NCBI GenBank assembly: GCA_017430675.1
Contig: JAFRMM010000011.1
Location: 1 to 35,205 of the forward strand
From: Prevotella sp.
GTDB taxonomy: Bacteria; Bacteroidota; Bacteroidia; Bacteroidales; Bacteroidaceae
Direction of reading: 5' to 3'
DNA: 35,205 bases
Made by a program: the position numbers and the translations under genes. This document shows positions 1 through 35,205 of this stretch, one piece after another. The notes under the pieces are model-generated. The model was not told the origin of the DNA, did no database searches, and saw only the letters and a list, made by a program, of their open reading frames with translations. How positions within the stretch are numbered: position 1 is the first letter of the stretch; every line of letters begins with the position of its first letter.

Positions 1-1436
1 GTGTGATGGTGACGGGTGCCTCCTGTCTGCTCGTCCTCTCGATATGGCTGACGATCTATTTCATCCAGCAGCGCAGTGCCGGCAATACGGCAGAGATGCT
101 GCTGACGTATAGTGTGCCCTGGTTCAAGCCGCTGAACATCGCCTACTCGGTGGGTGTCGATGGTATCTCCGTGGTGATGCTGCTCCTGTCGAGTATCATC
201 GTGTTCACGGGCACCTTTGCCTCGTGGCAGTTGAAGCCACTCACGAAGGAGTATTTCCTCTGGTTCACCCTGCTATCCACGGGTGTGTTCGGCTTCTTCA
301 TCTCTACCGACCTCTTCACGATGTTCATGTTCTACGAGGTGGCCCTCATCCCGATGTACCTGTTGATCGGTGTCTGGGGCTCGGGTCACAAGGAGTACTC
401 GGCCATGAAGTTGACGCTCATGCTGATGGGAGGCTCGGCCCTGCTGATTCTCGGTCTGCTGGGTATCTACTTCTTCAACGGTCAGTACAGCGGCACCTAC
501 ACCTTCGAACTGACGACGATTGCCGCCGCCCATGCCATCCCCGGCCCGGTCCAGAACATCTTCTTCCCCTTCATCTTCATCGGCTTCGGTGTGCTGGGAG
601 CCCTGTTCCCGTTCCACACATGGTCTCCCGACGGTCATGCCTCTGCGCCTACCGCCGTGTCGATGCTCCATGCCGGTGTGCTGATGAAACTCGGAGGCTA
701 CGGCTGTTTCCGTGTGGCGATGTACCTCTTGCCTGAGGCCGCCCAGGATCTCTCCTGGATCTTCCTGATCCTCACGACGATCTCCGTGGTCTATGGTGCC
801 CTGAGTGCCTGTGTGCAGACCGACCTGAAGTATATCAACGCCTACTCGTCGGTGTCTCACTGCGGACTGGTGCTCTTCGCCCTGTTGATGATGAGTCAGA
901 CGGCTGTGACGGGTGCCATTCTGCAGATGCTCTCTCATGGACTGATGACGGCCCTCTTCTTTGCCCTCATCGGTATGATCTATGGCCGTACCCATACCCG
1001 TGACATCCGCGAACTGGCTGGTCTGATGAAGATCATGCCGTTCCTCGCCGTGGGTTATGTCATCGCAGGTCTGGCCAACCTCGGACTGCCGGGATTCTCT
1101 GGCTTCATCGCTGAGATGACCATCTTCGTGGGAGCCTTCGGCGCGAAGCCGCTGGCGGGTGATCCGAGTGACTCGTTCCGCATGGTGGCCACGGTCATCG
1201 CCTGTATGTCGATCGTTGTGACGGCCGTCTATATCCTGCGTGTGGTCGGCAAGATCCTCTATGGCGAGGTGGAGAACAAGCACTACCTCGAACTCACCGA
1301 TGCTACGTGGGATGAGCGCGTCGCCGTGATCTGCCTCATCTTCTGTGTGGCAGGTCTGGGTTGTGCCCCGTTCCTGTTCAGTGATATGATCTCGCCCGCA
1401 GCCGGTACGATCCTACAGTCAATTGGTGTCATGTAA
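1..1436 (+). CDS. nuoM: NADH-quinone oxidoreductase subunit M, 5' end cut by window edge
   Basis: This is an antiporter-like proton-pumping membrane subunit of respiratory complex I, acting in the inner membrane. About 477 residues are visible. The family usually has about 490-510, so roughly the first transmembrane helix lies outside the window, and the GTG/ATG at positions 3-8 are probably internal codons. Family marks seen: FMFYEVALIPMYLLIG with the conserved glutamate in a helix, an SAMK-type lysine helix, and the segment FPFHTWSPDGHASAPTAVS followed by LMKLGGYG, the discontinuous-helix and lysine region of proton-antiporter-type subunits. The chain is hydrophobic throughout, with about a dozen membrane spans. 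The next gene, nuoN, starts 19 bp downstream, the standard end of a nuo operon, so the other nuo genes should lie to the left. Identification as NuoM rather than NuoL rests on length and the order before nuoN. Confidence 0.95.
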   Translation, partial: VMVTGASCLLVLSIWLTIYFIQQRSAGNTAEMLLTYSVPWFKPLNIAYSVGVDGISVVMLLLSSIIVFTGTFASWQLKPLTKEYFLWFTLLSTGVFGFFISTDLFTMFMFYEVALIPMYLLIGVWGSGHKEYSAMKLTLMLMGGSALLILGLLGIYFFNGQYSGTYTFELTTIAAAHAIPGPVQNIFFPFIFIGFGVLGALFPFHTWSPDGHASAPTAVSMLHAGVLMKLGGYGCFRVAMYLLPEAAQDLSWIFLILTTISVVYGALSACVQTDLKYINAYSSVSHCGLVLFALLMMSQTAVTGAILQMLSHGLMTALFFALIGMIYGRTHTRDIRELAGLMKIMPFLAVGYVIAGLANLGLPGFSGFIAEMTIFVGAFGAKPLAGDPSDSFRMVATVIACMSIVVTAVYILRVVGKILYGEVENKHYLELTDATWDERVAVICLIFCVAGLGCAPFLFSDMISPAAGTILQSIGVM

Positions 1437-1455
1437 AAGATAGGAGGATTTAGAT

Positions 1456-2886
1456 ATGAATTACGGACAATTCTTACAAATGATTCCCGAGTTCTACCTC
1501 GTGATCATCCTAATAGCAGTCTTCTTCACAGATTTCTGTCTGCACAAGAGTGAGAAGAAGCACGACATACTGTTTGCCGTGACTGCTGCCCTGATGGCTG
1601 TGCTGCCTGTGCGCATTGCCCTGTTGTCGGAGCCCACCGAGGCCTTTGGCGGTCTCTATGTGGCTTCTGCTGCCGTGAACGTCATGAAGGTCATTCTGGC
1701 CTTTGGTACATTCATTGTCATCGTCATGGCCCAGCCTTGGCTCAAGAAGTCGGCCCAGAAACTTGAGGGTGAGTTCTATATGCTGATTATCAGCACGCTG
1801 CTCGGTATGTTTGTGATGATGTCGAGTGGCAACTTCCTGCTGTTCTTCCTCGGACTGGAGACGGCCTCCGTGCCCCTGGCCTGTATGGTGGCCTTCGACC
1901 GCCGTCGCAAGGAGAGTGCCGAGGGTGCCGCAAAGTATATCCTCGTGGCGACGTTCTCCTCGGGCGTGATGCTCTTCGGTATCTCGTTCATCTATGCTGC
2001 TACGGGTACGCTCTATTTCGATGACGTGGCTGCTGTGATTAACGCCAAGCCCCTCACCATCATGGGACTGGTCTTCTTCTTCAGCGGTCTGGGCTTTAAG
2101 ATCTCGCTCGTGCCCTTCCACTTCTGGACGGCCGACACCTATCAGGGGGCGCCCACGCCAGTGACGGGTTATCTGAGTGTCATCTCCAAGGGAGCCGCCG
2201 CCATCACGCTCTGCATCATCCTGATGAAAGTGTTTCAGCCGTTAGTGGCCTACTGGGAGTATCTGCTCTATATCGTCATCGTGCTCTCGATCACGGTGGC
2301 CAACCTCTTCGCCATCCGCCAGAGCGAACTCAAGCGGTTCATGGCGTTCTCGAGTATCTCACAGGCCGGCTACATCATGCTGGCTGTGGTGGGCAACTCC
2401 CAACTCGGCATCGCCTCGCTGACCTATTATGTGCTGGTCTATGTCGTGGCGAACATGGCCGTCTTCACCGTCATCAATGTCGTGGAGCAGGGTCATGGCG
2501 GGCGCACGGACATGGCTGCCTACAACGGCTTCTACCAGACCAACCCGAAGTTGTCGTTCCTGATGACACTGGCACTGTTCTCGCTGGCAGGTATCCCGCC
2601 GTTTGCTGGTATGTTCTCGAAGTTCTTCGTGTTCATGGCTGGTGTGCAGAACGGTGAGCCAATGGCTTACTTCGTCGTCTTCATCGCCTTGGTCAATACG
2701 GTGGTGTCACTCTACTACTACCTGCTGATTGTCAAGGCCATGTACATCACGAAGACTGATACGCCGCTGCCCACGTTCCAGAGCGACTGCTACACCCGCA
2801 CGGCCCTCGCCGTCTGCACGGTTGGCATCGCCCTCTTCGGCATCTGCTCCTGCATCTACGAGTGGATCGCCGCTGCTGGTCTGTGA
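1456..2886 (+). CDS. nuoN: NADH-quinone oxidoreductase subunit N
   Basis: This is the last proton-pumping membrane subunit of complex I, 476 residues and close to the family's usual length. The ATG start is supported by a clear AGGAGG at 1442-1447, unusual in this window where most genes lack a Shine-Dalgarno. Seen in the protein: the conserved FFLGLETASVPLACMVAF helix with its glutamate, the AAKYILVATFSSGVMLFG lysine helix, the FKISLVPFHFWTADTYQGAP segment (discontinuous helix plus a conserved lysine), and a C-terminal span ending in a cytoplasmic loop with KAMYI. Many membrane helices are evident. It follows nuoM directly and its TGA stop overlaps a GTG that may start the next gene, so the downstream gene is likely on the same transcript. 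Confidence 0.96.
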   Translation: MNYGQFLQMIPEFYLVIILIAVFFTDFCLHKSEKKHDILFAVTAALMAVLPVRIALLSEPTEAFGGLYVASAAVNVMKVILAFGTFIVIVMAQPWLKKSAQKLEGEFYMLIISTLLGMFVMMSSGNFLLFFLGLETASVPLACMVAFDRRRKESAEGAAKYILVATFSSGVMLFGISFIYAATGTLYFDDVAAVINAKPLTIMGLVFFFSGLGFKISLVPFHFWTADTYQGAPTPVTGYLSVISKGAAAITLCIILMKVFQPLVAYWEYLLYIVIVLSITVANLFAIRQSELKRFMAFSSISQAGYIMLAVVGNSQLGIASLTYYVLVYVVANMAVFTVINVVEQGHGGRTDMAAYNGFYQTNPKLSFLMTLALFSLAGIPPFAGMFSKFFVFMAGVQNGEPMAYFVVFIALVNTVVSLYYYLLIVKAMYITKTDTPLPTFQSDCYTRTALAVCTVGIALFGICSCIYEWIAAAGL

Positions 2887-3875
2887 CAGTGAAAAGTAGT
2901 TGTTATATAGCCTTATCGATCATGCTGCTGGCAGGGACGCAAGACGTCCCTGCCCAGAAGGTTTTCAAACTGAACCGTCTTGTTGACAGCATATTGACGG
3001 TGAGGTACCGGCGAGCCGACATCGACACCAACTACGTCACCCGTCCGCAGACCAAGTGGACGCTGATGGGACGGTTCAACATGTCGGGGGCAAAGATCAG
3101 CGCCAAGGGCATGCAGGAAGGAATACATTTCGAGTCGGAGATGAAGGCCGACTACAAATCGACCGTCAGCATCGGCGTGAGTTACTTGGGACTGTCGCTC
3201 AACCTGTCTGTCAATCCTGCCAAGATGCTGGGGAAGTACCGCGACTACGAACTGGGCTTCCGCTCGTACGGCAAGCGCTTCGGCTTCGACATCGCCTATC
3301 AGGACGCCCATAACTTCAAGGGGTGGCAGGAGTTGGATGGCGAGCGACGTGATTTCACGACATCGGAGGATATGTTCAAGTTGCGGACACTGAATGTGAA
3401 TGGCTACTATGTGTTCAACCACCGCCGTTTCTCCTATCCCGCAGCCTTCTCCCACAGTTATATCCAGCGCCGCTCGGCTGGCAGTTTCCTGCTTGCCGCA
3501 TCGGGTCAGGGACAGCATGGCGAGGTGGACGGCAAGACACCCGTCAGTTTTAAGATGACCAATATCGGCATCGGTGCCGGCTACGGCTATAACTTCGTGC
3601 CCGCCAGTGGGTGGCTGCTCCATCTCTCGGCGTTGCCCACCTTCATCGTCTATACCAATACCTCGCTCTCTATGGGCAGCACGGAGGTACCCTTGCACTA
3701 CCACTTCCCGGAGGTGATCATCACTGGCAGGGGTGCCATCGTCAAGCAGATAGGCCGCAGCATGTTCGCGGGTCTCTCCATGGTCTATTATTTTACCAAT
3801 ATCGGCAACAAGGAGAGCCTGACCGTCCACAACGAGAAATGGCTCTCACGACTGTATTTCGGCTTCAGACTATAG
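2883..3875 (+). CDS. DUF4421-like outer-membrane barrel protein
   Basis: This is a secreted protein of about 330 residues with a signal peptide (hydrophobic run CYIALSIMLLAG, likely cleavage after VPA). The remainder alternates polar and aromatic residues in short strands and ends in an aromatic residue and Leu (YFGFRL), as outer-membrane beta-barrels do. The IDTNYVTRPQTKWTLMGRFN segment and the overall plan resemble the Bacteroidota DUF4421 family; this is recalled similarity, not a search. Function is unknown. The start is uncertain: a GTG at 2883 overlaps the nuoN stop as GTGA, a GTG at 2889 would give a tighter signal peptide, and the longer GTG at 2862 would add residues without signal-peptide character. 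No promoter is visible, so it probably depends on read-through from the nuo operon, although no functional link is evident. Confidence 0.6.
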   Translation: MTVKSSCYIALSIMLLAGTQDVPAQKVFKLNRLVDSILTVRYRRADIDTNYVTRPQTKWTLMGRFNMSGAKISAKGMQEGIHFESEMKADYKSTVSIGVSYLGLSLNLSVNPAKMLGKYRDYELGFRSYGKRFGFDIAYQDAHNFKGWQELDGERRDFTTSEDMFKLRTLNVNGYYVFNHRRFSYPAAFSHSYIQRRSAGSFLLAASGQGQHGEVDGKTPVSFKMTNIGIGAGYGYNFVPASGWLLHLSALPTFIVYTNTSLSMGSTEVPLHYHFPEVIITGRGAIVKQIGRSMFAGLSMVYYFTNIGNKESLTVHNEKWLSRLYFGFRL

Positions 3876-3954
3876 ATGTCTCGTATATCAGAGACGCCCT
3901 TGCAGGAGAAAGTTGAGACTGCTGTGGTCATTGAATTCTTTACTTATTTTTTAT

Positions 3955-4062
3955 AAAACTGCGCCGTCTGCGCCGTCTTTTGTGTAATCGGCTGAGTATA
4001 AGCGCGTTAGTGACGGCTATGTTTGCCTAAAACCCCGCCGATACCCCGCCGATACCCCGCCG
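3955..4062 (+). repeat. Left arm of a 108-bp near-perfect inverted repeat
   Basis: This arm is the reverse complement of 4363-4470 with a single mismatch (4046 against 4379). The arm is itself structured. Its outer end carries two copies of the 9-mer CTGCGCCGT (3959-3976), and its inner end carries an 11-bp unit CCCCGCCGATA repeated two and two-thirds times (4033-4062). Matched arms with sub-repeats at both ends look like the termini of a small non-autonomous (MITE-like) element or a very long hairpin. No target-site duplication is evident outside the arms. The stretch 3876-3954 between the preceding stop codon and this arm holds nothing else that I can recognise. Confidence 0.9.
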
Positions 4063-4105
4063 TTCTTCAACAGTCAGGAGAGAGGAGAGTCAGTGGGTCA
4101 TTTAT

Positions 4106-4231
4106 GGAGGCACGATATGGAAATATGGAGGCACGGTAGAGAAATATGGAGGCACGATATGGAAAAATGGAGGCACTATAGCAAAATTTGGAGGCACGGT
4201 AGAGAAAAAGGGAGGCACTATAGAGAAATTA
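4106..4231 (+). repeat. Six tandem 21-bp repeats with core GGAGGCAC
   Basis: GGAGGCAC occurs at 4106, 4127, 4148, 4169, 4190 and 4211, exactly 21 bp apart each time. The cores are separated by A-rich spacers of the type ATATGGAAAT or GGTAGAGAAA. Twenty-one base pairs equals two helical turns, so all six cores face the same side of the DNA, like iterated protein-binding sites. The array is also in frame with an open frame from a GTG at 4093 to 4341, where it would encode a seven-residue repeat built on WRH. That frame has no promoter or ribosome-binding site that I can see, so I do not call it a gene. The array sits in the 300-bp centre between the 108-bp inverted arms. The rest of that centre (4232-4362) shows nothing recognisable. 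Confidence 0.85.
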
Positions 4232-4362
4232 ATCACTGCTTATTTCAGCAAAATTATATGTTTAGGTTGGCTCCCTACTGTGACAGGGCGGCAGAGTGGT
4301 ATCAATGGCGTTGGAGTGGTATCTTCATGGTGGCGAGATAGTGAAGAGATGATATCGGATGA

Positions 4363-4470
4363 CGGCGGGGTATCGGCGTGGTATCGGCGGGGTTTTAGGC
4401 AAACATAGCCGTCACTAACGCGCTTATACTCAGCCGATTACACAAAAGACGGCGCAGACGGCGCAGTTTT
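4363..4470 (-). repeat. Right arm of the 108-bp inverted repeat
   Basis: This arm is complementary to 3955-4062 with one mismatch at 4379 (T where perfect pairing needs G). Complementarity stops abruptly on the outside: beyond position 4470 and before position 3955 the flanks no longer pair. A transcript through both arms could fold into a 108-bp stem with a 300-nt loop. The near absence of divergence suggests either recent insertion or active homogenisation of the arms. Confidence 0.9.
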
Positions 4471-4535
4471 TGTTAAATTTCTCAATGATTTATACAAACT
4501 CTTGCAGATCTCAGAAAAAAAATATGGTAGAAGTG

Positions 4536-4566
4536 TTGTATATGTCAGAAGAATTGTTTATCTTTG
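4536..4566 (+). promoter_or_regulatory. Bacteroidota sigma-type promoter for the OmpA-family gene
   Basis: A -33 TTG at 4536-4538 is followed, after 20 bp, by the -7 box TATCTTTG at 4559-4566. This matches the primary Bacteroidota promoter form (TTG, about 20 bp, TAnnTTTG). The downstream ATG at 4606 leaves a leader of roughly 35 nt that is A-rich, as usual in this phylum. Confidence 0.75.
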
Positions 4567-4605
4567 CCCCCAGAAATTGTTTAATCATAAAAACCGTAAC
4601 TGAAA

Positions 4606-5931
4606 ATGACTAAAAGACTGATTTTATTGTTAGTGGTGGTGTTCGCCGTAACAGTGGACGCCGACGCACAGGGATGGCTGGGCAGGATCAAGGACCGTGC
4701 AGTGAATGCCGCTGAGAATGCCGTGACCCGAAAGGTGGAAAATAAGGTGGAGCGCGAGACCGACGATGCCATGGATGCTGTGCTCGACGGCAAGTCATCC
4801 GACAAGTCCAGCAAAAAGAGCAAGAAGAGCAAAAACGACGATGCTGACGACGATGAGGATGTTGAGGATAACTACGATCCCCAGGCAGGTGCAGCCAAGA
4901 GCGACTTCGTTCGTGGCAGTGTCGTGATGTTCGAGGACAATATGCAAGGCGAGCAGGTGGGTGAGTTCCCCTCGAAGTGGGACCTTGTTCGCGGTAATGC
5001 CGAGATAGCAACCATACAGGGTCAGAAGTGTATCGCCCTTATTGATGGAGACGGATGGATCACCCCGTTGGTAAAGGGTGGCATCAAGAACTATCTGGGT
5101 GATGTCTTCACCGTGGAGTATGATATGCTCTACGATGACCGTCCCAAGAATGGTGCACCCAGCATTGAGATTGACTTTATGCACGAGAGCCAGCGACACG
5201 ACGCCGAAATCTTTACCGTCCACTACTCTATGAGCTATGACAAGCAGACGATTGACTGTGACTATGTACGTCCCACCGATGAAGGATGGACGGATAAGGA
5301 AGGTCATACGTCGGCCCACGAATGTTGTGTCATCAACGATGGCCGTTGGCACCACTTCGCCCTGTCGTTCAACAAGCGTGCCATCAAGTTCTACGTCGAT
5401 GGGAAGCGCGTGGTCAATGTGCCTAACTGTAAGGCAGGTGCCGGCTGGATGACAATATGGTCAGGCGGCTTTGAAAAGCGCCCCACCTACGTGAAGGACG
5501 TGGTGATTGCCAAGGGGGCCGTTGAGCTCTACGAGCGCAATGCTACTGACATCGACGCCAAGGTAGCAGCCATCGAGAAGTCCATCGCCGAGACGGGTAA
5601 GTTCGTCACCAATAACATTCTCTTCGAGACGGGCAAGGCTACGCTGAAGCCCGAGTCGATGGATGAGATCAAGAAGGTGGCTGACTATATGAAGAAGAAC
5701 CCGACGGCTCGCTTCGAGGTGCAGGGCCATACCGACAACCAGGGTACTGACGCCATCAACGACCCGCTGTCACAGCAGCGCGCCGAGGCCGTCGTCAAGG
5801 CCCTCGAGGAACTCGGCTGCGATCCCTTCAACATGCGCGCCGTGGGCAAGGGCTCTCACGAGCCCGTCGCTGACAATAAGACCGACGAAGGCCGCGCCAA
5901 GAACCGCCGCGTGGAATTCATCAAGAAGTGA
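4606..5931 (+). CDS. OmpA-family protein with lectin-like central domain
   Basis: This 441-residue exported protein probably anchors the envelope to peptidoglycan. A signal peptide is seen at residues 1-22 (hydrophobic LILLLVVVFAV, cleavage near ADA/Q). Next comes an amphipathic, charged stretch with a Lys/Ser/Asp-rich linker (about 65-90). Residues about 100-310 look like a concanavalin-type beta-sandwich, with RWHHFALSFNKRAIKFYVDG as the typical 'ligand-on-strand' segment. The OmpA C-terminal domain runs from about 330 to 441: ILFETGKATLKPES, GHTDNQGTDAINDPLSQQRA and a final NRRVEFIKK, including the conserved Asp and Arg used to bind diaminopimelate. It has its own promoter and a strong terminator, so it is probably monocistronic. 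What the central domain binds is unknown. Confidence 0.85.
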   Translation: MTKRLILLLVVVFAVTVDADAQGWLGRIKDRAVNAAENAVTRKVENKVERETDDAMDAVLDGKSSDKSSKKSKKSKNDDADDDEDVEDNYDPQAGAAKSDFVRGSVVMFEDNMQGEQVGEFPSKWDLVRGNAEIATIQGQKCIALIDGDGWITPLVKGGIKNYLGDVFTVEYDMLYDDRPKNGAPSIEIDFMHESQRHDAEIFTVHYSMSYDKQTIDCDYVRPTDEGWTDKEGHTSAHECCVINDGRWHHFALSFNKRAIKFYVDGKRVVNVPNCKAGAGWMTIWSGGFEKRPTYVKDVVIAKGAVELYERNATDIDAKVAAIEKSIAETGKFVTNNILFETGKATLKPESMDEIKKVADYMKKNPTARFEVQGHTDNQGTDAINDPLSQQRAEAVVKALEELGCDPFNMRAVGKGSHEPVADNKTDEGRAKNRRVEFIKK

Positions 5932-5938
5932 GCGCAAT

Positions 5939-5982
5939 AAAAATAGCAATCCCCGCAGAGATCAGCGGGGATTGCTATTTTT
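5939..5982 (+). terminator. Strong intrinsic terminator after the OmpA-family gene
   Basis: A perfect 18-bp stem pairs 5939-5956 with 5965-5982 around an 8-nt loop. It has a GC-rich upper part (CCCCGC/GCGGGG) and ends in a run of Ts. It starts a few bases after the stop codon. The A-rich left base and T-rich right base could let it work in either direction. Confidence 0.85.
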
Positions 5983-5985
5983 AAT

Positions 5986-6051
5986 CCTAGGCAGTCCTAG
6001 GCAGTCCTAGGAAATCCTAGGAAGACCTAGGAAAACCTAGGCATTTCTAGG
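5986..6051 (+). repeat. CCTAGG palindrome array 1, 10-bp period
   Basis: Seven units begin at 5986, 5996, 6006, 6016, 6026, 6036 and 6046, exactly 10 bp apart. The first six carry the full palindrome CCTAGG or its immediate form; the last reads TCTAGG. Four-base spacers (CAGT, AAAT, AAGA and similar) vary. The array begins directly after a terminator stem and lies upstream of a four-helix-bundle gene that has a matching array on its other side. Confidence 0.9.
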
Positions 6052-6098
6052 AAAAAGAGAAAAAATATCCGGCTGAGGCGATATTTTTTGGATTTTAT

Positions 6099-6129
6099 TT
6101 GGCGGTTTCGCGGAAAAGTACTACCTTTG
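6099..6129 (+). promoter_or_regulatory. Promoter for the four-helix-bundle gene
   Basis: A -33 TTG at 6099-6101, a 20-bp spacer and a -7 box TACCTTTG at 6122-6129. The spacer sequence (GGNGGTNTC..GGAAAAGT) is shared with the promoter at 7017-7047 downstream of the second CCTAGG array. Each array is thus followed by a similar promoter. The transcript would have a leader of about 110 nt containing two pairs of direct repeats. Confidence 0.7.
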
Positions 6130-6150
6130 CAGAGGCATGTGAAAATCACA

Positions 6151-6237
6151 AGAGACGACAGAATCTCTCAAGAATAGAGAGACGATAGAATCTCTAAACG
6201 ATATTATGAATGACATTAAATATTATGAATGACATTA
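6151..6237 (+). repeat. Two pairs of direct repeats in the leader, with micro-ORFs
   Basis: The 18-mer AGAGACGACAGAATCTCT at 6151-6168 recurs with one change at 6178-6195; each copy has short self-complementary ends (AGAGA/TCTCT). The 18-mer beginning ATATTATGAATG at 6201-6218 recurs exactly at 6220-6237. Each copy of the second repeat contains an ATG opening a tiny frame: 6206-6232 (8 residues) and 6225-6248 (7 residues). The second frame stops at TGA 6246-6248, overlapping the ATG of the main gene at 6245. Whether the micro-ORFs are translated cannot be told from sequence. Confidence 0.65.
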
Positions 6238-6244
6238 TTAAATT

Positions 6245-6913
6245 ATGATGTATTACGACACAAAGAAGACAGTCCTGAAGAAGGCAGTCGTCTGGAAAGA
6301 ACTGTATTTCTATCGCAAAAGCGATGCTATCTACCAGTTGACGGTGGAGTTCTGCAAGCGCTTCCTGCCCGCTCATGGAGACCGCACCGTCGATCAGATG
6401 GTGCAGGCCGCGCGCTCTGGCAAGCAGAATATCGTGGAGGGCAGCGAAGACGGACAGACCAGTTCTGAAATGGAAATCAAACTGCTGAACGTGGCCCGGG
6501 GCAGTCTCCAGGAACTTCGCGCCGACTACCGCGACTACCTGAATACGCATCATCTGAGGCCCTGGTCTTCTGGCAGTGAGCGCCAGCAGCGGCTCCGTCA
6601 GTTCTGCCACGCCCACAATGACTACGAGGCCTATGCCCCGCTGGTGGCAAAGATGAACGATGAGGAGATGGCTAATATGCTGCTCACCCTCTGCCACCAG
6701 ACCGACAAGATGATGTGCGCATATATCAGGAAGTTGGAAGAGCGCTTCGTGAAAGAGGGCGGCATCAAGGAGCGCATGCACGCCGCCCGCACTGGCTACC
6801 GCCAGCAGCAGGATGAATATGTGCGCTCCCTGGAGGCCGAGAACCAGCGGCTGAAAGCCGAGGTCGCAGCGCTGAGGAGGCGGATAGAAGAACTAGGAGA
6901 TCCTAGGGGCTAG
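6245..6913 (+). CDS. Four-helix-bundle protein with 'suffix' domain (23S rRNA IVS-protein-like)
   Basis: This is a 222-residue, mostly helical protein. Residues about 10-125 match the four-helix-bundle family first seen encoded in 23S rRNA intervening sequences and related to Avd-type accessory proteins of diversity-generating retroelements: WKELYFYRKSDAIYQLTVEF, then AARSGKQNIVEGSEDGQTSSEMEIKLLNVARGS in overlapping blocks. Residues about 125-222 resemble the associated 'suffix' region and end in a coiled coil (SLEAENQRLKAEVAALRRR). No catalytic motif is seen, and nucleic-acid binding is plausible from the family but not shown. The last codons and the TAG stop lie inside the second CCTAGG array, so the C-terminal GDPRG is encoded by repeat DNA. 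The gene is flanked on both sides by such arrays and has its own promoter. Confidence 0.8.
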   Translation: MMYYDTKKTVLKKAVVWKELYFYRKSDAIYQLTVEFCKRFLPAHGDRTVDQMVQAARSGKQNIVEGSEDGQTSSEMEIKLLNVARGSLQELRADYRDYLNTHHLRPWSSGSERQQRLRQFCHAHNDYEAYAPLVAKMNDEEMANMLLTLCHQTDKMMCAYIRKLEERFVKEGGIKERMHAARTGYRQQQDEYVRSLEAENQRLKAEVAALRRRIEELGDPRG

Positions 6914-6995
6914 GAGATTCCTAGGAAATCCTAGGAAGTCCTAGGCAATCCTAGGTAATCCTAGGAAATTCTAGGCGATCCTAGGGCTGCCTAGC
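6892..6995 (+). repeat. CCTAGG palindrome array 2, mostly 10-bp period
   Basis: Units of NCTAGG or CCTAGN begin at 6892, 6902, 6909, 6920, 6930, 6940, 6950, 6960, 6970, 6980 and 6990. From 6920 on the spacing is an exact 10 bp; before that, units at 6902-6920 show one 7-bp and one 11-bp step. The first units overlap the end of the upstream coding sequence and supply its stop codon. The consensus palindrome is identical to array 1. Confidence 0.9.
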
Positions 6996-7016
6996 GATCT
7001 TTTTTTTGTTATTTTC

Positions 7017-7047
7017 TTGGTGGTCTCAAGGAAAAGTCGTATCTTTG
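7017..7047 (+). promoter_or_regulatory. Promoter for the lipoprotein-phosphatase operon
   Basis: A -33 TTG at 7017-7019, a 20-bp spacer and a -7 box TATCTTTG at 7040-7047. It is the only convincing promoter before 16396 on this strand, so the lipoprotein, PP2C and LRR genes may share it. Confidence 0.75.
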
Positions 7048-7082
7048 CCCCCGTAATAGTATTACTTAAAAACCTGTCAATT

Positions 7083-8015
7083 ATGAAGAAACTTAGTTTC
7101 GCACTGATGTGCATCGCAGCGCTCGCCTTGGCAGCCTGCGGAGGAAAGAGCGGCGGCAGCGGCTCTAGTGAGGAATCCAGCAATGCCAGCGGCCTGGCCG
7201 ACGGCAAGTGGCCCGCAGCCATCTATGACAAGTACGGCATCCCCGAGATCGAGACGAAGGGACATATCGTGTTCACCCAGTTTGAAGATACGGAAGGCTC
7301 CTACCAATACGAGGTATATTACAACGGCGTGACCAAGGAGGAGATGCAGGCCTGGGTGAAGAAACTGCAGGAAAAAGGCTTCCGTCTTCCGAAATATACG
7401 CAGGAGCGTGTTGATGGCGGTCGCAGAGATGCGGACTGCCTCATCTTCCAGCCTGGAGAGCAGAAGGACAAGCGCCTGAGGATCTCGTTTGACTTCGAGA
7501 GTCCGATGTCGTTTGAGTACTATGCTGACGAGCCCAACCCCGCCTTTGATGTGAAGAAGGCTGAGAACGAGGATGAGCAGGATGTCATCGAGTATAACTT
7601 CGCCGTGTCGCTCAATCCGATGAAGAACAAGGTGGAGACTGAGGGCAACATCGATGCCCTGAGCCTGAAGGCAGAGGACTTTGCCGGCATCCCGGGCATC
7701 CGTTACGTCGGTCTGTCTAACAGTATGATGGGCCCCGCCATAGACATGAACTGGTTCGCCGACCATCAGTTGACGCAGGAGAGTTTCGATGCCGTCCACA
7801 AGAAGGTGCTCGAGGTGCTCACGGCCAAGGGCTGCAAGTTCCAGCATGCCTTCAGCGGCAAGGATATGACGCCTGAGGAACTGTCGGCCCAGGGTATCCA
7901 CAGTTATGGCGTGAAGTTGAACGACCAGCAGTTTACGATGATGACCATCTGCGATGAGCGCATCGGCGACTTCGGTGGCACCATCAAGTTCACCTTCGCC
8001 AAAGCCAGGAAGTAA
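7083..8015 (+). CDS. Lipoprotein of unknown function
   Basis: This is a 310-residue lipoprotein. The ATG at 7083 is chosen over an upstream in-frame GTG at 7017 because it lies downstream of the promoter and gives a textbook lipoprotein signal (MKKLSFALMCIAALALAAC, lipidated Cys at residue 19). After the Cys comes a Gly/Ser/Glu-rich tether, then two soluble alpha/beta segments, about 40-165 and 180-305. Each mixes a helix followed by 'KG-aromatic' turns (EKGFRLP, AKGCKFQ), which suggests a duplicated fold. I do not recognise the family and assign no function. The absence of Asp at +2 (Gly-Gly-Lys follows) fits outer-membrane or surface sorting but does not prove it. The phosphatase gene starts 21 bp downstream, so the two are probably co-transcribed. 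Confidence 0.8.
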   Translation: MKKLSFALMCIAALALAACGGKSGGSGSSEESSNASGLADGKWPAAIYDKYGIPEIETKGHIVFTQFEDTEGSYQYEVYYNGVTKEEMQAWVKKLQEKGFRLPKYTQERVDGGRRDADCLIFQPGEQKDKRLRISFDFESPMSFEYYADEPNPAFDVKKAENEDEQDVIEYNFAVSLNPMKNKVETEGNIDALSLKAEDFAGIPGIRYVGLSNSMMGPAIDMNWFADHQLTQESFDAVHKKVLEVLTAKGCKFQHAFSGKDMTPEELSAQGIHSYGVKLNDQQFTMMTICDERIGDFGGTIKFTFAKARK

Positions 8016-8036
8016 TCCGAATCAAACCGTCCGTCT

Positions 8037-10145
8037 ATGAGGAGTCGAAACCTGTTCATAGCCCTGTTCCTGTGGTTCTCCGCGGCCTGCCTGTATGGCA
8101 ATGAGGCCGAGGAGATCAGGAAGTCCATCCCCCAACTGAAGGGGGAGAGACAGGTAGAGGCTTACGAGAGACTGTATTGGCTGAGTCTGGATGACGACGA
8201 CCAGGACTACCAGTTGAAATGCATCAACGATCTGATTACAGTCTGTCAACAACAGGGCAACCGTGAGCGCGAATGCGGCAGCAGGGCGATGAAGATAGTG
8301 CTGTTCTACAACAATGAACTCGACGACTCCCTTTACGAACAGGTGCCCGCCACGCTCGACTTCCTGAGAACCAACAAGTCGTGGCGCAACTACTATGAGG
8401 TGTGGTCGCTGCTGGTGAACACCTACAGTTTCACGGCTCAGAACAACGAGGGCCTGAAATCCGTGAACGCCATGTTCAACGATGCTGTGGAGCGTCAGGA
8501 CAAATACGGCATGGGCCTGGCCTATTACGCCATGGGTAATGTGTATGCCAACATGTACAACTCCGACGAGGCGGCCAGTTCCTACCAGAAGAGCATTGAC
8601 CTGCTGATGCAGACCAAGCCCCTGCCCATGCAACTCTCCGACATCTTCGCCTATTATGGCGACGTGCTTGAGAACAAGCAGGACTATCAGGGGCTGGACC
8701 GTCTGACCAGTCAGTGGAAGCAGTTCCTGACCTCCTATTTCGAGGATAATCCTGACCATGAGGGAGAGGCCCAGAACCGTTGGGCCTACTACTACCTCGC
8801 CTGTGTGCAGGCAGCCTTGGGACAGGACAGGCTCGACAAGGCGGAGTCGGACCTCCGCGAGGTGAAGGAGCGCACGGTGGGCGAGGGCACCCTCCTGTAC
8901 AAGATGTGGCTCTACTACTGTGCGAACCTCTATCTGAAGCAGGGTCGTTACAAGGAGGCCCTGGACCTCAACGATGAGCGCGTGAGGCTGATGATGGACT
9001 CCGACGACAAGTCGGTGCTCATCCGCATCCGCGAGCAGCGGGCCAGAATCCTGGAGCATCTCGGCCGCTATGAGGAGGCCGCCCAACTCTATCATGAGAT
9101 GTACACCATCAACGACTCCATCAACACCCATGACATCAAGCACCAGTTGACGGAGATGCATACCCGCTTCCATGTGGAGGAACTGGAGATGGAGAAGGTG
9201 CAGGCTCAGTACCGCTATATCATCGCCATCGCCTCCATCATCGTGCTGGCCCTCGTCGTCTTCATCCTGTTCCGTTACAGGGCTGCCAAGCGCCTGAAGT
9301 CTGCACATGCGAAACTGGAGGATGCCCACGGCCAGTTGCTGAAGGCCTACGACCAACTGGAGGAGACCACCACGGCCAAGGAGCGTATCGAGAGTGAGTT
9401 GCGCATTGCCAGGGACATCCAGAAGGGGATGGTGCCTCAGGTGTTCCCGCCGTTCCCTGAGCGCGACGATATCGACCTCTTTGCCTCGATGATCCCAGCG
9501 AAGGCTGTCGGCGGCGACCTCTTCGACTTTGCCCTGATGGGCGAGAAACTCTATTTCTGTCTGGGCGACGTGAGCGGCAAGGGCGTTCCCGCCTCCCTGT
9601 TCATGGCCGTCGCCGTGAACCTCTTCAGGGTGGCTGTGAACCAGCAACTGCCTCCTGCGGAGATTGCCACACAACTGAACAACGTGCTGTCGGAGAAGAA
9701 CGAGAAAGGCATGTTCGTCACCATGTTCATCGGTGTGGCGGATCTTCAGACGGGCCATCTCGACTTCTGCAACGCAGGACATAATCCCGCCATTGTGAAA
9801 GACCTTGACGGCAATGCCAGGTTTATCGAGATGGATCCGAATGCGCCCCTGGGCCTGTGGCCCGGACTGGACTATGTGGGAGAGAGCATCGACGACATCA
9901 GCATGCAGCCCTTCTTCATCTACAGCGACGGTCTCAACGAGGCGGAGAATGTCGAGCAGGAGCAGTTTGGCGATGATCATCTGCTGGAACTGTGGCAGGA
10001 CCTGACCTACGAGAGTGCCGAGCAGACGGTCCGCATGCTGAACGAGGCCGTGGAGAAGCATGCCAATGGGGCCGAGCAGAGCGACGACCTGACGATGCTC
10101 TGCCTGAGAGTGGCCGGTAACAGGAGAATCCAAGTGAAATCATAA
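8037..10145 (+). CDS. Membrane TPR sensor with SpoIIE/RsbU-type PP2C phosphatase domain
   Basis: This is a 702-residue membrane protein. A signal sequence (about residues 4-21) leads into a periplasmic helical region with TPR character (about 25-380; motifs such as AYYAMGNVYANMYNSDEAASSYQKS and ILEHLGRYEEAAQLY in part). A single membrane span lies at about 395-413 (IIVLALVVFILF), then a short coiled coil, then a cytoplasmic PP2C-type serine phosphatase domain (about 455-695). Metal-binding and family motifs seen are VGGDLFDF, GDVSGKGVPASLFMA, CNAGHNPA, YSDGLNEAEN and DDLTMLCLR. In known RsbU/SpoIIE proteins this domain dephosphorylates an anti-anti-sigma factor; no STAS or anti-sigma partner is in the window, so the substrate is unknown. 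It is probably co-transcribed with the lipoprotein, which could supply the periplasmic signal, but that is inference. Confidence 0.88.
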   Translation: MRSRNLFIALFLWFSAACLYGNEAEEIRKSIPQLKGERQVEAYERLYWLSLDDDDQDYQLKCINDLITVCQQQGNRERECGSRAMKIVLFYNNELDDSLYEQVPATLDFLRTNKSWRNYYEVWSLLVNTYSFTAQNNEGLKSVNAMFNDAVERQDKYGMGLAYYAMGNVYANMYNSDEAASSYQKSIDLLMQTKPLPMQLSDIFAYYGDVLENKQDYQGLDRLTSQWKQFLTSYFEDNPDHEGEAQNRWAYYYLACVQAALGQDRLDKAESDLREVKERTVGEGTLLYKMWLYYCANLYLKQGRYKEALDLNDERVRLMMDSDDKSVLIRIREQRARILEHLGRYEEAAQLYHEMYTINDSINTHDIKHQLTEMHTRFHVEELEMEKVQAQYRYIIAIASIIVLALVVFILFRYRAAKRLKSAHAKLEDAHGQLLKAYDQLEETTTAKERIESELRIARDIQKGMVPQVFPPFPERDDIDLFASMIPAKAVGGDLFDFALMGEKLYFCLGDVSGKGVPASLFMAVAVNLFRVAVNQQLPPAEIATQLNNVLSEKNEKGMFVTMFIGVADLQTGHLDFCNAGHNPAIVKDLDGNARFIEMDPNAPLGLWPGLDYVGESIDDISMQPFFIYSDGLNEAENVEQEQFGDDHLLELWQDLTYESAEQTVRMLNEAVEKHANGAEQSDDLTMLCLRVAGNRRIQVKS

Positions 10146-10177
10146 GAAAGAAGTATATACCTTAATTGTTTTATCAG

Positions 10178-13100
10178 ATGATGTATCAGTTCAAAGAAAA
10201 CATTGTGAAGAGAGCCTGGATGGCATCGTTCTTCCTTTTGCTCTCCCTGGCGGGATGGGCAGGAAACCATACTGTCGTCATGACAGGATACAGTGACGGA
10301 GTTATCACGACAGGAAGTGAGGTGGAAGGCAACTGGACGGTGACCTTCACGGACGGCGTTCAGGATCTGGCCTTCACGGAAGAAGGGGGGCTGCAATTCA
10401 CTTTACCCTCCAGTGCCACGCTCACCATGACCTCGGTGCGCACTTTCACAGGAAAACTGGAATCGATCCAAATCCCGGAATTCGCAGAGAATGCTAATCT
10501 GGATATAGCCGTATATGCTGATGGTAAACTTCTGGGGTCATTTAGTTATATTAATAACTATATCTTTGAGAGTTCTGCACAAGTGATATCATTCGACGGA
10601 AGCCAGATCTCCCTCGTTTTCTCTGGGGCAAATGCCGCCGTTGGCGCTTTCGCTGGCGGTGGTGTCACCGTATCGGGACTGAAGGAGGTAAGTATTCAGT
10701 TAGGTGACGAAGAGACGGGTCTGCGTTTCAGCAAAGAAACCAGCGAGTTCGTGATCGGCAGCGGTACGAATGCCCTGCCTGACGACTGCTATGGCTACGA
10801 TGAGGTTACACTGGAGGCTGATGTACTTCTCTCTCAATTGATAAAGAAAATGAGTTTCAAATACTCCACACCTGGGGTAGCAGAAGTACAGGATGACGGA
10901 ACGGTGAAGATCCTTGCTGCTGGACAGACCACCATCACAGCCTCCTACAGTGGGTCGGATGACTATAGTACTGCCGAAGCGGAATATGACCTGACGGTCA
11001 CTCTCGCCATGCCCCATTTCAACGAGCGCGAGGACTCCATCTATTTCCCTGGTCAGAAGTTCAGCATCAATTTCAGCAATACACGCTCTACCCTTAGTGG
11101 GGTTGATACCTACTATGGCTATGCGAATGAGGGCAGCACGCAATATACGGCACCGTTCGAGGTGTCTCGGCTGGGCCATAGCGAGGTCGATGCCTATAAC
11201 AAACTGGGCGACGTCAGCAGCGACCCAACCGTGGCCCACTATTTTGTCTATGAGAAACCGGTATTCTCCCTGCTAGCGGGATCCTATCAGGGTGAGCAGG
11301 AACTGACGTTCACCTCTCTGCCAGAAGGAGAAACCCTGTCAGGGGGAGCGGTGTTGGAGCCACAGGTCTATTATTTCTTCGATGATGATAAGGACCAGGT
11401 CTTCGCCTATACGGCTGATAAGGTTATCTCCATCAGCGAGTCCGTCAGGGTGAGCGCCTATATCCAGATGACCTACAACGGGTTGGTGTTGAGGAGCGAC
11501 ACGGTGATGGCGGACTATGATATAGAGGCTCAACAAGTGATGAATATAGTAGAGACTGGTCTGCGTTTCAGCAAAGAAACCAGCGAGTTCGTGATCGGCA
11601 GCGGTTCGGATGCCCTGCCTGAAGACTGTTATGGTTATCAGGATCTCGTATCGCTGGAGGCTGACGTGCCTATCGCCGACCTGACGGATGGGATTACCTA
11701 CGAATCTTCCCATCCGGAGGTGGCAGAAGTGCAGGATGACGGGACGGTGAAGATCCTCAGCCCGGGTAGGACCACCATTATTGCTGAGTATGAGGGCTCT
11801 GGGGTTTATCAGACATCAGGGGCGTCCTATGAGTTGACGGTCACCCTGGTTCAGCCCTTCTTCAATGAGCAGGAGGATTCTATCTACTTCTCAGACCAGG
11901 AGTTTGCCATCGGTGTCAGCGATACCCGTTATACCCTCCGTGGGGTTGAAACCAGGTATTTCTATCTTGATGGGAGTACTGAGGGTGAGACAGTCTATAA
12001 GGAACCGTTCCAAATGTCAAAGGTTGGACTGAACGAGATTGCTGCCGACAACTACGTGAATGGCTACGCCAGTGCGGAGACCCTGGCCACCTATATCGTC
12101 CTCGACAAGCCCGTCTTCAGTCTGAAAGCCGGTACCTATCAGGGTGAGCAGGAACTGACGATCACCTCCCTGCCGTCGAAGGTCGAGGGAGTGATGCCAC
12201 AGGTCTATTACTATTTCGATAATGATGAGGCTCATGCCGTGGCCTATAAGGAGGGTACGGTCATTACCATCACAGAGTCTGTACAGGTGAACGCATATAT
12301 CATGTATGAAGCAGATAACAAATCCATCAGGAGCGGCAATGTCACCGCCGACTATGTGATAGAGGCAGTCATTGAACCATTGGAGGATGAAAAGCCCGTG
12401 ACGTTCAACAATGAGGACTTCATCGTAGAGGATGAGGAAGGTAATAAGAAGGAGGCTGACCTGTCGAACTACAGTGTCAACGGCATACTCTACACCCTCA
12501 ACACCTCCGTGGATGGTGAGGGCTATGACGGCAGTGGGGAAGAGGGTGTTATCTGTATGATGACCACGCTCACGGACGCCCAGGTTGCTGCTGTTGCGGG
12601 AAAGGTGGATGCTGAGACCTATCAGCCGGGATCTGCCGACTATGCCACGGAGTTTTCTGGCGGTATCACTTTCCTGTTGTCTGCTGGCAAGGGCTATATA
12701 GAATTGGATAACGAGGTGTCGCAGGGCTATGACCTGCACATGAAAATCGGTAGCAGTGATCCTGTGGATGTGGGCAGCACAACCCGTCAGGTGGTGAAGA
12801 TTCCCTACGAGACGGAGGAGGATGTGTATGTCTATGTCTATCTGGTGCAGAAGGCCAGCATGAGCCGTCCTGAAACACCCCGTGTGATAGGTAGGCGCGA
12901 GACGGCTCACGGCAGACTCTATTCCGTCAGGTGCAGTGTCAGCAAGGATCCCCAGGCAGAATACGAAGGTTATACCAAGAATTATGTCTATGTCGATGGA
13001 CTGGTGTTCAAACGCCAGTTTACAACCGACGACCCCACTGGTTCGACCTGTGTGCTTATCAAACCGGGCACGAATGTCAAAGAGGTGTGGGCCAAGTGTA

Positions 13101-16100
13101 ACAGTTATGGCCAGGGAATCGGTTATGCGGATCCAGGAGACAATGATCCTGAGAAACATGTTGGACCTGATGGTGATGAATACACGGGGGCTGTATATGT
13201 GATCCCAAGTGAGCCCGGCGGATATAAAATGGTCGCCATCGACGGTGATGCCTTTAAGGGCAATACGCATTTGGAGGGTATCACTTTCCCAGAAGCGAAT
13301 CTGACAACGATTCCAGGTAGTGGCTTTGAGGAGTGTACGGCCTTAAAGAGCCTGAACTTCAAAGGCTCCAGCATCAATGTCATCGGTACGGCTGCCTTTG
13401 CCAAGTGTACGGCATTGGAGACCATCGAGGACTGGGGCAATGTAGAGACCATTCACGGTTCAACAAATGGGTTTGGCTATGGCTCCTTTGGTGGTTGTAC
13501 GGCATTGAAGGAACTGAAGTTTGGCCCCTCGGTGAAGTATATCTATGGAAATGCTTTTGGAGGTTGTACAAGTGTAACAAAACTGTATTTCGAGGATGGC
13601 GATGACAGGCTGGAACTATCTGCTGGCGGTGGTAACGAAGGTGGTGCTACGTTGATGTTCTATGACAGCCCGATCACATACGTCTATTATGGTCGCAAAC
13701 TGACCAACAATGCAACCGATAACTATATTGGGTTTGTTAATCCGCTTAGCACTATTGAGGAAAGTGTCAGGAAGACGATTACCAAGATGGAAGTGGAGTT
13801 CGGTCCGCAGATCGATACCCTTCGTAACTGTGTTCTCAGGGAAATGGATATGCCTCTTTATGTCTCAGCCCCTGCTGCCACCTATATTGGTACCTATGCT
13901 TTCGAGAAAGCCAATGTGAAGAGTCTCGACGTACCGAAGATCAAATGTATTGACAAGTATGCCTTCAACGAGAGTACGCTTTCGGAGATGAACTTTTACT
14001 CTGTGGAGGAGATTCGTGAGAATGCCTTCCAGAACGCACGCCTGGTGAATGTCTCTCTGCCCGCTACGCTGAAATATGTTGGTAGTAGTGCTTTTGATTT
14101 GAACTATACGAGTGACGAGGCCAATGAGGCAGGTAATTATGATGAAACCTCTTCGTTGAAGACCTTCCGCATTGAGGATGGTGATGAGCCCATCGAGTTA
14201 GGCTTCAGAAGGGACTATTATGAAGAGAATAAGGATGTCACGGATTCTGACTGGGAGATATCTGCTTATTCACAGGAATGGCTCTCCAGTTTGACCTTGG
14301 AGGAACTATACATCGGCCGTCCCGTCGCTCATGAGCCCGTCATAAACGAATATGGCACCATCAGCAGATATGCGAGTGTGCTTAATTTCTCGGCAAACGC
14401 ATTCCCCAAACTGAAGAAGGTAGAACTGACGAAGGTGACGATGATCGATGACTATGCTTTCCAAGCCGGCCTTGGTGAGAATAATCCGCAGAGCAGTCTG
14501 GTGGAGGTGTCACTGCCGCTGCTGACAGCAGTACCAAAGGGTTCCTTCTACAACTGCGGTAAACTGACGACAGTGAATATCCCCAAGGCCAAGGTGCTCT
14601 GGGATGAGGCCTTTGCATATACCAGTGGCGATCTGGGTATATCGTTTATCAACACGGTGGATAGTATCAAAGCAAATTGCTTCGCCAATAGTAAGATCGG
14701 TGGTAATCTGACCATCCCCGCCTCGTTGAAATTCTTGGGCCGTGCTACTTTCTATAACTGCGAAAACTTGAAGAAGGTCACGTTTGAGTATGGCGAGAAG
14801 CCATTAGGCATGGACTACTTCTGGGCATCTAACTACGCAGGTAGTGGCGTGATGTCAATAGGTGGCTATAAGTGCGGTATCGAGGAGTTCTATTTCGATC
14901 GTAATATCGAGCCCTGCACCTATACCGACGGCAATGGCGAGACCTATACCTATCGTTTCGAGATTGCTATTGGTGACGGAACAGCCAATGCTACTGGCAG
15001 GGGCTATCCCAACCTGAAGAGCGTTACCATCGGCAAGAAACTCACCTCGCTGGATGGCTATAGTTTTGTGTCTCCTGGCTTGGACTCTATCCGTTGTGAG
15101 AACCCGGAGCCGATAGCCCTGGAATATACGACCTACGAAGATGACAAGACCTTTAACGCCGACCACAGTCAGGGTCCTTCTTTCTCCATTTATGTACAGG
15201 AGAAGGTTCAACTCTTGGTACCTGAAGGTTCCGTCGCCAAGTACCTGAAGGCTGATGTGTGGAAGGGCTTCGTCAACATTACTGATGACAAGGGCAATCT
15301 TGGCACCATCACCATCACCATCGGCGAGAATGGCAAGACCACCTATTGCGGCTCGCATAATCTGGACTTCACCAATTCCGAGGCCAGGGCCTTTATCGCC
15401 ACGGGCTTCGACAAGGACGAAGAGATTATCTGGATGACCCGTATCTACGATGTGACGGCAGAGGTGCCTGTGCTCATCAAGGGTGAACCGGATAACTATG
15501 AGATTCCCATCTCGCCAACCTCCAAGGCCTCCTATTATATGAATATGTTCAAGGGCGTATTAGGAGACAAGATAACCATCGGCGAAGAAGGCTACAATTA
15601 TTTCAATGGCAGCACCAGTGCCGTGGATGTGGTGAACTATTACCTGACTGGCGGTGTATTCAAGAGCGTGAACAAGTCGGCCACCATCGGTCCCAACAAG
15701 TGTTACCTGACCTTGCCTAAGGATTACCAGAGTAATGAGCCGGGTGATCCTGTGGAGGTCACCATCAGCCAATATGGTAAGACCACGCTGATGAGTCCCC
15801 TGGGACTGGACTTCTCGGACTTCGATGACCTGAAGGCCTTTACGGTTACGGGCTATGACAAGGATGCCCAGATCGTATGGCTGACGCGTATTCTGAAGGC
15901 CCCGCCATATACTCCGCTCGTGTTGAAGGGTGAGAAGAGTAAGACATACAGCATTCCGTCAGAGAAGTTCCAGGGCTTCTACTCGAATATGCTGCGTGGT
16001 AATGGTAGCGAGAGTACACAGGTTATCAACGAGACAGATGGGATCTGGACCAACTACTATCTGAATCAAGGACAGTTCAAGAAGGTAAAGAATACAGCCA

Positions 16101-16396
16101 ACATTGCCCCTGGCAAGTGCTGGCTATTGCTGCCGACCTCGATGCTGGCAGGAGCCCGTGCTGAGACGATGGATGACTGGAGTGACGAAGCATGGACGTA
16201 CTCCACCATCGAACTGGAGACGGAGACCATGCCGATCATCTTCGGCGAGACGACAGGCATCGTTTCAATGGATAATGGACAATGGATAATGGATAATGCC
16301 CCCGACGGGTGGTACACCCTCGGCGGCCAGCGCATTGATAAGCCTACGAAGAAGGGACTCTATATCCACAATGGAAAGAAGGTTGTCGTGAGGTGA
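10178..16396 (+). CDS. Giant Ig-like/BspA-type leucine-rich repeat surface protein
   Basis: This exported protein of about 2070 residues is a likely cell-surface adhesin. The signal peptide core is SFFLLLSLAGWAG. The start is ambiguous: ATG 10178 is used here, GTG 10205 would give a compact signal peptide, and TTG 10166 is less likely. Order of regions: an N-terminal beta domain (about 30-175); two Ig-like modules about 280 residues apart, each opening with TGLRFSKETSEFVIGSG and containing a Big_2-like VAEVQDDGTVKIL strand; a linker domain; BspA-type LRR_5 repeats from about 1020 to 1690 (IDGDAFKGNTHLEGITFP, IGTAAFAKCTALETI); and two related beta modules (about 1705-1850 and 1860-2010; GKTTYCGS/GKTTLMSP). 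The tail GWYTLGGQRIDKPTKKGLY, then GKKVVVR, is a common Prevotella C-terminal signature. It ends at a terminator. Confidence 0.85.
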   Translation: MMYQFKENIVKRAWMASFFLLLSLAGWAGNHTVVMTGYSDGVITTGSEVEGNWTVTFTDGVQDLAFTEEGGLQFTLPSSATLTMTSVRTFTGKLESIQIPEFAENANLDIAVYADGKLLGSFSYINNYIFESSAQVISFDGSQISLVFSGANAAVGAFAGGGVTVSGLKEVSIQLGDEETGLRFSKETSEFVIGSGTNALPDDCYGYDEVTLEADVLLSQLIKKMSFKYSTPGVAEVQDDGTVKILAAGQTTITASYSGSDDYSTAEAEYDLTVTLAMPHFNEREDSIYFPGQKFSINFSNTRSTLSGVDTYYGYANEGSTQYTAPFEVSRLGHSEVDAYNKLGDVSSDPTVAHYFVYEKPVFSLLAGSYQGEQELTFTSLPEGETLSGGAVLEPQVYYFFDDDKDQVFAYTADKVISISESVRVSAYIQMTYNGLVLRSDTVMADYDIEAQQVMNIVETGLRFSKETSEFVIGSGSDALPEDCYGYQDLVSLEADVPIADLTDGITYESSHPEVAEVQDDGTVKILSPGRTTIIAEYEGSGVYQTSGASYELTVTLVQPFFNEQEDSIYFSDQEFAIGVSDTRYTLRGVETRYFYLDGSTEGETVYKEPFQMSKVGLNEIAADNYVNGYASAETLATYIVLDKPVFSLKAGTYQGEQELTITSLPSKVEGVMPQVYYYFDNDEAHAVAYKEGTVITITESVQVNAYIMYEADNKSIRSGNVTADYVIEAVIEPLEDEKPVTFNNEDFIVEDEEGNKKEADLSNYSVNGILYTLNTSVDGEGYDGSGEEGVICMMTTLTDAQVAAVAGKVDAETYQPGSADYATEFSGGITFLLSAGKGYIELDNEVSQGYDLHMKIGSSDPVDVGSTTRQVVKIPYETEEDVYVYVYLVQKASMSRPETPRVIGRRETAHGRLYSVRCSVSKDPQAEYEGYTKNYVYVDGLVFKRQFTTDDPTGSTCVLIKPGTNVKEVWAKCNSYGQGIGYADPGDNDPEKHVGPDGDEYTGAVYVIPSEPGGYKMVAIDGDAFKGNTHLEGITFPEANLTTIPGSGFEECTALKSLNFKGSSINVIGTAAFAKCTALETIEDWGNVETIHGSTNGFGYGSFGGCTALKELKFGPSVKYIYGNAFGGCTSVTKLYFEDGDDRLELSAGGGNEGGATLMFYDSPITYVYYGRKLTNNATDNYIGFVNPLSTIEESVRKTITKMEVEFGPQIDTLRNCVLREMDMPLYVSAPAATYIGTYAFEKANVKSLDVPKIKCIDKYAFNESTLSEMNFYSVEEIRENAFQNARLVNVSLPATLKYVGSSAFDLNYTSDEANEAGNYDETSSLKTFRIEDGDEPIELGFRRDYYEENKDVTDSDWEISAYSQEWLSSLTLEELYIGRPVAHEPVINEYGTISRYASVLNFSANAFPKLKKVELTKVTMIDDYAFQAGLGENNPQSSLVEVSLPLLTAVPKGSFYNCGKLTTVNIPKAKVLWDEAFAYTSGDLGISFINTVDSIKANCFANSKIGGNLTIPASLKFLGRATFYNCENLKKVTFEYGEKPLGMDYFWASNYAGSGVMSIGGYKCGIEEFYFDRNIEPCTYTDGNGETYTYRFEIAIGDGTANATGRGYPNLKSVTIGKKLTSLDGYSFVSPGLDSIRCENPEPIALEYTTYEDDKTFNADHSQGPSFSIYVQEKVQLLVPEGSVAKYLKADVWKGFVNITDDKGNLGTITITIGENGKTTYCGSHNLDFTNSEARAFIATGFDKDEEIIWMTRIYDVTAEVPVLIKGEPDNYEIPISPTSKASYYMNMFKGVLGDKITIGEEGYNYFNGSTSAVDVVNYYLTGGVFKSVNKSATIGPNKCYLTLPKDYQSNEPGDPVEVTISQYGKTTLMSPLGLDFSDFDDLKAFTVTGYDKDAQIVWLTRILKAPPYTPLVLKGEKSKTYSIPSEKFQGFYSNMLRGNGSESTQVINETDGIWTNYYLNQGQFKKVKNTANIAPGKCWLLLPTSMLAGARAETMDDWSDEAWTYSTIELETETMPIIFGETTGIVSMDNGQWIMDNAPDGWYTLGGQRIDKPTKKGLYIHNGKKVVVR
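10718..10765 (+). repeat. Direct repeat copy 1 inside the surface-protein gene
   Basis: Forty-eight nucleotides starting GGTCTGCGTTTCAGC are identical to 11558-11605, exactly 840 bp (280 codons) apart. This marks the beginning of the first of two homologous Ig-like modules. Confidence 0.85.
11558..11605 (+). repeat. Direct repeat copy 2 inside the surface-protein gene
   Basis: Identical to 10718-10765. The surrounding modules have diverged at nucleotide level, so this perfectly conserved block stands out as a possible recombination point. A crossover between copies would delete one module in frame. Confidence 0.85.
16267..16298 (+). repeat. In-frame ATGGATAATGG-type simple repeat in the surface-protein gene
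   Basis: The units GGATAAT and GGACAAT recur here as AATGGATAATGGACAATGG and so on, and encode SMDNGQWIMDN. I recall this repeat as common between genes in Bacteroidota. Here it sits inside a coding region, just before the conserved C-terminal tail, without breaking the frame. Confidence 0.6.
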
Positions 16397-16402
16397 TTCT
16401 AT

Positions 16403-16464
16403 ACAAGGGGAGGGCACTCTGTGTGAATATTGTCGCAAATTTACACAGAGTGCCCTCCCCTTGT
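16403..16464 (+). terminator. Terminator hairpin after the surface-protein gene
   Basis: A perfect 22-bp stem pairs 16403-16424 with 16443-16464 (core AGGGGAGGGCACTCTGTGT) around an 18-nt loop, followed by T-rich sequence from 16465 to 16490. The stem is long and GC-rich and separates the surface-protein operon from the EPS operon. Confidence 0.8.
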
Positions 16465-16505
16465 GTATTTATTTGGCTTTTTTCTTTTTTTACAAAAAAA
16501 AGATG

Positions 16506-16661
16506 TACCTTTGCAACGTGTTTTTCAAGTATTTAATACAAATCATTCGTATATCGCTGAAAGTCAGTATATTATGATTGTATTAGACTCTTGCGGGTTT
16601 CCTGATGCGCCCTACTTTGTAGGGTGTCCCCCTGTTATGTCTCATTCTAATCTAAGAATAA
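16506..16661 (+). promoter_or_regulatory. Promoter -7 box and long leader of the EPS operon
   Basis: TACCTTTG at 16506-16513 matches the -7 box, but no TTG lies 20 bp upstream (the nearest is at 16473-16475), so the -33 element is weak or different. The transcript would have a leader of about 140 nt before the ATG at 16662. That leader holds a small hairpin (CCCTAC at 16611 with GTAGGG at 16620, 3-nt loop). No UpxY/NusG-like antitermination gene is present, so any leader-based control is speculative. Confidence 0.5.
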
Positions 16662-19004
16662 ATGCAGAAGATTTATGATGTCCATGAGTTGTGGACGCTA
16701 TTTGTTCGGAACATGAAGTGGTTTGCCATGTCATTGTTCCTTTGGCTGTGTATTGGCGTAGCCTATGTCTATTTTGTGAAGCCAACCTACAAGGTATCGG
16801 GCAAGATGCTGATTGTAGAGAAAAAGAAGGATGCCACTTCCGCAGCCATTAGTGCGAGTGCGCTGCTGCAGAACCAGTTGCCTTTTGGATTGGGAAACAG
16901 TATTGGAGGGTCGATAGGCGTGGAAAATGAGAAGGAAATCCTTAAATCGAAGTTGGTCGCCCGTGAAGTCGTTAAGGATCTTGGCCTCTACATGGAATAT
17001 CGGGTTTGTGGATTACTTAAGAGTCGTCTGGTATATCATACGCAACCTGTCAACGTCTCGATGAATGAACAGGATGTAGATGCACTGGACAAGGAGTATC
17101 CAACGACCTATCATCAGTTGAACCTGACGATAACCAAGGATAGTGAAGGATATCAGGTAGAAGGAGTCTTAAAAGAAAACAAGAATGAGTATGATCTGCC
17201 AGAACAGTCTTTCAAGACCCTGCCGGCAAAGATCAAGACACAGATAGGTGATTTGACTCTTACCGAAAACAAGGAATTGACGGCCAAGCAGCAAACCCTT
17301 TATAAAGACGGTTATCGGCTTAAGGTGGAAATCGTATCCCCAACAATAGCAGCCATATCCTTTGCAAAGAAGATGCAGATCGCATCAGCCACGAAGAAGG
17401 CTACTTCAGTTGTGGTTATCGACCTGCTGGATGAGGACATCAAAAGAGGTATCGATTATATCAACAGCCTGGCAGTGCACTATAACAACCGTCATAATGA
17501 AGACAGGCGACAGGAGGCTGCCAAGAACGACGAGTTCGTCAGTAAGCGTCTGGCCAAGATAGATGCAGATCTGAGTCTCACCGATGCCGATTTCGAGAAA
17601 TTCAAACGTCAGTTCCAGGTGACGGATCCAAAGGTGGATGCCGAGGAGGTGATGACGAAGAAAGGTGTATATGAAGGACAGATCGTGAATATTAACACCC
17701 AGATACAACTGCACGACTATCTGAGTGAATATATTAATGACCCGGCCAACAAGTATGAACTGATTCCTGCGAATGTGGCCGTATCTGCCAGTGAGGTCAC
17801 CTCCGCAACGACCAACCAACGCAATACCTATGTCTCTGAGCGGAACATCACGTCGTTGATCAGTCAGCATAATGCCTATGTCTCAGAGCGGAACATGACG
17901 TTGAAGAGTGCCAGCGAGCAGTCGCCTCAGGTCAAGCGGCTAACTGAGTTGATCGATGATCTTCATCCGGTTATCAAGGCGACGATGGAACGTGAGCGGC
18001 AGTCACTTGTATTGAAAAGGAACATCATAGAGAAGGAATACGGAAAATACATGAGCCGTATCACGAACGTTCCGGAACAGGAACGGGCCTTGACAGAGGT
18101 GACCCGCCAGCGAACAGTGAAGCAAAGCGTCTATCTGTCCTTGTTGCAGAAGAGGGAGGAGAATGCCATGGAGTTGGCTAATACCAATGACAAAGGAAAG
18201 ATGATTGACGCAACGTTATACAAGGATAAGGTAAGGCCAAAGACACTGATTGTATTGTTCCTTTCGCTGGTGTTGGGCATCCTGATACCGTATCTGGTCA
18301 TATTCCTGCGTAGAGGACTGAGAGGAACTGTCGGTTGCTATGATGAACTTTTGTCAGAGACAAGTCTGCCAGTTATCGGATGTATCTCCACTGACCATTA
18401 CAAGGATCCGGAAGAGTCTTTCCGTACACTCCGAACGCATCTGCTCCATCAGATGGGAGAGGATTGTAAGACAATCCTTGTGACCTCATACGGAAGCGGT
18501 GAGGGAAAGACCTATACGGCTATTCACCTGGCAGAGTCTCTTGCCCGTGTGGGAAAGAGGGTACTGCTCTGTGAGATGAATTTGCGTAACCCGTCGATAG
18601 GGAAGGAGTTGGGACTTACTCAGCGTAAAGGATTATGTGATATCCTGTCTGTTCCGTTACCAACGGCGGCTGGAGATGTTTCTGATGTCATCATACCTGT
18701 CCAGACAAAGGGATTTGATGTTCTTCTGGCTGGTACGGCTCAGACGACCCACCCTGCCGACCTGCTGGCCCATAAGAATCTGGATAGTCTTATCCGGCAT
18801 CAGAGGGAGGAATATGATGTCATTCTTCTCGATACGACGGCAGTTGATGTGTATGCGGATGCCTTGGAAGTGGCAGGACTGGCCGATATGACTTGTTTTG
18901 TCTGCCTTCGTGACAAAACGCCCAAAACTATTTTCGATAAACTCATGAACCAGACCGAGTTGGGAATGCTCCCGTCTCCCTGCATCATTTTAAACAAGAT
19001 TTGA
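16662..19004 (+). CDS. Wzc-like polysaccharide copolymerase / BY-kinase-like protein
   Basis: This 780-residue inner-membrane protein sets polysaccharide chain length and couples synthesis to export. An N-terminal Wzz-type region has a first membrane span at about residues 19-38, a long periplasmic coiled coil (about 250-510) and a second span at about 525-548. The C-terminal domain is of the bacterial tyrosine kinase type. Walker A GSGEGKT is intact (Lys616) and Walker B ILLD is present (Asp724). The Walker A' segment reads VLLCEMNLRNP (634-644), where the family expects Asp-x-Asp, and there is no tyrosine cluster at the C-terminus (it ends PSPCIILNKI). Kinase activity is therefore doubtful, although nucleotide binding is plausible. 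It is the first gene of the operon; the Wza-like gene starts 1 bp after its stop. Confidence 0.88.
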   Translation: MQKIYDVHELWTLFVRNMKWFAMSLFLWLCIGVAYVYFVKPTYKVSGKMLIVEKKKDATSAAISASALLQNQLPFGLGNSIGGSIGVENEKEILKSKLVAREVVKDLGLYMEYRVCGLLKSRLVYHTQPVNVSMNEQDVDALDKEYPTTYHQLNLTITKDSEGYQVEGVLKENKNEYDLPEQSFKTLPAKIKTQIGDLTLTENKELTAKQQTLYKDGYRLKVEIVSPTIAAISFAKKMQIASATKKATSVVVIDLLDEDIKRGIDYINSLAVHYNNRHNEDRRQEAAKNDEFVSKRLAKIDADLSLTDADFEKFKRQFQVTDPKVDAEEVMTKKGVYEGQIVNINTQIQLHDYLSEYINDPANKYELIPANVAVSASEVTSATTNQRNTYVSERNITSLISQHNAYVSERNMTLKSASEQSPQVKRLTELIDDLHPVIKATMERERQSLVLKRNIIEKEYGKYMSRITNVPEQERALTEVTRQRTVKQSVYLSLLQKREENAMELANTNDKGKMIDATLYKDKVRPKTLIVLFLSLVLGILIPYLVIFLRRGLRGTVGCYDELLSETSLPVIGCISTDHYKDPEESFRTLRTHLLHQMGEDCKTILVTSYGSGEGKTYTAIHLAESLARVGKRVLLCEMNLRNPSIGKELGLTQRKGLCDILSVPLPTAAGDVSDVIIPVQTKGFDVLLAGTAQTTHPADLLAHKNLDSLIRHQREEYDVILLDTTAVDVYADALEVAGLADMTCFVCLRDKTPKTIFDKLMNQTELGMLPSPCIILNKI

Positions 19005-19005
19005 T

Positions 19006-19809
19006 ATGACTAAAAAGAAACTCTGCAGTCTGCTTCTCGGCTTTCTGCTTGTTATGTTACTGGTATCCTGTGGTTCCACCAAGCAAGTGGCATACCTTCA
19101 GAATGACCAATCATTGGAAAAGGATGTCCCGGGATTTCTCTATGAGGCCAGGATTTTGCCTAAGGATATATTGACCATCACGGTCAGTACCGTTAATCCG
19201 GTAGCAGCCCAGCCTTTTAATCTGACGGTGTCATCTGTGATGTCACAGTCGAATACGTCATTGACTTCGCAGCCGACTTTGCAGAAGTATCTGGTGGATA
19301 ATGATGGGAACATTGAGTTTCCAATCATAGGTGTGGTGAAAGTGGGTGGTCTGACCAAGTCGGAGGCTGAGAACATGCTGAAGGAGCGTATCCGTCCCTA
19401 CATGGCGGAGGCAGAGAATCCGATTGTGACGGTGCGGATGTCGAGTTTCTCCATATCTGTCTTGGGCGAAGTGAATACTCCTGGCAATTTCGTTGTGGCC
19501 AAGGAAAAGATCAATATTTTCGAGGCTCTTGCCAATGCCGGTGATATGACGATCTATGGCATTCGAGACAGGGTGAAACTCATTCGGGAAGATGCAACAG
19601 GGAAGAAGGAGATTTATACACTCAATCTGAATGATGCCAACATCATCAATTCTCCTTATTATTACCTGCAGCAGAATGATATTGTCTATGTGGAGCCGAA
19701 CAAGGCCAAGGCACAGAACTCAACGATTGGTAACATGACCTCTCTATGGTTCTCAGCCACCAGTATCCTTATTTCTGTAGCAACCCTCTTGATTAATATC
19801 CTGAAATGA
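19006..19809 (+). CDS. Wza-like polysaccharide export lipoprotein
   Basis: This is an outer-membrane lipoprotein of 267 residues that forms the polysaccharide export channel. The lipobox LVSC lies at the end of a hydrophobic signal (Cys near residue 22). A Poly_export domain (about 45-130, YEARILPKDILTITVSTVNP) is followed by a SLBB-like domain (SISVLGEVNTPGNFVVAKEK, about 145-225). It ends in a hydrophobic segment (LWFSATSILISVATLLINIL), typical of the Bacteroidota form, which is shorter than E. coli Wza. It follows the Wzc-like gene by one base, and its stop overlaps the next ATG (ATGA), so the three genes are translationally coupled. Confidence 0.9.
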   Translation: MTKKKLCSLLLGFLLVMLLVSCGSTKQVAYLQNDQSLEKDVPGFLYEARILPKDILTITVSTVNPVAAQPFNLTVSSVMSQSNTSLTSQPTLQKYLVDNDGNIEFPIIGVVKVGGLTKSEAENMLKERIRPYMAEAENPIVTVRMSSFSISVLGEVNTPGNFVVAKEKINIFEALANAGDMTIYGIRDRVKLIREDATGKKEIYTLNLNDANIINSPYYYLQQNDIVYVEPNKAKAQNSTIGNMTSLWFSATSILISVATLLINILK

Positions 19810-20729
19810 AATATCTGGTTAAAATAATGAAGGAGCCAATGATGGCTCTGATCTATCTGATGGTATTGACCGCCAGGTTATGGCCAGCAGAATGGTACAT
19901 AAGGTTGTTTTATTACTTGCATCTGAAGAAGTGGCCTAATTTGAAGCATCCCCGTACCTTTAATGAAAAACTGAACTGGTTGAAACTCCATGACCGTAAT
20001 CCCCTCTATACTCGGTTGGCAGACAAGTATGAAGTGAAGAGATATGTGAGTGAGAAGATTGGAAGCGATAAGGTGATTCCCTTGCTGGGTGTTTGGGATT
20101 CATTTGACGAAATAGACTTTGATAAACTGCCAGAGCAGTTTATCCTAAAATGCACCCATGACTCAGGTGGTTTTGTCATTTGTAAAGACAAGAAAGCATT
20201 TGACAAGGAGAGTGCCAGGACATTCTTCAGGAAAGAACTCAAGAAGAATTTCTATTGGAACAAACGAGAGTGGGTCTATAAGAACATCAGACCAAGGATA
20301 ATAGCCGAGAAATTCATTGACTCATTAGGAAAGCCGGAATCGTATGAGTATAAACTGACATGTATGAACGGTGAATGTAAGGTTTTCACGGTTTGTACTG
20401 GCATTGCGCATAGTGATTTCGAACTGAGGACGAATGACAATTTTGATCGTGAGTTTAACCATTTGCCTTGGTATGCTTTTTATAAGAATTCAAAAACGCC
20501 TGTAGAAATACCTGCTCAGGCTGAAGAGATGATAAGGTATGCGGAAAAACTCTCTGAAGGAATCACACAGGTCAGGGTTGACTTCTACGTTATCGACGGA
20601 CATGTCCACTTTGGTGAAATGACCTTTTATACATGGGCAGGATTGATTGAATTCATACCACCAGAGTGGGATGATATCATGGGTAGTTGGCTAAGGCTGG
20701 ACACGGATGCTGAAAAAGGTGTCGATTGA
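19806..20729 (+). CDS. TupA-like ATP-grasp glycan-modifying protein
   Basis: This is a 307-residue protein of the TupA-like ATP-grasp type found in polysaccharide loci. Motifs typical of that family are FNEKLNWLKLHDRNPLYTRL, LADKYEVKRYVSEKIG, FILKCTHDSGG (ATP-binding loop), RIIAEKFI, and near the end DFYVIDGHVHFGEMTFYT, carrying the acidic metal ligands. An amphipathic or hydrophobic N-terminal segment (about 10-35) may bring it to the membrane. ATP-grasp members ligate a carboxylate to an amine, so an amide-type decoration of the sugar is plausible; the substrate is not known. It overlaps the Wza-like gene by 4 bp and the flippase gene by 23 bp. Confidence 0.8.
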   Translation: MKYLVKIMKEPMMALIYLMVLTARLWPAEWYIRLFYYLHLKKWPNLKHPRTFNEKLNWLKLHDRNPLYTRLADKYEVKRYVSEKIGSDKVIPLLGVWDSFDEIDFDKLPEQFILKCTHDSGGFVICKDKKAFDKESARTFFRKELKKNFYWNKREWVYKNIRPRIIAEKFIDSLGKPESYEYKLTCMNGECKVFTVCTGIAHSDFELRTNDNFDREFNHLPWYAFYKNSKTPVEIPAQAEEMIRYAEKLSEGITQVRVDFYVIDGHVHFGEMTFYTWAGLIEFIPPEWDDIMGSWLRLDTDAEKGVD

Positions 20730-21963
20730 GAGAAACCGGGGCATATTCCAGAATATATCGTATATTACTGTCCTTCAGGTGTTCAATGTGATAGCACCAT
20801 TGATAACCTATCCATATCTGGTAGATGTCTTAGGACGGGATCTGTATGGTGTATTTATTACCGCCCAAGCCCTTGTATATTATTTTTCTTTGTTCATTGG
20901 GTGGGGGTCGGACAATGTATGTGCTAAATATGTTTCCATTTATAGAAGTGACAAGCGTAAGTTATCCGAAATCTTCAGTTCTGTTCTTTCTGTGAGGGCA
21001 GTTGTCTGGATTGTAGGACTGGGAGTTTATATATTATTTGTACTCTTGATGCCGACTTATCGGCAGTATTACTTGCTATTCCTTCTGACGTACGGCATGA
21101 CATTGTATGATGTGCTATTCCCGCAATATTTGTTTCAAGGGCTTGAGAAGATGAAATATGCAACTTTTGTTGTCATAGGTGTAAAACTGTTTTTCATCAT
21201 ACTGATATTTGGAGTCGTCAGGGAACGGACGGATGTTTATATGGTACCTTTGTTATATTCAATCGGATACTTGTTAGGCGGAATAGCATCACTCTATATC
21301 GTTTTTTCTCTGATTGGCTTAAAACTGATGAATACGGGTAGAAAGATTTCTGGTTTTTTGGTGAAAGAATCCTTTCCTATTTTTGCATCAGATTTGATAA
21401 CAACCATCAAGGACCGATTCAATATATTATTAATGGGCAGTTGTATCGGTATGGGAAATGTGGTGATATATGATCTCGCCATGAAAATAAACCTTCTGAT
21501 AGCCAAGCCTACGGAGATACTACGAATTGCTTTATTCCCGAGGGCTGCGAAGGACAGGGATCTGTCGATGATACGGAAAACTATACTTGTCTCGTTCGTG
21601 ACCGCAACATTGCTTGTAACTGTCGTGAATATATTTCTTCCTTATATTGTCAGGTTTTTCTTGAATGAAGATATCGACCTGTTGCCAATCAGACTGTTTA
21701 CTCTGGCTCCTATTTTGTTGTCAATAAGTGTGCTGATAGCATTTAATGTGTTTGTGGCTTTTGGATATAATAGATATGTATTGAACAGTATTATAATTAC
21801 GACATCCTGTTATGTGTTCCTGCTTGTTTCCTGTGCCTTTACCCATCATCTGAATACCCTGTTGACATTTGTGATGATTTCCGTCATTTCATACTTTGTG
21901 GAATTCGTATATCGTTTGGTGAAATATAAAAAAATAGTATGTGAACTTGCACCTCAGGGATAA
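20707..21963 (+). CDS. Wzx-type oligosaccharide flippase
   Basis: This 418-residue integral membrane protein of the MATE/PST flippase superfamily moves lipid-linked repeat units across the inner membrane. About 11-12 hydrophobic segments are seen. The start resembles the family (FQNISYITVLQVFNVIAPLI and PYLVDVLGRDLYGVFITAQAL). A mid-protein TTIKDRFNILLMGSCIGMGNV segment and the IAKPTEILRIALFPRAAK stretch also fit. The region is clearly more AT-rich than the flanking chromosome, as expected for a capsule-specific gene. The start overlaps the previous coding sequence, and the polymerase gene begins 3 bp after its stop. Confidence 0.88.
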   Translation: MLKKVSIERNRGIFQNISYITVLQVFNVIAPLITYPYLVDVLGRDLYGVFITAQALVYYFSLFIGWGSDNVCAKYVSIYRSDKRKLSEIFSSVLSVRAVVWIVGLGVYILFVLLMPTYRQYYLLFLLTYGMTLYDVLFPQYLFQGLEKMKYATFVVIGVKLFFIILIFGVVRERTDVYMVPLLYSIGYLLGGIASLYIVFSLIGLKLMNTGRKISGFLVKESFPIFASDLITTIKDRFNILLMGSCIGMGNVVIYDLAMKINLLIAKPTEILRIALFPRAAKDRDLSMIRKTILVSFVTATLLVTVVNIFLPYIVRFFLNEDIDLLPIRLFTLAPILLSISVLIAFNVFVAFGYNRYVLNSIIITTSCYVFLLVSCAFTHHLNTLLTFVMISVISYFVEFVYRLVKYKKIVCELAPQG

Positions 21964-21966
21964 CGT

Positions 21967-23082
21967 ATGCATCTGTTTTATTATCTTTTCTTCCTGGAGA
22001 TCCTTATAGCCGTTGCTGCCTATACGAATGTGACTGAGTATGTCTTCATGCCTGTCAAGCAGCGAACGGTTCAATATCTGAGTGATCATCGACAGGAGAT
22101 TTATCTGATGGTTGCATTAGGGGTGATGCTATTCTTCCATGCCTTCCGTGATCCTTTGTCTTTGGTAGATACTCCGGAGTATTACAGTGCATGTGGAGAA
22201 GCAAGACTCATGTCATGGGGTGATGTGATAAGCAAGGGATATGTGGAATTGAAGACGGAAACGGGATTTGCTCTTCTTCTGAAACTTATCGTCGATGTCT
22301 TCCGTTCTCCGCAGATGCTCTTTATCATTACAAGTGCCTTTATGTTCTTCGTGCTATATGATTCCATCCGACGCTATTCGACCATTTATTGGTTCTCGGT
22401 ATTGGTATTCATGGTAGATTCGTTTGCCCAGTCATTGTTTATTTTAAGAGGGTTCATGGCACTGTTTGTTTTTCTGCTCTCATTCCCTTTTATCCTAAAA
22501 AGACAGATCCTGCCATTCCTTCTGCTGAGCATATTGGCCTTTTCTATCCACATGACGTCAATTGTGTTTATCCCTGTATATTTTCTGTATGGGATAAAAA
22601 ATGCCAAGTATCTGGCATTACTACTTGTCAGTGGCCTGGTCATAGTAGTCTTGGGATTTGAGTTGATCCTACCCTTGATTGTTGAGAACCTATTGTCCAA
22701 TTATACCTATTATCTGTTGGCAGCAGAAGAGTATGAAGGCGGGAATTGGAAGATGCCAGCCCTCCTTTCTTTTATCCTAATCTTCAGGATTATGGTCATG
22801 AGGGAGCATTTCTTTGAAGAGGGAATTAACAGATTATGTTCTATTGCACTGATATTTGCTATTGCTCTTTATGTGGCAGGCATGGGATTCGGACTGATCA
22901 ATAGAATAGCATTGTATTTTTCAAATCTTACATTTCTCATCTTGCCAAATACGGTTCAATATCTGCGCTCCTCTACTTTACAGTTTGTGGTTTGTTTGGT
23001 TTATATACTGTTTAGTGGTTTTTTCTTCTTGAATAGTGCATCAGACGTTCTTTGGGTGGATTATCAACTGATAAAGATATAA
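21967..23082 (+). CDS. EpsG-family polysaccharide polymerase (Wzy-like)
   Basis: This is a 371-residue polytopic membrane protein with about 10 predicted spans, of the EpsG type that polymerises repeat units at the periplasmic face. Features seen: LSLVDTPEYYSACGEARL in the first periplasmic loop (the family has a D-x-x-x-Y-Y-like motif there), the FILRGFMALFVFLLSFPF helix with its Arg, and ILAFSIHMTSIVFIPVYFL with the His often found in this family. Sequence is poorly conserved among polymerases, so the call rests on topology, these local motifs and the position between the flippase and glycosyltransferases. Its TAA stop shares a base with the next ATG (TAATG at 23080-23084). Confidence 0.82.
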   Translation: MHLFYYLFFLEILIAVAAYTNVTEYVFMPVKQRTVQYLSDHRQEIYLMVALGVMLFFHAFRDPLSLVDTPEYYSACGEARLMSWGDVISKGYVELKTETGFALLLKLIVDVFRSPQMLFIITSAFMFFVLYDSIRRYSTIYWFSVLVFMVDSFAQSLFILRGFMALFVFLLSFPFILKRQILPFLLLSILAFSIHMTSIVFIPVYFLYGIKNAKYLALLLVSGLVIVVLGFELILPLIVENLLSNYTYYLLAAEEYEGGNWKMPALLSFILIFRIMVMREHFFEEGINRLCSIALIFAIALYVAGMGFGLINRIALYFSNLTFLILPNTVQYLRSSTLQFVVCLVYILFSGFFFLNSASDVLWVDYQLIKI

Positions 23083-23861
23083 TGGGAAGGATTGTTGTCT
23101 ATACCGCCATCTTTAATGATTATGACTGGTTGAAAGATCCAGTTATCGTATCTGACGGTGTGGATTACATCTGCTATACAGATTCAGACCGTGTCAGGTC
23201 GGTTATCTGGAGAATAGTTAAAGTAAATACAAATGGGCAATCACCATCTTTACTGAATAGGAGAATTAAGTTGCTGTATCCTTATACGGAGTTGAAAGAC
23301 TATGACTATTCAATATATGTGGATGGATCCATCATGGTAAAAGGCGATGTCAATGAGTTCCTGGGAAAGTATCTCCCGTTAAATCCTGTTCTGATGAATT
23401 TCAGGCATCCCCATAACAACTGTATTTATGAGGAAATTAAACGTTGTATCCAACAGGGACGGGGTGATGCCGATAAATTGCAGGAGCAATATACAAGATA
23501 TCTGAGTGAAGGCGTACCTGCCGAATTTGGGTTGTCTGATAATAAGATCCTTCTTCGTGACAATCATAGTGAACTTGGCAAGCAACTGATGGAGGAATGG
23601 TATGATCAGGTCGTTAGTTATTCAGGTCGTGACCAGGTATGCCTCTCCTACGTTCTATTCAGACACCAGTTGCCCTATTCTTTTTTTGAAGAGAATATTG
23701 AGAAAAACGGTTATTTCGAGAACTGGCCCCACAACACGGTGGAGTGGTATATACGGTATTGGAGACGCTTTAAGTGGTTTTGCGAAAGGCATCATCTGCT
23801 TGGCGGACTGATCCGTTATGTGGATGATCAGATTAAGCCCAGGGTGTTGGTGCGTATATGA
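23082..23861 (+). CDS. DUF616-type glycosyltransferase
   Basis: This is a 259-residue soluble enzyme of the DUF616/TOD1-like glycosyltransferase type. The ATG at 23082 is preferred over an in-frame ATG at 23052 because it overlaps the preceding stop and begins right before the family's first strand (GRIVVYTAIFNDYDWLKDP). Further marks are YICYTDSD, NRRIKLLYPYTEL, the metal-site-like DYSIYVDGSIMVKGDV, RHPHNNCIYEE and GRDQVCLSYVLFR. These match the expected order of nucleotide-sugar fold, acidic motif and C-terminal acceptor region. Donor and acceptor sugars cannot be read from sequence. It overlaps the next gene by 4 bp (ATGA). Confidence 0.78.
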   Translation: MGRIVVYTAIFNDYDWLKDPVIVSDGVDYICYTDSDRVRSVIWRIVKVNTNGQSPSLLNRRIKLLYPYTELKDYDYSIYVDGSIMVKGDVNEFLGKYLPLNPVLMNFRHPHNNCIYEEIKRCIQQGRGDADKLQEQYTRYLSEGVPAEFGLSDNKILLRDNHSELGKQLMEEWYDQVVSYSGRDQVCLSYVLFRHQLPYSFFEENIEKNGYFENWPHNTVEWYIRYWRRFKWFCERHHLLGGLIRYVDDQIKPRVLVRI

Positions 23862-24676
23862 TGGATAAGCCATTTTATGAAATCGTCTTTGTCGTTCTTG
23901 TGTATAGGAACACACAGGTGCTACATGACTTTTTTGCGTCTCTGGCCTTACCTTTTACCTATCGGGTTATTATAGTCAATAGTTTCTATGACAGCATGAC
24001 AGAACAGGCGTGCCGTTCTGTCGCTATGGATCATCATGCAGATTTCATATCTGTTCCCAACAAAGGATATGGAACGGGAAATAATGTGGGGTGTCAGTAC
24101 GCGGTGGATCATTACGGCTTCCGTTTCTTGGCTTTGTCTAATTCCGATATAGTCATTCAGGACATAGAAGTCCTGTCAAAAATGAAAAAAACGAGAGCCG
24201 TATATGCTCCAGACACCAGAATGGAGAATGGGCACCGTCAGAATCCACATATCCCTGTCAGGTTCGGATTCTATCTGAAGTTGTTGGATCTTTCATACCG
24301 ATATAAAAGCGAGGAACTGATGTCTGTAGCCTTTGCCGTCAATCGTGTTGTCAGAGAATTGTTCGTGTTATGGACAAAATTGTCAGGCGGAAAGATGGTC
24401 AGGGTTTTCTCTGCGCATGGTTCCTTTATTATATTGACCTGTCAGGCAGTACAGGAGTTGATGCCGATATTCAACGAGAAGATGTTTCTTTATAATGAGG
24501 AACTGTATCTTGCCCACCGATGCAAGTTATTGGGAATCCCTGTCTATTACGTGCCTAAGTTGAGAGTCCTTCATCTGGAAGGGGCCAGTTCTACTTCGGC
24601 AAGCAGTGCCTGGCAGAATCATGAAGACTCATACAATGTCTTGAATAGATGGATGCGTGAGAATCAACTCATGTAA
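23858..24676 (+). CDS. Family 2 glycosyltransferase
   Basis: This is a 272-residue GT-A fold enzyme related to rhamnosyltransferase-like GT2 proteins. The N-terminal EIVFVVLVYRNTQVLHDF strand-helix, the PNKGYGTGNNVGCQYA nucleotide-sugar segment, and ALSNSDIVI in the place of the DxD motif are all present. A C-terminal MFLYNEELYLAHRCK segment carries the acidic catalytic-base region, and YYVPKLRVLHLEGAS is the conserved late His motif. It adds one sugar to the lipid-linked repeat unit on the cytoplasmic side; the sugar is unknown. It is translationally coupled to the preceding gene. Confidence 0.85.
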   Translation: MMDKPFYEIVFVVLVYRNTQVLHDFFASLALPFTYRVIIVNSFYDSMTEQACRSVAMDHHADFISVPNKGYGTGNNVGCQYAVDHYGFRFLALSNSDIVIQDIEVLSKMKKTRAVYAPDTRMENGHRQNPHIPVRFGFYLKLLDLSYRYKSEELMSVAFAVNRVVRELFVLWTKLSGGKMVRVFSAHGSFIILTCQAVQELMPIFNEKMFLYNEELYLAHRCKLLGIPVYYVPKLRVLHLEGASSTSASSAWQNHEDSYNVLNRWMRENQLM

Positions 24677-24695
24677 TGGTTCCCTGCTGTCTCTG

Positions 24696-25910
24696 ATGAG
24701 AAAGAAGAGTGTGCTTTTGGTCTGTGGCGTTTTTTATCCGGAACCGGTCGTGTCGGCCCGGATTCAAATGGATCTTGCCATCAAACTGGCAGAGAACCAT
24801 AAGGTGACGGTACTTCGTCCTCATCCTACCCGACCGAAAGGTTTTGTGATGCCAGATTACGATTATTCTCATCTCCCCTTTGAGATCAAGGAAATAGATT
24901 CATACACCTGTCCTGCATCAACCATCACCGGAAGATTCAGGGAGAGTGTTAGTCATGGACTTACCTGTGCCAAGTATATCCGCCAGCACCATGACGAGAT
25001 AGATTTCATATATGATGACTCGTGGCATTTGTTCGGTGTCTATCTTGTAGCCAAGGCGGCGAATAGGTACAGAATACCTTATATAACACCCGTTCAGGAT
25101 ATCTATCCAGAATCTCTTGCTTCCAAGATGCCGGAATCATCATGGTTGAAGAGACTTGTCATTCAATTGCTGTTGCCAATAGACCGCTATTCTCTTTCAC
25201 ATGCGGCACGGATTCAGACGAACTCGGAGAAAATGGCTGATTACCTGTCTGAAACCAGAAAAATTAGGAGAGACAGATTCGTCGTTGTCAGGAATTGGCA
25301 GGATAATCAGGAATTTATGGATTACGCCAAGCATACTGATGGCAGAACTGCAGATGCCCCCTTTACCTTTATGTATATGGGAAATGTGGGAATGTTGGCT
25401 GGTATTGAGGTGCTGTTTGATGCTTTCTCTTTGGCAGATTTGAAAGATGCTAGACTGGTGATTGCAGGATCTGGTCCAGCAAAAGAATTTTTGCAAAAGG
25501 AAGCAGGTTCCTATTCTCAAAGAATAGAGTTCTGGGAAGTCCCATCAGGCAAGGTTCCTGAGGTTCAGTCTCAGGCCGACGTGATGTTGCTCCCTGTTAA
25601 GAAAGGCTCTGCAAGATTCTCCGTACCCAGCAAATTGGTTGCGTATATGTTCTCCGCCAAACCAATTATAGCCAGTGTTGATGAAGATAGTGACACTGCT
25701 CTATGTGTAGAGGAGAGTGGGGCAGGGTGGCGTGTGGCCCCAGAGAATGCCACCACATTGTCGATGGCTTTTCAACAGGCTTTTCATTCCCATAGAGAGG
25801 TCTTGCATAAGATGGGGACATCAGGTTTGGGATATGCATCCCGAGTGTTTTCCAAAGAAAGAAACCTGGCAATCCTGGTTAAAGCCATTGAAGAGGTTTT
25901 AGTCTCCTGA
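24696..25910 (+). CDS. Family 4 glycosyltransferase, WbuB-like
   Basis: This is a GT-B fold glycosyltransferase of about 404 residues. The ATG at 24696 is chosen because it directly precedes the Rossmann strand KKSVLLVCGVFYPEP; a GTG at 24657 would add 13 residues and overlap the previous gene by 20 bp, and cannot be excluded. The N-domain holds VVSARIQMDLAIKLAENHKVTV. The C-domain has the GT4 pattern: FMYMGNVGMLAGIEVL, RLVIAGSGPAKEFL, and PSKLVAYMFSAKPIIASVDEDSDTA around the E-x7-E-like donor site. The YPESLASKMPESSW segment is typical of WbuB-like (aminosugar-adding) enzymes, so a HexNAc donor is possible. Confidence 0.85.
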   Translation: MRKKSVLLVCGVFYPEPVVSARIQMDLAIKLAENHKVTVLRPHPTRPKGFVMPDYDYSHLPFEIKEIDSYTCPASTITGRFRESVSHGLTCAKYIRQHHDEIDFIYDDSWHLFGVYLVAKAANRYRIPYITPVQDIYPESLASKMPESSWLKRLVIQLLLPIDRYSLSHAARIQTNSEKMADYLSETRKIRRDRFVVVRNWQDNQEFMDYAKHTDGRTADAPFTFMYMGNVGMLAGIEVLFDAFSLADLKDARLVIAGSGPAKEFLQKEAGSYSQRIEFWEVPSGKVPEVQSQADVMLLPVKKGSARFSVPSKLVAYMFSAKPIIASVDEDSDTALCVEESGAGWRVAPENATTLSMAFQQAFHSHREVLHKMGTSGLGYASRVFSKERNLAILVKAIEEVLVS

Positions 25911-25921
25911 TTTTAGGGTAT

Positions 25922-27010
25922 ATGCTACATACTTTTTTTGAACTGATACAAGTATCTCTTGTCCAGAGGCAGGCATTGAGTTCGCTTCCATCGCCAGAAG
26001 AATGGCAGGAGTTGTTTAGTATTGCAAAGAAACATGGTCTGATGGGCATAGCCTATCATGGAGTGGAGCAATTGCGCGAGCAAGGGTATAAACCGCCTCG
26101 GGAATTACTTCTCAAATGGTTTGCTGCTTGTGAAAAGATCAGGAAGCGCAGTGCCATAATGAATACCAGAAGTAAAGAACTCCTCGATCGTTTACAGGTA
26201 GCAGGTTTCCATCCTACGATTTTGAAAGGTCAGGGCATCGCAAAGTATTATGACGGGCCCCTACAAGACTTGAGGCTATCAGGAGATATAGATGTCTATG
26301 TCAATTGTAATTGGAAAGACGCTATTGAATATGCCAAAAGCCTTGGTCAGGAAAAGGTGCATTGGGACTACAAACACCTGCACTTGAAGATATGGAAGGA
26401 TACCGCGGTAGAGTTTCATTACCATCCGGAGATTATGTTGAACCCGATAAAAAACAGGCGACTTCAGTCTTTTTTCAAACAAAATGAAGAACTCTTGTTC
26501 CATGAAGATGGCGAACTTGTAACTCCGAATGTTACCATGAACCTTTTCTATGTTCTATTGCATATTTATAGGCATTTTCATGGCAGTGGAATTGGACTAC
26601 GTCAATTAATTGACTATTATTTTGTGCTCCGCACTGCCAATGGTAATTATGGCAGTTACTGCCATCACGAATCTATCAATGCCTTGCTGGAAAGGTTTGG
26701 TATGCTTCGTTTTGCAAGGGGAGTGATGTGGGTGTTGCAAGAAATGACAGGACTGGAACGTCAATACATGTTCTGCGAACCCCTTGAGAGTGAAGGTCGG
26801 TTTATATTAAATGAGATATCTGTGGCAGGAAACCTCGGACGATATGATAAGCGATATGGTTCATTAAAAAAGTATGGGAAGTTGGGTGAGTTGGTCTCTA
26901 TTATCAGACATAGTTCCCATCTATTGAGGCATTACCCGTCAGATGCTCTCATGGCACCTGTCTGGTATGTATGGCATAAATGTTGGATGCTGAAGAATAC
27001 GAATAAATAA
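25922..27010 (+). CDS. NTP_transf_5-type nucleotidyltransferase-like protein
   Basis: This is a 362-residue protein of the 'uncharacterised nucleotidyltransferase' (NTP_transf_5) type. The catalytic-site signature is seen as ILKGQGIAKYYDGP, then LRLSGDIDVYV, giving the G-x-D-x-D-like acidic pair. A helical C-terminal half contains MNLFYVLLHIYRHFHGSGIGL and LRQLIDYYFVL, usual for this family. Its substrate is not established. I recall members often lying beside PqqD-like, HprK-like and S26-type genes, and exactly those three genes lie 4 kb downstream here. It may therefore belong to the peptide cassette more than to sugar assembly, despite sitting in the EPS operon 11 bp after the GT4 gene. 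Confidence 0.82.
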   Translation: MLHTFFELIQVSLVQRQALSSLPSPEEWQELFSIAKKHGLMGIAYHGVEQLREQGYKPPRELLLKWFAACEKIRKRSAIMNTRSKELLDRLQVAGFHPTILKGQGIAKYYDGPLQDLRLSGDIDVYVNCNWKDAIEYAKSLGQEKVHWDYKHLHLKIWKDTAVEFHYHPEIMLNPIKNRRLQSFFKQNEELLFHEDGELVTPNVTMNLFYVLLHIYRHFHGSGIGLRQLIDYYFVLRTANGNYGSYCHHESINALLERFGMLRFARGVMWVLQEMTGLERQYMFCEPLESEGRFILNEISVAGNLGRYDKRYGSLKKYGKLGELVSIIRHSSHLLRHYPSDALMAPVWYVWHKCWMLKNTNK

Positions 27011-27012
27011 AT

Positions 27013-28086
27013 ATGTTGAATTTTACGATTGGCCCAGTGATGATGGGTGATGCCGTGAGGTGTATAGGCTCTGGGCAGATTCCATACTTCAGAACAACAG
27101 AATTCTCGGAAGTGATGTTCGAGAATGAAAGGCTGATGAAAAAACTAGCGAAATCAGGGGAACATTCCCGAGTGGTTTTCGTTACGGGTTCTGGAACGGC
27201 TTCTATGGAAGCATCTGTCATGAATTTGTTTACGAAAGAAGACCGACTGCTCATCATCAATGGAGGAAGTTTTGGTGAACGATTCTGTAAAATATGTGAA
27301 ATACACGAGATTCCTTATACAGAGATTAATCCTGCATTGGGCAGAAATGTCACAGAAGAGATGTTGTTGCCGTATGAAGGTCAGGGCTTTTCAGGTTTTC
27401 TCGTGAACCTGAATGAGACTTCTACGGGCGTTTTGTATGATATAGAACTTATCAGTGACTTTTGCCGGCGCAACAATATCTTTCTTGTAGTCGATTCTAT
27501 CAGTTCTTTTCTGTGTGATCCCTTTGATATGGAAAGACTGGATGTCCAGGTGATGATAACTGGTTCACAAAAGGCTTTGGCTTGTCCTCCAGGCATTTCC
27601 GTGATTGTGTTATCAGAGAAGGCGGTCATGAGAGTAAACGCTCATCATGTCAGGTCGATGTATTTAGATTTAAAGGATGCGCTAAAAGATGGAGAGAGGG
27701 GACAGACTCCGTTTACGCCTGCTGTTGGAACTATACTACAAATCAATGCACGTCTGAAAGAGATTGATGCTGTTGGTGGCGTCGCGACCGAGATCCAACG
27801 GGTCGGTATGCTGGCTGAGGATTTCCGGACGAAGATAAAGGGGCTTCCTTTTGAGATAATATCTGAGTCCTTGTCAAATGCTGTGACACCCCTTCATCCG
27901 TTGACAACTTCTGCCTATGACATTTATACTATCCTGAAGAATGATTATGGAATATGGGTATGCCCTAACGGTGGCGTATTACGTGAGAAAGTATTTCGAG
28001 TTGGCCATTTAGGGGACTTGACTATAGATGATAACTCAAAGTTGATTGAGGCTTTTGAGGATTTACGAAACAGACATATTATATAA
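27013..28086 (+). CDS. Class V PLP-dependent aminotransferase (PhnW/AGAT-like)
   Basis: This 357-residue fold-type I PLP enzyme resembles alanine-glyoxylate and 2-aminoethylphosphonate aminotransferases. The start FTIGPVMMGDAV is the family opening (normally TPGP). FVTGSGTASMEA is the phosphate-binding loop, LVVDSISS gives the pyridine-N Asp (Asp161), and TGSQKALACPPG carries the Schiff-base Lys (Lys187). Arg residues in the C-terminal FRVGHLGDLT motif also fit. No PEP mutase or phosphonopyruvate decarboxylase is in the window, so a phosphonate product is not supported. With the cytidylyltransferase and polyol-phosphate transferase that follow directly, amination of a small ketose or polyol phosphate precursor is more likely. 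This is inference from neighbours. Confidence 0.85.
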   Translation: MLNFTIGPVMMGDAVRCIGSGQIPYFRTTEFSEVMFENERLMKKLAKSGEHSRVVFVTGSGTASMEASVMNLFTKEDRLLIINGGSFGERFCKICEIHEIPYTEINPALGRNVTEEMLLPYEGQGFSGFLVNLNETSTGVLYDIELISDFCRRNNIFLVVDSISSFLCDPFDMERLDVQVMITGSQKALACPPGISVIVLSEKAVMRVNAHHVRSMYLDLKDALKDGERGQTPFTPAVGTILQINARLKEIDAVGGVATEIQRVGMLAEDFRTKIKGLPFEIISESLSNAVTPLHPLTTSAYDIYTILKNDYGIWVCPNGGVLREKVFRVGHLGDLTIDDNSKLIEAFEDLRNRHII

Positions 28087-28088
28087 TA

Positions 28089-29444
28089 ATGAAAAAGGTA
28101 ATAACATACGGAACATTCGATTTGCTCCACAATGGGCATATACGTTTGTTGGAGAGAGCAAAGGCCTTGGGGGATTTTCTGATCGTTGGAGTGACGGCAG
28201 ACTCTTTCGATATGGTCAGAGGGAAGATCAATGTACAGCAGTCTTTGATGGAACGTATGGAAGCGGTCAAAGCGACAGGACTGGCTGATGAAGTTATTGT
28301 TGAAGAGTATGAAGGCCAGAAGATAGATGATATCGTCAGGTATAATATTGACGTGTTTGCCATAGGATCTGACTGGGTTGGCAAGTTTGACTATCTGAAT
28401 GAGTTCTGTCATGTCGTCTATTTGGAAAGGACAGAGGGCATCTCCAGTACAAAATTGCGTACAAATGGCCAGATTGTCCGGATTGGGGTCGTCTGTGATG
28501 AAAATGAATTTAACCTGATGTTTAAATTCGTAGAAGAGAGCCGTTTTGTCAATGGAGTCGCTGTTGATGCTATTTGTGTCCCTGAATTATCTATGATAGA
28601 TAAAACCTTTAGTGATTTGCCTGTTATCACTGACGATTATTGCAAACTGTTGGATAAGGTGGATGCAGTGTATGTCCTTTCGCATCTTGATAAACACTAC
28701 TCTCATATCAAAAAGGCATTGGAGGCGGGCAGACATGTCTTATGCGAGTCTCCGATGACCCGGTCCGTTGATGAGTGGGATGAGGTGACGGAGTTAGCAC
28801 ATTCGAGGGGCCTTGTGCTAATGGATGCTATTCGTACGGCCTATTCTACAGCCTATTATCGAATGCAACTATTGGTAAAGAGTGGTTTTATTGGCAAGAT
28901 CGTCTCTATAGATGCTTCATGTAGCAGTCTCCAGAAACAGAATGAGGGACTGAATACGGGGGGCAAATGGAGTGGCAGTTTATCCTCATGGGGACCAAAT
29001 GTGCTTCTTCCTGTTTTCCAGTTGTTGGGGACAGATTATAGAAATAAGCAAATATGTTCCATGTTCAAAGAAAACGGGGGCGATGGTTTCGACCTGTTTA
29101 CTAAGATATCCTTTGAGTTTCCTCATGCCGTTGCATCTGTAAAGGTGGGGAAAGGTGTAAAGACAGAGGGTGATCTTGTCATCTCGGGAACAGAGGGCTA
29201 TATCTATGTCCCTGCTCCTTGGTGGAAAACAGATTATTTTGAGATTCGAAGAGAGGATCCGACGCGGAATAAACGCTATTTCTATCAATTAGACGGAGAA
29301 GGAATACGATATGAAATCATATCTTTTATCAGAGAAATAAATCACAAGAAAGGTCTTTTATATATTACTGAAGAAGTATCCAAGAGCATAGTCAAAGTCA
29401 TGGAGGATTTCTATGTGAGAAAAGAATTTATTAAATTAGTATAG
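28089..29444 (+). CDS. Cytidylyltransferase fused to a Gfo/Idh/MocA oxidoreductase-like domain
   Basis: This is a 451-residue two-domain protein. Residues 1-125 are a TagD/GCT-like cytidylyltransferase: YGTFDLLHNGH (HxGH at 14-17) and RTEGISSTKLR (114-124), the CTP-binding signatures, so it should make a CDP-activated alcohol phosphate. From about 130 the chain resembles a Gfo/Idh/MocA dehydrogenase, with a Rossmann-like half and ALEAGRHVLCESPMTRS. Two key features of that family are off: the nucleotide-binding Gly motif reads GVVCDENE, and the catalytic Lys of the EKP motif is Ser (ESP, 220-222). The second domain may therefore be non-catalytic or use other chemistry. It lies 2 bp after the aminotransferase and 20 bp before a TagF-like gene. 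Confidence 0.85.
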   Translation: MKKVITYGTFDLLHNGHIRLLERAKALGDFLIVGVTADSFDMVRGKINVQQSLMERMEAVKATGLADEVIVEEYEGQKIDDIVRYNIDVFAIGSDWVGKFDYLNEFCHVVYLERTEGISSTKLRTNGQIVRIGVVCDENEFNLMFKFVEESRFVNGVAVDAICVPELSMIDKTFSDLPVITDDYCKLLDKVDAVYVLSHLDKHYSHIKKALEAGRHVLCESPMTRSVDEWDEVTELAHSRGLVLMDAIRTAYSTAYYRMQLLVKSGFIGKIVSIDASCSSLQKQNEGLNTGGKWSGSLSSWGPNVLLPVFQLLGTDYRNKQICSMFKENGGDGFDLFTKISFEFPHAVASVKVGKGVKTEGDLVISGTEGYIYVPAPWWKTDYFEIRREDPTRNKRYFYQLDGEGIRYEIISFIREINHKKGLLYITEEVSKSIVKVMEDFYVRKEFIKLV

Positions 29445-29464
29445 AAATATTGATTTGTAAGTTT

Positions 29465-30631
29465 ATGCATGTATCTCGAGCAAAAATAGATTATGAATTG
29501 AAACATCACAGTAGGGCGTTATCCCTCTTCAGGCTCCTCGCGAATACTATTATGCGTATTTGGGGAGTGTTTGTGTGGACTGATGATAAGATGGTCTTGT
29601 TCAGTTCTTTGGGAAGACGGTATAACGATAGTCCGAAAGCCATTTATGAATATATGATCAGCCAACCCAGATTCAGGGATTATAAGTTTGTGTGGGCATT
29701 GGAAGAAATGGATACCGAAATTCCTGGAAATCCACTGAAAGTCAAGGCTGATTCCATTAGGTACTTTATGCTTTCACTGAAAGCCCATTACTGGATAACG
29801 AGTGTGAATATAGAACGCAGTTTAAGGTATAAGAAAAAGGACTGTATCTATCTGAATACATGGCATGGGGTACCACTGAATGCTGTTGGCAATGCTGTTC
29901 CTGGGCGTCATGAATTTGATTATAGTCATCTGAATTTCCTCTGTTACGAGAGCGATTGGAGTAAGAAGGTTTATATGCAGAGTTTCAAGGTCCCCGAGCA
30001 CTTAATGCTGGCAAGCGGACTTCCCAGGAATGATGTGCTATATCATGTGGATAATACCAAGGTTGTGGCCCTGAAAAAGAAACTGGGGCTTCCATTGGAT
30101 AAGAAGGTTATTCTTTATGCCCCGACATGGAGAGACAGCAACGATCAGGGAAAGACCTATTCCCTCAAGCCTCCTATTCATCTGGACAAATGGGAAAAGA
30201 GACTGAAAGATGAATATGTCCTTCTGTTCAGGACTCACCATTACACAACTCTTCTGTTGGGAGTACAGTTCAATGATTTTGTCCGTGATTACTCTTCATA
30301 TCCAGATATCAATGATCTGTTTATGGTGAGCGACCTGCTGATTTCTGATTATTCATCCTGTATAACGGACTTCTCCATCCTGGAACGGCCCATTATCTGC
30401 TTTGCATACGATTATGATACATATTCAAAACAGCGTGGGGTAAATATTGATTTCCAGAAGGAAATGCCTGGTGGTATTCAGAGAACGGAAGAAGAAGTGT
30501 TAGACCGTATCCTGACGATGGATACAGAGGAAGAATGTCGTAAGACGCGAGAGATGTTGAAGGATAAGTTTACCTATATAGGTGGTCATGCCACGGAGAT
30601 ATGTGTAAACGCTGTATTTGGAGATGAATGA
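29465..30631 (+). CDS. CDP-glycerol glycerophosphotransferase family protein (TagF-like)
   Basis: This enzyme of about 388 residues transfers a polyol-phosphate group from a CDP-polyol to a glycan, here probably at the cytoplasmic face. Family motifs in order are IYLNTWHGVPL, LASGLPRNDVL, VILYAPTWRDS, LLFRTHHY, DINDLFMVSDLLISDYSS and GGIQRTEEEV. The catalytic His pair expected in TWHG and RTH is present. Residues about 20-35 (LFRLLANTIMRIWGVFVW) may be a membrane-associating helix. The ATG at 29465 is used; a TTG at 29450 is an alternative. It is the last gene of the EPS operon. With the preceding cytidylyltransferase it forms an activation-and-transfer pair. Confidence 0.87.
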   Translation: MHVSRAKIDYELKHHSRALSLFRLLANTIMRIWGVFVWTDDKMVLFSSLGRRYNDSPKAIYEYMISQPRFRDYKFVWALEEMDTEIPGNPLKVKADSIRYFMLSLKAHYWITSVNIERSLRYKKKDCIYLNTWHGVPLNAVGNAVPGRHEFDYSHLNFLCYESDWSKKVYMQSFKVPEHLMLASGLPRNDVLYHVDNTKVVALKKKLGLPLDKKVILYAPTWRDSNDQGKTYSLKPPIHLDKWEKRLKDEYVLLFRTHHYTTLLLGVQFNDFVRDYSSYPDINDLFMVSDLLISDYSSCITDFSILERPIICFAYDYDTYSKQRGVNIDFQKEMPGGIQRTEEEVLDRILTMDTEEECRKTREMLKDKFTYIGGHATEICVNAVFGDE

Positions 30632-30682
30632 TTGGCAAAGCAGAAAAAATGGCGGTGTGATGTAAAAAAATCGTGATTTTAT

Positions 30683-30713
30683 TTGGATGTTTCAGAAAAA
30701 CTTCTTATCTTTG
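30683..30713 (+). promoter_or_regulatory. Dedicated promoter for the small peptide gene
   Basis: A -33 TTG at 30683-30685, a 20-bp spacer and a -7 box TATCTTTG at 30706-30713 make a full-consensus Bacteroidota promoter. An AT-rich leader of about 40 nt follows before the ATG at 30759. A 135-bp gene with its own strong promoter and terminator is expected to be abundantly transcribed. Confidence 0.8.
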
Positions 30714-30758
30714 CCACCAAATTTATACATTAAACGTTTAATTAAAATTTTTTAGAAC

Positions 30759-30893
30759 ATGAAAAAGCAGTATTTAACTCCGGAAATGGAGGAATTCAAG
30801 TATGAGATTCCCAACCTCTTTGGTGAGGGTGAAACTGAGGGTGAAGGTGAAGGCCTCGGTGGAAGTGGTACAGAGGGTGATAACGCCGAGTAA
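30759..30893 (+). CDS. 44-residue Gly/Glu-rich peptide, candidate modified-peptide precursor
   Basis: This short gene begins MKKQYLTPEM and ends LGGSGTEGDNAE. The first 21 residues look like a leader, with a YxxPxM motif at residues 5-10. That resembles the YxxPxL leader motif bound by PqqD-like recognition elements in lasso peptide systems. The remaining 23 residues are almost entirely Gly and acidic residues (Glu at every second or third position), with only Thr26, Ser36 and Thr38 as hydroxyl residues and no Cys, Lys or aromatics. It has a consensus promoter 45 bp upstream and a terminator 25 bp downstream. It faces a PqqD/S26/HprK-like operon. No known precursor family is recognised. Many unrelated Bacteroidales peptides also begin MKK-x-Y-x-x-P, so the precursor role is inferred mainly from context. 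Confidence 0.7.
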   Translation: MKKQYLTPEMEEFKYEIPNLFGEGETEGEGEGLGGSGTEGDNAE

Positions 30894-30917
30894 TTGGAGC
30901 CTCATTCTAGAGACAAG

Positions 30918-30946
30918 CAGGGGATATGCATCAGACATATCCCCTG
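30918..30946. terminator. Hairpin terminator between convergent genes
   Basis: An 11-bp stem (CAGGGGATATG with CATATCCCCTG) encloses a 7-nt loop and is followed by a T-rich stretch on the plus strand. It lies 25 bp after the peptide gene and 17 bp from the end of the opposing PqqD gene, so it may serve both transcripts. Confidence 0.7.
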
Positions 30947-30962
30947 TTCATTTTATATCATC

Positions 30963-31235
30963 TCAATCCTCAATCATGTCATAGTTGCGCCATTTCTCTA
31001 ACAAGGCTGTGACATCTTTTAGGGCGACGGCCTTGTCTGCATCATATTCCTCACACAGTGCTGCCACTAACGATTCGACGGTGAAATCGCCTTGCTTGAC
31101 AGCATATCGCCAAAGGGCTGCCGTCGTCTCATTGGCAACCAACATCTTACCAAAGTTGACAGATCCCAGTTCTTCTGCGCAAATCACTTGTTCTCCACAT
31201 ACATCGCGCAGGATAAATCCTTTTTTTAATCTCAT
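30963..31235 (-). CDS. PqqD-family peptide-recognition protein
   Basis: This 90-residue protein has the PqqD/RRE plan: three N-terminal strands (LKKGFILRDVCGEQVICAEE in part), a 'N-E-T-x-x-x-LW' turn (VANETTAALWRYAV) that is the hallmark of PqqD-like folds, and a winged-helix half (FTVESLVAALCEEYDADKAVALKDVTALLEKW in pieces). Such domains bind the leader of a ribosomal peptide and present it to modifying enzymes. It is the last gene of a three-gene minus-strand operon and overlaps the peptidase gene by 4 bp. Its 3' end converges on the small peptide gene. Confidence 0.87.
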   Translation of the reverse strand: MRLKKGFILRDVCGEQVICAEELGSVNFGKMLVANETTAALWRYAVKQGDFTVESLVAALCEEYDADKAVALKDVTALLEKWRNYDMIED

Positions 31236-31660
31236 ATTCTTCTATAAATTGCTAATAAGTATCTTCGTATAGGTAACAAGAGGTACCAGCATTTTGCTCC
31301 AATCATTCTCCACCATGTGTAAAGGAATCTTTTATGCCCTTGGTTGTCAACGACGTGGGTGACGCGCGCCTTGATGTCTGAGATGAGACAGTGCTCCCTG
31401 CTGGCAAGGTTCCCGTCACCCATCAGTATGACATGGTCATCTGTGATGGCAAGGATACGATGAATAACGTATCTGTGATCATCAACCCATGCCAAAACAA
31501 CGTCACCACGCCTGACCTTGACTGCCTTCTCCATGATCACGCTTTCTTTTCCTCCTACGATGAAGGGCAGCATACTCTTCCCGTCGGCTGGCATGGTAAC
31601 GCTGATGCCTTCATCGACTAGGCGAATCGCCTCTTGTAATATAGGGTAATCTTCCTTCAT
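31232..31660 (-). CDS. S26-type (Ser-His) signal-peptidase-like protease
   Basis: This is a 142-residue member of the S24/S26 peptidase superfamily. The nucleophile motif is DGKSMLPFI (Ser29). The second motif RRGDVVLAW is followed by RYVIHRILAI, where His67 takes the general-base position. This is the Ser-His arrangement of the archaeal/SipW-like S26B group rather than the Ser-Lys of bacterial LepB. A later MGDGN motif matches the conserved Gly-Asp box. There is no N-terminal membrane anchor; the C-terminus is hydrophobic and basic (YTWWRMIGAKCWYLLLPIRR) and could associate with membrane. In this context it is a candidate for cleaving the leader from the modified peptide. It overlaps both neighbours by 4 bp. 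Confidence 0.85.
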   Translation of the reverse strand: MKEDYPILQEAIRLVDEGISVTMPADGKSMLPFIVGGKESVIMEKAVKVRRGDVVLAWVDDHRYVIHRILAITDDHVILMGDGNLASREHCLISDIKARVTHVVDNQGHKRFLYTWWRMIGAKCWYLLLPIRRYLLAIYRRI

Positions 31661-32529
31661 CCTTCAATGGTTGATTGACATAGTCTGGCTGCTGCCTCAT
31701 CAGGCAAGCATTCCAAGAACCAGATAGGAACCTTCTGTGCCATGAAATTGACCGTCTGATAGAGATGATCCGCCAGATGCCGATCCCATGTCATACGGGA
31801 CGCACTGGTCTTGATGACTATATAAGAGTCGATGCCTTTCACACGCTGAATCTTATTGGCGGGGGCCTGTTTTAGTTTGACAATACCGCCAAGGGGGTAT
31901 TTCACATTCCGATAGCAGGGGGTCTTACCGCTCCAGGGCGATCCGAACACATAGGCACTTCCATCTTCATATACACGCACGACGGGATTGTCATCATTGA
32001 TTAGTTCAGAACCTTCGATATGTTGGAGCCAGAGTCGGGCATGGGTGCTCTTGCCAGTGCCGCTGACACCTAGGAACATATAGCCGTGTCCATGGTGACT
32101 CACTACTGCAGAGTGGAACAGAAGGGTATGATAGGGCATCGTGCTAAAGGCAAACATGGCCATTAGTGCATTGTTGAGGGAAAACTTCGTAGCGTAGCCT
32201 GTCACGAACAGATCCCCTTTGGAAAAATCCCTTGGACAAGTCAGCCAACTGGCTAAACGGTCGTGTAACAGGAATTGTAATACATATTCCTCATCGGTCG
32301 TGTGGCCGAATAGGATTGTATAGTCTTCTTCATTTTGCCGATAGTCTTCAATGAAGTTCTCTATGGGCTTCTGGGTCTGATGGATATGGAGATTGAAGAC
32401 CTCCTTGGATGTGCTCTTGTCAGCCAGAAATGGCTCGTACTGTGTCATAAAGGAAAATATGGACTCTTCCGCTTCTACAGAGAAGCCATGCTCCGCTACT
32501 ATATAGTATTTTCTCATTGTATCATCCAT
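31657..32529 (-). CDS. HprK-like / PEP-carboxykinase-fold kinase
   Basis: This is a 290-residue P-loop protein related to the C-terminal kinase domain of HPr kinase. Features seen: LLFHSAVV before the P-loop, GVSGTGKSTHARLW (Walker A at 154-162), ELINDDNPVVR (acidic second motif, 175-185), a GSPWSGKTPCYRN loop and GGIVKLKQ. The N-terminal 130 residues have no HPr-binding domain. Standalone HprK-like kinases occur in modified-peptide clusters; the one in the paeninodin lasso cluster phosphorylates a core serine. Ser or Thr in the nearby peptide is therefore a candidate target. It is the first gene of the minus-strand operon. A second in-frame ATG at 32517 is an alternative start. Confidence 0.82.
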   Translation of the reverse strand: MDDTMRKYYIVAEHGFSVEAEESIFSFMTQYEPFLADKSTSKEVFNLHIHQTQKPIENFIEDYRQNEEDYTILFGHTTDEEYVLQFLLHDRLASWLTCPRDFSKGDLFVTGYATKFSLNNALMAMFAFSTMPYHTLLFHSAVVSHHGHGYMFLGVSGTGKSTHARLWLQHIEGSELINDDNPVVRVYEDGSAYVFGSPWSGKTPCYRNVKYPLGGIVKLKQAPANKIQRVKGIDSYIVIKTSASRMTWDRHLADHLYQTVNFMAQKVPIWFLECLPDEAAARLCQSTIEG

Positions 32530-32560
32530 GATGATATTTAATTATTTTCAAAAATCGCTG

Positions 32561-32598
32561 CAAAATTAGTAAAAATCCATCAAAAAGTATTATCTTTG
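32561..32598. promoter_or_regulatory. Divergent promoter region between kinase operon and ABC exporter
   Basis: On the plus strand TATCTTTG at 32591-32598 is a consensus -7 box for the exporter gene, but its -33 region (32566-32570, TTAGT) is poor. On the minus strand TAATTTTG (complement of 32561-32568) matches TAnnTTTG and could serve the kinase operon. The minus-strand -7 box overlaps the plus-strand -33 region, so the two promoters may compete or share a regulator. The whole 115-bp spacer is AT-rich. Confidence 0.5.
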
Positions 32599-32644
32599 CC
32601 CAATAATTTGAGATTTGTACTAGCATAATTAGGAATTATTATCT

Positions 32645-34291
32645 ATGAGATACCTCAGTTGGCTGTGGCGCAATACGAAGGGAATACGGTTGAATACCCT
32701 TATTCGTATCGTAGTGGGGATCCTGAGGATTGCCTTCGGCCTGATGATGGTCTGGTTCTGCCGTCAGTTCATCGATGTCACCATCAGGAAAGGGACTGAT
32801 GGGGACATCATCCGGATGATTATGATATTGGTTGTTACCGTGATGGGAGGTATCCTATTGCGACAACTCTTTTTCTACATGAGCAAACAGGCGGATGTTC
32901 ACCAGACCAATCTGATTCGCATACGTATTTTCAGACGGCTTTTCTCTCGCGGACTGTATGACGGTAGTGAATTCCACTCAGGAGATATTTCATCCCGACT
33001 GGCGAAAGATATTGAGGTGGTAAGTGATGCGACAACCAATATTATCCCCCAGATTATTGTAACGGGTAGTCAGTTGCTTGGCGCTTTCCTATTGATGCGT
33101 TCCATGGATGCCAGACTGGCGTGGATGCTCCTGCTATCTACACCTGTAGCCATTCTTTTCGCCAAGATCATAGCGCGAAAACTGAGGGAGATGACCCTTG
33201 AGATCCGAAAGGAGGAGAGCCGCATCCAGATGCAGATACAGGAAACGATGGAGCATAATGCTGTCCTGCGTTCATTGAGGAGTGAACAGTGGGTAACGAA
33301 GAATTTGGAGGCCAAACAAGAACGTTTGAAATGCCAGGTCCTGCGGCGCACTCGTTTTACGATTGTGACACGTGTCATCTTTGCCTCTGTTTTCGGACTT
33401 GGCTATTTGTTGGCATTTGTCTGGGGAGGATTACAGTTAAGGAACGGTGCCATCACCTTTGGTGTCATGACTTCTTTCCTGCAACTTGTCAGCCAGATCC
33501 AGAATCCTATTCTCACCTTGTTGAATACGGTACCTCAGTTGATAAATGCAACAGCAAGTGTTGACAGGCTGGAAGAACTCGAAGATTGTGAAACTGGTAT
33601 TGATCCTGTCGTCTATCAGTGGGCGCTTCCTCCCGTATCTACAACACTGGGGCTACGTTTGGACGATGTGAGTTTTCATTATGCTAACAGCGACATGCAG
33701 GTCCTGCAGCACGTCACGCATTCTTTTGAACCGGGCAGTAAGACTGCGTTGATGGGTCCCACAGGCATTGGCAAGACGACACTCTTCCGATTGATGCTGG
33801 CGCTGGTCAAACCAGACTATGGTAAGGTGGCTGTTTTTCATGGTGACCGTGAGTTCCTGGTTTCTGACAAGACGCGTGACTATTTCGTGTTTGTGCCGCA
33901 GGGCAACACGTTGATGAGTGGCACAGTGAGGGATAACTTGTTGTTGGCAAAGCCTGACGCCACAGAGCAAGAATTGAGAAATGCGCTCCATACTGCTGCC
34001 GCTGATTTCGTATTTGACATGCCTGACGGTCTGGATACGGAGTTAGGAGAGCGTGCATCTGGACTCAGTGAAGGACAGGCTCAGCGGGTGGCTATAGCAA
34101 GGGGGATTTTAAGGCCGGGATCTATTCTCTTGTTGGATGAGATCAGTTCTTCCTTGGATGAGCAGACGGAGAAAGAACTTTTCAGTCGCCTGTTCTCCGC
34201 ATACCCTGAAAAGACGATGCTGTTCATTACTCACCGCCCTGCTGTCAGCGAGTTGTGCAACCATATCCTGAGACTTGATTCCTTTTTTTAG
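32645..34291 (+). CDS. ABC exporter, fused membrane and ATPase domains
   Basis: This is a 548-residue half-transporter that forms a homodimeric exporter in the inner membrane. The N-terminal type IV (exporter) membrane domain has about six spans within residues 1-300, with the typical SGDISSRLAKDIEVVSDATTN-like loop (in part) and an LLNTVPQLINATASVDRL connector. The ATPase domain runs from about 335 to 548: Walker A GPTGIGKTT (Lys377), Q-loop VPQGN, signature LSEGQ (474-478), Walker B ILLLDE (Asp498), D-loop SSLD and H-loop THRP (His530). There is no N-terminal C39 peptidase domain, so the leader would have to be removed by another protease, consistent with the neighbouring S26-like enzyme. 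It is divergent from the kinase operon. Confidence 0.88.
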   Translation: MRYLSWLWRNTKGIRLNTLIRIVVGILRIAFGLMMVWFCRQFIDVTIRKGTDGDIIRMIMILVVTVMGGILLRQLFFYMSKQADVHQTNLIRIRIFRRLFSRGLYDGSEFHSGDISSRLAKDIEVVSDATTNIIPQIIVTGSQLLGAFLLMRSMDARLAWMLLLSTPVAILFAKIIARKLREMTLEIRKEESRIQMQIQETMEHNAVLRSLRSEQWVTKNLEAKQERLKCQVLRRTRFTIVTRVIFASVFGLGYLLAFVWGGLQLRNGAITFGVMTSFLQLVSQIQNPILTLLNTVPQLINATASVDRLEELEDCETGIDPVVYQWALPPVSTTLGLRLDDVSFHYANSDMQVLQHVTHSFEPGSKTALMGPTGIGKTTLFRLMLALVKPDYGKVAVFHGDREFLVSDKTRDYFVFVPQGNTLMSGTVRDNLLLAKPDATEQELRNALHTAAADFVFDMPDGLDTELGERASGLSEGQAQRVAIARGILRPGSILLLDEISSSLDEQTEKELFSRLFSAYPEKTMLFITHRPAVSELCNHILRLDSFF

Positions 34292-34337
34292 CCTGTTATC
34301 AGCGCCATCTTTTCGCAGAATCAAATAGTAGAGGATT

Positions 34338-35205
34338 TTAGATGGTTATCTCGCCCCGCAGGCTTTGCGTCATCAGTTGGCGCACGGTCTGCGGGTCGTC
34401 GTTGTAATGGCTCTGGAGGAACATCAGTTTGGTGACGGCGCTCTCGACGGTCATGTCGCGCCCGCTGATGACACCCACCTCCTGCAGATGGTAGCCGCAG
34501 TCGTAACGGTTCATCTCGACGGCGCCCTGCAGGCACTGGCTGATGTTCACGATCACCTTGCCGTTCTTCGTGCCTTCCTTCAGGGCATTCAGCAGCCACG
34601 GGCTCTGGGGCGCATTGCCGCTGCCGAATGTACGCATGACGATGGCCTTCAGGTTGGGCGTGTGGATGATATGGCGGATCAGGTCCTCGCGGATGCCTGG
34701 GAAGAGCGAGAAGATGATGACGTTGTTGTCAAGGCGGAAGTGGGGCATCATGGCTTTTGTCCAGTCGGGCTTCAGGATGCGCTCGCGATGGTAGGTGATG
34801 TTCACGCCCGCATCGACGAGGTGTGGGAAGTTGAACGACTCGAAGGCGTTGAACTCCTCGGCACTCTGTTTCGTGGTGCGGTTGCCGCGCAGCAGGTGGC
34901 CTCCGAAGTAGATGCCCACCTCAGGCACCAGGGCATGACCCTCCTTGTCCTTGGCAGCGGCGATCTCCACGGCCGTGATGAGGTTCTCCTTGCCATCCGT
35001 GCGCAACTGTCCGATGGGAAGTTGGGAGCCTGTGAAGATGACGGGCTTCGTCAGGTTCTCCAGCATGTAGGAGAGGGCAGAGGCGGTGTAGGCCATTGTG
35101 TCCGTGCCGTGGAGCACCACGAAACCGTCGTAGTCGTCGTAGTGGTCGGCGATGCAGTGGGAGATGTCCGTCCAACGGGCGGGCATCATGTCGCTGGAGT
35201 CGATA
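34338..35205 (-). CDS. ansA: Type I L-asparaginase, N-terminus cut by window edge
   Basis: This cytoplasmic enzyme hydrolyses asparagine to aspartate and ammonia. About 289 residues are visible of a usual 340-350; the first 55 or so, including the TGGTI catalytic threonine motif, lie beyond the right edge. An internal ATG at 35189 is not the start: the frame continues upstream with IDSSD, which together with the following MM fits the conserved substrate-binding region. Seen motifs: VVLHGTDTMAYTASALSYML with the second catalytic Thr and Asp, IFTGSQLPIGQLRTDGKENL, and MRTFGSGNAPQ. The C-terminal half with VNISQCLQGAVEMNRYDCG is typical of the type I dimer. It converges on the ABC exporter and is not part of the peptide cassette. 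Confidence 0.92.
   Translation of the reverse strand, partial: IDSSDMMPARWTDISHCIADHYDDYDGFVVLHGTDTMAYTASALSYMLENLTKPVIFTGSQLPIGQLRTDGKENLITAVEIAAAKDKEGHALVPEVGIYFGGHLLRGNRTTKQSAEEFNAFESFNFPHLVDAGVNITYHRERILKPDWTKAMMPHFRLDNNVIIFSLFPGIREDLIRHIIHTPNLKAIVMRTFGSGNAPQSPWLLNALKEGTKNGKVIVNISQCLQGAVEMNRYDCGYHLQEVGVISGRDMTVESAVTKLMFLQSHYNDDPQTVRQLMTQSLRGEITI

Follow-up and report, generated by a model that had tools for sequence, protein, structure and literature searches.

A putative Bacteroidota counterpart of the linear phosphopeptide pathway of Bacillota, with dispersed precursors often encoded behind proteins with a T9SS-like tail

We analyzed a 35,205-nucleotide stretch of DNA (the window) from a Prevotella-like gut bacterium, in which the cassette spanning positions 30683–34291 probably specifies a machine for the maturation and export of linear phosphopeptides. 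By analogy, it would be the Bacteroidota counterpart of the pathway for Linear Polyphosphorylated Peptides (LPPs), which is encoded by the lpp BGC of Paenibacillus alginolyticus (PMC13381572, Nat Commun 20 May 2026) and is, according to that paper, confined to Bacillota. The features established here by computation are gene content, active-site conservation, folds, the leader motif, a near-invariant Ser, linkage to proteins with a particular C-terminal tail and the association of that tail with sprA. What is new is where the precursors lie: they are dispersed, often directly behind the genes of large surface-type proteins. The relevant features of the window are the following:

10166..16396, + strand: LRR/Big_2 protein of 2076 aa with the T9SS-like tail GWYTLGGQRIDKPTKKGLYIHNGKKVVVR
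16662..30631, + strand: capsule/exopolysaccharide genes, ending just 5' of the peptide
25922..27010, + strand: NTP_transf_5 nucleotidyltransferase-like gene within the capsule operon, which may be a counterpart of LppN
30682..30713, + strand: Bacteroidota-type promoter of the peptide gene, TTTG-N20-TATCTTTG (pattern with 2 matches in the window against 0.45 expected)
30759..30893, + strand: precursor peptide of 44 aa, with the leader MKKQYLTPEMEEFKYEIPNL bearing a YxxP motif
30916..30948, no strand: terminator-like inverted repeat in the gap where the peptide and pqqD genes converge
30963..31235, − strand: discrete RRE of the PqqD family (PF05402)
31232..31660, − strand: putative S26B leader peptidase, signal-peptidase-like, with S29/H67/D82
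31657..32529, − strand: HprK-like kinase, whose listed relatives carry the precomputed Pfam family PF27840
32645..34291, + strand: MsbA-like ABC exporter without a peptidase domain

The initial annotation had placed a 44-aa peptide gene, with its own promoter and a terminator-like stem, beside the PqqD, S26B, HprK-like and peptidase-less ABC genes, and this arrangement is confirmed. Residues S29, H67 and D82 of the S26B peptidase are conserved in 70/70 proteins, scored by residues rather than by a family cut-off; against solved structures, it retrieved only LexA, signal peptidase IB and a phage sheath protein, with E above 0.005. The RRE has the fold of lasso B1-type RREs with bound leader. 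Its profile matched the lasso RREs TfuB1 (E 0.0017) and PbaB1 (E 0.016) in a copy of the PDB, and LppB (9x8z), an entry whose presence in that copy is unconfirmed, was not among the matches. D74 of the RRE is invariant in 28 aligned RREs; its counterpart in the alignment is an Asp in TfuB1 and a Gln in PbaB1. Judging from this alignment, it would occupy the same position as the leader-contacting residues named for LppB and PbaB1 in PMC13381572, namely an Asp of LppB that bonds the leader Tyr and a Gln/Glu of PbaB1 at its Trp. The putative kinase has the HprK/PEPCK fold with its motifs kept. Sequence searches of solved structures gave nothing useful for the kinase or a single RRE, and a scan of viral contigs with a single kinase sequence confirmed no relative.

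In the mechanism that we propose, the PqqD-type RRE would bind the YxxP leader, the HprK-like kinase would phosphorylate a hydroxyl residue just past it (nearly always Ser in the relatives), the S26B peptidase would remove the leader from the RRE-bound precursor and the ABC transporter would export the core. Some relatives may also use a nucleotidyltransferase-like enzyme to decorate the phosphate further. The same parts constitute the experimentally studied LPP pathway, which made a multiply phosphorylated linear intermediate in a heterologous host (PMC13381572), and the earlier guess of a phosphopeptide thus has an experimental precedent. By this precedent, the kinase is likely the primary modifier, but it need not be the sole one, a possibility that the initial annotation had raised, since 17/80 of the relatives' loci have an NTP_transf_5 gene as part of the cassette, on the same strand.

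The cassette is present in both Bacteroidota and Fibrobacterota. Of 80 related loci, 57 unite the kinase, S26, RRE and ABC genes, and among the 59 loci having at least 4 kb on each side of the kinase, 47 have the full four-gene cluster. The precursor cannot be counted on to lie close by: YxxP peptides, 32 in all, are found in just 24/81 loci (23/80 related loci and the window). Within a single GTDB family of bacteria from the gut and rumen, the kinase was detected in 122/151 sampled genomes (four of the 122 by distant matches only, E 1e-24 to 1e-29); hence, phosphopeptide RiPPs may be common there and have gone unnoticed. At the class level, it was detected in 11/295 genomes, five of them weakly (E above 1e-18). 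That the cassette is regularly linked to sprA itself was rejected, such linkage being seen in 1/81 loci.

The first set of precursor peptides was gathered with a YxxP-like pattern near cassettes and then extended with a profile, for which 17 of the 32 cassette-locus peptides are seeds. Among 126 unique peptides, the window's included, 121 have a Ser at Y+17..22. The leader Tyr of YxxP is present in 120, the P of the motif being there by construction as the peptides were anchored on [YFW]xxP, and the residue after Px is Met in 83/126, as it is in the window motif YLTPEM. The window peptide has an acidic, Gly/Glu-rich core with Thr instead of Ser at the usual acceptor position, and LppK rejected a Thr substitution, according to PMC13381572. 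Lacking the acceptor Ser, that very peptide is not certain to be phosphorylated.

The cores are short, acidic and variable, and no fixed ring acceptor was seen in them by eye. This speaks against the product being a lasso-like or otherwise cyclized RiPP, with its cyclase encoded elsewhere in the genome. Such a product would accord with the fold of the RRE, which is that of lasso B1 proteins, and with the tailoring of lasso peptides by kinases and nucleotidyltransferases reported in PMC7533575. However, the lasso B2 family PF13471 scored over its cut-off in 0/26 cassette genomes, two of which have weaker matches, and we regard cyclization as very improbable. Likewise, neither a lasso B2 peptidase nor a macrolactam synthetase is found among the 26 window ORFs scanned, and no cyclase adjoins the cassette, bearing out what the initial annotation had remarked.

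The genomic neighborhood brings up another explanation, in which the four proteins serve the synthesis of capsule or surface polysaccharides through sugar or lipid phosphorylation and export, with the small ORF being incidental. The window cassette abuts the capsule operon, and in loci L001, L005, L009 and L010 the kinase and pqqD adjoin polysaccharide-synthesis genes with a capsule-type NTP_transf_5, with no S26 or ABC gene nearby in L001, L009 and L010. The window NTP_transf_5 gene is part of the capsule operon and, in a tree, clusters with the capsule-type copies; the tree gives no support to its being a clear LppN. Opposed to the polysaccharide explanation are the discrete RRE of the leader-binding lasso type, the leader-peptidase-like S26B enzyme and the YxxP peptides encoded directly 5' of NTP_transf_5–kinase genes in other loci (L003, L011, L024, L043, L046, L053 and L058). 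Moreover, among the 98/217 flanking proteins scanned, the glycosyltransferase and sugar-transferase families account for just two members each in the list of the 25 most frequent families out of 129. We hence consider a role confined to polysaccharides quite improbable and retain the phosphopeptide machine as the better explanation.

This machine probably acts in trans on precursors encoded at many places. Precursor-model matches were recovered in 26/26 cassette genomes, at 2 to 29 per genome, and in the relatives the precursor often appears as the second gene of a small operon, the first coding for a large, surface-type protein that ends in a T9SS-like tail. Of the 97 precursors examined, which come from 83 regions selected out of longer match lists, 52 follow a large protein whose C-terminal tail tracks the type IX secretion (T9SS) gene sprA. 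Three of the 97 (in L154 and L174) lie at cassettes, two being identical to cassette-locus peptides and one having the same sequence as L031; without them, the strict count is 51/94. Within cassette loci, 25/31 precursors, read by eye, are behind a tail protein (20 different proteins). In genomes G006 and G008, a precursor follows 24/69 tail sites against 0.07 expected, among the precursor matches listed (22/28 and 24/29, respectively), the tail sites being DNA-pattern matches with C-terminal placement not confirmed site by site. The linkage was not seen in G013 (0/4), G406 (0/2), G371 (0/1) and G022 (0/1), and G383 showed 0/4 by the strict and one by the relaxed count. In the window, no precursor was found behind the 2076-aa LRR/Big_2 tail protein, the peptide being located 3' of the capsule operon and not behind a tail protein.

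As for the tail itself, sprA is present in 95/99 genomes with the tail pattern versus 16/52 without it. The Fibrobacter genome G020, with tails of a different form, contains no match to the pattern. NCBIfam TIGR04183 was unmatched in the seven tail proteins scanned, and some tail-pattern sites overlap TIGR04183 matches, mostly below its cut-off. Their N-termini, judged by eye, suggest that the tail proteins are secreted. We found no description of precursors behind surface proteins, or of a link to type IX secretion, in the literature searched; the available part of PMC12710340 has none of the terms searched for.

The dispersed YxxP peptides could also be small companions of T9SS cargo that mature by an unrelated route and share the leader motif by chance. 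Many of them are far from any cassette found, and the precursor peptide occurs in 3/29 kinase-negative genomes versus 46/122 kinase-positive ones, a modest association (Fisher p 0.004, relatedness ignored). Among sprA-positive genomes, the kinase makes little difference, with the peptide in 39/100 genomes with it and 3/11 without. Nevertheless, the cassette loci show the same order of peptide behind tail protein, with the same leader and Ser, and we consider this reading unlikely. Returning to phosphopeptides matured by the cassette, the pairing of their precursors with proteins bearing T9SS-like tails suggests that the mature peptides probably have their role at the cell surface, with these proteins or with the capsule. 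More tentatively, one may envisage, in Bacteroidota and Fibrobacterota, a RiPP system that spans the genome and is coupled to type IX secretion: one RRE–kinase–S26–ABC machine would serve many precursors, many of them directly behind T9SS-delivered surface proteins, and each phosphopeptide (perhaps sugar-bearing via the nucleotidyltransferase) might be the dedicated partner of that protein, e.g., an anchor, a folding or sorting aid, or a polysaccharide link. The pairing gives this class of peptides a testable function and points to a possible new element in the sorting, anchoring or regulation of T9SS-tailed proteins.

Among known systems, the paeninodin-like lasso peptides (pseudomycoidin, PsmN) have an RRE, an HprK-like kinase and nucleotidyltransferase-like tailoring as here. 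In contrast to them, the cassette has no adjoining B2 peptidase or lasso cyclase, with S26B in place of B2, and its leaders carry YxxP rather than WxxP. T9SS cargo with the Por_Secre_tail (TIGR04183) similarly comprises large proteins whose C-terminal tail is conserved, in genomes with sprA, whereas the tail here is a short form and a companion peptide is not part of that model. The HPr-rel-A, HprK-rel-B and SynChlorMet cassettes of NCBIfam also feature HprK-like proteins, with PqqD in HPr-rel-A; all model matches fell far below the cut-offs. The mining of Bacteroidales RiPPs in PMC10352776 emphasizes rSAM and YcaO systems with C39 exporters, and 'HPr' and 'nucleotidyltransferase' are absent from its available portion. 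With the LPP pathway, as set out in PMC13381572, the window cassette shares a discrete RRE, a SipW-like Ser-His-Asp leader peptidase, an HprK-like kinase, an MsbA-like exporter, a YxxP leader, a capsule neighborhood and the lack of a cyclase. A Ser about 18–20 residues after the Tyr is common to LPPs (consensus acceptor at Y+18) and nearly all relatives, the window peptide being without this Ser. The residue after Px comes from [L/V/I/A/F/Y] in LPP leaders and is mostly Met, also hydrophobic, here; elsewhere, the LPP leader consensus does not correspond to these leaders residue by residue. An NTP transferase is part of the LPP cluster, whereas here it is a cassette member in the 17/80 relatives, with the window copy in the capsule operon. 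Finally, unlike in the Bacillota LPP pathway, the precursors here are dispersed, often many per genome, and linked to proteins with a T9SS-like tail.

The initial annotation had set a small peptide gene beside genes for an RRE (PqqD-like) protein, an S26 peptidase, an HprK-like kinase and an ABC exporter, and re-examination of the window sequence confirmed the placement of all five. The peptide gene is convergent with the pqqD–S26–kinase genes, with a stem-loop in between, and the kinase and ABC genes form a divergent pair. The window is a capsule/EPS locus; the cassette comes after it, with an asparaginase gene beyond.

Features of the window
10166-16396: tail protein, 2076 aa (large surface-type protein with a C-terminal T9SS-like tail)
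30682-30713: peptide-gene promoter, TTTG-N20-TAnnTTTG
30759-30893, + strand: peptide gene
30916-30948: stem-loop between the peptide gene and the pqqD–S26–kinase genes
Capsule/EPS genes: Wzz, export protein, TupA-type ATP-grasp, flippase, EpsG, glycosyltransferases
Further capsule/EPS genes: NTP_transf_5, aminotransferase, TagD-like/oxidoreductase fusion, TagF-like

The region 27013-30631 codes for an aminotransferase closest, below the cut-off, to 2-aminoethylphosphonate aminotransferases, a fusion of a TagD-like cytidylyltransferase with a GFO/IDH oxidoreductase, and a TagF-like protein; from these genes, the capsule is perhaps decorated with phosphate or phosphonate.

Among the cassette proteins, the RRE matches PF05402, and its predicted model resembles TbiB1 and TfuB1. 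The S26 Ser–His–Asp triad is invariant in all 70 S26 sequences, as are the motifs of the kinase, which has the PEPCK/HprK fold, in 80 of 80; no peptidase domain was found in the ABC exporter. The kinase family is very large, since 7964 of the 8000 database candidates scored are homologous (E ≤ 0.001). From GTDB genomes that carry record titles, we compared the best 80 of 581 confirmed loci, which belong to Prevotella, other Bacteroidales and Fibrobacter. Counting genes no more than 5 kb from the kinase, 70 of these loci have pqqD, 70 have S26 and 63 have ABC, with contig ends cutting some of the 80; all four genes, the kinase included, occur together in 57. The same-strand cassette includes an NTP_transf_5 gene in 17 of the 80. 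In the GTDB family that contains Segatella baroniae, 122 of 151 genomes have the kinase at E ≤ 1e-10, and 118 of them reach E 1e-54 or better. A sample of 295 genomes from the class of this family gave 11 with the kinase at the same cut-off, five of them weak.

L001, L009 and L010 show a reduced form, kinase and pqqD with S26 and ABC absent nearby, near polysaccharide-synthesis genes with a capsule-type NTP_transf_5. In L116 and L117 (genome G348), three kinase-like genes lie within about 23 kb, surrounded by pqqD, S26, ABC and NTP_transf_5 matches. L103 (genome G377) is a compact same-strand set, kinase–S26–RRE–NTP_transf_5–ABC–peptide; its peptide has a long Gly/Asn-rich core, and G377 gave no match to the T9SS gene sprA.

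A precursor profile built from 17 YxxP peptides recovered the window peptide at E 1.7e-8, as the sole window match at E < 1, while the best of 61,236 shuffled control ORFs reached only E 0.58. The profile detected 32 peptides in 24 of 81 loci, the window included. Database relatives of the window peptide share its leader but differ in their tails. At E ≤ 0.01, the model matches all 26 genomes behind the loci, with 2 to 29 matches each, and the largest sets are spread over many contigs, away from the cassette; at E ≤ 1e-4, it matches 49 of the 151 family genomes. A Ser lies 17–22 residues past the Tyr in 121 of 126 unique peptides. Of the five others, two (L096 and L119) were mis-anchored by the search pattern, which leaves three true exceptions: the window peptide and those of L035 and L102. 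Past Y+20, the peptides are acidic (23% D/E, 4% K/R). Separately, 34 of the 126 carry an AP motif (often LAP) in the core, e.g., L024, L043, L046, L053, L095 and L099, and where the cassette includes NTP_transf_5, several of the peptides have LA as their last two residues; the nucleotidyltransferase may recognise the AP/LAP motif or LA end.

The precursors are linked by position to large surface-type proteins. Of 97 peptides in fetched regions, three of which lie at cassettes, 72 have within 700 nt upstream a gene on their own strand that encodes 300 aa or more. The upstream protein ends in a strict tail motif of the type YxLxGxxxxxPxxKGxYIxNGKKxxIK for 52 of the 97 and in a relaxed form for 63. 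As a control, 586 ORFs of similar length from L001-L080 were examined, of which 21 carry the strict and 48 the relaxed motif; this control takes in the cassette loci's own tail proteins. The peptide lies within 100 nt of the strict-tail gene in 43 of the 52 cases. At cassette loci, reading by eye placed 25 of 31 peptides behind a tail protein (20 different proteins). The order in loci such as L003, L011 and L058 is tail protein, peptide, NTP_transf_5, kinase, S26, RRE, ABC, and in L024, L043, L046 and L053 it was found up to S26. A precursor lies within 300 nt behind 11 of 40 tail sites in G006 (0.04 expected) and 13 of 29 in G008 (0.03 expected). The link is absent for the examined peptides of genomes G013, G371, G406 and G022. 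Ten upstream proteins, all with the strict tail except that of L090, were scanned at E ≤ 0.001: seven contain LRR_5, Big_2, List_Bact repeats, chitobiase C-terminal, CBM77 or similar domains, and three gave no domain. The commonest families among 79 (of 93) neighbors of dispersed precursors are the List_Bact repeat (6) and LRR_5 (4).

The tail pattern tracks sprA, which is present in 95 of 99 family genomes with the tail and 16 of 52 without it; sprA was likewise found in 15 of 16 tested genomes versus none of 14 controls. TIGR04183 matched none of seven tail proteins scanned, and its matches overlap some tail sites. Thus, the T9SS assignment of the tail is strongly suggested by these patterns rather than being a family match. 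By tblastn, sprA stands beside the cassette in one of 81 loci, L027, where the gene (2391-9845; SprA match in G013) immediately precedes the kinase in the same orientation.

Some observations pull the other way. The peptide occurs in 46 of 122 kinase-positive versus 3 of 29 kinase-negative genomes, and among sprA-positive genomes in 39 of 100 with the kinase and 3 of 11 without, so that genome-level co-occurrence is only moderate. Further, the window peptide stands behind the capsule operon rather than a tail protein, no peptide was found behind the window's own tail protein, and the window peptide lacks Ser at the acceptor place.

The closest known system is the Linear Polyphosphorylated Peptide (LPP) pathway, described in Bacillota with the same parts as this cassette (PMC13381572). 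There, core Ser3 is multiply phosphorylated in an LppK-dependent manner, and the leader is cleaved by LppS together with the RRE (PMC13381572). For the present cassette, the phosphopeptide proposed earlier is the best candidate mechanism. In rumen Firmicutes, lasso clusters are adjoined by HprK, PqqD and nucleotidyltransferase genes, and the pseudomycoidin nucleotidyltransferase is cited as associated with glycosylation (PMC7533575). In a term search, Bacteroidota, Prevotella and Fibrobacter did not appear in the main text of PMC13381572, and our literature searches found no published description of precursors associated with T9SS-tailed proteins, which is, as far as the literature was searched, the new element of this find. 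The cassette is LPP-like, sharing the parts of that pathway but lying outside Bacillota.
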